A DNA stretch of 64,000 bases from Pseudomonadota bacterium (GTDB taxonomy: Bacteria; Pseudomonadota; Alphaproteobacteria; Rhizobiales; Xanthobacteraceae), in assembly GCA_963204905.1 (NCBI GenBank), contig CAUJJN010000192.1, positions 1-64,000 of the forward strand, given 5' to 3'. How positions within the stretch are numbered: the stretch's first letter is position 1; every line of letters starts with the position of its first letter. Made by a program: the position numbers and the translations under genes. Positions 1 to 64,000 of the stretch are shown here, in pieces. The notes beneath the pieces were generated by a model. That model was not told where the DNA came from and searched no databases. It saw nothing but the letters and a program-made list of their open reading frames with translations.

Positions 1-1
1 G

Positions 2-664
2 CCACTGTTCTTCGTAATCGGATACGTGATCCAGCGGATCATTCTCAATCGGGTGATCACGGCCCCGGTATTGGTGACCCTGACATTGACGTTCGGGCTC
101 GATCTGATCCTGAACAACGCGATGATCTATTACTTCAAGGCAGACTACCGGAAGCTGACGCTGACGCCGCCGATGGGATCGGTATCCATCTTCGACGTAG
201 TGGTCCCGGTCGATCGTCTGATCGCGACGGGCGCGGCGCTGGCGCTGACTTTCGTGTTGTATCTGATCCTGCGCCGCCTGCGTGTGGGACGTGCGATCAT
301 TGCGGTGCGGCTTGATCGGGATGCCGCGGTTCTGATGGGCGTCAACGTCAATTCGATCTATGCCGTCGCGTTTGGCCTTGGCGCGGCGCTGGCGGGATGT
401 GCCGGCGTGTTGATGGCGCTGATCTTTCCGATTTCACCGCTGACCTCGACGGCCTATCTCGGCAAGGCATTCGTGGTTTGCGTGCTCGGTGGTCTCGGGA
501 GCGTCTCTGGCGCGCTGGCCGGGGGAATTCTGCTGGCGCTGATCGAGGGTGTCGGATCGGCCATGCTTGGGCCAGCTCATGCGACGACGCTCTCGTTCGT
601 GCTGCTGATCATATTCTTGATTCTGAGGCCGCAGGGCTTGCTCGGTCGGAAGGGTTTCGAATGA
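2..664 (+). CDS. livH: Branched-chain amino acid-type ABC transporter permease (LivH family), 5' truncated by window edge
   Basis: Frame stays open to base 2 upstream of the listed M at 26; LivH-type motifs (GVNVNSIYAVAFGLGAALAGCAGVL, LGGLGSVSGALAGGILLALIEG); followed by livM/G/F. Confidence 0.9.
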   Translation, partial: PLFFVIGYVIQRIILNRVITAPVLVTLTLTFGLDLILNNAMIYYFKADYRKLTLTPPMGSVSIFDVVVPVDRLIATGAALALTFVLYLILRRLRVGRAIIAVRLDRDAAVLMGVNVNSIYAVAFGLGAALAGCAGVLMALIFPISPLTSTAYLGKAFVVCVLGGLGSVSGALAGGILLALIEGVGSAMLGPAHATTLSFVLLIIFLILRPQGLLGRKGFE

Positions 665-1596
665 GCCGCACGAATCTCATCCTGCTGGCCCTGATCGCCT
701 GCATCGCCGCACTGCCGCTGCTCGGCAGCGCCTATACGCTGCGCCTTGGGACCATCGCGTGCATGTACGCGATCATGGCGCTGTCGTGGAACGTGGTTGG
801 TGGGTTTGCGGGTTATCCGTCGTTCGCGACCGCGGCCTTCTTCGGGCTCGGTGCCTATACCGGCGGTGTGTTGCTGGCCCGCGGCATGCCGTTGGCTGCG
901 GCGATCCCGATCGCAGGAGTGGGCTGCTTCCTGCTCGCGGGACTGCTCGGTGCCGCTCTTCTGCGTCTGCGGGGTCACTATTTTGCGATTGCCAGCCTGT
1001 CGCTGATCGAGGTGTTCCGCGAACTGGTCAACAATGCCACCGACCTTACCGGTGGCGGCATGGGCCTGAACATTCCGCTGGCGGCGAGCGCCGGCGTGAT
1101 GGCCGATGCGACGTTCTTCTTTTATCTGATGTGGGGCGTCTTGCTTGTCACCGCCGTAGCGGTGATTGCCGTCTCCATGTCCAAGCTCGGCTTCGGCTTG
1201 TCCTGCATCATGCAAAATGAAACCGCTGCCAACATGGTGGGGCTCAATACCACGCTCTACAAAAGCATCGCATTCGGTCTGTCCGCATGTTTCGTCGGTG
1301 CGGCTGGCGCCGTCTACGCAGCATGGGTTCACTACATCGATCCGTCGGACGTGTTCGACATCCTCTATTCGGTCAAACCGATCGTGATGGCGCTGATCGG
1401 CGGCCTGGGATCGCCGCTGGGTGTCACCATCGGCGCGTTCGTCTATCTCGGTCTCGAGGAGATCGTCTGGCGCAACTACATCCAGATTCACAGCGGTGTT
1501 CTTGGTGTTCTGATCGTTCTCCTGCTGCTGTTCCTGCCGCACGGACTGACCTCGTTGCGGGGCTGGCGCTTGTGGGGGAGGGCGAAGAATGTCTGA
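661..1596 (+). CDS. livM: Branched-chain amino acid-type ABC transporter permease (LivM family)
   Basis: ATG at 661 (MSRTNLILLALIACIAALPL) overlaps the livH stop; LRGHYFAIASLSLIEVFRELVNN and GGLGSPLGVTIGAFVYLGLEE motifs. Confidence 0.9.
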   Translation: MSRTNLILLALIACIAALPLLGSAYTLRLGTIACMYAIMALSWNVVGGFAGYPSFATAAFFGLGAYTGGVLLARGMPLAAAIPIAGVGCFLLAGLLGAALLRLRGHYFAIASLSLIEVFRELVNNATDLTGGGMGLNIPLAASAGVMADATFFFYLMWGVLLVTAVAVIAVSMSKLGFGLSCIMQNETAANMVGLNTTLYKSIAFGLSACFVGAAGAVYAAWVHYIDPSDVFDILYSVKPIVMALIGGLGSPLGVTIGAFVYLGLEEIVWRNYIQIHSGVLGVLIVLLLLFLPHGLTSLRGWRLWGRAKNV

Positions 1597-2338
1597 GATT
1601 CTTCGACTCCAATCGGTATCGCGCCGGTTCGGCGGGCTTCAGGCGCTGCGTGATGTCTCGCTGTCGGTGAGCAAAGGCGAGGTGATCGGACTGATCGGGC
1701 CGAACGGCGCGGGAAAGACCACGCTGGTCAATGTCGTCACGGGCGTGACACCGGCGACCGCCGGCACTGTCACGTTCGACGGTCGGGATATCACCAGGGT
1801 CAAGACCTATCGATCGGCGCGGCTCGGCCTGTCGCGGACGTTCCAGATCGTTCAGCCTTTCGCCCAATTCAGCGCACTTGATAACGTTGCGGCGGCCGCG
1901 CTGTTTTCGCAGCCCGGAGAGGGTTTGAAAGCGGCGCGCGAGGAAGCGCGGCGGCATCTGGCATTTGTCGGACTGGAAGCCCAGTCCGGACAGCAGGCCG
2001 CAACCCTGACGCTGGCGATGCGGAAGCGGCTGGAACTGGCGAAGGCGCTGGCGATGCGACCGAAACTGTTGTTCCTCGACGAGGTCAATGCCGGCCTCAA
2101 CAGCGCCGAGGTCGAGCGTGCTACCGAACTCATTCACCAGCTTGCCGCCGATGGCATCACGATCGTGATGATCGAGCATCTGATGAAGGTGGTACTCAAC
2201 GTTTGTTCGCGGATCGTCGTCCTGCACAATGGGCAACTCATCGCCGACGGTCAGCCGCGCGACGTGATGACCAATCCGGCGGTGATCGAAGCCTATCTCG
2301 GTCAGCAATATGCGCAAAGGATCGGGGCCCATGGTTGA
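1589..2338 (+). CDS. livG: ABC transporter ATP-binding protein (LivG family)
   Basis: Walker A GPNGAGKTT; LivG-type layout; overlaps livM end; unusual C-loop and Walker B (see findings). Confidence 0.9.
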   Translation: MSEILRLQSVSRRFGGLQALRDVSLSVSKGEVIGLIGPNGAGKTTLVNVVTGVTPATAGTVTFDGRDITRVKTYRSARLGLSRTFQIVQPFAQFSALDNVAAAALFSQPGEGLKAAREEARRHLAFVGLEAQSGQQAATLTLAMRKRLELAKALAMRPKLLFLDEVNAGLNSAEVERATELIHQLAADGITIVMIEHLMKVVLNVCSRIVVLHNGQLIADGQPRDVMTNPAVIEAYLGQQYAQRIGAHG

Positions 2339-3074
2339 TCCTCTGGCGGCGGATGAGTTGATCGTCGAATTGAAGGGGCTGCGCGCCGGCTACGGCGAGA
2401 TCCAGGTGCTGTGGGGCATCGATCTTCCCGTGCGCAAGGGTGAAATCACCGCCCTGATCGGCTCGAATGGTGCGGGCAAGACCACCTTGATGCGGGCTTT
2501 GTCCGGATTGATTCCGGTTCAGTCCGGAACCTACTTGTGCGAGGGCGAAGATCTCTCGAAAGCGGCGGCGGCCACTATCCTTTCGCGGGGTATTGTCCAT
2601 GTGCCGGAAGGCCGGCGTCTGTTCGGCGCCATGAGCGTTGAAGACAACCTGCTGATGGGCGCCTACTCGCGCCACGTCGCATCATCCGAACTGAAACGCG
2701 ATCTCGATCGCGTCTACACGACGTTCCCCAAGCTGTTCGAGCGCCGCAATCAGGCATCGGCGACGCTGTCGGGCGGTGAGCAGCAGATGTGTGCGATCGG
2801 CCGTGGCCTGATGAGCGCGCCGAAGCTGTTGATGGTGGACGAGTTGTCGCTCGGCCTGTCGCCGCTGCTTGTCGAACAACTCGTCGCGGCGCTGCGGGCG
2901 TTGAATGCCGAGGGCATGTCGATCCTGCTGGTGGAGCAGGACGTCATCACCGCGCTGGACCTTTGCGATACTGCGTTCGTGATGGACATGGGCCGCATCG
3001 TGCGGTCCGGTTCCGGACAGGATCTCCTCGCCGATCCGATCATCGGCGAAGCTTATCTGGGCGTGCTCAAATAG
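2331..3074 (+). CDS. livF: ABC transporter ATP-binding protein (LivF family)
   Basis: Walker A GSNGAGKTT, LSGGEQQM signature, LVEQD; likely ATG at 2331 overlapping the livG stop. Confidence 0.9.
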   Translation: MVDPLAADELIVELKGLRAGYGEIQVLWGIDLPVRKGEITALIGSNGAGKTTLMRALSGLIPVQSGTYLCEGEDLSKAAAATILSRGIVHVPEGRRLFGAMSVEDNLLMGAYSRHVASSELKRDLDRVYTTFPKLFERRNQASATLSGGEQQMCAIGRGLMSAPKLLMVDELSLGLSPLLVEQLVAALRALNAEGMSILLVEQDVITALDLCDTAFVMDMGRIVRSGSGQDLLADPIIGEAYLGVLK

Positions 3075-3128
3075 TTTCTGCGCGCTCATCGCCCATCTTC
3101 CCCCGACTGAAAGAGGTAAAGCGTCATC

Positions 3129-3884
3129 ATGACCGAGACTGTTGAACTGCGTGACGGTGGCTACAGGTATATTCCCGGCGTCAGCCAGTATTCCGCCGGC
3201 GTCGGCGCGTTGCCGGGCTTCGCCATGGAGCGCGTTCGCTTCGCTAATCCGGTGCCGATCAAGGAAGGCTTTGCCCGCGCGGCCGAGATTATCAAGGCCG
3301 CCGGTCGTCCGCTCACCGCCTTCGCCGCTTGCGAATTGCGATCGCCGGCACCGTTCACCGAAAGCGGCTTCAAGAGCTTCAACGGTGAATATACCCAATT
3401 TCTCGATCAGTGGGGCCTCATGAAGGGCGGCGCTAATCCGGTCGCGCGCAGCAATGTCTGCCCGAAGGTCAACCCGCCGGCGGTGCCGAGCTTCCATGCG
3501 TTTTCATTCACGGTGGAAGCGGCCAATGCGCCGGACTCCTTCGTCGTTGCCGGCAGCGGCGAGGCTCCGGAAGGCAAGGGCGATTATCGCGAGCATACGG
3601 TTCGTCTGGGCGACACCAGCCCGGCCGCGATGGTGGAAAAGGCCAAATGGGTGCTCGGTGAAATGGAGCGCCGCATGGGTGCGTTCGGCGGTACCTGGAG
3701 CAAGCTGACGGGCGTGCAGCTCTACACCGTGCACGATATCTTCCCGTTCCTTGAAGCTGAACTGGCCAAGCGTGGCGTTTTCCGCAACGGCCTGACGTGG
3801 CATTTCAACCGGCCGCCGGTGGTGGATCTGGAATACGAAATGGATTGCCGCCGCGTCTTCAACGAACGGGTGGTCGAAGCCTGA
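3129..3884 (+). CDS. RidA/YjgF-like protein, resembling 2-aminomuconate deaminase (CnbZ-type) proteins
   Basis: 251 aa, YIPGVSQYSAGVGALPGFAMERVRF...YTVHDIFPFLEAEL; same strand 54 nt downstream of livF. Confidence 0.5.
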   Translation: MTETVELRDGGYRYIPGVSQYSAGVGALPGFAMERVRFANPVPIKEGFARAAEIIKAAGRPLTAFAACELRSPAPFTESGFKSFNGEYTQFLDQWGLMKGGANPVARSNVCPKVNPPAVPSFHAFSFTVEAANAPDSFVVAGSGEAPEGKGDYREHTVRLGDTSPAAMVEKAKWVLGEMERRMGAFGGTWSKLTGVQLYTVHDIFPFLEAELAKRGVFRNGLTWHFNRPPVVDLEYEMDCRRVFNERVVEA

Positions 3885-3904
3885 CGCGATGAGGTGAGAA
3901 CGAG

Positions 3905-3940
3905 GCCGGACGTGCGACATGCGCGTCCGGCTTTCTCTTG
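3905..3940 (+). terminator. Probable Rho-independent terminator after the 3129-3884 gene
   Basis: Inverted repeat GCCGGACG ... CGTCCGGC (3905-3912 / 3924-3931) followed by TTTCTCTT, 20 nt after the stop codon. Confidence 0.6.
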
Positions 3941-3971
3941 CGGAGACGAAGGCGATTGATGCCGAGTTGAT

Positions 3972-5204
3972 TTAAGCAGCGCCGCTTTGCTTCAAGGCGA
4001 TGATTTCATCGGGATTGAAACCGAATTCCTTTAATACCTCGTCGGTATGCTCACGGAATTCGGGCGGCCGTGCCACAATGCGGCTCGGCGTGCGTGACAG
4101 CGTGACGGGTTGCGCGACCAACTCGAACTTGCGTCCGTCGTCTGAAGGCACTTCCTGCGCCATTTGCAGATGCTTCACCTGCGGATCTGCGAAGGTCTGG
4201 TCGATGCTATAGATCGGGCCGCAGGGTATGCCGGCGTTGTTCAGCATCTCGACCCACTCGCCTGTCGTTCGCGTCGCGGTGCGGGCCTCGATGGCGGCAT
4301 TGAGCATGTCGCGATTTTTGGATCGGGCCGAAGCGGTGGCGTAGGCCGGATCGGTGATCCACCCCGGCGCGCCAAGCGCTTCGGCGCAACGCTTCCAGAT
4401 TTTGCCGCCCGTGGTTGCGATGTTGATGAAACCATCCGATGTTTTGAAGACGCCGGTCGGAATGCTGGTGGGGTGGTTGTTGCCTGCTTGTCGCGCGACT
4501 TCTTTTTCGACGAGCCAGCGGGCTGCCTGAAAATCCAACATGAAAATCTGCGCTTGCAGCAGCGAGGTCTGGACCCATTGGCCTTCTCCAGAGACGTCGC
4601 GCTCCAGCAAGGCGGTGAGAATGCCCATCGCGCAAAAGAGGCCCGCGGTGAGGTCAGCGACCGGAATGCCGACACGCATCGGGCCTTGGCCGGGCGCACC
4701 GGTGATCGACATCAGCCCGCCCATGCCTTGTGCAATCTGATCGAAGCCTGGACGTTTGTGATAGGGGCCGTCCTGCCCAAAGCCGGAGATGCTGCCATAG
4801 ACAAGGCGTGGATTGATCCGTCGCAGGCTGTCGTAGTCGATGCCGAGTTTGATTTTGACATCTGGCCGGAAGTTCTCGACCACAACGTCCGCTTTCGCCG
4901 CAAGGCGCAGAAAGGCGGCGAGACCTTCCGGCTTCTTCAAATCGAGCGCGATGGCGCGTTTGTTGCGATGCAGGTTCTGGAAGTCCGAGCCGTGACGTGG
5001 TCCTCCGGGCTGTTCACCACTCGCATCATCCGATGGGGCCTCGATCTTGATGACGTTTGCGCCCCAATCCGCCAACTGCCTGACGGCGGTTGGGCCTGAG
5101 CGGACGCGAGTGAGATCGAGAACGGTGAAGCGGGCAAGCGCCGCGGAAGCGGACGGAAACGGCATAAGAAAGGCTCCGGCGGGTACTGGGAAAACAACAG
5201 CCAT
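3972..5204 (-). CDS. CaiB/BaiF (family III) CoA-transferase
   Basis: VLDLTRVRSGPTAVRQLADWGANVIKIE, NFRPDVKIKLGIDY, VGIPVADLTAG motifs. Confidence 0.9.
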   Translation of the reverse strand: MAVVFPVPAGAFLMPFPSASAALARFTVLDLTRVRSGPTAVRQLADWGANVIKIEAPSDDASGEQPGGPRHGSDFQNLHRNKRAIALDLKKPEGLAAFLRLAAKADVVVENFRPDVKIKLGIDYDSLRRINPRLVYGSISGFGQDGPYHKRPGFDQIAQGMGGLMSITGAPGQGPMRVGIPVADLTAGLFCAMGILTALLERDVSGEGQWVQTSLLQAQIFMLDFQAARWLVEKEVARQAGNNHPTSIPTGVFKTSDGFINIATTGGKIWKRCAEALGAPGWITDPAYATASARSKNRDMLNAAIEARTATRTTGEWVEMLNNAGIPCGPIYSIDQTFADPQVKHLQMAQEVPSDDGRKFELVAQPVTLSRTPSRIVARPPEFREHTDEVLKEFGFNPDEIIALKQSGAA

Positions 5205-5371
5205 CCGAGGGTCTGGACCGTCAGACTATCCGCTCGATCGTGGTCAGCAAAGTGCGATACGGACGGCAGGAGGCCGATTCCAAGGGCAGCGACGATATGC
5301 TAGATACGCCCGCGTCTGTCTCAGCTTGGCGTGATGGCGCGCCACCTGGCAGGTGAAATGAAGGACATCGG

Positions 5372-6391
5372 ATGCGCGTTCTTGTCACCGGAACTGCCGG
5401 GTTCATAGGCTTTCACACGGCGAAGCGACTGTTGGAGCGTGGCGATTCAGTTGTCGGAATCGATGTCGTCAACGACTACTACGATCCCGCCTTGAAAGAG
5501 GCGCGCCTAAAGGTCCTGGCAAATGTCGCTGCGCAGTCGCGCGGCAGCTATCAGTTTATTCGTGCCGACCTCGCGGACCGTCGTACGCTCGATTCATGTT
5601 TCGCGTTCCACACGTTTGATCGGGTGATCCATCTCGCGGCTCAAGCCGGCGTGCGCTACAGCCTGGAAAATCCGCGTGCATATGTCGACAGCAATATCGT
5701 TGCCTTCACGCATCTGCTGGAGGCCTGCCGAGAGGCGGCTACTCCGCACTTGGTTTATGCCAGCACCAGCAGCGTCTACGGCGGGAATACACGGATGCCG
5801 TTCAGCGAGCATCATGGCGCGGATCACCCGCTGCAATTCTACGCTGCCACCAAGCGCGCCAACGAGTTGATGGCGCACAGTTACAGCCATCTGTTTGAAC
5901 TCCCGACGACGGGATTGCGGTTCTTCACTGTCTATGGCCCTTGGGGGCGGCCCGACATGGCGCTGTTCCTGTTTACGCGCAACATCATCGCCGGGCAGCC
6001 GATAAAATTGTTCAACAATGGCGCACATATGCGCGACTTCACCTACATCGATGATATCGTCGACGGCGTGCTTCTCGCCAGTGACGATATCGCGTGTCCG
6101 GATCCGCAGTGGAATAGCGATGATCCTGATCCGGCGACGAGCAATGCACCGTTCCGGATATTCAACATTGGGAACAACGCGCCGGTGTCGCTGGCTGATT
6201 ATGTCGAGGCAATTGAAATCGCCGTCGGCAAGAAGGCCATCCGGGAGTTGCTGCCGATGCAACCGGGAGACGTGCCCAATACGTTCGCGGATATCAGCCT
6301 GATTGCGTCGCGGGTGGGTTATCAACCGCGGGTCCCGGTGGCGGAAGGCGTCACGCGTTTTGTGCAGTGGTATCGCGACTATTTCGGCTGA
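5372..6391 (+). CDS. NAD-dependent epimerase, UDP-glucuronate 4-epimerase-like
   Basis: [41 protein letters not shown], YxxxK catalytic region, [11 protein letters not shown]. Confidence 0.85.
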
Positions 6392-6417
6392 CGTGCCATT
6401 CTTGTCGGGCGGCGGTC

Positions 6418-7734
6418 TCAGTGCGGCGGCCCCGGCCGGCCGATGCTCTCGTAAGTGAATCCGGCCGCTTCGACATCCTCGCGCCGATAGATATTGCGGA
6501 GGTCGACGATGATCGGTTGGCGCATGTCGCTGTGCAGCCGCTTGAGGTCGAGGGCGCGAAATTGCACCCACTCGGTGACGATCACCAGTGCATCGGTATC
6601 CTTGGCGCAGGCGTAGGCATCCTCGCAGTATTCGATATCAGGTAGTTCGCGCTGCGCCTGTGACATGCCGGCCGGATCGAAGGCGCGAACGCGTGCGCCC
6701 ATATCGAGCAGGCCGGTCACCAGGGGAATCGATGGTGCTTCCCGCATGTCGTCGGTGTCCGGCTTGAAGGTGAGACCAAGCACCGCAATCGTCTTGCCGC
6801 GCAACTGCCCCCCGAGCGTTGCGGCAACCTTGCGCGCCATCGCCCGCTTGCGGTTTTCGTTCACCGCGAGAACGGCATCGACGATGCGGAGCGGTACGTC
6901 GTGATCGAGTGCGATCTTCAGCAGCGCGCGGGTATCCTTTGGAAAGCATGATCCGCCGAATCCAGGGCCTGCATGCAGGAATTTGGTGCCGATCCTGTTG
7001 TCGAGGCCGATCCCGCGCGCCACTTCCTGAATATTGACGCCAACTTTTTCGGCAAGGTCGGCCATCTCGTTGATGAAAGTGATCTTGGTAGCCAGGAAAG
7101 CGTTCGCGGCGTATTTGATCATCTCGGCGGTACGTCGCGCTGTGAACATGATAGGCGCCTGATTGAGCGACAGCGGCCGATAGATGTCCCCCAGCACCTT
7201 GCGGGCCCGCTCGTCATCGGTTCCGACCACGATACGGTCAGGAAATTTGAAGTCCCGGATTGCAGCGCCTTCGCGCAGAAATTCCGGGTTTGACGCCACC
7301 ACGACATCGGCCTGCGGATTTGTTTCGTGGATCAGGCGCTCGACTTCGTCACCCGTGCCGACCGGAACGGTCGATTTGGTGACAACGACAGTGAACCCCC
7401 TGATGGCCGCCGCGATCTCCCGCGCGGCGGTGTAGACATAGGCCAGGTCGGCGTGACCGTCGCCACGTCGCGATGGCGTGCCTACCGCGATGAATACGGC
7501 GTCGGCTTCGCCGACGGCCTCGGTGAGGGTTGTGGTGAAGTCAAGGCGGCCGGCGCGGACGTTGGTCGCGACGAGATCATCAAGGCCGGGTTCGAAGATC
7601 GGAATCTCGCCGCGGGCGAGGGCGGCAATTTTCTCAGCATCCCTATCGACACAAACAACCTGATTGCCGAAATCCGCAAAGCAGGCACCGGAGACGAGAC
7701 CGACGTAGCCGGTCCCGATCATCGCGATTTTCAT
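6418..7734 (-). CDS. ugd: UDP-glucose 6-dehydrogenase
   Basis: MKIAMIGTGYVGLVSGACFADFGNQVVCVD, AANAFLATKITFINE, GPGFGGSCFPKDT, LGLTFKPDTDDMREAPS. Confidence 0.95.
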   Translation of the reverse strand: MKIAMIGTGYVGLVSGACFADFGNQVVCVDRDAEKIAALARGEIPIFEPGLDDLVATNVRAGRLDFTTTLTEAVGEADAVFIAVGTPSRRGDGHADLAYVYTAAREIAAAIRGFTVVVTKSTVPVGTGDEVERLIHETNPQADVVVASNPEFLREGAAIRDFKFPDRIVVGTDDERARKVLGDIYRPLSLNQAPIMFTARRTAEMIKYAANAFLATKITFINEMADLAEKVGVNIQEVARGIGLDNRIGTKFLHAGPGFGGSCFPKDTRALLKIALDHDVPLRIVDAVLAVNENRKRAMARKVAATLGGQLRGKTIAVLGLTFKPDTDDMREAPSIPLVTGLLDMGARVRAFDPAGMSQAQRELPDIEYCEDAYACAKDTDALVIVTEWVQFRALDLKRLHSDMRQPIIVDLRNIYRREDVEAAGFTYESIGRPGPPH

Positions 7735-7740
7735 GAGACG

Positions 7741-8988
7741 TTATCCTTTGGCGGAGTTTGCAAAGGTCGCGGGTGCTGGTGTCGCGAGCACCATGCCGCC
7801 CGCCACGCCAACGCCGAGGACATACATCCATCCGGCATGGAAGTCGAACAAATGGGAATTGAAGGCCGACGTTAGCATGTTCTGTGTCACGACGAGCAAA
7901 CCGATCCAATGCGCGAGGCTCGTGCCACGGAATAGCAGAAGATGGCTCAGCCACATCGCATAGAGAATGACGACGCCGACTATCCCCCACTGGACAGCGG
8001 CGTAGAGGGTCTGGTTGTGCGGGTTGGCGATGACTTCCGCCGCTGCACCGCTCTGGTTGGCGGAAGCTTTGGTGAACAGCAGCTTGACTGACCCGGTACC
8101 GTGGCCGATCACCGGCGCTTCACGGAAGAATTGCAGCGACTTGCGCCAGAACTCGAGCCGCAGTCCGACCGAAGTGGCTTCATTGGCTGTCTCGTAAGCT
8201 TGATATTGCGAGAAGAAGGTGGCCGTCCTTTCTCGCAGGCTGGGCGACGTGAACCAGACCGCTGCGATGAGGAGAATAACCGCCCCAAGCACGGCCGTCA
8301 TGCCACGCCGGCTAAGATAGAGCAGTGCGAAGGCACCCAACATGATCGGCATCGTCACGATCGCCGTTCGCGAAACCACGACGAAGGCCATATTGGCGAA
8401 AAAGCCTGCCGCGATGGTCGCCAATATAACTACTTTTTGCCATTGCCGCTGGCGAGCGGCCTGCGCGATCACATAAAATACACCGACCGTGCAGAGCGCG
8501 AATTCCTGGCTTTGATCGATGTAGTTCTTGACCGGTACGCCATAGTAGGCGTCCGGCTTCAACGCCAGCCGGGGCTCGATCGCCACGATCCAGGACAAGA
8601 CCATCAGAACGGTACTTGAGACGAAGAAGGCGGCGAATACCCAGAAGCCTCGTGACGAACGCCGGAAATGGTATATCAACAGGGGAATGGCAAGAAGTTT
8701 AGCCAACGGTCCGATGCCATAAAGTCGTGCATCCCAAGGCGCGGAGGACCATAAAGTGCCGATCAAGGCGAGTAGGAAAAAGCCGACCGGCAAAAAACAG
8801 ATGGGACGCTTCAAGAATTGCAGGAACTCATCGAAGTTGATGATCGGCAGTAGGGACAGCAGCCACAGACCAACGAAGATGGCGGGGAGGGAGGTCGACC
8901 ACGGGAGCGACGCCGCAATCAAGACCACCAAAAGGTCGGCTGGATAGAGCGAAGTCGTGACGCGGGGAAGCCAGGATCGAGCTGCCAT
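7741..8988 (-). CDS. O-antigen ligase/polymerase family membrane protein (WaaL/Wzy-like)
   Basis: Multiple TM segments and RLEFWRKSLQFFREAPVIGHGTGS...NPHNQTLYAAVQWGIVG (Wzy_C-type motif); 6 nt upstream of ugd on the same strand. Confidence 0.8.
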   Translation of the reverse strand: MAARSWLPRVTTSLYPADLLVVLIAASLPWSTSLPAIFVGLWLLSLLPIINFDEFLQFLKRPICFLPVGFFLLALIGTLWSSAPWDARLYGIGPLAKLLAIPLLIYHFRRSSRGFWVFAAFFVSSTVLMVLSWIVAIEPRLALKPDAYYGVPVKNYIDQSQEFALCTVGVFYVIAQAARQRQWQKVVILATIAAGFFANMAFVVVSRTAIVTMPIMLGAFALLYLSRRGMTAVLGAVILLIAAVWFTSPSLRERTATFFSQYQAYETANEATSVGLRLEFWRKSLQFFREAPVIGHGTGSVKLLFTKASANQSGAAAEVIANPHNQTLYAAVQWGIVGVVILYAMWLSHLLLFRGTSLAHWIGLLVVTQNMLTSAFNSHLFDFHAGWMYVLGVGVAGGMVLATPAPATFANSAKG

Positions 8989-9535
8989 TGTCTTATGATG
9001 CCATCACGTCTCGGTTGACTGCAGAGTAACTCAAAAGCGCAACCACATCCGTGAAGCGTGAATCAATTCTTGAAAAATGACTTTTAACGATATTGTCGGT
9101 CGGTCACACTGGAAAAGTCACCGAAAATGTCGAACGGGTACCGACACTATTACAAATTAACGATGATCTAGAAAGATATAGGGGCTGTTTCCCCAGACCA
9201 CTCTCAATGGTTATAAAACAATAAATCATCAAATTAAAGGGGCGGGCCGGCAACACGGAACCGTCGGATTCGAACCCGCCGGCAGTTCCACGAACGGCTC
9301 TTTGATATTGGGTTGGTATACTACGGAAAAAGTGCCATGGACGGACGATGCCGGCTCGGAGCGATTTGCCGCCGATCGGACGGGGTCTCGGGCGCTTGTG
9401 CCTGGTACTACAAGCATTTGGCACGGTTCATGTGGCGAGGGCGAATCCCGACCGGTTTTGGCCTAAACCGGTGACCTGGCTATGGCGAATCTGATCTGAC
9501 CCAGTTGCGCGAACATCGCGCTCCACAGGATTTCA

Positions 9536-11464
9536 ATGACCTTGAAGCTTCCCCGTATCGATCGCCTCTCCAGTTTGACGCATCGGAATTTGTTGATCGC
9601 CATCCACGACGTTCTGGCGACGGTGGCGGCTGTTCTGGGCAGCTTTCTGTTGCGGTTTGATCCGAATTCCCTGCAAGACCGTTTGCCGCTGCTGCTGATT
9701 ATCCTTCCGCTGTTTGCGGTTCTCAGCGTCATCGTGTGTTTCGCCTTCCATTTGACGACCACGAAATGGCGATTCATTTCGTTGCCGGACGTGATCAACA
9801 TCGTCCGTGCGGCGACTGTACTGGCCGTGGCATTGTTGGCGCTGGACTACGTTCTTGTTGCGCCTGATGCCTACGGTGGTTTTTTCTTCGGAAAAGTCAC
9901 CATCATTCTTTATTGGTTTCTACAGGTCTTTTTCTTCGTTGGTCTGCGGTTCGCCTATCGCTATTTCCGGTTCACGAGAAGCCGGAACAAGGCACGTGCC
10001 GGCGATGTTGCGCCGACCTTGCTGATCGGTCTGGCGGCTGACGCCGAGATTTTCTTGCGTAGTTTCGAGAGCGGCGCGACGAAGCAGTTGTGGCCGGTGG
10101 GCATCCTGTCGCCGTCGCCCGCCGACCGTGGGCAACTCATCCGGGGAACTCCGATTCTCGGTTCTCCCGATGATCTGAAGGACGTCGTGAGCGACTTCGC
10201 CAGACGGGATCGGCCAATCAAGCGGCTGGTGATGGCGCCATCGGCGTTCGAGCAGGGGGCCAATCCGGAGTCGGTCATCGTCCAGGCCCGCAATATCGGC
10301 CTGATCGTCAATCAGCTCCCCTCGCTTGAGACAGGGGAAGTGCCGCGCTTGAAACCGGTGGCTGTGGAGGATCTGCTGCTGCGCCCCACAGTGAAAATTG
10401 ATCATGCGCGACTGGACGCCTTCGTTCGTGGCAAAGCGGTCATGGTCACGGGCGGCGGCGGGTCGATTGGTTCCGAAATTTGCGATCGTGTGGTCAGTTT
10501 CGGCGCAGCGCGGCTGTTGATCGTCGAGAACTCGGAGCCAGCGCTCTATTCCATTATGGAAGCCCTGAAAGTGGAAGCCGCCACAGGTGCCATCGAAGGC
10601 CGCATCGCGGACATTCGCGACTTCGATCGCATCCAGCAACTCATGAGCGAATTCCGACCTGATATCGTGTTCCACGCCGCGGCGCTCAAGCATGTTCCGA
10701 TCCTGGAGCGAGACTGGAGCGAAGGTGTGAAAACCAACGTGTTCGGCTCCATCAATGTCGCCGATGCTGCCATCGCCGTTGGCGTGGAAGCGATGGTGAT
10801 GATTTCCACAGACAAGGCGATCGAACCGGTATCGATGCTGGGTCTCACCAAGCGGTTCGCCGAAATGTATTGCCAGGCGCGCGACCGCGAACTCATGGAT
10901 CAGGCGACCAGCCGCTCTCCGACGCGCCTGATCTCTGTGCGGTTCGGCAATGTCCTGGCCTCGAAGGGATCTGTCGTTCCCAAATTCAAGGCTCAGATCG
11001 AAGCGGGCGGACCGTTGACGGTGACGCATCCTGATATGCTGCGCTACTTCATGACGATCCGTGAGGCTTGCAACCTGGTTGTCACGGCTGCTGCGCACGC
11101 GGTGACGGCGGATAGTTCGGGGGTGTCGGTTTACGTCCTCAATATGGGGCAGCCGATCAAAATCGTCGACCTCGCGAGGCGGATGGTCGAGTTGTCAGGG
11201 CTGCAGCTCGGCTACGACATCGATATCGTTTTCACCGGCGTTCGACCTGGCGAACGTATGAACGAGATTCTGTTCGGGAGCGACGAATCAACGAAGGATA
11301 TCGGAGTTGCCGGTGTTCTGGCGGCGGAGCCGAACCAGATGCCTATCGACACACTGAGGTCGCGGATCGCGGAGCTAAAGCGAGCGATCGAGAATAACGA
11401 CCGTGCCGCCATCAAGGCGGCGCTAGCTGATGCTGTGCCGCCGCTTGGTCGAAATCTCGCGTGA
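9536..11464 (+). CDS. Membrane-bound nucleoside-diphosphate-sugar epimerase/dehydratase (CapD/WbpM/PglF family)
   Basis: N-terminal TM domain, second Rossmann MVTGGGGSIGSEICDRV, HAAALKHVPILE, ISTDKAIEPVSMLGLTKR, FGNVLASKGSV. Confidence 0.9.
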   Translation: MTLKLPRIDRLSSLTHRNLLIAIHDVLATVAAVLGSFLLRFDPNSLQDRLPLLLIILPLFAVLSVIVCFAFHLTTTKWRFISLPDVINIVRAATVLAVALLALDYVLVAPDAYGGFFFGKVTIILYWFLQVFFFVGLRFAYRYFRFTRSRNKARAGDVAPTLLIGLAADAEIFLRSFESGATKQLWPVGILSPSPADRGQLIRGTPILGSPDDLKDVVSDFARRDRPIKRLVMAPSAFEQGANPESVIVQARNIGLIVNQLPSLETGEVPRLKPVAVEDLLLRPTVKIDHARLDAFVRGKAVMVTGGGGSIGSEICDRVVSFGAARLLIVENSEPALYSIMEALKVEAATGAIEGRIADIRDFDRIQQLMSEFRPDIVFHAAALKHVPILERDWSEGVKTNVFGSINVADAAIAVGVEAMVMISTDKAIEPVSMLGLTKRFAEMYCQARDRELMDQATSRSPTRLISVRFGNVLASKGSVVPKFKAQIEAGGPLTVTHPDMLRYFMTIREACNLVVTAAAHAVTADSSGVSVYVLNMGQPIKIVDLARRMVELSGLQLGYDIDIVFTGVRPGERMNEILFGSDESTKDIGVAGVLAAEPNQMPIDTLRSRIAELKRAIENNDRAAIKAALADAVPPLGRNLA

Positions 11465-12490
11465 CCGACTAAAGTAAACAAGGACAGCCGCGACCGCAAT
11501 CACACCACAACCCAGCAGCGTGAATTGTGCTGACGGTGCGGTCCACAAAAGCGTTGCTGCCGCGAGGGCAGCCAGGACCACGTTGAGAACGAAGACGGTT
11601 GCGATGACCTGCATCACCGTCAATCCGTTGTCGGTTGCGCGCTGATAGAAATGAGTTCGGTGGGCGACCCAGATCCGTTCGCGATTGAATGCCCGCCTCA
11701 AGATTGTCACCGTTGCGTCCGCCAGATAGTAAAGCGGCAACAGAACGGCTGTCGCGACATGGCCCTGGGCGGCCAGTTCCAGGAGGCCCCATCCCAGCAG
11801 CAGCCCAATCGGCAGGCTTCCGACGTCGCCAAGAAAGAGCTTTGCCACCGGCTTGTTGAACGGCGCAAATCCGATCATTGCGCCGCCCAAGGCGCTCATG
11901 GCCATTGCTGTTGCGGACGGCAGATGGCCCGTCATGCCGAACATCGCCAATGCTCCGGTGATCGGGACCGTCTCGGCGACGGTCATCCAGTCGAGCCCGT
12001 CCATGAAGTTGACGAGATTGACGAACCAGATTCCTGCAATCAGAATCAGCCCTCTCTCAAGCCAGAACGGACATTGCGGGACAATCTGGACGGTCGCCGG
12101 AAGGGATACGATGATGATCCCGACCGCCAGCGCCTGGGAGATGAGGCGAGGTAGAACAGGAATCGGCCGGTAGTCATCGAACGCGCCGATCACCGCGATG
12201 AAAAGTGTCGCGGTGAAGACCGATATGACAGGCAGCCCGATTTCAAGCCCCGCCGTTGTCATTGCGAGAGCCGCGATGATCAGCGCAGCAACGACCACGG
12301 CGGCGCCGCCACCCTGCGGGGTCGGAATCGTATGAGATGATCGACTGTTCGGTTTCGCCAGCGCGTAGCGGCGTAGCATGGGTCGAATTGCGGCAGTCAG
12401 GCAAAACGACAAGATCGCTGAACAGGCCAACGCCAGAAATATGATTGAGGGAGGCGCCACGAGTGTCTCTGACATGCCGATTGCGTACAT
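11423..12490 (-). CDS. Undecaprenyl-phosphate sugar-1-phosphate transferase (WecA/WbpL/MraY superfamily)
   Basis: Multi-TM; NSRSSHTIPTPQGGG, FDDYRPIPVLPRL, NFMDGLDWMTVAE, FLGDVGSLPIGLLLG, HRTHFYQRA motifs; likely start ATG 12490 or 12475. Confidence 0.9.
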   Translation of the reverse strand: MYAIGMSETLVAPPSIIFLALACSAILSFCLTAAIRPMLRRYALAKPNSRSSHTIPTPQGGGAAVVVAALIIAALAMTTAGLEIGLPVISVFTATLFIAVIGAFDDYRPIPVLPRLISQALAVGIIIVSLPATVQIVPQCPFWLERGLILIAGIWFVNLVNFMDGLDWMTVAETVPITGALAMFGMTGHLPSATAMAMSALGGAMIGFAPFNKPVAKLFLGDVGSLPIGLLLGWGLLELAAQGHVATAVLLPLYYLADATVTILRRAFNRERIWVAHRTHFYQRATDNGLTVMQVIATVFVLNVVLAALAAATLLWTAPSAQFTLLGCGVIAVAAVLVYFSRSREISTKRRHSIS

Positions 12491-12528
12491 CGAAGATCGA
12501 ACCGATTGCGTACATGGAAGATCGAACT
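12479..12528. repeat. 25-bp tandem duplication overlapping the wecA-like start region
   Basis: GATTGCGTACATCGAAGATCGAACC / GATTGCGTACATGGAAGATCGAACT, 23/25 identity, head-to-tail. Confidence 0.95.
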
Positions 12529-12796
12529 TCGGGAAGCTGCTGTTCAGGTTCGAATTGGAGAGGATGGCATTGTTCTCTCGCGCTGCATCTGAATACCCAT
12601 CGTGTGAATATTCATCGTGCCCCTTGCTTCGAGTGCTTCCGGCGGATTTTTGATCCGATATGGCGGCGGCAATTCGTTAATAATGACAATGGGATCGTAC
12701 GAGAAAGCACATTGACGCCGCATTTCGGGCGTCGTATCAACTTATTTTAGGCTATTATATATCAATCCCTTTTTGGTGTGATGGTACCAATTCAAT

Positions 12797-14419
12797 TTGT
12801 CCAAGCTCCTGGTGAACGCTGCCCGCATCCTCCGCAGGATACAAGGCCGTTGGCCGGTTCTGGCCCCCGCCTTGGATGTAGTTCGTAAAGGCGGGCGACC
12901 TCTGCTTCGAGCCTTGTGGCGGATCAGCAGTGTCCGCCATTCTGTCGTTGGACGCTTGACGAAGGCGTCTGCCGAAGTCCTGCGGGTTACAGCGCTCGGA
13001 AGTTCCAACCCCAACGCAAAAGGTCGCGAGGTTTGGATTTTCGAGGCGCGAACGCGGGATGGCAAAGCTATCGATCTGTCTCGATATGCCGATCCTGCCA
13101 AAATCAGACGCGATGTGGTTCTGGGCTCGCAGAGCGCAGCGGTCGCCATTCAGTTGTTCGAGGGTGAATGGGTCGATCTGCCTGTGGGGCAGGGCGGAGC
13201 GATATATCTTCTGGCGCACGCTGGGTCCGGGACGGCTCGCATTTCGACTGCCGTCCGTAGTCTGGCATTTGATCTGTTTGCGAACAGCTCCAGCATCGTA
13301 CGATTCGATGCGACCTTGATTCCGAACGTCGGAGGCGTCGTTAGCCATTTCGCTGCGGATCGGGAGGTGGGCGGGTTTAGTTCGATAGAGCTCTGGCAAA
13401 AGATGGCGGTGATTATCCGCCATCGCGAGTTTCTGGCTGACACGCCGCTAAAGGATACCTTGGCGCTGTACACTCCTCGTTGGAAAGGGGTGACTGCCGC
13501 TACGAATAATTTGTTCCCCTGCACTCTTCCCATTCCCTTCACGCCGGACATGCATCCCGATCAACTCACTGACCCCATGATTGGTGAGATCGCCGATGCC
13601 ATCGCGGCGTCGCCATTTGGCACGATCGTGATCTCCGGAGGTGATCCTGTTTTTTTCCGGATATTCGAGGAGTGCCGTCGTCGCAAGCCTGCGTTGAGGA
13701 TAATGCTGCTCTGGCATAGCAGTTACATGCAGATGGGCGAGCAGCACGATTGGCGACTCATGATGCCCTGGATCGCCGCTGCCGAGGCAGGGCATCTCGC
13801 ACGTTTCGGTGTTGTGAAACCCGGGCTGGATAAATTTCTTCGTGCACGAGGAATTGACTCGGCCTTCATCCAAAACGTTGTCCCTTTCAATCGCGAGCCT
13901 GCAAGAACGATCGTCCACGACGCGGTCGGCCTCTGGCACTCTGGTTCGACGGGCTATCGCAAGCCGCTGCTCCCTTCGCTACTTGCGTTGGCCGATATCG
14001 CAGGAATGCATCTGCGTTGCGCGGGCATCGGAGAGTTGGGCCGGAATGTGATCGATGAACTGCGTATTCCGGTTGCAAGCTTCTCCGCGAAACCGATCGC
14101 CCATGGTTCTGTGATGTCGGAGATGCGGCTGACTGATCTGACTCTCTACGTGACATTATCGGAATGTATGCCGATGGTTCCGCTGGAGAGTATAGCACAG
14201 GGGACGCCTTGCTTGATCGGTCCTTCCACCGAACTCTTCACCGAAGATCCGCTTTTGTTCGAGAAACTCATCGTCAAGGACCCCAGCAACCCGGTAGCAA
14301 TTCGTCGAGCGATTCTGGAAGCGCGCGATGACCTTGATCGGCTGCGCTTGCGGAGCGCAGATTACCTCGAGTCGTTGAATGCAAGAGGACGGGAGACACT
14401 CCTTGCGTTTCTCCAGTAG
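12797..14419 (+). CDS. Glycosyltransferase-like protein (GT-B C-terminal half), 540 aa
   Basis: TTG start as given in the ORF track; C-terminal LTLYVTLSECMPMVPLESIAQGTPCLIGPS resembling GT-B donor site; similar layout to 19033-20241. Confidence 0.65.
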   Translation: MSKLLVNAARILRRIQGRWPVLAPALDVVRKGGRPLLRALWRISSVRHSVVGRLTKASAEVLRVTALGSSNPNAKGREVWIFEARTRDGKAIDLSRYADPAKIRRDVVLGSQSAAVAIQLFEGEWVDLPVGQGGAIYLLAHAGSGTARISTAVRSLAFDLFANSSSIVRFDATLIPNVGGVVSHFAADREVGGFSSIELWQKMAVIIRHREFLADTPLKDTLALYTPRWKGVTAATNNLFPCTLPIPFTPDMHPDQLTDPMIGEIADAIAASPFGTIVISGGDPVFFRIFEECRRRKPALRIMLLWHSSYMQMGEQHDWRLMMPWIAAAEAGHLARFGVVKPGLDKFLRARGIDSAFIQNVVPFNREPARTIVHDAVGLWHSGSTGYRKPLLPSLLALADIAGMHLRCAGIGELGRNVIDELRIPVASFSAKPIAHGSVMSEMRLTDLTLYVTLSECMPMVPLESIAQGTPCLIGPSTELFTEDPLLFEKLIVKDPSNPVAIRRAILEARDDLDRLRLRSADYLESLNARGRETLLAFLQ

Positions 14420-14582
14420 AAGTTCGGTCTTTTAGCAGAGTGAGTGTATTCTCAATTTCGAGTATGCAATCTAGTTGGGTCGACACCTAGTATTCGTGAT
14501 CTGCCCAGGGCTTCATCATCCAATTCGCAATCGGAACGGCGGCATGACTCCTGTGTCGCTTTTCCCGCAGAGACCGTGAAAT

Positions 14583-17500
14583 ATGGCTCACTTTGCATTT
14601 GTCTCATACGAAGTGGCCCCGACCGTTGCAGGAGGAGTCGGGGTTTTCATTGCGGCTGCGGCTGCGCTCCTCCCAAAAGACGGTCATCGTGTCAGCCTTC
14701 TGCTCGATATCGGTGAGGAGGCAATGGCGCGCTGGGTGGAGAAGGACTCGAAAGATATCGACCCTAGCGGACTCGTGGAAAGCATCCGTTTGGCGGATCT
14801 TTGCGAAGGCATGCCGGTGGATCGCGGCGATTTCCCATCCGATGCGCATTGGCAGAGCTATCGTTTCTCTTATGCCGTTGCGAAATTGCATTCTCGCTCG
14901 CCAATCGACTTTGTCGAGTTCGTCGATTATTGCGGCGCCGCTTATTACACTCTTGTCAGACGATCCGCAGAGCCGGAACATTTTCCACCTCGTATCGCAA
15001 TACGCCTTCATGCGACGATCGAGGTTATTGATCGGCGAGTGGCAGCGGAGTTTCAGTCATTTCGTACGACCGACTATGCCTTGGAGCGAGCGTCGCTCGC
15101 GATGGCGGATGTCGTGTTGTCGCCCGGACGTCGATTCTGGGAGGAGGAGTGTGCATCTCTCTATCCCAATGTCGATCGTAGCCGGGTGCAGGAATCGCGT
15201 CCTTTCCGACGAGATGTTCCGCGGATTCAAAACGCTGGCCGCGGTAAAAATGTCGTATACGTCGGGCGGGTTTCCACCCTCAAGGCAATGGACCGTGCAG
15301 CTCACGCGGGTGTTGCGACATTGAGCGATCCCGCCACCGCGATGAACGTCGATCGTTTCGTTCTCGTTGGTCCCGGAGAAGGGGTATCGTCATCCCAGCG
15401 TGCGACGGATATTCTCGCCATCGCGAGCGAAAACGCGGATCGAATCGTATTTCCGGGCCGCCTTTCGTACGAGCAGATCGCAGCGGAATTTGGCAAGGCC
15501 GCGCTTGCAATCTTTCCACACCGGATGGAATCGTTTTGTTATGCCGCTCACGAAGCGCATTTGGCCGGCGTTCCATTGATCCTTAATGATCTTCCTGCCT
15601 TTCGCGATCATTTCGTGGATGGTGAAACTGCGCTTTTCTTCAATGGGACTGTTGGCGACCTCGTCGACAAGATACGGCTTTGTCTGAACGACGCCGGTCT
15701 GCGCCTCAGACTATCGGAGAGCGTCGAACGGTATCGCACGCGCTACCAGCAACACGCATATGCCGACCATATTAGAGTTGCGCCCTTTGATGCAGGCTCG
15801 GTGCGAGAGGCCCCCATTGGGATCGTGGTTCTTGCAGCCGATCACGGACTAGAGGCGGCGTATCGCGCCGCCGAGACTTTTCGTGATACTATCGCCGGTG
15901 CTGTTGTCTATGTTCTCTGCCCATCTCAGTCCTCCAAGAAGACGATCTTCTTGTTTGGCAGATACTGGCAGGTATTTGACGCTGAGAAACGATCGATTGC
16001 GCCCTCGCAAGCGAGGCTGCCACGTGTGGCGTCTTTCGTTACGCCCGAAGCGCAAGGAGCGTCCGCATTTTTCGCCACAGCCGCACGAATGCTGGCCGCT
16101 GAATCCCGGATCGGAGCGGTGGTCCCTGCGACTCAGACTGAGACCGGACGTTGCCGAGTATCCGTCGCGCCCACCGAGATCGAGCGAGCCTTGGCCGCGC
16201 AATTACTCCTGATGGCGGCTTTCAGGCTTGAAGAAGGCACCACGATTGCCGATCTGGCGAATGATGGAACCGAGACTACGGAGATGTCGCTGTTGGTGAC
16301 CCTCCGAGCCGAGGGAAAAGTGATTGTTGATCTTCCGGATATCAGCGTGCCGGCCGCCTCTGTTGTTTCCAAGGGCGCCGGCAATGTCACGGGCGCGTGG
16401 CTTCGTCGGTTTGCGTGGTCGACCGATCGTGTGCTGTTGGCAGACATTCATGCTGAATGGGGTGCGGTGAGTACTCGGATTCGGCAGGTGGATATCACTC
16501 AAATCTCGACTGATGGCGAACTGCTAAGATCGAATGCGTCGTCGCTGACGATACACGTGCCCCAATCGAATTCGCCGGTTCAGTCAAGCCGTGTTACGAT
16601 TCTGTCAGTGCGCCGCGCTCCGAACGGCCCGCGTTTGTCGCTTGATGAGTTGCCGCGGACTGGATCTTGGGAGACGAAGATCGAGAATGATCGGTCTGGG
16701 GAGATGCTGGTTGGCGAAGCCGGCTCATTGACGGTAGCTGGCGCAATCGATCCTGAAGTCACGTTCCTGCTTGGACCGGATCAGGGAGAAGTTATCCTCT
16801 CACACATGGGGCAGGCGGTCCGCCTTAATCTCGAGAATAAAACATACTGGCAAATGACCTTGCCTGTTTCCAAGGCTTTCGCCTTCAACGAAGGAATGGA
16901 GGCGAAGCGGCATGCGATTCCGGCAACATTGTTCCTAAACCGGGACGTCGTGGATCAGATGATCTCTCTGGCGGGTGGAAATTCCGGCGAGCTAATTCTG
17001 TCGGAGTTTGCGGAGGATCGGCACCTGCTGAATGCTGCTGGATATAGCGCGCGTTCATGGAGTGTGCCGGGCGAGCTTGCCGGTAGGTACGATATTGTTG
17101 CCCGTGCTGCCGTGTTGGCGGCTCTCGATGATCGTGTTCGTCGTATCGTGGTTTTCGGGGGGAGTGAATTTCTGCCCCTCGTCGAACGACTTCTTGTGCG
17201 CACGCGTATCCACGTTTGCTATATCCCGCGCCCGGCGCTGTCGTGGCACTCTGGTGGTTGGGAATGGATCAAGTCGACAGCGGCGCTCGCCAAGCAATTT
17301 GCAGGAAGATTGGAGCTGCGCGCGCTCCCGGGATCCATCGCCGAAACCTTCCGACTGCTTGGCGTTTCCGTCAAATGCATGTCTCTCGGGATACAGGCTC
17401 CGGCGTTCAGGGAAGCTAGCGGGCCCGTTAACCTGGTTTTGCCCGCACGTTCTCCAACCATCCACAGCGGAGGGCATATCGCGGCGGCAGTGACGGAATT

Positions 17501-17933
17501 CTATCGCGAAGCCCCAGATTTGCTTGGGAGCATCTACTTGCCAGCGAACGGAGAACAGTCGGCCTTGATAATCGATCGTTTGGGGCGCGGTTGCCGGTCA
17601 CGAGTCTACGACGACGCACAGAACCTCATCGCAAGCCTGGAGGGGACCAAAGTCATCTATTGTGCACCCTTCGCCGATGATTCCGTCGACCCGATGAGCC
17701 TGTATACATTTGAAATTGGCGGTCTTTCGATCGTCGCGCCTGGTCCGATCGCGTTCAAGGACTCGGAGGTTCGGCGCATTCTTGAGGTTCCGTTCTGGGA
17801 AGACGCCAATCATATCTGCGCTCATTTGCTGGAGGCGGCCAAGAGTTACTCGAAACTGACGAAAATCCTGGCCGAAGCCGGCAACGAGAATGCTGGACAA
17901 CGATCAGAACCGCTTCAAAGTGAGCCCCTCTAA
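14583..17933 (+). CDS. Very large (1116 aa) protein with N-terminal GT4-type glycosyltransferase domain and extra middle/C-terminal regions
   Basis: FVSYEVAPTVAGGVGVFIAAAAALLPKDGHRV, NVVYVGRVSTLKAMDRA, FPHRMESFCYAAHEAHLAGVPLILNDLPAFRDHF. Confidence 0.75.
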   Translation: MAHFAFVSYEVAPTVAGGVGVFIAAAAALLPKDGHRVSLLLDIGEEAMARWVEKDSKDIDPSGLVESIRLADLCEGMPVDRGDFPSDAHWQSYRFSYAVAKLHSRSPIDFVEFVDYCGAAYYTLVRRSAEPEHFPPRIAIRLHATIEVIDRRVAAEFQSFRTTDYALERASLAMADVVLSPGRRFWEEECASLYPNVDRSRVQESRPFRRDVPRIQNAGRGKNVVYVGRVSTLKAMDRAAHAGVATLSDPATAMNVDRFVLVGPGEGVSSSQRATDILAIASENADRIVFPGRLSYEQIAAEFGKAALAIFPHRMESFCYAAHEAHLAGVPLILNDLPAFRDHFVDGETALFFNGTVGDLVDKIRLCLNDAGLRLRLSESVERYRTRYQQHAYADHIRVAPFDAGSVREAPIGIVVLAADHGLEAAYRAAETFRDTIAGAVVYVLCPSQSSKKTIFLFGRYWQVFDAEKRSIAPSQARLPRVASFVTPEAQGASAFFATAARMLAAESRIGAVVPATQTETGRCRVSVAPTEIERALAAQLLLMAAFRLEEGTTIADLANDGTETTEMSLLVTLRAEGKVIVDLPDISVPAASVVSKGAGNVTGAWLRRFAWSTDRVLLADIHAEWGAVSTRIRQVDITQISTDGELLRSNASSLTIHVPQSNSPVQSSRVTILSVRRAPNGPRLSLDELPRTGSWETKIENDRSGEMLVGEAGSLTVAGAIDPEVTFLLGPDQGEVILSHMGQAVRLNLENKTYWQMTLPVSKAFAFNEGMEAKRHAIPATLFLNRDVVDQMISLAGGNSGELILSEFAEDRHLLNAAGYSARSWSVPGELAGRYDIVARAAVLAALDDRVRRIVVFGGSEFLPLVERLLVRTRIHVCYIPRPALSWHSGGWEWIKSTAALAKQFAGRLELRALPGSIAETFRLLGVSVKCMSLGIQAPAFREASGPVNLVLPARSPTIHSGGHIAAAVTEFYREAPDLLGSIYLPANGEQSALIIDRLGRGCRSRVYDDAQNLIASLEGTKVIYCAPFADDSVDPMSLYTFEIGGLSIVAPGPIAFKDSEVRRILEVPFWEDANHICAHLLEAAKSYSKLTKILAEAGNENAGQRSEPLQSEPL

Positions 17934-18015
17934 GCGACAATCGAGCGGAACGTCGTATCTGCGCGGTAAGGTCGGGCACAATGCCGTGGAGTTTGTTTCC
18001 AAACCAGCCGGATGA

Positions 18016-18924
18016 ATGAAATCAGCTTTGACCGCCGATACTGAAATCCCGTTAACCTTCATTATCCCGGCCTACGGACGGCAGTTGTTGCTCGATCGCG
18101 CGCTTCGAAGCCTCTGCTCGCAGGACGTGGTACCCCAATGTGTTGTTGTGGTTGATGACAATTCGGAGCCCGCGCTAAGGCTCCCGGTCTCCCTGAAACT
18201 CCCCCGCGTTGAACTGGTGCGTCAATCGAGTAACTGTGGTCCCGCAGCTGCGCGAAATGCCGGTCTCGCTCTGGCCCCGACCAAATGGGTTTCTTTCCTG
18301 GACTGCGATGATCTTTTGATTGCTAATACGCTGGGTTTACGTTGGCGACAGATGATCGATCGACAGCATCAGAGCTCTGATGAGAAAGTAATCACCGGTT
18401 GTTCGTGGATTGACGTAACGCCGGAAATGCAGCCCCTCCAAGTTCGGCATCCCAGACCAGGAAACAGCCCTGCCGATTTCGCCAGCGGATGCTGGTTCTC
18501 TCCCGGATCCTGCATCATCATGAACGCTCATGCGGCTCTTGAAGCCGTTGGCTTCCAGGACGAAAAGTTGCGCCGCCTTGAGGATATCGATTGGTTCTTG
18601 GCGCTTTCTCTGAAAGGTTTTCGGTTCGAGTCATCCGAAACTGTGGGAGCGCTCATCGAACGTAAGCGCGTACAGAATCCCAAGTCGATCCTCGATGCGG
18701 CTAAAGTCATCCAGGAGAAATGGAAGGATCTGCTTCCCGGCTCGCTGCGCCGGCGCCTCGACAGCTATCTTCAGCTTGAATCCGCGGCGGCTCACTATTT
18801 CGCGGGCGATCGCTTCGCAGCGATAGGTCACTACGCCCGGTCACTTATGCTTCAACCCAGGCTAAGTTTGCAGCTCTCGCCTGGTTGGGACATACGCTCG
18901 GCTGGTCAGTTCGCGCATCCATAA
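18016..18924 (+). CDS. Glycosyltransferase family 2
   Basis: PLTFIIPAYGRQLLLDRALRSLCSQ, VVVDDNSEP, GPAAARNAGLALAPTKWVSFLDCDD. Confidence 0.85.
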   Translation: MKSALTADTEIPLTFIIPAYGRQLLLDRALRSLCSQDVVPQCVVVVDDNSEPALRLPVSLKLPRVELVRQSSNCGPAAARNAGLALAPTKWVSFLDCDDLLIANTLGLRWRQMIDRQHQSSDEKVITGCSWIDVTPEMQPLQVRHPRPGNSPADFASGCWFSPGSCIIMNAHAALEAVGFQDEKLRRLEDIDWFLALSLKGFRFESSETVGALIERKRVQNPKSILDAAKVIQEKWKDLLPGSLRRRLDSYLQLESAAAHYFAGDRFAAIGHYARSLMLQPRLSLQLSPGWDIRSAGQFAHP

Positions 18925-19032
18925 GTTCATGGTCACGGTGTTGGCGCGACCTCCATACAGCGCTTCATCCTTCTGACTATTTTGTCAGAATGGCATTACG
19001 GCCGGCCGCATAGATGGTGAATAGAGCCAGTC

Positions 19033-20241
19033 CTAGAATTCAAGGAATTGACTGTAACGGTTCAAGCTGGTCTCGATGACGAGATTTTTATAATCCTCGA
19101 CGATCGCACGCAATTCCTCTGCGGGCACGGCAAACACCTTATCGATTGTTTCGGCAATGCTAACGAGGTTATGCGGGTTCGGAACGGTCATGAGTTGCTC
19201 AAAGATGTGACCTCTTCCGAAATCGAGATCGAGATCGCTGCGCAAGCACGGCGTCCCGACTGACAATGCTTCTGCCTCGACCATTGGATGGCAGTCGACG
19301 GTGGTCACGTTTAGAACGAGATCGATCGTGGCCAGCCGCGCCAAATGTTGCTCGCGGCTTTGGTAATCGACGGATTGAATGCGATCCGTATTGAAGAGTT
19401 TAGGATCGACGGGGCTGTAGGTGATTATTTTGTCGACTTGAGAGGAATGTGCTGCGGCTCCAACGTTCGCATACATATTCTTCCAGACATTGTTCCATGC
19501 TGCGAACATGACGGTTCGCTTTTTGTCTTTTTGCTCCTGGTTTTTGAGCGGGCGGAAAGAAACAACGGGCGGAAGATTAGGGAGCAGATATGGGACGGCC
19601 TTTGGGTGCAACACATGAGCTCCGCGCTTCATAATGCTGATCCGATCAAACACGCCGTCATTGGCCATGGAGAACATCGTCGCTGCGAAGGCGCGCTCTT
19701 CATCGAAGCACCAGGCGGCCAACGCTCCGTGCCAGACGCAGCAGATGCGGAGGCTGGGGTCAATCGAACGAAAGGCCTCCGCTGCCCGAAGCAATCCGTT
19801 GGACGATCCATGGAAGACGATTGTTTCGATTTTCAGCTCTTTTAGTAGGGTTTGGAGCCTTTGCAGTTGGGCGGGACCTATTTGCGCGTCTTTGGAGATC
19901 GCTAATTTATGTCCCGGGAAAGATCCGGCGGCGGCACGGATGCCGACCCATTCCTGAGTGAATACAGTCAGGTTTTTTTCAAATGCAGGGTGAGGAGGGT
20001 GTGCGTAGCGCGTATCGGCGTCCGCGTTGAGGGATAGTTCCGATTCGATCGCCGATGCCCGGCTTGAATCGGCGATTGACTGGGGTTGCTGGAACAACGT
20101 GTCGACGACGGCTCGCAGCCTGTTGGCCAATGAAATAGCTTTTGAGTGCATTGTGTACCGGAAAGGCGTTCTTGCCGAACTGTTAAGCCCGATATCGGCT
20201 GCCATCCCGGAGGAGTGAGATGGCGCGAGATCGTCGGACAT
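19033..20241 (-). CDS. Glycosyltransferase-like protein (GT-B type), 402 aa
   Basis: IDLVLNVTTVDCHPMVEAEALSVGTPCLRSD near the C-terminus; parallels 12797-14419. Confidence 0.6.
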   Translation of the reverse strand: MSDDLAPSHSSGMAADIGLNSSARTPFRYTMHSKAISLANRLRAVVDTLFQQPQSIADSSRASAIESELSLNADADTRYAHPPHPAFEKNLTVFTQEWVGIRAAAGSFPGHKLAISKDAQIGPAQLQRLQTLLKELKIETIVFHGSSNGLLRAAEAFRSIDPSLRICCVWHGALAAWCFDEERAFAATMFSMANDGVFDRISIMKRGAHVLHPKAVPYLLPNLPPVVSFRPLKNQEQKDKKRTVMFAAWNNVWKNMYANVGAAAHSSQVDKIITYSPVDPKLFNTDRIQSVDYQSREQHLARLATIDLVLNVTTVDCHPMVEAEALSVGTPCLRSDLDLDFGRGHIFEQLMTVPNPHNLVSIAETIDKVFAVPAEELRAIVEDYKNLVIETSLNRYSQFLEF

Positions 20242-20393
20242 GGAACCTGTTTCGACGGGTATGATCTTGGTTGATATTGGCGTGGAATTTCAAACAATGC
20301 TAGGTTAGGCAGCTGCGGATCAAGTAGGTCAGGATTCGCTAACTTGCTTTAGACTTTGATGATGAGGTGAATCAAGGTGGCAGGAGGCGCCCC

Positions 20394-20770
20394 TTGAGTG
20401 ATTTTCTGCTGTCGCCCCCATCGCAGATGCACCGCATCGAGCCTACTTTCCGCTATCGCATGGAATGTCCCCCCAGGTCGATGACCGGCGGGTGCTGAGC
20501 GGCGTCCTGTTTTGATCCGCTGGCCTCGCTGGCGCGATCCCCGCCACCTGTGACCGCGCAAGACATCTGCAACCGTTGCTGCGATCATGCGCTCACATTT
20601 TGCCGGCCAGCCATCGCATCCGTCGCTACATTCGTCTTCCAGATCAGTGAGTCCTGATCCTGGCTGAGCCGTTGCTGACAAGGGTTGCGACGGGAGGTTG
20701 ACATTCCCCGCGATGAATTTTGCTGACTGCGCCCTGTTTCCGAAATTCTTGCCGGAGATGGCAATTTGGA
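20394..20770 (+). pseudogene. Decayed IS5-family-like transposase remnant with frameshifts
   Basis: Shifting + frames read LSDFLLSPPSQMHRIEPTFRYRM, then QVDDRRVLSGVLF*, PRWRDP, ICNRC, VADKGCDGR, in the order of IS5-type transposase segments (MSDxFWLSDxQMxRLxPxFP..RVDDRRVLSGI..LRWRDAP..YNRW..LADKGYD). Confidence 0.5.
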
Positions 20771-20832
20771 TGCGCCCGTCCGGTCAAGGCGCTTCAAATC
20801 GGGAGAATATCCACGTAAATATCTGAACTCGT

Positions 20833-22002
20833 ATGGAAACCCTTGTCTCCAATGATTTTGTGATGACCGAGCCCCGCCACATCTGTTTCCTCGCCAATGA
20901 TCAGCGTTTTTTCTTCAGGCACTTTCGTCCGGCGATTCTTGCGGCGTCCAACCTCGGCTACACGCTCACGGCGTATCTGCCCGACGATGAACAAGGAGAC
21001 ACGAGTGGCCTGGGGATCGACATCGAAATTGTGCGATCCCCGGTTACGCGCCAACCTCTGACGGTCCCGGGGCTTTGCCGGCAAGTGTTCTGGCTTGTGA
21101 AGCAGTTGCGGGAGCAGAAGCCGGACGTCGTTCTGGCGTTTTCTGTGCGCCCGGCGCTGGTGCTTGCTTTGGCGCTGCCCTGGGTGAAACTCGAGCGCGC
21201 GATCATGTACGTCACCGGTCTTGGGCTATTGGACCTGCTCTCTGATTTCAAATCGCGGCTTCAGCGGGCTTTGACCTACTGGGTTCTTCGCCGCATGAGC
21301 CGCCGCCCAAATTGCTACTTCATTTTTGAGAACCGAACCGACCCGCTGAGCATGGGGTTTCGCCAGGGCGAGCCGGCCCGGCAGGAGCATCTGGTCGGAG
21401 CGGGTGTCGATGAAGAGGAATTTATTCCCCGCCCCATGCCAGATCCGGAACCGCTGAAAATAGCAAGCGTATCCCGTTTGGTTTGGTCCAAGGGAATTGA
21501 TCTGGCGTCGGCGGCTGTCGCCGAGTTGGTAAAAGCGGGACATCAGGTCGAATTGAGCATTTACGGTGCGCCGGATCGCTCAAATCCGCGAGCCGTCGAT
21601 CCTGCGGAGTGGGGTGCGGAGCCAGGTGTCTCTTTCCGGGGGTATACTGACGATATTCCGGGAATTTGGCGGGAGCATCACATCGGAATTTTCCCGAGCC
21701 GGGGCGGCGAGGGGGTTCCGCGCTCCCTGATCGAGGCGGCCGCCTCCGGTCGGCCCTCGATCGTGACGGACGTGCCGGGGTGTCGGGAATTTGTTCGAAA
21801 CGGCGTCGACGGCTATATCGTCGCCTGCGATTCTGTCGCGGCCCTGAAAGCCGCGATCCTGAATTGCCTCAGTCATCCGGAATCGTTGACCGATCTCGGT
21901 CAGGCTGCACGCACGCAATTTCTACGGACCAGCACATCGCGCATTGTTCAGAAACAGTACGAAGAGTTGTTCAGGCTGCCGCCGAGAGTGAAGAGCCAAT
22001 AG
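20833..22002 (+). CDS. Glycosyltransferase family 4 (group 1)
   Basis: ICFLANDQRFFFRHFRPAILAASNLGYTLTAYLP, IASVSRLVWSKGIDLA, GIFPSRGGEGVPRSLIEAAASGRPSIVTDVPGCREFV. Confidence 0.9.
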   Translation: METLVSNDFVMTEPRHICFLANDQRFFFRHFRPAILAASNLGYTLTAYLPDDEQGDTSGLGIDIEIVRSPVTRQPLTVPGLCRQVFWLVKQLREQKPDVVLAFSVRPALVLALALPWVKLERAIMYVTGLGLLDLLSDFKSRLQRALTYWVLRRMSRRPNCYFIFENRTDPLSMGFRQGEPARQEHLVGAGVDEEEFIPRPMPDPEPLKIASVSRLVWSKGIDLASAAVAELVKAGHQVELSIYGAPDRSNPRAVDPAEWGAEPGVSFRGYTDDIPGIWREHHIGIFPSRGGEGVPRSLIEAAASGRPSIVTDVPGCREFVRNGVDGYIVACDSVAALKAAILNCLSHPESLTDLGQAARTQFLRTSTSRIVQKQYEELFRLPPRVKSQ

Positions 22003-22059
22003 TCTATGTACGTTTCAGACGCTCTCGCATGAGCGTCGACAATATCGGGGTTGGAAGAC

Positions 22060-23097
22060 ATGATCCTTGTGACGGGTGGACTGGGCTTCATCGGCTCTCA
22101 CGCCAGCGTTTCGCTTTTGAACGCTGGCTATGACGTTCTGATCGTGGATGATCTGAGCAATAGTTCGATCGATGTGCTGGACCGTATTGAAGCGATCGCG
22201 GGGCGCAGGCCCCTGTTCGAGCAAATGTCGCTTCTCGACGAGACGCGGCTAGCTGACATTTTTCAGCGTCATCATCCAAGCGCTGTCATGCACTTCGCGG
22301 CATTTAAGGCAGTTGCCGAGTCGATTCAGACACCTTTGGCCTATTACAACAACAACATCGGCGGAACGCTTGCGCTGTTGTCGCGCATGCAGATTGCCGG
22401 CGTTCGGTCATTTGTTTTCTCGTCGTCGGCGACCGTCTATGGATCTCCCGCAACGTTGCCGATCAAAGAGAATTTTCCCCGTTCCGCGACAAATCCATAT
22501 GGTCGCTCGAAATTGATCGTGGAGGACATCCTCACGGATCTGGTCGCTTCCGATCCGTCGTGGCGTATTGCAAATCTGCGTTACTTCAATCCCGTCGGTG
22601 CGCATGAGAGCGGTCTGCTAGGCGAGCAGCCGAGGGGCACGCCGAATAATCTGATGCCATACTTGCTACAAGTCGCCGCCGGGCAACGGGCCAGACTTGA
22701 TGTTTTCGGCAGCGACTATCCAACGAAAGACGGAAGCTGCGTTCGGGATTTCATTCATGTTGTCGATCTTGCTGAGGGACACGTCGCGGCGATCCGTTAC
22801 TTGAAGGAGCATGTCGGCATGACGTCCTTCAATCTGGGAGTCGGTCGAGGAATCTCGGTGTTGGAACTATGTGAGGCGTTTGAGCGGAGCACCGGGCAAT
22901 CGTTGCCGCGGCAAGTTGCCGGCCGACGAGCGGGGGATGTTGCTGAATGCTGGGCGGACGCTGACAAGGCGAGCGCTGAATTGGGCTGGCAGGCGACCCG
23001 CGGCGTCGAGGTCATGTGTCAGGATGCCTGGCGGTGGCAATGTTATCTTGACCGCCGGGAGGACTCGCGGGAAACCTCTGGCGAGCCTGCGAAGTGA
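22060..23097 (+). CDS. galE: UDP-glucose 4-epimerase
   Basis: MILVTGGLGFIGSHASVSLLNAGYDVLIVDDLSNS, NPYGRSKLIVEDIL, RDFIHVVDLAEGH; ATG at 22060, alternative TTG at 22051. Confidence 0.92.
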   Translation: MILVTGGLGFIGSHASVSLLNAGYDVLIVDDLSNSSIDVLDRIEAIAGRRPLFEQMSLLDETRLADIFQRHHPSAVMHFAAFKAVAESIQTPLAYYNNNIGGTLALLSRMQIAGVRSFVFSSSATVYGSPATLPIKENFPRSATNPYGRSKLIVEDILTDLVASDPSWRIANLRYFNPVGAHESGLLGEQPRGTPNNLMPYLLQVAAGQRARLDVFGSDYPTKDGSCVRDFIHVVDLAEGHVAAIRYLKEHVGMTSFNLGVGRGISVLELCEAFERSTGQSLPRQVAGRRAGDVAECWADADKASAELGWQATRGVEVMCQDAWRWQCYLDRREDSRETSGEPAK

Positions 23098-23331
23098 TGT
23101 ATCGCGAGTATAAGGCACCGCTCCGGGGCGGTATCTCGCGCTGCAAAATAGTGTTGCCAACATGGCGCTTAAATGCTTTCTCCTCGGCGCCGAGGCAGCC
23201 TTGCATTGTGTCCCCATGTCGATGCAGGGATCTGCACGTGCAGGCTGGATTTGGGGCACCGTCTGGCGCGGGCAATGCGGCCATGTCCGAAGGCGGAGTT
23301 TGATGAGCCTTGATAAGGATTAGCGCCTTCT

Positions 23332-24156
23332 ATGACGGTAATTGAAAACAAGAGCGGTAATAGTTGGGGCTACCTTCTGGTGGCGGGCTGGCGAGATATC
23401 GCAAGTGGGTTGGCCTATCATCAAGCTTGGGTCCATCTTGCTTGGCATGAAATTCGCCGTCAGTACCAGCGCTCGACCCTCGGACCGTTCTGGATCACCC
23501 TCAATATCGGCATGATGATCGCGACCATCGGCTGGTTCTATTCCGAAATATTCGGAATGAAAATGGACGACTATCTACCGTTTCTCACGTTGGGTTTCGT
23601 CGTCTTTAACTTTATGTCGCTCTCGATCACCGAAGCGTCGGCGATCTTCGCCAACGAGGCGACTTCGATCAAGCAATCTCTGCTGCCGCTGAGCTTCTAC
23701 ATTTATAAATTGATATACCGGCAGATCATTGTGTTTGTACACAACATCACAATCTATGTTCTGGTCTGCGTTATCTATCCGCCGTCTGTTAGCGCCGTCA
23801 TGCTGCTTGCTATCCCGGGGTTTATCCTCATGGTGCTGACAGCATTTTTTGTTGGTCTTATCATTGGCCCGATTTCCGCACGCTTCCGGGATATTCCCCC
23901 GATCATCGCGAGTCTTGTTCAAGTATTTTTCTTCATCACGCCCATTTTCTGGACCGTCGGAAATGTGCCGAAGCGCGGGGTTTTTGTGAATATCAATCCG
24001 TTTTATCACTACCTTGAAGTCGTACGTCAGCCGCTGCTTGGCAATGCACCCACGACACTCAACTGGATTGTGGTCGTGGGACTGACGATTGGCTTTGGGC
24101 TCGTGTCATTTATATTTTTCAGCCGGTACCGGTCCAAGATAACCTACTGGGTATAA
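23332..24156 (+). CDS. wzm: Polysaccharide ABC exporter permease (Wzm/KpsM family)
   Basis: WHEIRRQYQRSTLGPFWITLNIGMMIATIGWFYSEIFG and SARFRDIPPIIASLVQVFFFITPIFW motifs; adjacent to Wzt-like ATPase. Confidence 0.88.
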   Translation: MTVIENKSGNSWGYLLVAGWRDIASGLAYHQAWVHLAWHEIRRQYQRSTLGPFWITLNIGMMIATIGWFYSEIFGMKMDDYLPFLTLGFVVFNFMSLSITEASAIFANEATSIKQSLLPLSFYIYKLIYRQIIVFVHNITIYVLVCVIYPPSVSAVMLLAIPGFILMVLTAFFVGLIIGPISARFRDIPPIIASLVQVFFFITPIFWTVGNVPKRGVFVNINPFYHYLEVVRQPLLGNAPTTLNWIVVVGLTIGFGLVSFIFFSRYRSKITYWV

Positions 24157-24160
24157 AGTT

Positions 24161-24919
24161 ATGGTCGGTATCACCATCGAGAACGTTGTCGTCGATATTC
24201 CTATCTATGGGACAGGAAGTCGTTCGCTTCGCAATAGCATCCTGTCAGCGGCGACGGGGGGCGCGATCAAGGTTTCTGATGGACACAAGCTGTCGGTGCG
24301 GGCGCTGGACGGCCTCACGCTTTCGCTGAAGCAAGGCGATCGGCTTGGGCTGGTTGGTCACAATGGCGCCGGTAAGTCGACGCTTCTTCGCGTTATGGCG
24401 GGCATCTATGAGCCGATGGGTGGACACGTTCGGATCGAAGGCCGGATTGCGCCGATCTTCGACCTGGGTTTTGGCATGGAGCCCCACAGTAACGGTTGGG
24501 ACAACATGCTTTTACGAGGGATATCGCTCGGGTTGTCATTGAACCAGATTCGCGAGCGGATGGATGAAATCGCCGCAGTGTCCGAGCTTGGTGAATTTCT
24601 TGATATGCCGCTGAGGACCTACTCGTCCGGCATGGCGGCTCGTCTGGCATTCGCTATCTCGACCTCGATCACAGCTGATATCTTGCTGATCGACGAGGGA
24701 ATTGGGGCGGGCGATGCCGCGTTTCTCGAAAAGGCGCGACAGCGTACTGACAAGCTGATCCAGAATGCAGGCATCCTTGTGTTCGCATCGCATTCGGATG
24801 CTTTGGTGCAGCAGTGGTGCAAGCAAGCGCTTTGGCTGGAGCACGGCAAACCCCGTATGCTGGGTGAGGTCGGAGAGGTTCTTGATGCTTATCGGACCGC
24901 CATTGCTTCGGGAGCCTAG
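24161..24919 (+). CDS. wzt: Polysaccharide ABC exporter ATP-binding protein (Wzt/KpsT family)
   Basis: GLVGHNGAGKSTLLRVMAGIYEP, PLRTYSSGMAARLAFAISTSITADILLIDEGIGAGDAAF. Confidence 0.9.
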   Translation: MVGITIENVVVDIPIYGTGSRSLRNSILSAATGGAIKVSDGHKLSVRALDGLTLSLKQGDRLGLVGHNGAGKSTLLRVMAGIYEPMGGHVRIEGRIAPIFDLGFGMEPHSNGWDNMLLRGISLGLSLNQIRERMDEIAAVSELGEFLDMPLRTYSSGMAARLAFAISTSITADILLIDEGIGAGDAAFLEKARQRTDKLIQNAGILVFASHSDALVQQWCKQALWLEHGKPRMLGEVGEVLDAYRTAIASGA

Positions 24920-24934
24920 AGATCGGGAGCACGG

Positions 24935-26077
24935 ATGACGAACGTGCCGTTGGGCAATGATGCGCCTTTCCGGCCGGGAGCTTCGCCATCGGTCAGCGTT
25001 TTACTGCCTGTGCGGAATGCCGAGGCCTTCATCCGACAGGCTGTTGAAAGCATTCTGAATCAGACGTTCTTCGATCTTGAGCTTGTCGTTGTCGATGACG
25101 GGTCCACCGATAACACCCCGGCCATTCTTGCTGATATCGCCAGCCGTGAACCACGCATTGTCGTTCTGACCCAGCTGTCCGCCGGAATCGTCAGTGCTCT
25201 TGAGCTGGCGCGCGCACGCGCCAGGGGACGATATATTGCCCGGATGGATGCCGATGATATTTCGCTGCCGTCGCGGCTGGCGCTTCAAGTTGCCTGTCTT
25301 GACGACAATCCCTCGATTGTCGCGCTTGGCGCCCAAGTGCGGTTCATGGACGAACGGGGACAGGTCGGGCGTATCGGCCGTTATCCCGTTTCCCCGAAGC
25401 GTTGCCGTCGCTATCTCGACTATGGCTCCCCCTTGTGTCATCCGGCAGTGATGATGCGGGCCACAACGCTTGCTGAAGTTGGGGGTTATAGTCGTCGTTT
25501 TGAGCCAGCTGAGGACTTCGACCTGTGGCTTCGCCTGACGTCACTTGGAGAGATCGCAAATCTGAAAGAGGTGCTGCTGCACTATCGTCAGCACGGCGCG
25601 GCGACGACATCGGCCCGTGCGCAGGCGAATGCGGTGGCAACGGCGCTCGCACTCGTGTGCAATCGGCAAGGTGAAGCGGCTATCGCTGCGGTTCCAACGA
25701 CTGGTGCTTGTGATCTCGCATGGTCCGAGATTGAATTCCGCATCGCTCGCAATGTTCAACTCTATGCGCGTTCAGCTTATCTGCGTGCGCTCGTACTAAA
25801 TGGTGGCATCGTTCACGATCCACATTTCGAGTTCTTCAGGGCATCGCTGCCTTTGATGGCCAAGGACGCTCTTGTCAAAAAAACTAACGGCGTTCTGCCT
25901 TTCATGATTGTTCGCGCGGCACGGCAATGTGCGGCAGCGGGCGAAAAGGAGCGGGCAACACTAATCTTTCGCGAAGGCCTTCGGCTTTTCCCTATCGCCG
26001 TACCCCTTGAAGTCTTGTCGAGTGTGCTGCAGCGCGGTGTGAAAATTTTGGCAACCAGATTGCGAAGACAGGATTAG
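24935..26077 (+). CDS. Glycosyltransferase family 2
   Basis: PSVSVLLPVRNAEAFIRQAVESILNQTFFDLELVVVDDGSTDNT, GRYIARMDADDISLPSRLALQV. Confidence 0.92.
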   Translation: MTNVPLGNDAPFRPGASPSVSVLLPVRNAEAFIRQAVESILNQTFFDLELVVVDDGSTDNTPAILADIASREPRIVVLTQLSAGIVSALELARARARGRYIARMDADDISLPSRLALQVACLDDNPSIVALGAQVRFMDERGQVGRIGRYPVSPKRCRRYLDYGSPLCHPAVMMRATTLAEVGGYSRRFEPAEDFDLWLRLTSLGEIANLKEVLLHYRQHGAATTSARAQANAVATALALVCNRQGEAAIAAVPTTGACDLAWSEIEFRIARNVQLYARSAYLRALVLNGGIVHDPHFEFFRASLPLMAKDALVKKTNGVLPFMIVRAARQCAAAGEKERATLIFREGLRLFPIAVPLEVLSSVLQRGVKILATRLRRQD

Positions 26078-26290
26078 AACCGCAGCCATTCCGGTAATCA
26101 GGCAATTTCCAAAATTGATTGCATCCGGGAGTGCCGCGCCGTCGGGCAACATTCAGAGTCCAATCAGGCGGTTCATGGATCGACGGATCGACCCTCGCCA
26201 GATTTATACGGGTCGATGTTGCGGCGAAAATATTCCGATGTTAGCTTGATTCATTAGGTACTTTTTATTTTTTGCTGATGGAGCCGAATT

Positions 26291-26728
26291 ATGGCCTGGA
26301 CGCAATCACCTTCGCTTTTCCTGAATTTCGGAATTGATCAAGAATGGACGTCTTTTGAATTCAAGCGGATCATTCAGGACATTGACAAGAATACACCAAG
26401 TGCGACAGCCGACTACATCAGCTTCGGATATGATTACGTTACGGTCGCGTGGGGAGGCCCTGCTGCGGGTCCATTGAGTTCTAAAGGTCCGTGCTTCTCA
26501 TCAGATCGTCAGAGATCGATGTCGATCCAAGGTTTCGGAGTGGCGCAGGGTTGCGGCAGTACATATTCGCGCAGTGCCGACTTTGTAAATGGCGCTGCGA
26601 ATAACTTCCCATCAACAGTTTCTTCGCTGGATGAAAATTCCCAACTTGCCGTTATCGGTGCTAGTGGGAAGGGTGATTTCGGCTTTCCAATGTGCCCCCA
26701 ATGCGAGGCGAATGAATGGAGGTGCTGA
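26291..26728 (+). CDS. Hypothetical 145-aa protein directly upstream of and overlapping the T1SS ABC gene
   Basis: Open from ATG 26291; stop at 26726-26728 lies inside the start of the ABC gene (ATG 26716); no family recognised. Confidence 0.5.
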   Translation: MAWTQSPSLFLNFGIDQEWTSFEFKRIIQDIDKNTPSATADYISFGYDYVTVAWGGPAAGPLSSKGPCFSSDRQRSMSIQGFGVAQGCGSTYSRSADFVNGAANNFPSTVSSLDENSQLAVIGASGKGDFGFPMCPQCEANEWRC

Positions 26729-28482
26729 GCCACCAAGGCCGAGAACTCGGAGCGCCGTTGCGCGCGCTGTGGAAAGTTTTTGTCGGGCTGGCTGTGTTGA
26801 GTGGAGTCATCAATGTTCTCCTGCTCACCGGCTCGCTCTACATGCTTGAAGTCTATGATCGTGTTTTACCTAGCAAGAGTCTCTCCACGCTGGCTGCTTT
26901 GTCGGGATTGGCCCTGATCCTCTTCCTGTTTTTCGGTCTTCTCGATTGTATCCGGATGCGCGTTCTGTCGCGGATCGGCGGTGTATTTGAAGCGACGGTT
27001 GCACCACGCGTCTATGATGCGCTGATTTACGCGGCGTTGCGTAATGGCGAGAATCCCGATCTGTTGCGCGATCTCGATCAGATCAAAAATTTTGCGAGCG
27101 GCGCGGGTCCCATCGCGCTGTTCGATCTGCCCTGGGTGCCATTTTACGTTTTGATTTGTTACCTTTTCCATCCTTGGATCGGCCTATTCGTTCTATTCGG
27201 TGCTGCATTTCTGGTCAGCCTGACGTTGATTGCGGAGCTTTTCACGAAGGCGCGTGTTGCTTCCGTTTCCGAACTCGCTCTCCGAAGGGCAAATATAGCG
27301 GAGGACGGGCGACGCAACGCTTCAGTCGCCAAAGCCTTGGGGATGATTCCTGCCATTCGGGCCTCGTGGGAGGTTGCCAATACGAACTACTTACGCGTGA
27401 CGCAGAGAGCAGCTGATACTGCTGCCGGTTTCGGGGCGATCTCTAAAGTTTCGCGTATGATCATTCAGTCCGCGACGCTGGGAATCGGCGGATTTCTCGT
27501 TATTCAAGGCGAAGCGACGGCCGGTGTGATTATTGCGTCGTCAATTATTTCCGCGCGTGCACTCAGCCCGCTCGATACCATCATAGCGAACTGGAAAAAC
27601 TTCTTGCTGGCTCAGCAGAGTTGGCGGCGCCTGTCGGCGTTTCTCACCTTGATTCCGGTCCAGCGGCAGCGAACCTTACATCCACGACCTACACAGCGGC
27701 TCACAGTCGAAGGCGTTAGTGTTGCGCCGCCGGGAAGCGCGACGATCGTGGCTGATAGTGTCAGCTTTGAGCTGTTGGCTGGTCGAGGTCTCGCTATTCT
27801 CGGGCCCAACGCCTCGGGAAAATCGTCACTTGCCAAAGCTATCGTCGGTGTCTGGCCAACCCTGCGTGGAAAGATAAGGCTCGACGGTGTTGCGCTTGAT
27901 GATTGGAATGCTGAAGATCTTGCGCGAGAGATTGGCTACTTGCCGCAAAATGCCGAATTGCTCGCAGGCACGATCGGACAAAATATCTCAAGGTTTGATC
28001 CCAATGCGGATGCGGCCACCATCATTGCTGCAGCAAATCTGGCCGACGTGCATCAATTGATACTTCAGTTACCGCAGGCTTACGAAACCAAGGTTGGCGA
28101 GGGCGGGTCCATCTTGTCTGCCGGGCAGAAACAACGCGTGGCGTTGGCGCGGGCGCTGTACGGTGATCCGTTTCTCCTGGTTCTCGACGAGCCAGATGCC
28201 AATCTCGATTCAGGCGGAATCGATGCCCTCAATCATTCCATCATGAATTTCCGCAACCGCGGTAGGGTTGTTATCGTCATTGCGCACAGTATTGAAGCCG
28301 TGGCCAAGCTGGATACCGCGGTACTTATGATCAAGGGAACAATGCAAGCTGTCGGTCGGCCAGCCGAGATTCTGAGAAAGATGAAATCTCCACGTATGTC
28401 GGCGGGATACCGTGACATTTCCGCATCTTGGGCCGTTCCGGTGAGAGTTGTCGCGAACACGAAAGGGAGCTCCGCTCCATGA
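26716..28482 (+). CDS. Type I secretion system permease/ATPase (PrtD/AprD family)
   Basis: LLTGSLYMLEVYDRVLPSKSLSTLAALS, FFDLPWVPFY-type region, GPNASGKSSLAKAIVGVW, LSAGQKQRVALARALYGDPFLLVLDEPDANLD. Confidence 0.92.
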   Translation: MEVLSHQGRELGAPLRALWKVFVGLAVLSGVINVLLLTGSLYMLEVYDRVLPSKSLSTLAALSGLALILFLFFGLLDCIRMRVLSRIGGVFEATVAPRVYDALIYAALRNGENPDLLRDLDQIKNFASGAGPIALFDLPWVPFYVLICYLFHPWIGLFVLFGAAFLVSLTLIAELFTKARVASVSELALRRANIAEDGRRNASVAKALGMIPAIRASWEVANTNYLRVTQRAADTAAGFGAISKVSRMIIQSATLGIGGFLVIQGEATAGVIIASSIISARALSPLDTIIANWKNFLLAQQSWRRLSAFLTLIPVQRQRTLHPRPTQRLTVEGVSVAPPGSATIVADSVSFELLAGRGLAILGPNASGKSSLAKAIVGVWPTLRGKIRLDGVALDDWNAEDLAREIGYLPQNAELLAGTIGQNISRFDPNADAATIIAAANLADVHQLILQLPQAYETKVGEGGSILSAGQKQRVALARALYGDPFLLVLDEPDANLDSGGIDALNHSIMNFRNRGRVVIVIAHSIEAVAKLDTAVLMIKGTMQAVGRPAEILRKMKSPRMSAGYRDISASWAVPVRVVANTKGSSAP

Positions 28483-29786
28483 AGTCCGAAATTCAACAGC
28501 TAAGTTTGGCGATACGCAAAAATATGCTGATGGGTTTCATTCTTCTATTCGCCCTTGTGGCTAGTGTTGGCGGATGGGCGGCGAGCACAGAGATTTCCTC
28601 CGCGGTCCTCGGTGCCGGTACCGTTGTTGTGGACACTCACGCCAAGAAGGTCCAGCATCCCTTGGGGGGCGTGGTCAGTGAGTTGCTTGTTCATGAGGGC
28701 CAGTTTGTCACGGCGGGAGACGTCGTCGTCAGGCTGGATGCGACCCAGGCTCGCGGCAACCTTGCGATCGTGTCGAACAATCTCGATGAATTAAGAGTTC
28801 GCCGGGCTCGCCTGGAGGCGGAGCGGGACGAAGCACATGCGATTTCGTTTCCCGTTGACATCCTGTCGCGTAGCTCCGAGCCAAATCTGGACCGAACGAT
28901 CGCGGGCGAAACGCGCTTCTTTCAGTCACGCAGATCCGCGCTTGATGGACGGAAGGGTCAGCTCAATCAGCGCATCGCGCAACTCCGGGAGGAGATGAAA
29001 GGCACACAAGTTCAGGCTGACGCCAAAGCGGAGGAGGTCGCTATCGTATCGAACCAACTGGAGGGGGTTCGCGAGCTTTGGGAGAAGAAGCTCATCCCAC
29101 TCTACCGGGTGGCTGCCCTCGAGCGAGATGTTGCTCGACTGGAGGGGGAGCGAGGCGCCCTTCTGGCCCGCCAGGCTGAAACGAATCTCCGTATCACAGA
29201 AACCAACCTGCAGATTATCCAAGTTGATCAGGAGTTCCGCACAGAGGTGGTTAAAGACCTGGCGGAGATGCGGGGAAAGCTGACTGAACTTGAGGAGCGG
29301 GAATTGGTTGCGCGGGATCAGATGAAGCGCATCAATGTGATCGCTCCCCAAAGCGGGGTCGTTCATCAACTCGCGGTATACACCGTGGGAGGTGTCGTTT
29401 CTGCCGGCGAAGTCCTCATGCAGATTGTGCCAACCGCAGATCAGCTTTTTGTTGAAGCAAAGATCGCACCGCATGATGTGGACCAAATATCGATCGGACA
29501 GCAGGTGACCGTTCGTCTATCTGCCTTCAATCTCCGAACAACCCCCGAGCTTACCGGTTCTGTTTTAAGAATGTCACCTGACTATGTTGAAGACGGGCCT
29601 TCCAAGGCGCGCTACTATGTCGTGCGAGTGGAGCTCCGGAACTCCGAACTCGCAAAGCTGGGTAAGCTAAAGCTGTTACCGGGGATGCCGGCTGAAGCTT
29701 TTTTCCAAGCTGGCAGCCGCACCATGATCTCCTATCTGCTCAAGCCGATTGCGGATCAAACCGGAAAAGCATTCAGGGACGATTGA
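28479..29786 (+). CDS. Type I secretion membrane fusion protein (HlyD/PrtE/AprE family)
   Basis: GAGTVVVDTHAKKVQHPLGGVVSELLVHEGQFVTAGDVVVRLD; coiled-coil middle; INVIAPQSGVVHQLAVYTVGGVVSAGEVLMQIVP; ATGA overlap with the ABC gene. Confidence 0.92.
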   Translation: MKSEIQQLSLAIRKNMLMGFILLFALVASVGGWAASTEISSAVLGAGTVVVDTHAKKVQHPLGGVVSELLVHEGQFVTAGDVVVRLDATQARGNLAIVSNNLDELRVRRARLEAERDEAHAISFPVDILSRSSEPNLDRTIAGETRFFQSRRSALDGRKGQLNQRIAQLREEMKGTQVQADAKAEEVAIVSNQLEGVRELWEKKLIPLYRVAALERDVARLEGERGALLARQAETNLRITETNLQIIQVDQEFRTEVVKDLAEMRGKLTELEERELVARDQMKRINVIAPQSGVVHQLAVYTVGGVVSAGEVLMQIVPTADQLFVEAKIAPHDVDQISIGQQVTVRLSAFNLRTTPELTGSVLRMSPDYVEDGPSKARYYVVRVELRNSELAKLGKLKLLPGMPAEAFFQAGSRTMISYLLKPIADQTGKAFRDD

Positions 29787-30086
29787 TCTCCCTGTTATAG
29801 GCCTCCGAGCCGACTGATCTCTATAAATGCAGCACAGCCTCCCGGTCGAACCGGGTTTGCGGCCTTGTCGCGCTTCCGGCGAGCGATTCCGCTACTGTCG
29901 ACTCCCGCTCGCGATTGAGAATTGGCATCTGCGCCCCATTGACAATCCGAGATCATGCATGTTCTGGCTGGCCCTTGCAGGCGATATGTGCGGCGGCAAG
30001 GGCGTCCATTTCCTTTCTTGCGCGCCTGACCGGAAGATCGATCCTTTGTGAACGGAACTTGCGTAACGGCTGCTTTATGACTTCGA

Positions 30087-32348
30087 ATGCGTGGATGCCC
30101 GAGCAATGAGGCAGGTATTGTGACCGACAGAGTGCTACTCGTTTATCCTGAGCCATACTTCAGGTCAGGGGGGGGGATCGCAACCTACCTGAAGCACGCT
30201 GTCCATGCTCATCTTGCCGCCGGGCGGAAGGTTCATTTGTTAACGTGGACCACCGGAGAGAACAGATGGTCGGAGGCCAGGCCTGACCAAACCCGTTACG
30301 ACCCCCTGCGGGTGAGCGACGTCACCGAGGTGCATTTCGGCGAGGACGAAATAAGCCGCGTCAACCCGGACGGCGTTCGAGCAAAGAATGTGTCGGACTT
30401 GCTTTTTCCCCACATTGCAAGAATTGAAGCCGCGTTTGGCCCGGATATCATAGAAGGAAGCGACTATCTCGTACCCCTTCATTCCTATCTGGAGCGCCGA
30501 CGGTGCGGTTTGCATGCCAGCAAGGCTGTGACCTGCACGTTCAATCATGGCCTTCACATGGATATCTGGCCGGCATCAGCCATTTTCCCATCAGATACGA
30601 CGCTGCGGGAGTTCGCCCTTGAGTCTCAGGTCTTGCAATGGTCGGATTTCGTCCTTGCACCATCATGGGCTGCCTATAACAGGCTAAAGCCTCTTGTCGG
30701 AAGAGAGGAGCGGTTACGTCTTGTCAGAGAGCCATTCGAAGGGCAGTGGCGCATTGCGGACCAATTTCCGAACGATAGGTTTGTCTATTTCGGCAGGGTA
30801 TCGTTTGCAAAAGGGGTCGATACTTTCGCTGGACTATTATCGTGTGCCGAAGAGCAGTGGCCGATTTCCAGCGTTACCTTCATCGGTCGACGAGAGTGGA
30901 TGCCGTTTCGTCGTTCGGATGCCAAAGACTATCTTCTTTCCCGCTTGGGAGAAGGGATTCGTAACAGAGTCGAATTTCGCGAGCAGATGGACAGGGCGGA
31001 ATTGCTCAACCAACTTGGCAGGTATGGTTACTTCGGCAATTTTTCGCGGACTGAAACATTCTCGTACACGACCGTAGAGGCTCTCGCCGCAGGCGTGGTG
31101 CCGCTTATGCTCTCGGACACGGCCATGTCGGAGTTTGTTCCCGACGATTTCAGAAGGCAAGCTATTTTCAAAGAAGCTCCGTTCCGCGCACCTAACGTTT
31201 TGGCGGTGCTTGACGGTTGGAAAAGGCATTATTCCGAGTGGATGACTGCGACGCAAGCTTATGTGGCTGAATTGCTATCCTATGCAAACTTCAATGAAGC
31301 CTACGCCGCGATAAAGCCGCAAGTAGTGAGATCGGTAACGATACCGTCGCGACGATATGACGGCGGTGATGTCACCGTTCTTATAGCGACTCACAATGAT
31401 GCAAAATTGGCAGAGGGCGCCATCGACTCCATTCGGTCTCAAACACAACAAGTGAAGGAGATTCTCGTCCTCGATGATGGAACCTCGTCTGAGGCGGATA
31501 TCAAGTTATTGGAACGCCTGGCTGACGAAAAAATTATCAGGCTGATGCGTGTCCCGAACATGGGCCTCGTCTCGGCACGCAATGTTCTCGTTGAAAATGC
31601 GGGGACAGATCTCGTGGTATTTCTAGATGCGGATGATCGGCTCGCGGACCGTTACGTCGAGAAAACGCTTCTTGCTCTCAATTCCGCGCCAGTTTTCTTC
31701 GCAGCGGCCATTACACGACGAAAGAATTTTGGTCTCAACGAAAACGAGATGGGGCAGTGTTTACTTGGGACTGATGTTCATTGGGTTCTTAACGACCTCA
31801 GGATGACCGCGCTTATCAAGAGAGAAGTACTGGCCGACCTGCAGTTCGATCCTGCGATTAGGAATGGCGAAGCCGATGACTGGTGGTGGTGGCTACGATT
31901 TACGTTGAATGATCATCATGCGGTTTTTGTGCCTGAGCCGCTGTTTCTGTATCGCACCGAACAGGGGACGATGTCATGGCCATGGTCGGAAGGGCAGGCT
32001 GTGCTGACGGTTGAGTTGTTGAAAAGAGCGATCACGGAAGCGTCCCGGCTTGGGGTGGATATCTCCAATGCTCACAAACTGAGCATCATGGGTATGTATC
32101 GCAATGCCTTGGAGCTTGATATGATGTCGGTCGGATCGATGCGGGGCCGCCTCGCGGCGAAGAAATTCAACAAGAATGCCGCAACTGCCGACTACGTGGT
32201 ATCAAAGCTGGTCCTGATGTTTGGTGAAGAAACGGGACTGAAATTGGCGCGATCAGCGCGGGCCCTTGCGTATTCCACGCCAGGGGTTCGTCGTGCCAGC
32301 AAAACGGCGCTATCGGTGGTTGGAAAGATATTGGGCCGTCGCGTTTGA
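30087..32348 (+). CDS. Bifunctional glycosyltransferase: N-terminal GT4-like plus C-terminal GT2
   Basis: N-terminal VLLVYPEPYFRSGGGIATYLKHAV, TETFSYTTVEALAAGVVPLM; C-terminal DVTVLIATHNDAKLAEGAIDSIRSQTQQVKEILVLDDGTS, LVVFLDADDRL; likely start GTG at 30120. Confidence 0.85.
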   Translation: MRGCPSNEAGIVTDRVLLVYPEPYFRSGGGIATYLKHAVHAHLAAGRKVHLLTWTTGENRWSEARPDQTRYDPLRVSDVTEVHFGEDEISRVNPDGVRAKNVSDLLFPHIARIEAAFGPDIIEGSDYLVPLHSYLERRRCGLHASKAVTCTFNHGLHMDIWPASAIFPSDTTLREFALESQVLQWSDFVLAPSWAAYNRLKPLVGREERLRLVREPFEGQWRIADQFPNDRFVYFGRVSFAKGVDTFAGLLSCAEEQWPISSVTFIGRREWMPFRRSDAKDYLLSRLGEGIRNRVEFREQMDRAELLNQLGRYGYFGNFSRTETFSYTTVEALAAGVVPLMLSDTAMSEFVPDDFRRQAIFKEAPFRAPNVLAVLDGWKRHYSEWMTATQAYVAELLSYANFNEAYAAIKPQVVRSVTIPSRRYDGGDVTVLIATHNDAKLAEGAIDSIRSQTQQVKEILVLDDGTSSEADIKLLERLADEKIIRLMRVPNMGLVSARNVLVENAGTDLVVFLDADDRLADRYVEKTLLALNSAPVFFAAAITRRKNFGLNENEMGQCLLGTDVHWVLNDLRMTALIKREVLADLQFDPAIRNGEADDWWWWLRFTLNDHHAVFVPEPLFLYRTEQGTMSWPWSEGQAVLTVELLKRAITEASRLGVDISNAHKLSIMGMYRNALELDMMSVGSMRGRLAAKKFNKNAATADYVVSKLVLMFGEETGLKLARSARALAYSTPGVRRASKTALSVVGKILGRRV

Positions 32349-32568
32349 TGACATGATCCAATTGGGACCTGCTGCACAGTCATTTGAAAGAGTTGTTCGG
32401 CGAGTGACTGAAGCGTTCTGGACATGAATAATGATGTCTTCCGCGGAGATCAGCGCCGTTACGACTCTGGCGAGTATGGAGAGATTCGGGCCACAAGATG
32501 CAGGACGTCGGGTCGGCGTTATGTTATTTAAACAGGGTAGGATCTAACTTTTCCAGCATTCGGTACGG

Positions 32569-33006
32569 TTGCTCTTGTTCCCTCGCTCAGTGATCAATGT
32601 TTTTCGACAATCGAAAACCTCTGCGAAACTCGTCAGTTTTGCGCTGGTAGGTGTTGTCAACACGGCGATCGATTTTGGCATCTTCATTCTTTGCTACAAG
32701 CTTGTCGGATTGCCATTGATTGCGTCTAATGTGTTGGCATGGCTGGTTGCCGTGTCGTGTTCGTATGTTGTCAATACGCTTACGACATTCCGAGCCGAAA
32801 GCGGGCGTGTGCTTCAGCGACGACATTACATCAATTTTGTTTTGTCGGGCGTGCTCGGTGTTGTCGCGTCAACCACGGTGCTGGTGGTGGCGTCGAGTTT
32901 CGTTCAAGTTTTGTTCGCCAAGCTCTTGTCCATTCTCGTCGGCTTTCTGGTGAACTTCACGATGAGCAATTTTGTCGTGTTCAGGCCGAGAAAATCCGAA
33001 CTCTGA
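32569..33006 (+). CDS. GtrA family membrane protein
   Basis: KLVSFALVGVVNTAIDFGIFILCYKL, SYVVNTLTTFRAE, FLVNFTMSNFVVFRPR; four TM segments. Confidence 0.85.
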   Translation: MLLFPRSVINVFRQSKTSAKLVSFALVGVVNTAIDFGIFILCYKLVGLPLIASNVLAWLVAVSCSYVVNTLTTFRAESGRVLQRRHYINFVLSGVLGVVASTTVLVVASSFVQVLFAKLLSILVGFLVNFTMSNFVVFRPRKSEL

Positions 33007-33039
33007 CAAGTCGCCAGGCTGCGATTAATGTCACTCCAT

Positions 33040-34185
33040 TCAGACCCCGAGGACACGCTCTGTTTCCGCAGCCGCGCAGATCAGATGGTAGAATGATGAC
33101 GCAGGTATGAAGTCGACGATTGAGCGCCCCTCAGGATCGAATTGATCATACCAGCCACCAGCGACCGGATGTGTCAGGTATTGGCTCGTAAGGCGTTCGA
33201 GTGCTGCTAATGCTTCCTCGCGCGCTCCGGATGTGTTGGACTCAACCTCCGTAAGCCAAGCTTTGACAATCTCGGTTTGCGGCCAGAGTCTGCGCGTAGG
33301 CTGCGTGATCCTGCCGGCGATATCTCCTTCGTCGAGAAGACATCCGGATTGTATTTCGCGATAGCGTAACGCCGTGGACATGAGAGCCGTTCGGTGACGG
33401 CTCGTGGGACAGCCAGTGATTCGCTCGAACTCCTTGAGCAGCCAAACCCATTCAGCTTGATGCCCCGGCTCTACGCGGATCGGAAGTATCTTCGACCAAT
33501 CCTCCTCGAAGTATTCACCAACGACCTGCGCCGATGCATCGTAGAAATTCGACATAAACAGCGCAAAAATGCCACCCGCGCGCTGTTGAAACATGACGTC
33601 GCCCGTCGCGTCGAACAAGGCGATCATGGCCTCGAACAGGTGCATATGTGGGTTCTGTCGGCGCGGCAATGATGCGGGGGCGCCCTCCGTGTAGCCGCCG
33701 TGGGGCGACCGCAAGGTCTCGTCAATAAATGATATCGTGGTATCGATCTCGTTGCGAACCTGGGAGTCCTCGGTCAACCGATAAACGGTCGCGAGGGCGA
33801 GCAGGACGAATGCATGGTCATATAGATCACGGAGGGGGTTCATAAGGCTCCCGTCGGGAGCCAGAAGGTGACCGAAGCCGGGCTTGCCGTCGACCTTGCG
33901 AGCCTTGCGGAGCATGTAGTCGAGTCCTTTAAGCGCCAATTCCTTTCCGGGTGGAAACCACCCCAAATTGGCCGCCATCGCAAAGCAATAAATCTGTCGC
34001 GCTTGAACGCGAACGCGCCGAGGAGTCTCGATTTCCGGTCGTCCGTTCCGGTCGAGACGCTCGATGAAGCCCCCCGAGTGCGTATCCCATCCCAGGGTTG
34101 CCCAGATGGGGAGCGCTTGCTCGATAAGAAATGCTCTCAGGCTTGGGACTGATTTCGCGTTGCGCCGAGTTGTTGAATCGGTCAT
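33040..34185 (-). CDS. AGE-family (N-acylglucosamine 2-epimerase / mannose isomerase-like) protein
   Basis: WDTHSGGFIERLDRNGRP, RQIYCFAMAANLGW, DLYDHAFVLLALATVYRLT, EPGHQAEWVWLLKEF. Confidence 0.85.
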   Translation of the reverse strand: MTDSTTRRNAKSVPSLRAFLIEQALPIWATLGWDTHSGGFIERLDRNGRPEIETPRRVRVQARQIYCFAMAANLGWFPPGKELALKGLDYMLRKARKVDGKPGFGHLLAPDGSLMNPLRDLYDHAFVLLALATVYRLTEDSQVRNEIDTTISFIDETLRSPHGGYTEGAPASLPRRQNPHMHLFEAMIALFDATGDVMFQQRAGGIFALFMSNFYDASAQVVGEYFEEDWSKILPIRVEPGHQAEWVWLLKEFERITGCPTSRHRTALMSTALRYREIQSGCLLDEGDIAGRITQPTRRLWPQTEIVKAWLTEVESNTSGAREEALAALERLTSQYLTHPVAGGWYDQFDPEGRSIVDFIPASSFYHLICAAAETERVLGV

Positions 34186-34299
34186 CTCGCCAACTCTGTT
34201 TCTTGCCGAAATTCAATTCGACGCGGTTTCGTTCTTGATAGTCGATGGAGCGCCGTCTACGGGCACATCAGCGCGTTTGGTGTGCTTCTGGATCGTGAA

Positions 34300-34330
34300 G
34301 CGCCCCGCCTGGAGCGAGGGGCGCAGTTTT
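34300..34330 (+). terminator. Terminator-like hairpin in the long intergenic region upstream of the motor genes
   Basis: GCGCCCC (34300-34306) / GGGGCGC (34318-34324) followed by AGTTTT. Confidence 0.35.
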
Positions 34331-34860
34331 GCTCATCCGATTTCGGGGGGACCCGGGCGGATCACCTAAAATGGAAAATTCGAGAACCGATTTCATGTCA
34401 TTGGTTGGCCGGCACTATGCATCCTGCCGGATGAACCGGCAATGGCTCGCGACTGCGCCGCGGCCCCGGATCATGCTCAGGGATATTCATGCCATGCATT
34501 TGCCGTGAATTGCCGTGACAGCGATGATCAAGGCTTGGCAGGATAGCGGCTGGCGGTGAACTGAGTTCTTGTCACTGTCTCCGACCTGTGCGACAAGCTG
34601 CGATGCGGCGATCTCAATGATTTTTTTCGGATTGTTGAGTTATTCCCGAGGCTTACGCTGCCTGCCTCGACTCGGCCCTCGCGGCCCGAGCGCGGTGTGC
34701 TGGGCGTCGGGAATGAGCTTGAGGTTGCACCTGATTTGTGCTCGCTGGCGTGAGATCTGGAGCGACAGCCGCGCGCTGACTCCAAAATCGTCTAGCTCCG
34801 GCATGTCGTCCGGATGAGAGCCCGATTCGCGTCTCGTTGTAACGTTGTGGGTCAAAAAGT

Positions 34861-35673
34861 ATGGTTCGGCGCTATATTGCTCTGGTGTTCCTCCTTCTTG
34901 GCGGTGCTTTCGCCATTCGAGCGTTTGTCACCACGGAAGTGGGCAAGGATTCCGCGCTACGATCGTTCCTCATCCCTTTCGCCCGGGTCTTTCTGGATAC
35001 CTTTAATTCGAGTACGACCGCCGTCGCACTATCGCTTGCCATGGTTCTCGCTGGTGTGCTCCTGCTGGTTTACTTCTGGGTGGCTCGGTTCGCTCCGGCT
35101 CGTCGCGATATGCGAGCGGTTGCAGTCGCATTGCAGCGCATTCCGGCGCCGATCGATCGCGAACGTTTGCAACAGATCGATGCTCTTATGGAGCGCTACA
35201 ATATTGTGACGCGAAGCTGGAAGTTGTTTCGCGCGACACTCACGACCCGTCCGGACGGCCGGATCTTGGCGGAGGTCCCACCAGATCGCTACTTCGATAT
35301 GAGCGTCCTTGAACGCGTTGGCTTGCGCTTGCGGGTATTCCTGGGGCTGCCGAATGACTTCGTCGGCCTCGGGCTGGTATTTACATTCATGGGCCTTGTC
35401 GCGGGTCTCTACTTTGCAAGTCGGAGTATGATGTCCGCGGATCTCGCGGTGGCGCGGGATGGTTTGATCCTTCTGCTTCATGCTGCGACGTTTAAGTTCA
35501 TGACATCAATCGCCGGCATAGGCGTGTCGATCATGTTGTCGTGGGGGCAGCGCATTTTGCTCGGTAATATCGAGGCGGAACTAAGCGAGATTCGTTTTCT
35601 GCTCGAGGAACGCTTGCCTTACGCTGACAATGCGCTCCATGAAGCAGCCAAGCCGCTGCTGGAGCGGGTTTAG
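34861..35673 (+). CDS. MotA/TolQ/ExbB/ZorA-like proton-channel protein
   Basis: About four hydrophobic segments with a cytoplasmic loop between TM2 and TM3; TM4 motif AATFKFMTSIAGIGVSIMLSWGQRILL typical of the MotA/TolQ/ExbB fold; paired with a MotB-like gene. Confidence 0.7.
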   Translation: MVRRYIALVFLLLGGAFAIRAFVTTEVGKDSALRSFLIPFARVFLDTFNSSTTAVALSLAMVLAGVLLLVYFWVARFAPARRDMRAVAVALQRIPAPIDRERLQQIDALMERYNIVTRSWKLFRATLTTRPDGRILAEVPPDRYFDMSVLERVGLRLRVFLGLPNDFVGLGLVFTFMGLVAGLYFASRSMMSADLAVARDGLILLLHAATFKFMTSIAGIGVSIMLSWGQRILLGNIEAELSEIRFLLEERLPYADNALHEAAKPLLERV

Positions 35674-35675
35674 CC

Positions 35676-36431
35676 ATGTCGGCTAACGTATTGTCCGATT
35701 CGGAAAGCCAGCACAGTTACTTCATCCCAATGGTGGATATGCTGGCAGGCGTGGTTTTTATCCTGGTCATTTTGCTGGCGGCCACCACTTTGGTGTCCCG
35801 CAGTGATTTTGCCGACGCCGCGGCCGCAAATGCGGAAATCGCTCGCATCAACGAGGCCCTGAAGGTGGCGCGTGCGCAAGAACATCAGGTTCTGGAGCCG
35901 AGGCGGCGTGCCCGCGCCGCACAGCGGAGGTTGCTTGATCAGATCGGCGTGCAGCTCAAGGCAGCAAAGATCGATAGTGCCATCGACTACGAGGCCGGGC
36001 GTCTTTCTATATCCGCAGACCGGCTGTTCTCGCCGGATAAAGCGGTTCTTGAGGATGCAGGGCGACATGTTGCCAGTATATTGTCCTCCGCCTTCCATTC
36101 GGAATTACCTTGTCTTTCGAAGCCGCCCGCCGCTGCGGACAATTGTGCCGCGTATGACAGCGTGATGTTGGAAGAGGCTATCGTGGCCTATCGGTCCGCG
36201 ACGCTGGACTCTGCTGCTGCATTGCCGTCGGCGCGAGCGCTGACGTTGCTCTCCCAGATTGTCGCCGCCACGCCGAGCCTTGCGGGTCTTGCTGCGGCTG
36301 ATTCCGGCAAGCTGTTGACCCATGCCGGATTCGTACCGTCTGGGGCCAAGACCGGGAAGGATCAGGAAGCTGGAGCATCCGATGATGCAATTGTCTTGCA
36401 ATTCCGGATGCAGGTTCCGCCTCCGAAATAG
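35676..36431 (+). CDS. MotB/ExbD/ZorB-like protein: single TM with conserved Asp plus OmpA-like periplasmic region
   Basis: YFIPMVDMLAGVVFILVILLAATTLV (Asp at start of TM), coiled region, then LSISADRLFSPDKAVLEDAGRHVASIL...ALPSARALTLLSQIV...SGKLLTHAGFVPSGA resembling an OmpA/MotB C-domain. Confidence 0.7.
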   Translation: MSANVLSDSESQHSYFIPMVDMLAGVVFILVILLAATTLVSRSDFADAAAANAEIARINEALKVARAQEHQVLEPRRRARAAQRRLLDQIGVQLKAAKIDSAIDYEAGRLSISADRLFSPDKAVLEDAGRHVASILSSAFHSELPCLSKPPAAADNCAAYDSVMLEEAIVAYRSATLDSAAALPSARALTLLSQIVAATPSLAGLAAADSGKLLTHAGFVPSGAKTGKDQEAGASDDAIVLQFRMQVPPPK

Positions 36432-36500
36432 GACGTGACGAACGGGTATTGTTTCTGAAAGCTTCCGGGCGTGGTAACGAGCTTTCATCGGTGAATCGCG

Positions 36501-37847
36501 ATGTCCGACCGAATTGTTCCTCTGATTATGTGCGGCGGGGCTGGGACGAGGCTATGGCCGTTGTCTCGAGAATCTTTTCCGAAGCAGTTCATCGATATCT
36601 TCGGCGGCCACTCGACTTTCCAGCAGACCATCAAGCGCGTTGCCGACCGTCGTCTGTTCGATCGACCGATCGTGATCACCGGCGCAGCCTACAGGTCGAT
36701 CGTCATTGAGCAGCTTTCCGCCTGCGGTGCGCAAGCGGATATTCTTTTGGAGTCGGCGCGCCGAGACTCTGGGCCAGCTATTGTCGCGGGCGCAATTTTT
36801 GCCCAGCGGCTTGCCCCCGATTCGATCGTCCTCGCGCTGGCCGCCGATCATCTCGTCAGGGATTTCGCCAGTTTTGTCGCCGCGTGCGAAGCTGCGATCG
36901 AGACAGCTCGCAACGGTCACATCGTAACATTCGGTGTCGAACCTGATCGAGCTGCGACTGAGTACGGCTACATCTCGCCGGGCGCCGTCATTGACGGACA
37001 GGTTCGTGGTGTCATGCAATTTGTCGAGAAGCCAGATCTGGCGACCGCGGTGCGATATGTCAAAGAGGGGTTCCTTTGGAATAGCGGCAATTTCATGTTT
37101 CGAGCCGATGTCCTGGTCGACGAATATCTTCAGGTCGATGCTGACAGCGTGGCTGCTATTTCGCGGGCTGTGGCGGGCGCTACCCTTGAGGGTCCCGTAG
37201 CGACCATCGACAAAGCTGACTTCGAAAACGCCAAGCCCATTTCCATAGACTACGCGGTGATGGAACGAACAAAACGGGCTGCCGTCATTCCCGTTTCGTT
37301 TGGTTGGTCTGATGTCGGCTCGTGGCATACCGTCTGGGATATCGCCGGGAAAGACACTGACGGCAATGCCACGCAGGGGCATGTCGTTCTCGAAGGCGCC
37401 AGAAACTGTTTTGTGTCCACGGAAGGGATGCTGATCGCCCTGGAGGGTGTTCATGACCTGGCGGTGGTTTCGACCGCCGATGCTGTTCTGGTTTCACGGC
37501 AGGCGGATGCCAGCGGGATGAAGCGTCTGGTCGAGAAACTGAAGACCGCCTCGCCGGAAGCGATGCGGGGACACTTGGCAGGGCCGGGGGCGACGTCATC
37601 GGCCTCCGGACAAAATTACCCGGCTCGTCGAATGGTCATAGCGCCGGCCGGCAGCTACGACACAGGGGTGTCATCCCGTGCGATTCACTGGATTGTGGCG
37701 GCTGGCGAGGGCGTGGCAATGATTGATGGCGCGCGGAAGCTGGTTGGCCGCAACGATGCGGTTTATCTCCCGGCCGGCACTGCGAGCCGGTTGGTGAACG
37801 CGGGGGAGGCCGATCTCGTGCTAATTGAAGTACCGATGGAGTTTTGA
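36501..37847 (+). CDS. manC: Mannose-1-phosphate guanylyltransferase / mannose-6-phosphate isomerase
   Basis: IVPLIMCGGAGTRLWPLSRESFPKQF, FVEKPD, WNSGNFMFRADVL, SIDYAVMERT, VSFGWSDVGSW; cupin-like C-terminus. Confidence 0.93.
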   Translation: MSDRIVPLIMCGGAGTRLWPLSRESFPKQFIDIFGGHSTFQQTIKRVADRRLFDRPIVITGAAYRSIVIEQLSACGAQADILLESARRDSGPAIVAGAIFAQRLAPDSIVLALAADHLVRDFASFVAACEAAIETARNGHIVTFGVEPDRAATEYGYISPGAVIDGQVRGVMQFVEKPDLATAVRYVKEGFLWNSGNFMFRADVLVDEYLQVDADSVAAISRAVAGATLEGPVATIDKADFENAKPISIDYAVMERTKRAAVIPVSFGWSDVGSWHTVWDIAGKDTDGNATQGHVVLEGARNCFVSTEGMLIALEGVHDLAVVSTADAVLVSRQADASGMKRLVEKLKTASPEAMRGHLAGPGATSSASGQNYPARRMVIAPAGSYDTGVSSRAIHWIVAAGEGVAMIDGARKLVGRNDAVYLPAGTASRLVNAGEADLVLIEVPMEF

Positions 37848-38441
37848 GCAAAACTCCGTTCGGAAGGTCGGGTTCAAGGCATTCGCCCACGGTCACTTTG
37901 GTATCGTTGGAACGCGAGATTCGATCGCCAAGTTTTCATGCCTGTGAATTTGCGGTGGCTTGGAACAAAGATCTCCGCCGCGGCTGCTCAGCTTTTGGGG
38001 CAGTGAGGAGCGGATGAAGCTTTGTCGGAATTTTCTTTGGCGGCGAGACGGCAATCTGATCGAAGCCGAACAATCGTGTGGTGCATATTCAGAAGTTCCA
38101 TAAGCGTGACCGGTATGAGGTGCACGCTCGGCGAGGATGCTTCTTTCTGATGTATCGGCCATACCTGTTAGGTCTCGGACGCGGGATGAAGAAGTTGATG
38201 AAGGATCAAGCCCCGCCCGCCGACTCCCGGCGAGGCATCAGTTCCAGCGTCACCTCAAGTAACTTTTCCATCTCCTGTTGATTTTATTGCCGTTTATGAT
38301 CTAGTGACCGAATTTTAAGGGATACGATGTCCGGAGATGTGAGGACGGGAACGCTAGGTGGGACCGAACCACTGTGATGCGGTTTCGGTTTTGAATTTCA
38401 CCAACGATCGGCCGTGCATTTAATTTTTTAGGGAATTTGAC

Positions 38442-39980
38442 ATGGCGAACTATAATCTCAACGGCGCAATTTGGGATCATCTGACGCTGACCTACAGTTT
38501 CGCTACGGCGAATTACGATTCCAGTACACAGCCGGCCCAGTTCAGCAACATTCTGAGCAACGATTTTTTGAAGAATGAAATACGCGAGGCGTTTGCGTCG
38601 TGGGATGCGGTTTCTTTTATCAATTTCGTGGAAGTTGCGGATAGTGCGAATGTCGATATTCGCATCGGCTACGCCAACATTGATGGGCCTTATAATACGT
38701 TGGCGCAGACGACCTATTTTTCCAGCAACGGGTTCTTTAAATCTGACGTCGTCATCAGATTCGATTTAGGCGAATCGTATAGTATTTCCGGTCAGGATGC
38801 CGTTCTTGGGAACGGCGTGACTTTTTATTCGGTCGCGTTGCACGAGATCGGTCATGCGCTTGGGCTGGGTCACTACGAAGGTGGGCCAGCGATCATGCAT
38901 GCAAGCGCTTCGTCTGCGATCAAAACTCTGCAGACCTCGGATATCGACGGTATTCACGCGCTTTACGGAACACCGCAAGATCCGATCAATCTTGCTATCG
39001 ATAACTTCGGCGTAGCCAGCGGATGGTCCAGTTTTGATCGCTATCCGCGCGATGTTGTTGACGTCAATGGAGACGGAAGAGCCGATATTATCGGCTTTGG
39101 CCAAGGGGGCGTTTGGGTTTCGCTCGCAAACACCAATGGCAGCTTTGCTCCGGCTAAATTCGCTCTCTCGAATTTCGGCCAGGACCAGGGTTGGAGCAGC
39201 TACGATCGATTTGAGCGATCGATGGCCGACGTGAATGGCGATGGGCGTGCCGATGTCGTTGGTTTCGGCCAAGCTGGTACCTGGGTTGCCCTTGCCGGTG
39301 CCAACGGAACTTTCGGGGACGCAAAATTTACACTTGGGAATTTTGGTCAGGATCAGGGGTGGAGTAGCGCCAATCGGTATTTCCGCGACGTGGCCGACGT
39401 CAACGGCGATGGCCGCGCCGATGTGATCGGATTTGGCCAGGCTGGCACATACGTTTCTCTTGCCACCGGAAATGGCGCGTTTGCGGCCGCAACGTTGTCG
39501 GTTACAAATTTTGGTGCCGCCCAAGGGTGGTCAAACCAGGATCAATTTCCTCGCTTCGTGGCTGATATCAACGGAGATGGGCGTGCCGATATTGTTGGTT
39601 TCGGCCAGTCCGGTGTCTGGGTCGCGCTCGCGAAAGCTGGCGGGGGCTTCAATGCGGCGACGATGGTGATGAATGGTTTCGGGCAAGATCAGGGCTGGAA
39701 TAGCAATGATCACTATTTGCGGACCATTGCGGATGTGAATGGCGACGGGCGCGCGGATATCATCGCTTTTGGAGAGAATGATGTATACGTCGCCCTGGCA
39801 AATGGGAGCGGTGGGTTCAATGCGCCCGCGGTCGAGTTTCATAACTTCACGCCGGGAATGGGGGGCTGGACGAGCAATAATGCTTTTCCGCGTTTTGTGG
39901 CTGACATCAACGGCGATCATCGTGCCGACCTGATTGGTTTTGGACAGGCGGGCGCGTATGACTCGCTTGTTTTTGCTTAG
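38442..39980 (+). CDS. Matrixin-like zinc metalloprotease with six C-terminal FG-GAP/VCBS-like repeats
   Basis: Zinc motif HEIGHALGLGH followed by IMHAS (Met-turn); no N-terminal signal peptide; repeats of about 56 aa with DVNGDGRADIIGFGQ. Confidence 0.9.
   Translation: MANYNLNGAIWDHLTLTYSFATANYDSSTQPAQFSNILSNDFLKNEIREAFASWDAVSFINFVEVADSANVDIRIGYANIDGPYNTLAQTTYFSSNGFFKSDVVIRFDLGESYSISGQDAVLGNGVTFYSVALHEIGHALGLGHYEGGPAIMHASASSAIKTLQTSDIDGIHALYGTPQDPINLAIDNFGVASGWSSFDRYPRDVVDVNGDGRADIIGFGQGGVWVSLANTNGSFAPAKFALSNFGQDQGWSSYDRFERSMADVNGDGRADVVGFGQAGTWVALAGANGTFGDAKFTLGNFGQDQGWSSANRYFRDVADVNGDGRADVIGFGQAGTYVSLATGNGAFAAATLSVTNFGAAQGWSNQDQFPRFVADINGDGRADIVGFGQSGVWVALAKAGGGFNAATMVMNGFGQDQGWNSNDHYLRTIADVNGDGRADIIAFGENDVYVALANGSGGFNAPAVEFHNFTPGMGGWTSNNAFPRFVADINGDHRADLIGFGQAGAYDSLVFA
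38985..39980 (+). repeat. Six in-gene repeats of about 168 bp encoding NFGQDQGWSSxDRxxRxVADVNGDGRADxxGFGQAGxWVALA units
   Basis: Six successive copies are visible in the translation. Confidence 0.9.
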
Positions 39981-40361
39981 GCCACAGACTTGTTCTTTTT
40001 ACCTTTGATCCTGGTCAGCTGATCAAGTTTCGTTGCTTTTCTTTGTTGCAGCGATGATTCCGCGCCGCCTCGTCCGCTTCATGTGAAATGATGCCGGACG
40101 TTGGCGTGCAACTTTGGCAATTGTCCCCCTGTTTCTGCGGAAGCTGATTCTCCTGAATGGTTTGGACGGGCGGGTTATTTCTGTGCTGACGCTCGAATCG
40201 AGTATCAGCGTCGATTTGCTGGGTTTGCGATTTGGGATTATCTCAAGCGCATGCCGGAAGCCGGCGTGAGGCGCGGTTCTTTTTGATTCCCCAAAGGTAT
40301 CTGCCGGATGGTCGCACCGACGAGACTTTGAAGGGCGAGAACAAGGTCGGAAAGTGCTGCC

Positions 40362-41330
40362 ATGACTATCGTATCTCTTGTCACCGGAGCCGGAGGATTT
40401 CTTGGTCGTCGCTTATTTGACCTTGGGCGGCAGCGAGGATGGCATATGCGTGGGACCGTTCGACATGGTCATGCGGCGATTGACGACGCTCTGAATATTT
40501 CCGAAATCGAACTGGGCGCGCCCGAGACGGATTGGCGCCGAGTGCTTCGCGGCGTCGACGTCGTTATTCATGCGGCGGCACGCACGCACATCCTTCGAGA
40601 GATGGCGACTGATCCCGCAGCCGCGTATCGGATCACGAACGTCGAGGCTACCGAAAAGATTGCGCAGATAGCAGCGGAAGAAGGAGTGAAACGCTTCGTC
40701 TTCGTCAGTTCGGTCCATGTGCATGGAGGCATTTCGCAGGGAGGGCCGCTGACGGAGGAATCTTCTCAACAGCCCACAACATTCTATGCCAAATCCAAGA
40801 GAGACGCAGAGGTGGCTCTTGAGGATGTCGCCCGAAAGACCGGCCTTGAAACAGTTATCGTGCGGCCACCACTGGTTTTTGGGCCAAACGTGAAAGCCAA
40901 TTTTCTTCGCTTGATCGAGCAAGTCGACAAAGGGGGCATCGTCCCTTTTGCGTTGGTCAGAAATCGTCGCAGTTTGATTTACATCGATAATCTCGCCGAT
41001 CTGCTTCTCACCGCAGCGGTCCATCCCGCCGCGGTGGGCCGTTCGTTTGTCGCAGCCGATGATACGACGCTTTCGACGCCAGAGCTCTGGCGGGAAATAG
41101 CTGTCCGGCTTGGTCGTCCGTCTCGCATGTTGCCGCTTCCCGTATCATGGCTTCGTGCGGCCGCACGGGTTGCCGGGAAGGCGGATCTTTACGAGAAGCT
41201 GTGTGAATCGCTGGAGGTTGATGCGTCGCGAGCGCGCTCCGTGCTCGATTGGAAACCGCCGGTTGCGACCCGTGAAGCCTTGGACGCGACGATTGCATGG
41301 TATCGATCCGATCAACGAAGGCTGACCTGA
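40362..41330 (+). CDS. NAD-dependent epimerase/reductase (WbpV/WreQ-like nucleotide-sugar 4-reductase or epimerase)
   Basis: VTGAGGFLGRRLFDLGRQRGW, VIHAAARTHIL, FVFVSSVHVHG, YAKSKRDAE; C-terminal SRARSVLDWKPPVATREALDATIAWY. Confidence 0.8.
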   Translation: MTIVSLVTGAGGFLGRRLFDLGRQRGWHMRGTVRHGHAAIDDALNISEIELGAPETDWRRVLRGVDVVIHAAARTHILREMATDPAAAYRITNVEATEKIAQIAAEEGVKRFVFVSSVHVHGGISQGGPLTEESSQQPTTFYAKSKRDAEVALEDVARKTGLETVIVRPPLVFGPNVKANFLRLIEQVDKGGIVPFALVRNRRSLIYIDNLADLLLTAAVHPAAVGRSFVAADDTTLSTPELWREIAVRLGRPSRMLPLPVSWLRAAARVAGKADLYEKLCESLEVDASRARSVLDWKPPVATREALDATIAWYRSDQRRLT

Positions 41331-41464
41331 CCGACCCCGACGCTTTCGTCAGGAAGAATACCGCTGCCGCGACGAACCGCGCGGTTTTGCGCGACGACCG
41401 CTGGGAAAGGAAAAGCCGTCGCGCCTTGTTTCGTTGGCGGATGTCGTTGACCGGGAATTGCCGA

Positions 41465-42691
41465 CTATCCGCGTTCGTCCGCGATCGCCTTGCCGTCGTT
41501 GGGCAGCGAGCCGCCGGCGACCAGGTCTACCTTGCCGCCGAGTTTGGTAACGGCGCGCAGCGTGGCGCCGACGGCTTCGGCGAGGGCGGGTGAGGCGGCT
41601 GTGGTTTCGGCCTTCAAGGTCATCACATCTGATTCGCCGTCGCGGCCGACCACCAGCCGCAGGCGCCCCAGTTCTGGATGACGCTTGCCGATCTCGGCGA
41701 CCTGCTCGGGCCGCACGAACATGCCTTTCACCTTGGTGGTCTGGTCGGCGCGGCCCATCCAGCCCTTGATACGCAAGTTGGTGTGGCCGGCGGCGCTGGG
41801 ACCGGGCAGTGCGGCGGTGAGGTCGCCCAGCGCAAGCCTGATCCACGGATGATGCGGATTGAGCGTCGTCACGACGATCTCGCCGACATCGCCTTCCGGC
41901 ACGGGATCGCCAGTGCCGGGCCGCACGATTTCGAAGATCACGTTTTCGGTGACCACCATGCCGTCGCGCCCGGCGGTTTCGAATGCCACCAGCCCGAGAT
42001 CCGCGGTGCCGAACACCTGATAGGCGTCGATGCCGCGGCCCTTGATCTCGGCTTGCAGGGATGGCGGGAACGCCGCGCCGGAAACGATGGCGCGCTTGAT
42101 CGAGGAGACATCGCGGCCGGTCTTCTCGGCATTGTCGAGCAGGATTTTCAGGAAGTCCGGCGTGCCGGCATAGGCGACCGGCCGATAAGCCTCGATCAGT
42201 TCGAACTGTTGCTCGGTGTTGCCGGGGCCGGCGGGGATCACGGCGCAGCCCAGCGCCCGCGCGGCGGAATCAAAAATGAAGCCGCCCGGTGTCAGGTGAT
42301 AGCTGAAGGTGTTGAGCACCACGTCTCCCGGCCGCAGCCCCGCGGCGAAGATCGCGCGGGCACTCCCCCAGGAATCGGTCTCGGCTGCCTGCGGTTCGAA
42401 AATCGGCCCTGGTGAGGTGAACAGACGCCCGAACGAGCCGAGCGGTGCGCTCACCAGCCCCCCGAACGGCGGAGCAGCCTTGTGGATCGCTGGCAGGTCG
42501 GACTTCCGCAGTACTGGCAGCGCGGCCAGCGCCGCGCGGCTGGTGATGGTGGCAGGGGCGATGCCCTTGAGGCGCTCCGCGTAAGCCGGAGCCTTCAGTG
42601 CCGCGCGCAGCACGTCAGGAAGCCGTGCGAACAGGTCGGCCTCGCGGTCCTGCGGCGTTCGGGTTTCGAGGGCGTCGTAGTGGTCGGCCAT
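41465..42691 (-). CDS. Phenylacetate-CoA ligase-like (PaaK family) AMP-forming ligase
   Basis: RKSDLPAIHKAAPPFGG, NTFSYHLTPGGFIFDSAARALG, YQVFGTADLGLVAFET, IRLALGDLTAALPG, GRADQTTKVKGMFVRPEQV. Confidence 0.88.
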   Translation of the reverse strand: MADHYDALETRTPQDREADLFARLPDVLRAALKAPAYAERLKGIAPATITSRAALAALPVLRKSDLPAIHKAAPPFGGLVSAPLGSFGRLFTSPGPIFEPQAAETDSWGSARAIFAAGLRPGDVVLNTFSYHLTPGGFIFDSAARALGCAVIPAGPGNTEQQFELIEAYRPVAYAGTPDFLKILLDNAEKTGRDVSSIKRAIVSGAAFPPSLQAEIKGRGIDAYQVFGTADLGLVAFETAGRDGMVVTENVIFEIVRPGTGDPVPEGDVGEIVVTTLNPHHPWIRLALGDLTAALPGPSAAGHTNLRIKGWMGRADQTTKVKGMFVRPEQVAEIGKRHPELGRLRLVVGRDGESDVMTLKAETTAASPALAEAVGATLRAVTKLGGKVDLVAGGSLPNDGKAIADERG

Positions 42692-42768
42692 GGCGGGGTC
42701 CTGTTCATTCGCAACGCGTGTTCGGCTGCCTCTCCCGACAAGGAAAGAGCGGTGTCCTCAATCGAATC

Positions 42769-43605
42769 TCAGAGCCAGCGTTTGCGGCGCTTGAAACTTT
42801 TGAGGTTCTTGAAACTCTTGCGCTGATGCTCGCCGCCGCCGAGGTAGAATTCCTTGACGTCCTCGTTGTCGCGCAACTCATCGGCTGTGCCGTCGAGCAC
42901 GACCTTACCCTGTTCCATGATGTAGCCGTGGCTTGCGACCGACAGCGCGGCGCGCGCGTTCTGCTCCACCAGCAGAATGGTGACGCCGAGATCGCGGTTG
43001 ATCTGGCGGATGATGGCGAACACTTCCTTCACCAGTAGCGGCGACAGGCCCATCGAGGGCTCGTCCATCAGGATCATCTTGGGGCGCGCCATCATGGCCC
43101 GGCCGATCGCCAGCATCTGCTGTTCGCCGCCGGAGAGGTAGCCGGCGAGACCGGTACGTTCCTTGAGGCGCGGGAAATATTTGAAGACCATGTCGATATC
43201 GGCATTCACCCCACCGTCGCTGCGGGTAAACGCGCCCAGCCGCAGATTCTCCAGCGTGGTCATGTCGGAAATGATGCGCCGACCCTCCATCACCTGGAAA
43301 ATACCCCGGCGGACGATCTGGTCGGGGTCGATCCCGTTGATGCGCTCGCCATTGAACATGATGTCGCCGCGGGTGACTTCGCCTTCCTCGGTCTTGAGCA
43401 GGCCGGAGATCGCCTTGAGCGTCGTCGACTTGCCCGCGCCGTTGGCGCCGAGCAGCGCCACGATCGCGCCCTGCTGCACATCGAGCGACAGGCCGCGCAG
43501 CACAAGGATGACCTTGTCGTAGACAACCTCGATGTTGCGTACCGATAGCAGGGGAGCCGCAGCGGTCGTCGGTGCCTTGCGCGTCAATTCAGCAGTGTCG
43601 GTCAT
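42769..43605 (-). CDS. livF: ABC transporter ATP-binding protein (LivF family)
   Basis: LLGANGAGKSTTLKAISGLL, LSGGEQQMLAIGRAMMARPKMILMDEPSMGLSP. Confidence 0.93.
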   Translation of the reverse strand: MTDTAELTRKAPTTAAAPLLSVRNIEVVYDKVILVLRGLSLDVQQGAIVALLGANGAGKSTTLKAISGLLKTEEGEVTRGDIMFNGERINGIDPDQIVRRGIFQVMEGRRIISDMTTLENLRLGAFTRSDGGVNADIDMVFKYFPRLKERTGLAGYLSGGEQQMLAIGRAMMARPKMILMDEPSMGLSPLLVKEVFAIIRQINRDLGVTILLVEQNARAALSVASHGYIMEQGKVVLDGTADELRDNEDVKEFYLGGGEHQRKSFKNLKSFKRRKRWL

Positions 43606-43669
43606 GTCGTTGTCCGCAGTGTCGAGGCGTCATGTCGGCGCCTGACCGTTCGAGGAACAGCGTTCTGAA

Positions 43670-43691
43670 GGATGCCGACGTGTCGGCATCC
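43670..43691. repeat. Perfect 10-bp inverted repeat with 2-nt spacer
   Basis: GGATGCCGAC-GT-GTCGGCATCC between the substrate-binding-protein gene and livF. Confidence 0.9.
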
Positions 43692-43721
43692 ACGGTTCTT
43701 GCAGTTAGCGGCGAGACGTGG

Positions 43722-43770
43722 GTGGCCGGGCGTGGGCGTGAAAACGTGTCCCACGCGTTGCCCGGCCATG
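43722..43770. repeat. REP-like imperfect palindrome
   Basis: GGCCGGGC GTGGG ... CCCACGC GTT GCCCGGCC in the same intergenic gap. Confidence 0.7.
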
Positions 43771-43783
43771 ACGCCTCATCGTC

Positions 43784-45064
43784 TTACCAGCCGAGCCATT
43801 CCGCCTTGCGCGGGAGCTCGATGGTCTTGACCTTCTCGAGCTTGATGGTGCCCTTCTTTATCAGGTCGTTGAGATCACCGTCGGTCGCGCCCGACACCTT
43901 GGTGCGATACAGATCGACGGTTAGCGTACCGCGATGGTCGGTGTCGGTCCAAGTCGACGGGTTGCAGACGCCTTCCAATCCAGCCGGCACCCAGCCCTTC
44001 TTCTGGTAAAAGGCCTTCTTGACGTTCTCGCCGGTGACGCCGCCGTTCTTCGCGGCCCATTCCAGCGCTTCCTTCATGTACATGGCGCTGCAAACGCCGG
44101 CGATGTAATGCACCGGGCGATAGGCGGCGCCACTGGCGTCGGAGATCTTGGAAATCTCCATCACGGTCTTCATGCCGGGTGCGTTGGCGCCCCAGGCCAC
44201 GGGGGTGCGGAGCGGGAACACGACGCCGTCAGCGGCATCGCCAGCGGTCTTGGCGGCGTTTTCGTCCATGCCCCAGACGTTGCCGAGGAATTGGACATCG
44301 ACGCCGGCCGTCTTGCAGGCTTTGATGACAGAGATGTTGGAAGCGGCGGTATTGCCAAGATAGGCGTAGTTGGCGCCAGAGCTCTTGAGGCTCAGGCACT
44401 GCGCGCTGTAGTCGCCGGGGCTCAGCGCGAACACCAGCGGCGGCAGCACCTCGAAGCCGAGTTCCTTGGCCAGTGCTTCACCTGCGGCCTTGGGCGCGTT
44501 CGGATAGGGGTGGTTGGCGCCCATGTGGACGAACTTCGGCGCGCCCGACTTGCCCTTGGCTTTCCAGTCCTCCGCCGCCCAGGTCAGTTCGGCGCGCAGC
44601 GCATCGGAGTAGCTCGGGCCGTAGAAGAAGTTGTAGGGCGCAGCCTTCGACTTGCCGGCCGCGCCGGTGGGGTCGGTCAGTTGGCCCGCGTAGGACGCCG
44701 ACAGGAACGGGATCTTGTCCTGGGCGACGAAGCCGGTCAGCGCCTCGGTGTCGGCGGTGCCCCAGCCCATGATTGCCGACACCTTGTCGGAGCCGGTCCA
44801 CTTCTTGTACTGCGCGATAGCGCGTGGCACCTGATAGCCATAGTCGACGGTTTCGATGTCGACCTTGGTGCCGTTGATGCCGCCGTTCTTGTTTATCCAG
44901 GCGAAGGTGTCGGCCACAGCCTGGCCATACGGCGTGCCGACATCGGACGTGCCGCCGGAGTAGTCGGCGAGGTGGCCGATCTTGATCGACGATTGCGCCA
45001 GTGCGCCGCTGGCGCCGAGCACGACCGCGAGCGCGGCGCTGCCGAGCAGGGTGGTGATTTTCAT
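43784..45064 (-). CDS. ABC transporter substrate-binding protein (Leu/Ile/Val-binding family)
   Basis: Signal peptide MKITTLLGSAALAVVLGASGALAQ; SSIKIGHLADYSGGTSDVGTPYGQAVADTFAWIN. Confidence 0.92.
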   Translation of the reverse strand: MKITTLLGSAALAVVLGASGALAQSSIKIGHLADYSGGTSDVGTPYGQAVADTFAWINKNGGINGTKVDIETVDYGYQVPRAIAQYKKWTGSDKVSAIMGWGTADTEALTGFVAQDKIPFLSASYAGQLTDPTGAAGKSKAAPYNFFYGPSYSDALRAELTWAAEDWKAKGKSGAPKFVHMGANHPYPNAPKAAGEALAKELGFEVLPPLVFALSPGDYSAQCLSLKSSGANYAYLGNTAASNISVIKACKTAGVDVQFLGNVWGMDENAAKTAGDAADGVVFPLRTPVAWGANAPGMKTVMEISKISDASGAAYRPVHYIAGVCSAMYMKEALEWAAKNGGVTGENVKKAFYQKKGWVPAGLEGVCNPSTWTDTDHRGTLTVDLYRTKVSGATDGDLNDLIKKGTIKLEKVKTIELPRKAEWLGW

Positions 45065-45117
45065 GGGTCTTCCTCCTGTTGATTTATGCGGTGGTCTGAT
45101 CGTCGCCCGCTCGAGCC

Positions 45118-46188
45118 TTAATGCGAGAACGGGTAGAACTTCCAGTAAGCTTTGATCTGATGCCAGCGGTGCGCAAGTCCGTCAGGTTCGAACACCAGGA
45201 AGGCAATGATGATGGCGCCGATGGCAATCTCGCGCAGGAATGTGATGTTGTTCTTCAGGCCCAGCGTCTGGTCGATCAGCCCGCCGCGCAGAGCCGCACT
45301 GAGCCACTCCATGACTTCGGGGAGCAGGACGACGAAGGCGGTCCCCATCAGGGTGCCCATGACAGAGCCCAGTCCGCCGATAATGACCATGGCGAGGAAA
45401 AGGATCGAACGTTCGATGCCGAATCCTTCATAGGAGACCACGAGCTGGTAATGCGCGTACAGCGCGCCGCCGATGCCCGCGAAGAAGGCCGCGATGCCGA
45501 ATGACAGCGTGCGATACTTGGTCAGGTTGATGCCCATGATCTCGGCTGAGAGATAATGGTCACGCACCGCGATCAGCGCGCGGCCGTCGCGCGAGCGCAT
45601 CAAGTTGGTCACCAGCAGGAATGAGATCACGACATAGGCCAGCACCACATAGAAATACTGATGGTCGCCCCTCACGGCGTAGCCGAAAATCGAGAACGGT
45701 TCCGCGGACGCTGGCACCGAGCCGCCAGAAAACCATTCGGCGCGGGCGAAGAAGTCGAGAAGAATGTACTGCGCGGCGAGTGTCGCGATCGCGAGATACA
45801 GCCCCTTCAGGCGCGCTGCGGGCAGGCCGAAAACCAACCCGACGATCGCGGTGATGAAGCCGGACAGCGGAATGGCGAAGAACGTCGGCACCGACAGCTT
45901 GCTCGAAAGATAGGCAGAGGTGAAAGCGCCGAACAGGAAGAACGCGGCGTGGCCGATGGAGATCTGGCCGGTGAAGCCCAGCAACACATTAAGGCCCAGC
46001 GCTGCGATGCCGTAGATGCCGATCGCGATCAGCATGCTCATCCAGTAGTCGCCGAGCACGAGCGGCGCGCAGGCGGCGAGCAATATGCCGGCGATGGCGA
46101 AATTCCGGCTCGTCACCGTCGGGAAAATGGTGGTGTCCGCCGCGTAGGAAGTGCGGAAATCACCAGCGGGGATCATTGAATTGGCCAT
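45118..46188 (-). CDS. livM: Branched-chain amino acid-type ABC transporter permease (LivM family)
   Basis: LNVLLGFTGQISIGHAAFFLFGAF, RLKGLYLAIATLAAQYILLDFF, AVRDHYLSAEIMGINLTKYRTLSF. Confidence 0.93.
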   Translation of the reverse strand: MANSMIPAGDFRTSYAADTTIFPTVTSRNFAIAGILLAACAPLVLGDYWMSMLIAIGIYGIAALGLNVLLGFTGQISIGHAAFFLFGAFTSAYLSSKLSVPTFFAIPLSGFITAIVGLVFGLPAARLKGLYLAIATLAAQYILLDFFARAEWFSGGSVPASAEPFSIFGYAVRGDHQYFYVVLAYVVISFLLVTNLMRSRDGRALIAVRDHYLSAEIMGINLTKYRTLSFGIAAFFAGIGGALYAHYQLVVSYEGFGIERSILFLAMVIIGGLGSVMGTLMGTAFVVLLPEVMEWLSAALRGGLIDQTLGLKNNITFLREIAIGAIIIAFLVFEPDGLAHRWHQIKAYWKFYPFSH

Positions 46189-46194
46189 GTTGTA

Positions 46195-47088
46195 TTATAC
46201 CCGCTCGATGTCCTTGGTGCCGAACAGTCCGTAAGGCTTGATCATCAGAATGATGATCAGCACGTAGAACGGCGCGACCTCGTAGAGATTGCCCCAGTGC
46301 AGATACTGGCCATCCACGAACTGCGCGAAGTTTTCCAGAAGGCCGATGATGATGCCGCCGAGCACAGCGCCGGCGATAGAATCGAGGCCGCCCAGAATGA
46401 CGGCCGGAAACACCTTGATGCCGTAGATCGACAGGCCCGACGACACGCCGTTGACCACCGCGACCACGACGCCCGCGACCGCCGACACGGTTGCCGAGAT
46501 CGCCCATGACATCGCGAACACGTTTTTCACGGAAATGCCGAGCGACTGTGCCACCTGCTGGTTGAAGGCCGTAGCGCGCATGGCGAGGCCATGTTTGGAA
46601 ACCTGGAAGAACCATGCCATCGCCGCCATCATCGCCAGCGACACGACCAGACTCATGACGTAGACGGTCTGGATCGACAGGCCAAGGAAACTGACCGACT
46701 GGCTGGTGAAGATCGGCGGGAACGGCTGCGGATTGACGCCGAAGATCCACTTCATTGCCGCTTGCAGGACTGTCGAGAGAGCGATCGTCACCATGATCAC
46801 CGAGATGATCGGCTCGCCGATCATCGGCCGCAGGAACACCATCTGGATCAGGATGCCGAAGACGAACATGAAGATCATGGTGATCGGCATCGCCGCGTAG
46901 AATGGCACCTGATACTTGACCATCAGCGCCCAGCACACCCAGGCGCCGACCAGCAACAGTTCGCCCTGCGCGAAGTTGACGACCTGCGTTGCCTTGTAGA
47001 TCAGCACGAACGACATCGCGACCACGCCATACAGCGTGCCGACCACGAGGCCGTTGACCAGAAGCTGGATCAGGAGTTGCGTGTTCAT
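46195..47088 (-). CDS. livH: Branched-chain amino acid-type ABC transporter permease (LivH family)
   Basis: MNTQLLIQLLVNGLVVGTLYGVVAMSFVLIYKATQVVNFAQGELLLVGAW; start chosen at 47088 rather than the upstream in-frame M at 47142. Confidence 0.93.
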   Translation of the reverse strand: MNTQLLIQLLVNGLVVGTLYGVVAMSFVLIYKATQVVNFAQGELLLVGAWVCWALMVKYQVPFYAAMPITMIFMFVFGILIQMVFLRPMIGEPIISVIMVTIALSTVLQAAMKWIFGVNPQPFPPIFTSQSVSFLGLSIQTVYVMSLVVSLAMMAAMAWFFQVSKHGLAMRATAFNQQVAQSLGISVKNVFAMSWAISATVSAVAGVVVAVVNGVSSGLSIYGIKVFPAVILGGLDSIAGAVLGGIIIGLLENFAQFVDGQYLHWGNLYEVAPFYVLIIILMIKPYGLFGTKDIERV

Positions 47089-47104
47089 GATACGTATCTC
47101 GTCG

Positions 47105-47200
47105 CGAATTTCGTCATGGCCGCGCTTGCCCCGGCCATCCACGCCTTAACAAGGCGATGGGAGGAAAGACGTGGATACCCGCGACAAGCGCGGGCATGAC
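47105..47200. repeat. REP-like intergenic palindromic repeat
   Basis: CCCGCG-ACAAG-CGCGGG (47178-47194) within GTGGATACCCGCGACAAGCGCGGGCATGACGG; same style as the 56.9 kb element. Confidence 0.7.
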
Positions 47201-47223
47201 GGCGTGTGGCTGGTACCGGCAAG

Positions 47224-49163
47224 TCACTCCGCCGCCTCCCTCATCGCGCTGCGCACCAGGTCGATCACCTTGAGCGTCGTGCGGATGCGTTGCGTGGTGC
47301 CGTCCTGGAAGCGAATTACAGTATCGACCTTGATCTCGCTTTGACCGCCGTAGATGCCGTTGATGATGTCGGCGTATTTCTCGTTGATGACGTTGCGACG
47401 CACTTTCCGGGTACGGGTCAGTTCGCCGTCGTCGGCGTCGAGTTCCTTGTACAGCAGCAGGAATTTCGAGATGCGCTGCGCCGGCGGCAGCGTGGCGTTC
47501 ACGGCTTCGACTTCCCTGTGCAGCAGTTTGTAGACCTCTGGCCGCGACGACAGGTCGGTGTAAGTCGTGAACGCGATGCGGTTCTTCTCCGCCCACTTCG
47601 AGACGATCGAATAGCGGATGCAGATTATCGCGGCGAGGTTTTCGCGGCCGTCACCGAGCACGACGGCTTCGGCGACATACGGCGAGAACTTTAGCTTGTT
47701 CTCAATGTACTGCGGCGAAAAGCGGTCGCCGCCGAGCGTCTGCGCCATGTCCTTGATGCGGTCGATGACGACGAGTTCGCGATTGCCGTTGAAATAGCCG
47801 GCGTCGCCCGACCGCATCCAGCCATTGTCCATGTCGGCGACGGAGGCTTCCGGATTTTTGTAGTAGCCGAGGAACATGTTGGGATGGCGGACGAGGATTT
47901 CGCCGACGCCGTTGGCGTCCGCATTCTCGATCCGCAATTCGATGTCGTCGGCCATTGCGACGCCGGTGGTGTCGGGATCGACGCTGGTCTCGCGGTGCAG
48001 CGTATAGGCGCCAAGCGTTTCGGTCTGGCCGTAGAGCGTGCGCAGCGGCACGCCCATGGCGCGGAAGAACTTGAAGGTATCTGGGCCGAGCGCCGCGCCG
48101 CCGGTGGCGGCCGACGCCAATCGCGAAAAGCCGAGCCGGTCGCGCAGTGCGCGGAACAACAGTCCGTCCGCGACAGCGGAGTGTTTGCCTTGCTCCAGCG
48201 CGGCAAGACCGGTCTTCATGCCGATATCGTAGAGCTTCTGCTTCAGCGGCGAGGCATCCATCACCCGTGCGCGCACGTCGGCGGCGAGCGATTCCCAGAC
48301 GCGCGGCGCGAAAAGCACAAAAGTCGGCGCGATCTCGCGGAAATCGTTCATCATCGTCTCGGGTTCTTCGACGAAGTTGATCTTCATCCGCGACAGAAGC
48401 CCCATCCCCAGCGCGTAGATCTGCTCCATGATCCATGGCAGCGGTAGCACCGAGACGTATTCGTCGTCAGGCCCCTTGGGGTCAAAAGTGAGATAGGTGG
48501 CGCAGTGGCGCAGCACCGATCCGCCCGATAGCATCGCCAGTTTCGGATTGGCGGTGGTGCCCGAGGTGGTGCAGAGGATCGCCGTGGTGTCGGCGTCGGT
48601 GGTGTCCACCAGCCTGTCGTAGAGGTCCGGCTCGCGCGCGGCGCGGGCGCGGCCCATCTCGGCGAGTTTGTCGGCGGTCATCAATCGCGCATCGTCGTAT
48701 TTCCGCATCCCGCGTGGATCGGAATAGACGATGTGACGGATGCTCGGCACCCGGTCGCCGAGGCTCAGCAGCTTGTCGATCTGCTCTTCGTCCTCGGCGA
48801 ATACGACCTTGGCTTCGCCGTAGCTGATGAGGTAGGCGGCTTCGTCTTCCAGCACGTCGCGATAGAGCCCGAGGCTGAAGCCGCCGATGGCGTGGGCGGC
48901 GATCTCGGCGGCGACCCAATCAGGCCGGTTGTCGCCGATGATGCCCACCACGTCGTCCTTGCCGAGACCGAGTTCGATCAGTCCAAGCGCGAAATCACGG
49001 GTGCGCGCGTGATACTGATCCCAGGTGAAAGGCTTCCAAAGTCCAAAATCCTTCTCGCGCAGCGCCACCTCGCCGCCGTGCTCGCGGGCGTTGAGCCGCA
49101 GCATCTTCGGGAACGTCGGTGCCTGCGCAGTGCGGGCGTGATAGTCGAACGCTGGTCGTCGGC

Positions 49164-49167
<4 letters not shown>
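47224..49167 (-). CDS. AMP-dependent synthetase / long-chain acyl-CoA ligase family
   Basis: TAILCTTSGTTANPKLAMLSGG, LYGQTETLGAYTLHR, GWMRSGDAGYFNGNRELVVIDRIKD. Confidence 0.92.
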
Positions 49168-50000
<833 letters not shown>

Positions 50001-50110
50001 TCCCCTCCCTCGCTCGGCGTCTTCGACGCTCTTGTGGGTCTTGCCCAGGATATTTCCGCGCCCGGCGCCGGTGATAAGCGCTCAAGTCGCTGATCTTGCC
50101 CGCAAACCGG

Positions 50111-50166
50111 CGGGTCGCCAAGTGCGGGTCGCCAAGTGCGGGTCCCCAAGTACGGGTCCCCAAGTG
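50111..50166. repeat. Four tandem copies of a 14-bp unit
   Basis: CGGGTCGCCAAGTG x2, CGGGTCCCCAAGTA, CGGGTCCCCAAGTG. Confidence 0.95.
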
Positions 50167-50419
50167 AAGCGCGACCGCCGCGGAACGATATTGCGAGTTG
50201 TCGCATCAAATCGGCCGCACTAAAGTACAACCTTCGTCGCGTGTCTTGTCGTTGTTTCGTTCCGCCAGCCATCTTGTCTCCAAATGGCCGCCTCACGATT
50301 GTCTCGATGCTTACGGTAAAGCCGATCCTCCGAATGTCTTGCCTCCGACATTTCCGGCGGCAATGTGAACAATTGACCGTTGCGGCGAGCAGTCGCGGTA
50401 AAATCGCGTCGCCCCGATC

Positions 50420-51094
50420 ATGATCGCTGTCGACCATCTCAAACGCGTCGCGCCATGGGCTTCCGGGTTGAGCGAACGGGAGGTCGAAGCCGCACGCGCG
50501 GGGGTAACCGAAAGAGCCTTTGCCGCCAACGAATTCATTTGTATGCGGGGCGACAAGTTCGAGTACTGGACCGGCGTCGTGACCGGCTTGGTCCGGATCG
50601 GAACGATCTCGCATTCGGGGAAAGCGGTTACCTTCACCGGTCTCACGTCCGGAGCATGGTTCGGCGAAGGTTCGGTCTTGAAGAACGAGACGCGGCGATA
50701 CGACGCGGTGGCGTTGCGCGACAGCCGGATCGCCCTGATGGAGCGTGCCACGTTTCAGTGGCTGTTCGAGAACAGCGTCGGTTTCAACCGTTTCCTCGTC
50801 GCGCAGCTCAACGAGCGCGTCGGTCATTTCATGGGGCTGCTGGAATACGGCCGTATGCTGGACCCGACGGCGCGCCTGGCGCGCTGCATCGCCTCGCTGT
50901 TCAACCCGATCCTCTATCCTGACGGTAAGCGCCAGCTCGACATCACCCAGGAGGAAATCGGCGCATTGTCGGGCATGTCCCGGCAGAACGCCAACCGTTG
51001 CCTCAAGGCACTGGAAAAAGAAGGTGTGCTGCGGCTCGAGTATGGCGGCCTCACCATTCTCGATCTGGAACGGCTGCGGCGGTATGGGGAGTGA
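50420..51094 (+). CDS. Crp/Fnr-family transcriptional regulator
   Basis: cNMP-binding-type N-terminus (FICMRGDKFEYWTGVVTGLVRIGTISHSGKAVTFTGLTSGAWFGEGSVL) and HTH ITQEEIGALSGMSRQNANRCLKALEKEGVL. Confidence 0.9.
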   Translation: MIAVDHLKRVAPWASGLSEREVEAARAGVTERAFAANEFICMRGDKFEYWTGVVTGLVRIGTISHSGKAVTFTGLTSGAWFGEGSVLKNETRRYDAVALRDSRIALMERATFQWLFENSVGFNRFLVAQLNERVGHFMGLLEYGRMLDPTARLARCIASLFNPILYPDGKRQLDITQEEIGALSGMSRQNANRCLKALEKEGVLRLEYGGLTILDLERLRRYGE

Positions 51095-51159
51095 ACGCCG
51101 CGCGTGGTGGTTTGGCTGCGATTCCGAAATCTCTGGCTTCAATGTTTTTTCAAGGGTCT

Positions 51160-51290
51160 CAGCGTCGTCCCCGCGCAGGCGCGGACCGAGAACCCCTGGC
51201 ATTGGTTGTTGTAAGATAGCCTTGCCTTCGGTGGTGTAGCCGAACCGCGGCGGCGTATGGGTCCCCGCCTGTGCGGGGACCATGCCTTTG
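51160..51290. repeat. Bradyrhizobiaceae-style palindromic repeat element
   Basis: GTCGTCCCCGCGCAGGCGCGGACC (51164-51186) and GGTCCCCGC-CTGT-GCGGGGACC (51260-51281) between convergent gene ends; gives the repeat-typical peptide GPRLRGDD. Confidence 0.75.
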
Positions 51291-51345
51291 GTGTTGTGCG
51301 CTCATCAGAAAAAATTCCGGTCAGGCTCGCACACCGCAGTTGCGC

Positions 51346-53784
51346 TTATGCTGCCTTCGTCTTGCTTTTCTTCGACGTCGCCGTGGTCCCGATCACCTCA
51401 TCGGCTTCGAGTTGGGCAATCTCGTCGGCACTCAGCCCCAACACATCGCCCAGCACCTCGTGGTTGTGCTGACCCAGCGTCGGCGCGAGGCGGGTGATGG
51501 CGTAGGGTCGTCGGGCGTCGCCTTCGCGGTAGGAGACCGACGGCAGCACGTGCGGACCCATGTAGCGCCGCACCGCCGGTTGCCAGTGTCCGGTCGCCAT
51601 CAGGTGGGGATCGGCGGCGAGATCCGCCGGCAATCGCGCCACGCCCGCCGCGATGCCGGCGGCCTGCAAGGTTACCATTGCGAGGTCGGGGCGGACCGTT
51701 GTGGTCCACTGCCGGATCGCCACTTCGATGCGATCTTCCTCGCGGCGGCGGCCGGAGGCGGTCTTAAGTGCCGGATCGGCGGCGAGATCCGGTCGGTGCA
51801 TGATCTCGCACAGCTTCGGCCATTCGTCGTCGGAGCGGACCGCCAGCGTGATCCACTGGTCTTCCCCGAGGCATGGAAAGCAGCCGTTTGGCACGAACCG
51901 AGGATGGCGGTTGCCGATCCGCGGCGAGGTTTTCCCGGTCGCGGCCTGCTCGATGATCGAGGGCGCGGTGAACTGCATGCAGCATTCAACCTGCGAGAGG
52001 TCGATATGCTGGCCTTCGCCGGAGTTGCGTTGATGCATGAAGCCCAGCATCAGGGCCGTCGCCGCGCTGACACCGCCGAGCGGATCACCCAGCGCTGCGT
52101 GTAGCATGGTCGGCGGGTCTTCTTCGCGGCCGGTCACGGATGGCAGTCCGGAGGCCTGTTCGAGCGTTGAGCCGTAGGCCCGACAGTCCTTCCAGGCGCC
52201 GGTGGTGCCGAAAGCCGGCATCGTCACCACGACGAGGCGCGGGTTGATCCGCAGCATTGCTGCGGGATCGAGACCCATGCGCGGCAGCACGTCGGCGGCG
52301 TAGTTGTCGATCACGGCGTCGGCGGTCGTGAGGAGCCGTTTGAGGAGGTCCAGTCCGGCTTCCGAAGTGAGATCGAGCGTGATGCCGCGCTTGTTGCGGT
52401 TCATCATCTGGAACCAGTAGGTCTTCTCGTAGGTCCGTTCCGGATGATACGGCCCGCGCGGATCGGTGCCGCGAAACCAGTCGGGATACTGGCACGATTC
52501 CACCTTGATGATGTCGGCACCGAGATCGCCCATTTGCCGCGTCGCGGTCGGTCCGGCCCAGCCCATGGTCAGGTCGATGATGCGCAGGCCTTTCAGCGGT
52601 TGCGGATCGTCGGGTGTCGCCGCGCGCGTCGCGAGACGCGTGCGAGGGGCGAGAGGGGCGTCGTTGTCGGCGCCGGCGAGCGGTGCGACGCCGTTCGGTT
52701 TCGGCCGGGAACGTGTCAGGTGCTGCGGCAGCACCGGCGCGTCGAACGAGGCCGTCCCGATCCGCACCGGCGCGAAGGCGCCCCGTTCGCGGTGCACCTC
52801 CTGCGCCAGTAGTTCGGCCATGTCGGGTACGATGGCGAGCGGCAGCCGCAGTTCGATGCCCTGTTCGAACCATTCGCGCGCGGTCTTCTGCACCAGCACC
52901 GGGTGGATGATGCGGCTCAGTTCTTCGGCGTGGAGATAACGGTCGGCGGTGGCGGAATAGCGCGGATCTGGACCAAGTTCCGGCAACCCGATCATGGCGC
53001 AGAAACTGTTCCACTGCGCCGGCGTCACCACGGTGACGCCCAGCCAGCCTTGTTTGGTCGCGAAATTGCCGACCGGGAAACCGCGCCCGAAGCGATTGAT
53101 AGCGATACGCGGCCGGGTGAAGCCGGCCTCGAGCGCCAGTCCGGTATCGAACTCGCTGATCTGCAACATCGCTTCGAACGCGCTGACGGCAAACCGGCGC
53201 GCACCGTGAACGCGGCCGTAAAGCCCGGCAAGGCTCGGAATGAAAGCGGTCAACCCGGCCATGATCGCAATCTGGCCGTCGCGCGGCAGTACTGGCGGGC
53301 CTTCGGCGGCGCCCACCAGTTTCACCAGTCCGGCGAGGCTGCGGCACACCGAATCCGTAACGGCGTAGTCGCGGTAGGGTCCGTGTTCTCCGAACGACGA
53401 GATCGCGGTGATGGCGAGGGCCGGATCGGCGGCGCGCAGATCGTCGTGCTTCAGGAGCGAGCTTTCGATGAGGGCCGGGGATCGTCCATCGATCAAAAGG
53501 TCGGCGCTGCCCAGCATCGCGCGAACCCGCGCCACATCGGCGGGAGTGCCGAGATCGGCGGTGATGCTTTGCTTGTTGGTGTTGAGCCAGGCGAAATACG
53601 CGCTTTCTGCCTGGCCGTCGCCGGTATCGACCGTCGGCGCGATGCGTCGCGCCGGATCGCCGCCGGGCGGTTCGATCTTGATGACCTCCGCGCCGAAATC
53701 CGAGAACAGCTTGCCGCAATAGGCCAGCGCGTCACCCGAGCCGATTTCCACCACGCGCAAATTCGTTAATGGCAATTCCGGCAT
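51346..53784 (-). CDS. Tandem-fused CaiB/BaiF (family III) CoA-transferase, two domains, 812 aa
   Basis: Domain 1 LRVVEIGSGDALAYCGKLFSDFGAEVIKIEPPGGDPARR; domain 2 LRIIDLTMGWAGPTATRQMGDLGADIIKVESCQYPDWFRG. Confidence 0.88.
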   Translation of the reverse strand: MPELPLTNLRVVEIGSGDALAYCGKLFSDFGAEVIKIEPPGGDPARRIAPTVDTGDGQAESAYFAWLNTNKQSITADLGTPADVARVRAMLGSADLLIDGRSPALIESSLLKHDDLRAADPALAITAISSFGEHGPYRDYAVTDSVCRSLAGLVKLVGAAEGPPVLPRDGQIAIMAGLTAFIPSLAGLYGRVHGARRFAVSAFEAMLQISEFDTGLALEAGFTRPRIAINRFGRGFPVGNFATKQGWLGVTVVTPAQWNSFCAMIGLPELGPDPRYSATADRYLHAEELSRIIHPVLVQKTAREWFEQGIELRLPLAIVPDMAELLAQEVHRERGAFAPVRIGTASFDAPVLPQHLTRSRPKPNGVAPLAGADNDAPLAPRTRLATRAATPDDPQPLKGLRIIDLTMGWAGPTATRQMGDLGADIIKVESCQYPDWFRGTDPRGPYHPERTYEKTYWFQMMNRNKRGITLDLTSEAGLDLLKRLLTTADAVIDNYAADVLPRMGLDPAAMLRINPRLVVVTMPAFGTTGAWKDCRAYGSTLEQASGLPSVTGREEDPPTMLHAALGDPLGGVSAATALMLGFMHQRNSGEGQHIDLSQVECCMQFTAPSIIEQAATGKTSPRIGNRHPRFVPNGCFPCLGEDQWITLAVRSDDEWPKLCEIMHRPDLAADPALKTASGRRREEDRIEVAIRQWTTTVRPDLAMVTLQAAGIAAGVARLPADLAADPHLMATGHWQPAVRRYMGPHVLPSVSYREGDARRPYAITRLAPTLGQHNHEVLGDVLGLSADEIAQLEADEVIGTTATSKKSKTKAA

Positions 53785-53940
53785 CGGCGTCCGCCCTTGT
53801 TTTTTGTTGGACGTATAATGTCCGGGTGGTCGGAAGCGTCAAGTCGTGCGGCTGTATGGAAGATTGGCGCACGCCGTTGTCGGTGATAGAGCAGGGCCGG
53901 TTTCCGTCGCCTCGCGCGGCCTTGCTGATGTGGACAGTCC

Positions 53941-54804
53941 ATGCCCGATCCTCAATTCGTTTTGACCCTCTCTTGTCCGGATCGTCCGGGCATCGTCTCG
54001 GCGGTGTCGACTTTCCTGGCTCACAACGGGCAGAACATCCTCGACGCCCAGCAATTCAACGACGTCGAGTCGGATCACTTCTTCATGCGGGTGGTGTTTA
54101 ATCCGGCGGATCTCGCCGTAAGCCTGTCTTCGTTGCAGACGGGGTTCGGTGCCATCGCCGAGCGTTTCGCCATGCGTTGGCTGATGCGTGACCGCGCGAC
54201 GCTTCGGCGGGTGATGCTGCTGGTGTCACAATCGGATCACTGCCTCGCGGATATCCTCTATCGCTGGCGGACCGGGGAACTTGCGATGATCCCGACCGCC
54301 ATCGTTTCCAATCATCCGCGCGAGACCTACAACGGGCTCGACCTCGGCGACATCCCGTTCCACTATCTGCCGGTCACCGGCGAAACCCGATCGGCGCAGG
54401 AAGCCGCCATCTCCGATCTGGTCAGGACCACACAGACGGATCTGGTGGTGCTGGCGCGCTATATGCAAATCCTGTCAGACAAGCTGGCGGGAGAACTGTC
54501 GGGACGCTGCATCAACATTCACCACTCGTTCCTGCCGGGTTTCAAGGGTGCGCGGCCCTACCATCAGGCGCATGCGCGGGGGGTCAAATTGATCGGCGCC
54601 ACGGCGCACTACGTCACCAGTGCATTGGACGAAGGTCCGATCATCGATCAGGATGTCGAGCGGATCAGCCATCGCGACGCTCCGGCGGATCTGGTGCGCA
54701 AGGGCCGCGATATCGAGCGCCGTGTGCTGGCGCGCGCCGTCCGCCATCATCTCCAGGATCGCGTGATCCTCAACGGCAACAAGACGGTTGTCTTCATGGA
54801 CTGA
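53941..54804 (+). CDS. purU: Formyltetrahydrofolate deformylase
   Basis: ACT-type N-terminus [37 protein letters not shown]-terminal [55 protein letters not shown]. Confidence 0.96.
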
Positions 54805-54809
54805 GCGGA

Positions 54810-55397
54810 TTACGGCGTGGGCAGGCGAGCCACGATGTCGCGCAGCACCTTGCGTGGCAGGTCGATCCCCGCCAGCTTCCAGCTCAACGAGCTACGGTGC
54901 AGCACGATGGCGGTTGCGTCCTCCGGATCGGCGGATTTACTGACCCGGATGCTGAGTTTCACCGGATTGATGTAGTGAACCCGGCCGAACTGCGTCAGAA
55001 GGTTGATCTTCTCGAGATCGGTCAGGGACGGCAATCCCGTGATCGTGGGCGATGCCTTCGTCTCGGCGAGCTGGCCCGCCTTGAGCAACTCGGTCAGATT
55101 TTCAGGCGTCAGCAGTTTTGAGACCATGACGTCGGCGATCGTGGCGCCGTAGCCGCTCACCAGCATCCGCTCGGCAGCGCCCACCCGCCGGGTCGCGCCC
55201 ACCCGCTCAAGATAGGCTTTCACGATCTGGCTGCTGAGGGAATTGCTGAGCCGCGGAAGATTGGTGCGGGCGACGATGGCAGCGCCGTTGCCGTCCCGCG
55301 TGGCGGCCACGAGATCGGACAGACTGTAGAGCGCCGATCCGTAATAGACCGCGGCTGTCACCATCACCGCGGCAACGATGCCAAGAAACCAACGCAT
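54810..55397 (-). CDS. DUF2939-like small membrane-anchored/secreted protein
   Basis: N-terminal TM MRWFLGIVAAVMVTAAVYYGSALYSLSDLVAATRDGNGAAIVARTNLPRLSNSL; family name from memory. Confidence 0.55.
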   Translation of the reverse strand: MRWFLGIVAAVMVTAAVYYGSALYSLSDLVAATRDGNGAAIVARTNLPRLSNSLSSQIVKAYLERVGATRRVGAAERMLVSGYGATIADVMVSKLLTPENLTELLKAGQLAETKASPTITGLPSLTDLEKINLLTQFGRVHYINPVKLSIRVSKSADPEDATAIVLHRSSLSWKLAGIDLPRKVLRDIVARLPTP

Positions 55398-55672
55398 CTC
55401 GTGTCTGTTCGCTCCAAATCAAGCCCCGCAAGGAGTAGCCGATGCGATAACGCATGGGAAATCGTATTGTTCGCAACTGCAACTAAACCTTCGTTTTATC
55501 CAATTTTTTGTGGCTAAAATCCTGTTGATCGGCTGCGGCTTTTGTGTGCCAGTTGGCTGGGGTGCCGGTGCCGGAAGTGGCCCATTCGCGCTGCCCCGCA
55601 AAAGATTTCAATCGTGCAAGGCGACAGTCGCCGGCCGGTCGATAAAATCGCGGACGCCAGGGGAGGAGTGCC

Positions 55673-56851
55673 ATGTTCATCCGTCAGAAAACCTTGCTTC
55701 AAATCGCCGCTGCCGGCCTGCTGCTGGGCGCATCTGCTTTGGCGGCGCAAGCGCAGGAGACGGTCAAGATCGGCCTGATCGTCCCGATGACCGGTGGTCA
55801 GGCGTCCACCGGCAAGCAGATCGACAACGCGGTCAAGCTCTACATGCAGCAGCATGGCAACAGCGTCGCGGGCAAGAAGATCGAAGTCATTCTCAAGGAT
55901 GACGCGGCGGTGCCGGACAACACCAAGCGGCTGGCGCAGGAACTGATCGTCAACGACAAGGTCAACATCATTGCGGGTTTCGGGGTCACACCGGCGGCCT
56001 TTGCGGCCGCGCCGCTCGCGACCCAGGCCAAGGTCCCGGAGATCGTGATGGCGGCGGGCACCTCGGTGATCACCGAGCGGTCGCCCTATATCGTGCGGAC
56101 CAGCTTCACCCTCGGCCAGTCATCCACCATCATCGGCGACTGGGCGGTGAAGAACGGCATCAAGAAGGTTGCGACGCTGACGTCGGACTATGCGCCCGGC
56201 CACGACGCGCTGAAGTTCTTCAAGGATCATTTCACCGCCGGTGGCGGCCAGATCGTCGAAGAGGTCAAAGTGCCGCTGGCCAACCCGGACTTCGCGCCGT
56301 TCCTGCAGCGCATGAAGGATGCCAAGCCGGATGCGATGTTCGTGTTCGTGCCGGCCGGACAGGGTGGCAACTTCATGAAGCAGTATGCCGAGCGCGGCCT
56401 CGACAAGAGCGGCATCAAGGTGATCGGGCCGGGCGATGTGATGGACGACGATCTCCTGAACGGCATGGGCGATTCCGCGCTCGGTGCGGTGACGGCGCAC
56501 ATCTATTCGGCGGCACATCCGTCGCAGGCGAACAAGGATTTCGTCGCGGCCTACAAGAAGGCGTACGGCCAGCGGCCGGGCTTCATGGCGGTCGGCGGCT
56601 ATGATGGCATCCATCTCGTCTATGAGGCGTTGAAGAAGACCGGCGGCAAGGCTGATGGCGATTCGCTGATCGCGGCGATGAAGGGCATGGCGTGGGAGAG
56701 CCCGCGCGGCCCGATCTCGATCGATCCGGAAACCCGTGACATTGTGCAGAATGTCTACATCCGCAAGGTGGAGAAGAAGGACGGCGAGCTCTACAACATC
56801 GAGTTCGAGACCTTCAAGGACGTCAAGGACCCCGGCAAGACCAAGAAGTGA
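55673..56851 (+). CDS. ABC transporter substrate-binding protein (Leu/Ile/Val-binding family)
   Basis: Signal peptide LLLGASALAAQAQ; ETVKIGLIVPMTGGQASTGKQIDNAVKLYMQQHG. Confidence 0.93.
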   Translation: MFIRQKTLLQIAAAGLLLGASALAAQAQETVKIGLIVPMTGGQASTGKQIDNAVKLYMQQHGNSVAGKKIEVILKDDAAVPDNTKRLAQELIVNDKVNIIAGFGVTPAAFAAAPLATQAKVPEIVMAAGTSVITERSPYIVRTSFTLGQSSTIIGDWAVKNGIKKVATLTSDYAPGHDALKFFKDHFTAGGGQIVEEVKVPLANPDFAPFLQRMKDAKPDAMFVFVPAGQGGNFMKQYAERGLDKSGIKVIGPGDVMDDDLLNGMGDSALGAVTAHIYSAAHPSQANKDFVAAYKKAYGQRPGFMAVGGYDGIHLVYEALKKTGGKADGDSLIAAMKGMAWESPRGPISIDPETRDIVQNVYIRKVEKKDGELYNIEFETFKDVKDPGKTKK

Positions 56852-56879
56852 GCGATCGCGGTGGTTGCCCAACCGAGAA

Positions 56880-56985
56880 AGCCGTCATCCCAGGCCTTGT
56901 GCCGGGCTTCCCCGCTTCTTTGCATCCAACTTTTCTTGAAGGTGGATGGCCGGGACAAGCCCGGCCATGACCGCGCGTAAAAATC
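56880..56985. repeat. REP-like palindromic repeat
   Basis: Perfect ATGGCCGGG-ACAAG-CCCGGCCAT at 56946-56968, plus the related GTCATCCCAGGCCTTGTGCCGGGC arm upstream. Confidence 0.75.
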
Positions 56986-56989
56986 TTGC

Positions 56990-57859
56990 ATGACGACACT
57001 TCTCACCATCCTGTTCGACGGTGTCGCTTACGGCATGTTGCTTTTCGTGCTCTCAAGCGGGCTCGCGGTAACGCTTGGGCTGATGAATTTCGTCAATCTC
57101 GCGCACGGCGCGTTTGCGATGGCCGGCGGCTACATCTGCGCGGTGCTGGTCAACCAGTCCGGCGTGCCGTTCTTCGTTGCCCTTCCGATGGCCTTCATCG
57201 CCAGCGCGTTGATCGGGCTCGTTATGGAGCAGACGCTCTACAAGCATCTGTATCATCGCAACCCGCTTGATCAGGTGCTGTTCACCATCGGGCTGGTGTT
57301 CATGTCGGTGACGGTGGTGGATTACATCATGGGATCGTCGCAGATATTCATTCGTCTGCCGGCGATGCTGGAAGGGCAGTTCAACCTTTTCGGCGTCGGG
57401 ATCGGCCGTTACCGGTTGATGATCATTGTGATCTGCGGGCTGTTGACGCTCGGTATCCAGTTGACCTTGGCGAAGACCCGCTTCGGCAGCCGTCTGCGTG
57501 CGGCGGTGGACGATCCGCGCGCCGCCTCCGGCCTCGGCATCAACGTGCCGCAGGTGTTTGCGCTGACATTCGCGTTCGGTTCGGGGCTCGCCGGGCTCGG
57601 CGGAGCGTTGGGCGCGGAAATCCTCGGGCTCGATCCGTATTTCCCGCTCAAGTTCATGATCTACTTCCTGATCGTGGTGACGGTGGGTGGATCGCAGACC
57701 ATCACCGGCCCGTTCCTCGCCTCGCTGCTGCTCGGCATCGCCGACGTCGCAGGCAAATACTACGTGCCGAAGCTCGGCGCCTTTGTCATCTACACTGTGA
57801 TGATTGTGATCCTGATCTGGCGTCCGAACGGTCTGTTCGGTCGTGTGGCGCAGCGGTGA
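56990..57859 (+). CDS. livH: Branched-chain amino acid-type ABC transporter permease (LivH family)
   Basis: GVAYGMLLFVLSSGLAVTLGLMNFVNLAHGAFAMAGGYI. Confidence 0.93.
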   Translation: MTTLLTILFDGVAYGMLLFVLSSGLAVTLGLMNFVNLAHGAFAMAGGYICAVLVNQSGVPFFVALPMAFIASALIGLVMEQTLYKHLYHRNPLDQVLFTIGLVFMSVTVVDYIMGSSQIFIRLPAMLEGQFNLFGVGIGRYRLMIIVICGLLTLGIQLTLAKTRFGSRLRAAVDDPRAASGLGINVPQVFALTFAFGSGLAGLGGALGAEILGLDPYFPLKFMIYFLIVVTVGGSQTITGPFLASLLLGIADVAGKYYVPKLGAFVIYTVMIVILIWRPNGLFGRVAQR

Positions 57860-58898
57860 ACCGGTCATGAGCGCGGATCACGGTGTCGGAGAGATTTCAT
57901 TGCGACGGGCGCGTTGGGGGCGCGGCGAAACCGCGTTCTGGCTGATCGCGGTCGCGGCCGTTTTTGTGTTTTCCGATCGCTACCTGATCCTCACCGAAAT
58001 GGCATGGCTCGGGCTGTTCGCGCTGTCACTGGATCTGATCCTCGGCTATGCCGGCATCGTCTCGCTTGGCCACGCCGCTTTCTTCGGCGTCGGCGCTTAT
58101 TGCGCGGGACTGCTGGCGGTGCATGGCCTGGTCAAGGAGCCGGTGTTGGCGCTGGTCGTCGCCGGTTTGGCCGCGATGGTTCTGGGTTTCGCAACCAGTT
58201 TCCTGGTGATCCGCGGGTCCGAACTCAGCCAGTTGATGGTGACGCTCGGCATCGCACTGCTGCTGCGCGAACTCGCCAACAAGTTTTCCGATATCACTGG
58301 TGGGTTTGATGGCCTGCAGGGCATTGTCATCGATCCTATCCTCGGGCTGTTCGCGTTCGATATCTTCGGCAAGGTTGGCTTCATCTACTGTCTCGTGGTG
58401 CTGTTCGTGCTGTTCCTGTTGGCGCGGCTGATCGTGCATTCGCCGTTCGGGCTGTCGCTGCGCGCAATCCGCAACAATCCGCTGCGCGCGGCCGCCATTG
58501 GCATTCCGGTCAACCGTCGCCTGATCGCGATCTATACGTTATCGGCGTTCTACGCGGGGATCGCGGGCGCGCTGTTCACACAGACGACGGCGCTGGCGTC
58601 GCTTGATGTGTTTTCCTTCGATCGATCCGCCGACCTGTTGCTGGTGCTGGTGATCGGCGGCGCAGGTTATCTGTATGGCGGCTTGATCGGCGCTGTGGTG
58701 TTTCGGGTGCTGCAGGACATGTTCTCGTCGTGGACACCGCAGTTCTGGCAGTTTTGGATCGGGCTGGTGCTGGTGCTGATCGTCCTGATCGGTCGCGACC
58801 GGATGTATCGTGGTGTGTTGTGGTTGCCGCGCCTTGCAATGCGACGCATCCCGGCGCTGCGTGGTGGCGTGGCCGCATCGGATCGGACCCCGTCATGA
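57843..58898 (+). CDS. livM: Branched-chain amino acid-type ABC transporter permease (LivM family)
   Basis: LDLILGYAGIVSLGHAAFFGVGAYCAG, SLRAIRNNPLRAAAIGIPVNR; start may be ATG 57867. Confidence 0.93.
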   Translation: MWRSGEPVMSADHGVGEISLRRARWGRGETAFWLIAVAAVFVFSDRYLILTEMAWLGLFALSLDLILGYAGIVSLGHAAFFGVGAYCAGLLAVHGLVKEPVLALVVAGLAAMVLGFATSFLVIRGSELSQLMVTLGIALLLRELANKFSDITGGFDGLQGIVIDPILGLFAFDIFGKVGFIYCLVVLFVLFLLARLIVHSPFGLSLRAIRNNPLRAAAIGIPVNRRLIAIYTLSAFYAGIAGALFTQTTALASLDVFSFDRSADLLLVLVIGGAGYLYGGLIGAVVFRVLQDMFSSWTPQFWQFWIGLVLVLIVLIGRDRMYRGVLWLPRLAMRRIPALRGGVAASDRTPS

Positions 58899-59647
58899 GC
58901 TTCGCGCTGGAAACCGTCGGTCTCGACAAGCAGTTCGGTGGCCTGCATGTCACCCGCGACCTGTCGCTCAAGATCGCGGCCGGCGCGCGGCACGCCCTGA
59001 TCGGCCCCAACGGCGCCGGCAAGACCACCGTGATCAATCTGCTGACCGGCGTGATCAAACCAAACGGCGGCAGAATTCTACTGGAAGATATCGACATCAC
59101 TCGCCTCTCGGTGCAGGCCCGGGTGCTGCGAGGACTATCCCGCACCTTCCAGATCAATCAGCTCTATGCCGACCTGACGCCGTTGGAAACCATCGGACTC
59201 GCCGTGTCGGAGCGGTTGGGTCACGGCGGTGACTGGTGGCGGCGGCTCGGTTCGCGCGCCGACGTCAATGTCGAGATCGCGGACACGCTGACGCGGTTCC
59301 ATCTGCTCGACGTCATGAACGAGCCAACCGGCACGTTGCCTTACGGCAAGCAGCGGCTGCTGGAGATAGCGCTCGCCATTGCCACCAAACCACGCGTGCT
59401 GCTGCTGGACGAGCCGGCGGCCGGCGTGCCGCAGAGCGAACGCCACGATATCCTTGCCGCCGTCGCCGCCCTGCCGCGCGAGGTGACAGTGCTGCTGATC
59501 GAGCACGATATGGACTTGGTGTTCTCCTTCGCCGATCGAATCTCGGTGCTGGTCAATGGCGCTATGCTGGTGGAAGGCACCCCGGACGAGGTCGGGCGCG
59601 ATCCGCGCGTCAAGGCGGTCTATCTTGGTGAGGGCGCCGATGCCTGA
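58895..59647 (+). CDS. livG: ABC transporter ATP-binding protein (LivG family)
   Basis: MSFALETVGLDKQFGGLHVTRDLSLKI; GPNGAGKTTVINLLTGV; start at 58895 overlapping the livM stop. Confidence 0.93.
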   Translation: MSFALETVGLDKQFGGLHVTRDLSLKIAAGARHALIGPNGAGKTTVINLLTGVIKPNGGRILLEDIDITRLSVQARVLRGLSRTFQINQLYADLTPLETIGLAVSERLGHGGDWWRRLGSRADVNVEIADTLTRFHLLDVMNEPTGTLPYGKQRLLEIALAIATKPRVLLLDEPAAGVPQSERHDILAAVAALPREVTVLLIEHDMDLVFSFADRISVLVNGAMLVEGTPDEVGRDPRVKAVYLGEGADA

Positions 59648-60350
59648 CCTGTTGCACGTCGACAATCTGCGCGCCGGCTATGGCGAGGCCGTGGTGCTGC
59701 CGGATATGACGCTACGGCTCGAAGACGGCGAGGTATTGGCGCTGCTCGGGCGCAACGGCACCGGCAAGACCACCCTGATCAATTCGATCGTTGGCGCGAC
59801 CCGCCGTTTCAGCGGCACCATCCGGCTCGGCGGCACCGACCTGACGCCGCTACGGTCGGACCAGCGCGCCCGCGTCGGCATCGGCTGGGTGCCGCAGGAG
59901 CGCAACATCTTCCGCTCGCTCACTGTCGAGGAAAACATGACCGCGGTGGCGCAGCCCGGGCCGTGGGACGTGGAGCGGGTGTACACCATGTTTCCGCGCC
60001 TCAAGGAGCGGCGCAGGAATTTCGGCAATCAGTTGTCCGGCGGCGAGCAGCAGATGCTGGCGATAGGTCGCGCGCTGACGCTCAATCCCAAGGTGCTGTT
60101 GCTCGACGAGCCGACCGAGGGGCTGGCGCCGATCATCGTGGATGAACTGCTGGCGGCGCTTGGCGCAATCACCCGCGCTGGCGGTATCTGCTCGATCATT
60201 GTCGAGCAGAACGCCCACAAAATTCTTCGCCTGGCCGACCGTGTCGTCATTCTCGATCGTGGCACCATCGTGCACGAAGCCGCGAGTGCGGCGTTGCAGG
60301 CGGACGGGGCGCCGCTGGAGCGCTTCCTCGGCATTGGGGGGAGGGCGTAA
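59640..60350 (+). CDS. livF: ABC transporter ATP-binding protein (LivF family)
   Basis: MPDLLHVDNLRAGYGEAVVLPDMTLRLEDGEVLALLGRNGTGKTTL; LSGGEQQMLAIGRAL; start at 59640 overlapping livG. Confidence 0.93.
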   Translation: MPDLLHVDNLRAGYGEAVVLPDMTLRLEDGEVLALLGRNGTGKTTLINSIVGATRRFSGTIRLGGTDLTPLRSDQRARVGIGWVPQERNIFRSLTVEENMTAVAQPGPWDVERVYTMFPRLKERRRNFGNQLSGGEQQMLAIGRALTLNPKVLLLDEPTEGLAPIIVDELLAALGAITRAGGICSIIVEQNAHKILRLADRVVILDRGTIVHEAASAALQADGAPLERFLGIGGRA

Positions 60351-60430
60351 TGCGCTTGTTGTCGTGACGTCGCTTCGCTACGTTCGCGCCAACGGATCAA
60401 CTGTCCAATTCGATCTCGGGAGTAAGTCTT

Positions 60431-61546
60431 ATGCAAACAACAAAACCGCCGTTTCGTGCCGATGAAGTCGGCAGCCTGTTGCGCCCGCCGCGCATCAAGG
60501 AAGCGCGCGCCAAGCTGGAGAAGGGCGAGATTTCGGCCGACGATCTGCGCAAGGTCGAGGACGTCGAGATTGAGAAGGTCGTGCACAAACAGGCATCGAT
60601 CGGCCTCAAGCTCGCGACTGACGGCGAGTTTCGCCGCTCCTGGTGGCACTTCGATTTCCTCAAGGATCTGGTCGGCTGCGAGCTGTTCCATCCCGATCTG
60701 GGTATCCAGTTCGCCGGCGTGCAGACCCGCCACGACGCGGTGCGCGTGATCGGCAAGGTAGATTTCCCGGACGACCATCCGATGCTCGACCACTTCCGCT
60801 TCCTGAAGAAGCACGCTGACGCGGCGGGGGTGACCGCCAAGATGACGATTCCGTCGCCGGCGGTGCTGCATTTCCGCGGCGGCCGCAACCTGATCTCGAA
60901 GGAGGTCTATCCCGATCTCGAGCCGTTCTTCGAGGACCTCGGCAAGGCCTATCGCAAGGCGGTGAAGGCCTTCTACGACGCCGGCTGCCGCTACCTGCAG
61001 TTCGACGACACGGTGTGGGCCTATCTCTGTTCCGAGGAAGAGCTGAAGAAGTCGCGCGTGCGCGGCGACAATCCGGACGGCTTGCAGGAGATTTACGCGC
61101 GCGTCATCAACTACGCGATCGCGGAGCGCCCGGCGGATATGACCATCACCACGCACGTCTGTCGCGGCAACTTTCGCTCGACCTGGATTTCCTCCGGCGG
61201 CTACGAGCCGGTGGCAGAAACGCTGCTGGGCAAGATCAATTACGACGGCTACTTCCTCGAATACGATTCCGACCGTGCGGGCGGCTTCGAGCCTTTGCGT
61301 TTCCTTCCCAAGGGTAACAAGATCGTTGTGGTCGGCGTTATCACCTCGAAGTTCGGCGAACTGGAAAGCAAGGCCGACATCGAGCGCCGCTTGCGGGAAG
61401 CCGCGAAGTTCGCGCCTTTGGAGCAACTCGCGGTGTCGCCGCAATGCGGCTTCGCCTCGACGGAGGAAGGCAACGTACTATCCGAGGACGAGCAGTGGGC
61501 CAAGTTGAAGCTCGCCGTCGACGTCGCGAAGGAGATGTGGGGTTAA
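60431..61546 (+). CDS. MetE C-terminal-like (cobalamin-independent methionine synthase II family) protein
   Basis: PPFRADEVGSLLRPPRIKEARAKLEKGEIS, DGEFRRSWWHFDFL, YLQFDDTVWAYLCS, THVCRGNFRS, SPQCGFASTEEGN. Confidence 0.85.
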   Translation: MQTTKPPFRADEVGSLLRPPRIKEARAKLEKGEISADDLRKVEDVEIEKVVHKQASIGLKLATDGEFRRSWWHFDFLKDLVGCELFHPDLGIQFAGVQTRHDAVRVIGKVDFPDDHPMLDHFRFLKKHADAAGVTAKMTIPSPAVLHFRGGRNLISKEVYPDLEPFFEDLGKAYRKAVKAFYDAGCRYLQFDDTVWAYLCSEEELKKSRVRGDNPDGLQEIYARVINYAIAERPADMTITTHVCRGNFRSTWISSGGYEPVAETLLGKINYDGYFLEYDSDRAGGFEPLRFLPKGNKIVVVGVITSKFGELESKADIERRLREAAKFAPLEQLAVSPQCGFASTEEGNVLSEDEQWAKLKLAVDVAKEMWG

Positions 61547-61857
61547 CCTGCGTCCTTGGCCGGACTCGCAATCGGGCGCGCGGCCGGGAGCAGGCCGGGC
61601 GTCCGAAGTTGTTGCAGACGTGAACGTCGCTTGGATCGGACTTGTATCCGTAAGAGGTCCAGTTGCCGACACACGATGCTGACTGAAAAACAGCAATGTA
61701 AGTCGATCAAATAGTGATTCACGGAAGGTTTCGATCCTTGGATAAATCGGAGTATCGGAGATATTTCAAGAATTTTGAATGATCGTATTCTCTTCGGCAA
61801 GATTGTCGACTTTATGCTGTAGAAGCTCTATTCTATGAGGCTCTTGAAGCGTTAGAG

Positions 61858-62721
61858 ATGGGGCCCCACGTTTTGCGAAGTTCGTCTACATCAGCTTGTT
61901 ATGGATTGTTGACCTTCCCTAAGTCGCAAAATGTCGGTGATGCTATTCAGGCGATTGCGGCGTCACGGCTTCTACCCAATGTCGATATGCTGATCGACCG
62001 CGAAAGCATCCATCGTGTTCCTTCGGGTCGTCTGATTAAGGTCGTTGGCAATGCGTGGTACGGACATAACGTAGAAAATTGGCCTCCATCCGAGTCGGTC
62101 CAATTTCTGCCCATAAGTATGCATTTGTCGCCCAGGGCGGCGGAATCGTTTCTTTCTAAGGATAATATTCATTATCTGGAGTCCATCGCTCCGATAGGTG
62201 CCCGTGATCTGCATACGCTGTCCTATTTTCAGGATCATGGGGTGCCGTCGTATGTTTCGGGCTGTCTTACACTGACCCTCAGAAGGCCAAGATACATCGC
62301 GCCGATTGGTGGCATAGTATTGTGCGATGTTCCTCAAAGCATCGAAGAATTTGTCAGGTTCAACACACGAAAACGTGTTGATATTGTCACTCACGATGAA
62401 TCTGACGACACAGACATTGTATCGAAAATGACTCGCGCAAGCAGATTATTGCGCAAGTATGCTTCTGCTGACGCTGTTATCACGACGAGATTGCACGCCG
62501 CGTTGCCTGCGCTCGCCATGGGTACCCCAGTGTATCTGGTATTAGCCGTTGATGATGCTTATCGGTTCACGGGCCTGCTTGATTATGTCCGGCACGGAAC
62601 CGTGGACGAGTTTCTCTCCGGCAAGGACTTTGACATTAATGATCCTACTGCGAATGCCGAGACGTATCTCGATAGGGCGTCGGACCTGCGTGAACGCGTG
62701 GCTTCTTTTCTTGAATTGTGA
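61858..62721 (+). CDS. Polysaccharide pyruvyl transferase family protein
   Basis: FPKSQNVGDAIQAIAASRLLP, IGARDLHTLSYFQDHGVPSYVSGCLTLTL, ADAVITTRLHAALPALAMGTPVYLV. Confidence 0.8.
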   Translation: MGPHVLRSSSTSACYGLLTFPKSQNVGDAIQAIAASRLLPNVDMLIDRESIHRVPSGRLIKVVGNAWYGHNVENWPPSESVQFLPISMHLSPRAAESFLSKDNIHYLESIAPIGARDLHTLSYFQDHGVPSYVSGCLTLTLRRPRYIAPIGGIVLCDVPQSIEEFVRFNTRKRVDIVTHDESDDTDIVSKMTRASRLLRKYASADAVITTRLHAALPALAMGTPVYLVLAVDDAYRFTGLLDYVRHGTVDEFLSGKDFDINDPTANAETYLDRASDLRERVASFLEL

Positions 62722-62777
62722 GATATATTTAGGCGGTGTAAATTTGGCTCATATTTTAAGTGTATGGATGGGGCGTC

Positions 62778-63686
62778 ATGTTTGGGACTGATAAGGATGG
62801 AGTCGTAGGGGATTCGACCGCGTCCGCTCCTCCGTATTTCAAGAGACTTTTGGAGGATGAAGGGGCGGTCGTGACTGAGATCGCGTTTCTCAGCGGGAAG
62901 CTGGAAAGTGCAATTGCGGATGGGAAGCTGCTGCGGGAGCAGATACTCGACTGTGAAAAGCGCATAGTCAAAGGCATTGCAGCGCGCGCTAAGCTCGAGG
63001 TTTTGTATGAAAGTTGCAAGACAAAGGCCGATCTCGCCGAGGGGGCATTGGAAAAGGCGAGTACGCTGACCTTGCAGCTGGAAGAGCTTGGCCGGGCTAA
63101 TTTGGCCCTGCGGCATGATATTGAGAAGATGAATCATGAGCTCGAAGATAAGGAGGCCAGCTTACAGCGCATGACTGGCGAGCTGTCCGCGCTTCAGGGG
63201 CAAATGGTGTATCGCGAATTGTCGAACACCGAGATCGTTGAACCTGCGAATACTTCCAACGAAGCCGCTCATAAACGAATGTCTGAACTTGAGCGGGATG
63301 TCGCGCGGCTCTCCACCCAGAAGACAGCTGCAATGGCGGAAAATCTTGTTCTGCGAGACAACGTCTGGCGGAAAAGCAATGAGATTTCTGCACTTCATGC
63401 ACAGCTTGAGTTCAAGAACAATGAGGTTTCTGAGCTTCAAGCGCGGCTCGAGTTCAGGAACAATGAGATTTCTGAGCTTCAAGCGCGGTTCGAGTTCAAG
63501 AATAATGAGGTTTCTGAGCTTCAAACGCGGCTTGAGTTCAAGAACAACGAGATGTCCGAGATTAGCGCGGAACTCCAGCAAGTGCCTTGGCGGGCAGTGT
63601 CTGTCTATCGTAAATGCAGGCGCTTTATTCCATTGAGCCTGCTGAAACTGGCCGGACGCGGCGTCAAAGTGTCATCGGCAAAGTAG
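62778..63686 (+). CDS. Predicted coiled-coil protein with heptad-like tandem repeats
   Basis: Long charged helical sequence with LEFKNNEVSELQAR repeats; start ATG 62778 or 62760. Confidence 0.7.
   Translation: MFGTDKDGVVGDSTASAPPYFKRLLEDEGAVVTEIAFLSGKLESAIADGKLLREQILDCEKRIVKGIAARAKLEVLYESCKTKADLAEGALEKASTLTLQLEELGRANLALRHDIEKMNHELEDKEASLQRMTGELSALQGQMVYRELSNTEIVEPANTSNEAAHKRMSELERDVARLSTQKTAAMAENLVLRDNVWRKSNEISALHAQLEFKNNEVSELQARLEFRNNEISELQARFEFKNNEVSELQTRLEFKNNEMSEISAELQQVPWRAVSVYRKCRRFIPLSLLKLAGRGVKVSSAK
63405..63572 (+). repeat. Four tandem 42-bp units (14 aa) inside the coiled-coil CDS
   Basis: CTTGAGTTCAAGAACAATGAGGTTTCTGAGCTTCAAGCGCGG repeated, last copy degenerate. Confidence 0.92.
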
Positions 63687-63698
63687 TGAGCTTGTCGC

Positions 63699-64000
63699 AT
63701 GTCGGACAATGAATTCATCGACGGGCTCGAATGTCTTTCGTATGTCAGTCTTCCGTCTCACCGCTATCTAGCCGAGGGTTACGATCGCCCTGGTGGCCCG
63801 AACATCGGCGCGTCTGGTGAAAACCTTACAGTCATGTTTTTGTCGATGGACAGAGTTTCCCTGAGTGAACGCTTGTGCAGAAGCATAGAAAAGCAGATTC
63901 CTCATTTTAAGGGAGAGATTCTGGCTGTCGATAACGGGTCGCAACCGGAAGAGTTGGAGACCTTGCAACGGATTCTCGCATCACTTCCGTTTCGCACGAG
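63699..64000 (+). CDS. Glycosyltransferase family 2, N-terminal part, runs off the window
   Basis: Open from ATG 63699 to the window end (not in ORF track): LTVMFLSMDRVSLSERLCRSIEKQIPHFKGEILAVDNGSQPEELE. Confidence 0.7.
   Translation, partial: MSDNEFIDGLECLSYVSLPSHRYLAEGYDRPGGPNIGASGENLTVMFLSMDRVSLSERLCRSIEKQIPHFKGEILAVDNGSQPEELETLQRILASLPFRT

What the first reader, a model, noticed from the sequence alone, without database searches (positions are those of the whole stretch)
34861..36431. MotAB/ExbBD/ZorAB-like ion-driven motor pair embedded in a polysaccharide gene cluster
Seen: two same-strand genes separated by 2 nt. The first has four hydrophobic segments and a MotA/TolQ-type TM4 (FKFMTSIAGIGVSIMLSW). 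The second has one TM beginning with Asp (PMVDMLAGVVFILVILLA), a helical linker and a degenerate OmpA/MotB-like C-domain. Known: such pairs use the ion gradient to do mechanical work (MotAB, ExbBD, TolQR, Zorya ZorAB, Myxococcus AglRQS). Here there is no flagellar, Tol, Ton or Zorya C/D/E neighbour. The ZorA-like protein also ends about 30 aa after TM4, so it lacks the long ZorA tail. Inference: an uncharacterised motor, possibly energising export, anchoring or organisation of the surface polysaccharide.
Basis: partly seen in the sequence, partly recalled or inferred. Interest (0 to 1): 0.78.

Follow-up and report, generated by a model that had tools for sequence, protein, structure and literature searches.

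The report
Tail-less Zorya-like motor beside O-antigen genes
A bacterial sugar-coat gene cluster contains an ion-driven rotary-motor gene pair descended from the Zorya phage-defence motor but missing the two parts Zorya needs for defence, and its four relatives found elsewhere also lie among sugar-coat genes, which suggests the motor now serves the cell surface instead.

Summary
Window 34861-35673 and 35676-36431 (+) encode a ZorA-like and a ZorB-like protein. They are not MotA, ExbB or TolQ: PADLOC ZorA1 5.9e-27 and ZorB1 1.5e-22, Pfam none, and the closest solved structures by sequence and by fold are ZorAB.

The ion path is intact: TM Asp (D21), and T175 and S216, which align with T147 and S184 of the solved ZorA 8qyh. 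Both working ends of Zorya are missing. The A subunit has no cytoplasmic tail. The B subunit keeps an OmpA-like fold but has lost the peptidoglycan signature (GHTD Asp, N..LS Asn, first Arg of NRRIDLRF: 22/22 in tailed loci, 0/5 in tail-less ones). Published mutants show Zorya needs both features.

In about 1,860 genomes examined I found five such pairs (23-48% identical to the window's A subunit). All five lie among O-antigen or polysaccharide genes and none has ZorC nearby. Tailed ZorA neighbourhoods: 20/25 with ZorC, 0/25 with two or more polysaccharide genes (Fisher p = 7e-6).

Most likely this is a rare ZorAB-derived motor retasked to the surface polysaccharide, working through its periplasmic domain. 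The homology, the losses and the linkage are shown; the function is inferred.

The parts
34861..35673 (+). A subunit: tail-less ZorA-like protein, 270 aa, four hydrophobic helices, ion-path residues T175 and S216
35676..36431 (+). B subunit: ZorB-like protein, 251 aa; TM Asp D21, long linker helix (48-96), OmpA-like C-domain that has lost the peptidoglycan-binding signature
36501..37847 (+). ManC-type mannose-1-phosphate guanylyltransferase / mannose-6-P isomerase, 69 nt downstream on the same strand (possible co-transcription)
   Evidence: PF00483 1.4e-39, PF01050 1.6e-7
33040..34185 (-). GlcNAc-2-epimerase-family protein, divergent neighbour
   Evidence: PF07221 2e-75
30087..32348 (+). two-domain glycosyltransferase (GT4 + GT2)
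32569..33006 (+). GtrA-family membrane protein
   Evidence: PF04138 2.6e-22
23332..24919 (+). Wzm/Wzt-type polysaccharide ABC exporter (ABC2 membrane protein + ATPase)
5372..12490 (.). nucleotide-sugar epimerase, UDP-sugar dehydrogenase, O-antigen ligase (Wzy_C), CapD/WbpM-like dehydratase, WecA-like transferase: far end of the same cluster
40362..41330 (+). NAD-dependent epimerase, near end of the cluster

Best explanation
The pair encodes an ion-driven A5B2-type inner-membrane motor of ZorAB descent that no longer belongs to a Zorya defence system and has been retasked to the surface polysaccharide (O-antigen or EPS) made by the surrounding genes. Ion flow past the B-subunit Asp (D21) and the A-subunit Thr/Ser ring (T175, S216) should turn A relative to B, as in MotAB/ZorAB. 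Shown here: ZorAB homology, conserved ion path, loss of the cytoplasmic tail, loss of the peptidoglycan signature residues, conserved linkage to polysaccharide loci, absence of ZorC. Inferred: with no tail there is no cytoplasmic output, and with no wall clamp the B dimer is not a fixed stator, so the work or conformational change is delivered in the periplasm by the OmpA-fold domain of B acting on a glycan or a polysaccharide assembly/export partner. That would resemble how ExbD/TolR/GldM-type subunits act on periplasmic partners and how Myxococcus AglRQS moves spore-coat glycan strands. The partner is unknown and no dedicated third gene is shared by all five loci.
For: Family: PADLOC ZorA1 5.9e-27 and ZorB1 1.5e-22; NCBIfam ZorA_1 1.9e-28 over its first ~200 of 619 positions only, below cut-off; no Pfam match for the A subunit and no significant one for B; only ZorA chains match the A profile in the PDB; best fold matches are ZorA (8qyh 3.5e-7) and ZorB (8qyd, 8vvn). 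Ion path: TM Asp in 27/27 B subunits; T175 and S216 equivalents in 28/28 A subunits, aligned with T147/S184 of 8qyh. Losses: no tail in five pairs against 195-527 residues after the core in the intact tailed ZorA; PG residues 22/22 vs 0/5 for the GHTD Asp, the Asn of N..LS and the first Arg of NRRIDLRF. Both features are experimentally required for Zorya defence (PMC11890865). Linkage: five of five tail-less loci in polysaccharide clusters, none with ZorC within the fetched neighbourhood or PF15611 in the genome; tailed controls are the reverse, Fisher p = 7e-6. Tree: four tail-less A subunits form one clade (100/99) that groups with tailed ZorA. Precedent for a motor moving a surface glycan: AglRQS-Nfs (PMC3858216).
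Against: No function has been measured and no conserved partner was found. The five loci carry different sugar genes and different export routes; Wzm-type ABC genes or O-antigen-ligase genes lie on the same contig within about 30 kb in only some of them, and none that near in G1165. The family is rare and absent from 7 other genomes of the genus, so it is dispensable. Only five loci are known, four from one clade, so Fisher's independence is imperfect. The comparison set of tailed loci includes one decayed Zorya (L034) and one frame-split ZorA (L071). Single-chain models are of moderate confidence (pLDDT 71), and no 5:2 model could be run.
Confidence: 0.55

Rival explanations
1. It is still an anti-phage module: a minimal ZorAB-type sensor that responds to phage binding or injection at the O-antigen and depolarises or signals by ion leak, without ZorC/D/E.
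For: ZorAB descent; O-antigen is a common phage receptor (general knowledge); accessory, patchy distribution.
Against: The tail and PG binding that Zorya requires are both missing (PMC11890865); no effector gene nearby and no PADLOC defence hit among neighbours apart from a shared ATPase-domain match in an ABC transporter; no EH_Signature (PF15611) gene in the five genomes; none of the five lies in an evident defence island.
Confidence: 0.13
2. A non-motor use: the pair is an ion-gated sensor or regulator of polysaccharide synthesis, where B senses glycan or envelope state and A changes conformation or leak, without sustained rotation.
For: Neither of the known output or anchor ends is present; neighbours are synthesis genes.
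Against: The complete ion path is conserved; the short cytoplasmic end of A leaves little to signal with; no regulator gene is shared among the loci.
Confidence: 0.17
3. Decayed Zorya remnants or passengers that happen to sit in variable polysaccharide islands.
For: Rare and accessory; O-antigen islands collect foreign genes (general knowledge); a genuinely decayed tail-less ZorA exists elsewhere (L034).
Against: Intact adjacent or overlapping ORFs in divergent pairs with the ion path unchanged; third codon positions diverge most; the linkage survives although flanking genes and orientations differ; tailed ZorA loci are not in such islands (0/25 with two or more polysaccharide genes).
Confidence: 0.1

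Closest known systems
Zorya ZorAB (types I-III)
   Same: A subunit homologous over the membrane core, B homologous over its length; same gene order; TM Asp and Thr/Ser ring conserved
   Different: No cytoplasmic tail, no peptidoglycan signature residues, no ZorC found, O-antigen or polysaccharide setting instead of ZorC/D neighbours
MotAB flagellar stator
   Same: MotA/TolQ-type membrane core, B with one TM Asp helix and an OmpA-like C-domain
   Different: No MotA sequence match, does not group with the genome's own MotA-like protein, no peptidoglycan anchor residues
ExbBD / TolQR
   Same: Ion-driven A5B2 superfamily; probable action through the periplasmic part of B (inference)
   Different: Fold match only weak (E about 0.03 against 3.5e-7 for ZorA); B has an OmpA-like rather than an ExbD/TolR domain; no TonB/TolA partner seen nearby
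Myxococcus AglRQS-Nfs
   Same: Precedent for an ion-driven motor of this superfamily moving a surface polysaccharide (PMC3858216)
   Different: AglRQS has one A-type and two B-type subunits plus dedicated Nfs/Glt proteins (general knowledge); none seen here

Membership tests
Zorya anti-phage system | ZorA/ZorB homologous pair in order | tested here: met
Zorya anti-phage system | Long ZorA cytoplasmic tail (required for defence, PMC11890865) | tested here: not met
   Protein ends at residue 270 with 0 residues after the core profile; NCBIfam match covers only 4-203 of 619
Zorya anti-phage system | ZorB peptidoglycan-binding residues (required for defence, PMC11890865) | tested here: not met
   GHTD Asp, Asn of N..LS and first Arg of NRRIDLRF 22/22 in tailed loci, 0/5 here
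Zorya anti-phage system | ZorC/ZorD, ZorE or ZorF/G effector genes adjacent | tested here: not met
   No ZorC by tblastn, no PF15611 in the genome, which is about 87% complete, no PADLOC Zorya hit among nine neighbouring proteins
Zorya anti-phage system | Phage protection | not testable with these tools
   Needs an experiment
MotAB stator | Groups with MotA; MotA_ExbB Pfam domain | tested here: not met
   No Pfam hit for the A subunit; not among the PF01618 hits of its own genome; tree
MotAB stator | Peptidoglycan-anchored B subunit | tested here: not met
   Signature residues absent; binding itself was not measured
ExbBD/TolQR | ExbD/TolR-type periplasmic domain and ExbB/TolQ-type A subunit | tested here: not met
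Ion-driven A5B2 motor superfamily | A with MotA/TolQ-type core, B with TM Asp facing a Thr/Ser ring | tested here: met
Ion-driven A5B2 motor superfamily | 5:2 stoichiometry | not testable with these tools
   No multimer prediction available

The most novel reading that the evidence does not exclude
A previously undescribed class of ion-driven rotary motor dedicated to making, exporting or spatially arranging O-antigen/EPS: a ZorAB derivative that dropped both the cytoplasmic output rod and the cell-wall anchor and works only through its periplasmic domain on a glycan-assembly partner.
Probability: 0.3. Interest if true: 0.85.

Novelty: new variant of a known kind. Interest (0 to 1): 0.62.

Why it matters
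Zorya work shows that the ZorA tail and ZorB wall binding are essential for defence. Here nature has removed both while keeping the ion-driven core and moved the pair into surface-polysaccharide loci. That makes it a natural experiment on what the bare motor can do, it warns against annotating such pairs as phage defence, and it offers a testable second case (after AglRQS-Nfs) of an ion motor working on a surface polysaccharide.

Tried and rejected
An alignment of five mixed sequences was too diverse for the collection scan. No relatives were found in viral contigs or plasmids. A protein partner common to all five loci was sought by all-against-all comparison: besides the pair itself, only generic epimerases (5 loci) and glycosyltransferases and ABC ATPases (4 loci each) recur. 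An extra N-terminal helix was considered as a hallmark and dropped, because many tailed ZorA have it too. G107/L034 was first taken as another tail-less relative; it is a truncated copy of an ordinary ZorA (branch about 0.04 from full-length L105). G629/L070 was considered as an intermediate; it has a tail and intact wall-binding residues and is simply an orphan ZorAB. Promoter and terminator scans gave nothing beyond chance. The mads_3 hit of the neighbouring ABC transporter is a shared ATPase domain. The Nature 2024 Zorya paper was not found under the DOI I tried.

Full report
Observation. The two ORFs exist as described: 34861-35673 (270 aa) and 35676-36431 (251 aa), 2 nt apart, with four and one hydrophobic segments. 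About 42 rather than 30 residues follow the quoted TM4 segment.

Identity. The A subunit has no Pfam match and B has none of significance, but PADLOC gives ZorA1 5.9e-27 and ZorB1 1.5e-22, the latter over nearly the whole length. NCBIfam ZorA_1 matches at 1.9e-28 but at 99 bits against a cut-off of 190, because only the first ~200 of 619 positions are there. A profile of four tail-less A subunits finds only ZorA chains in the PDB, and so does one of the three closest. AlphaFold2 models (pLDDT about 71, three sequences each) match ZorA (8qyh, 3.5e-7) and ZorB (8qyd 7.1e-6, 8vvn 2.1e-5) best; MotB periplasmic domains come next for B, and ExbB/TolQ only at about 0.03-0.1 for A. The genome's own MotA/ExbB/TolQ-type proteins are other genes.

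Ion path. T175 and S216 align with T147 and S184 of 8qyh, counted from the printed alignment. They are kept in all 28 A subunits compared. The B-subunit TM Asp (D21) is kept in 27 of 27. PMC11890865 describes this Asp against a Ser/Thr ring as the ion path of ZorAB and MotAB, and shows D24 of ZorB is needed for defence.

What is missing. All five tail-less A subunits (270-302 aa) stop 0-27 residues after the core profile, against 195-527 in the intact tailed ZorA. In B, the OmpA-family signature is invariant in 22 B subunits from tailed loci and lost in all five partners: GHTD Asp 22/22 vs 0/5, Asn of N..LS 22/22 vs 0/5, first Arg of NRRIDLRF 22/22 vs 0/5, His of GHTD 22/22 vs 1/5, Thr 22/22 vs 1/5; the Arg of LS..R is kept in 3 of 5. 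PMC11890865 reports that H186, L199, R203, R254 and R259 of ZorB I are needed for peptidoglycan binding and defence, and that ZorA with residues 237-696 deleted is inactive. I equate these residues with the motif columns by pattern, not by the paper's own alignment.

Relatives and linkage. Searches covered about 1,860 genomes with some overlap between draws and one scan of the GTDB representatives by short peptides. They gave four other tail-less pairs: Mesorhizobium loti LU (L031/L037 = G265), a Rhizobiaceae MAG (L036 = G1180), G1165 (L101) and the more divergent G184 (L033). Their neighbours by Pfam: RmlA/B/C/D, Wzm/Wzt with Wzt_C and an acyltransferase (L031); CapD/WbpM-like, GT2, UndP-sugar transferase, O-antigen ligase, GT25 (L036); GT2 genes, RmlD-like and Polysacc_synt_2 (L101); NTP transferase, WecA-like, ManC and an epimerase (L033). 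In a leave-one-locus-out tblastn test, tail-less loci had 2-6 polysaccharide genes each (5/5) and no ZorC. Tailed loci had none or one (2/25 with one, 0/25 with two or more), and 20/25 had ZorC. Fisher p = 7e-6 for two or more polysaccharide genes, 1.5e-4 for one or more, 1.8e-3 for ZorC. The 25 comparison loci include a few on short contigs and two partial ones (L034, L035), and the five tail-less loci are related, so these p-values are guides only. PF15611 (EH_Signature, ZorC) is absent from the five genomes and present in three Zorya controls.

Phylogeny. With 28 and 44 ZorA-type sequences plus the genome's own MotA/ExbB/TolQ-type proteins, the window, L036, L031 and L101 form one clade (100/99). 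L033 and a tailed Zorya (L069) lie near it (98/96 in the smaller tree; unresolved in the larger one). The likely history is one loss of the tail within ZorA, but a second loss for L033, or rooting uncertainty, is not excluded. The outgroup branches are long and their support is weak.

Distribution. None of the 7 other genomes of the genus and none of the other 189 sampled from the family carries the tail-less form. It is a rare accessory element travelling with variable polysaccharide loci.

Mechanism. Shown: ion-driven core, no tail, no wall-binding signature, polysaccharide setting. Inferred: A rotates relative to B on ion flow; with neither cytoplasmic rod nor wall clamp, output must be periplasmic, through B. 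AglRQS-Nfs moving spore-coat glycan (PMC3858216) shows that such motors can work on a surface polysaccharide. The partner is unknown. Rivals: an ion-gated sensor, residual phage defence, or decay.

Literature. No held paper that I found describes a tail-less ZorAB or a link of ZorAB to polysaccharide loci. PMC12505986 notes many generic ion transporters of unknown function and calls Zorya more distantly related. Preprints and most subscription papers could not be searched.

Noticed in passing
window 38442-39980 (+), with 26716-28482 and 28428-29786: Matrixin-type metalloprotease with FG-GAP repeats inside the O-antigen cluster, alongside a type I secretion ABC protein and HlyD-family adaptor; probably the secreted substrate.
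   Followed up: partly
L034 923-1810 (G107): A 295-aa ZorA cut off before its tail, nearly identical to full-length L105, next to a DNA-methylase gene that looks like type III restriction-modification, with no ZorB or ZorC found: a decayed Zorya.
   Followed up: partly
L070 7896-10162 (G629): Orphan tailed ZorAB with intact peptidoglycan signature but no ZorC nearby and no PF15611 in the genome.
   Followed up: partly
L071 9534-11920 (G743): ZorA motor core and tail lie in two overlapping reading frames in a one-contig genome: a frameshift mutation, sequencing error or programmed frameshift.
   Followed up: no
e.g. G864:C262 and G892:C426: ZorA-like matches in very long open frames (up to 4177 aa stop to stop) in several other families of the same phylum: possibly giant cytoplasmic tails.
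   Followed up: no
L033 11047-11880 (-): A 277-aa protein with no Pfam or PADLOC match directly upstream of the divergent tail-less pair; possible third component in that lineage.
   Followed up: partly
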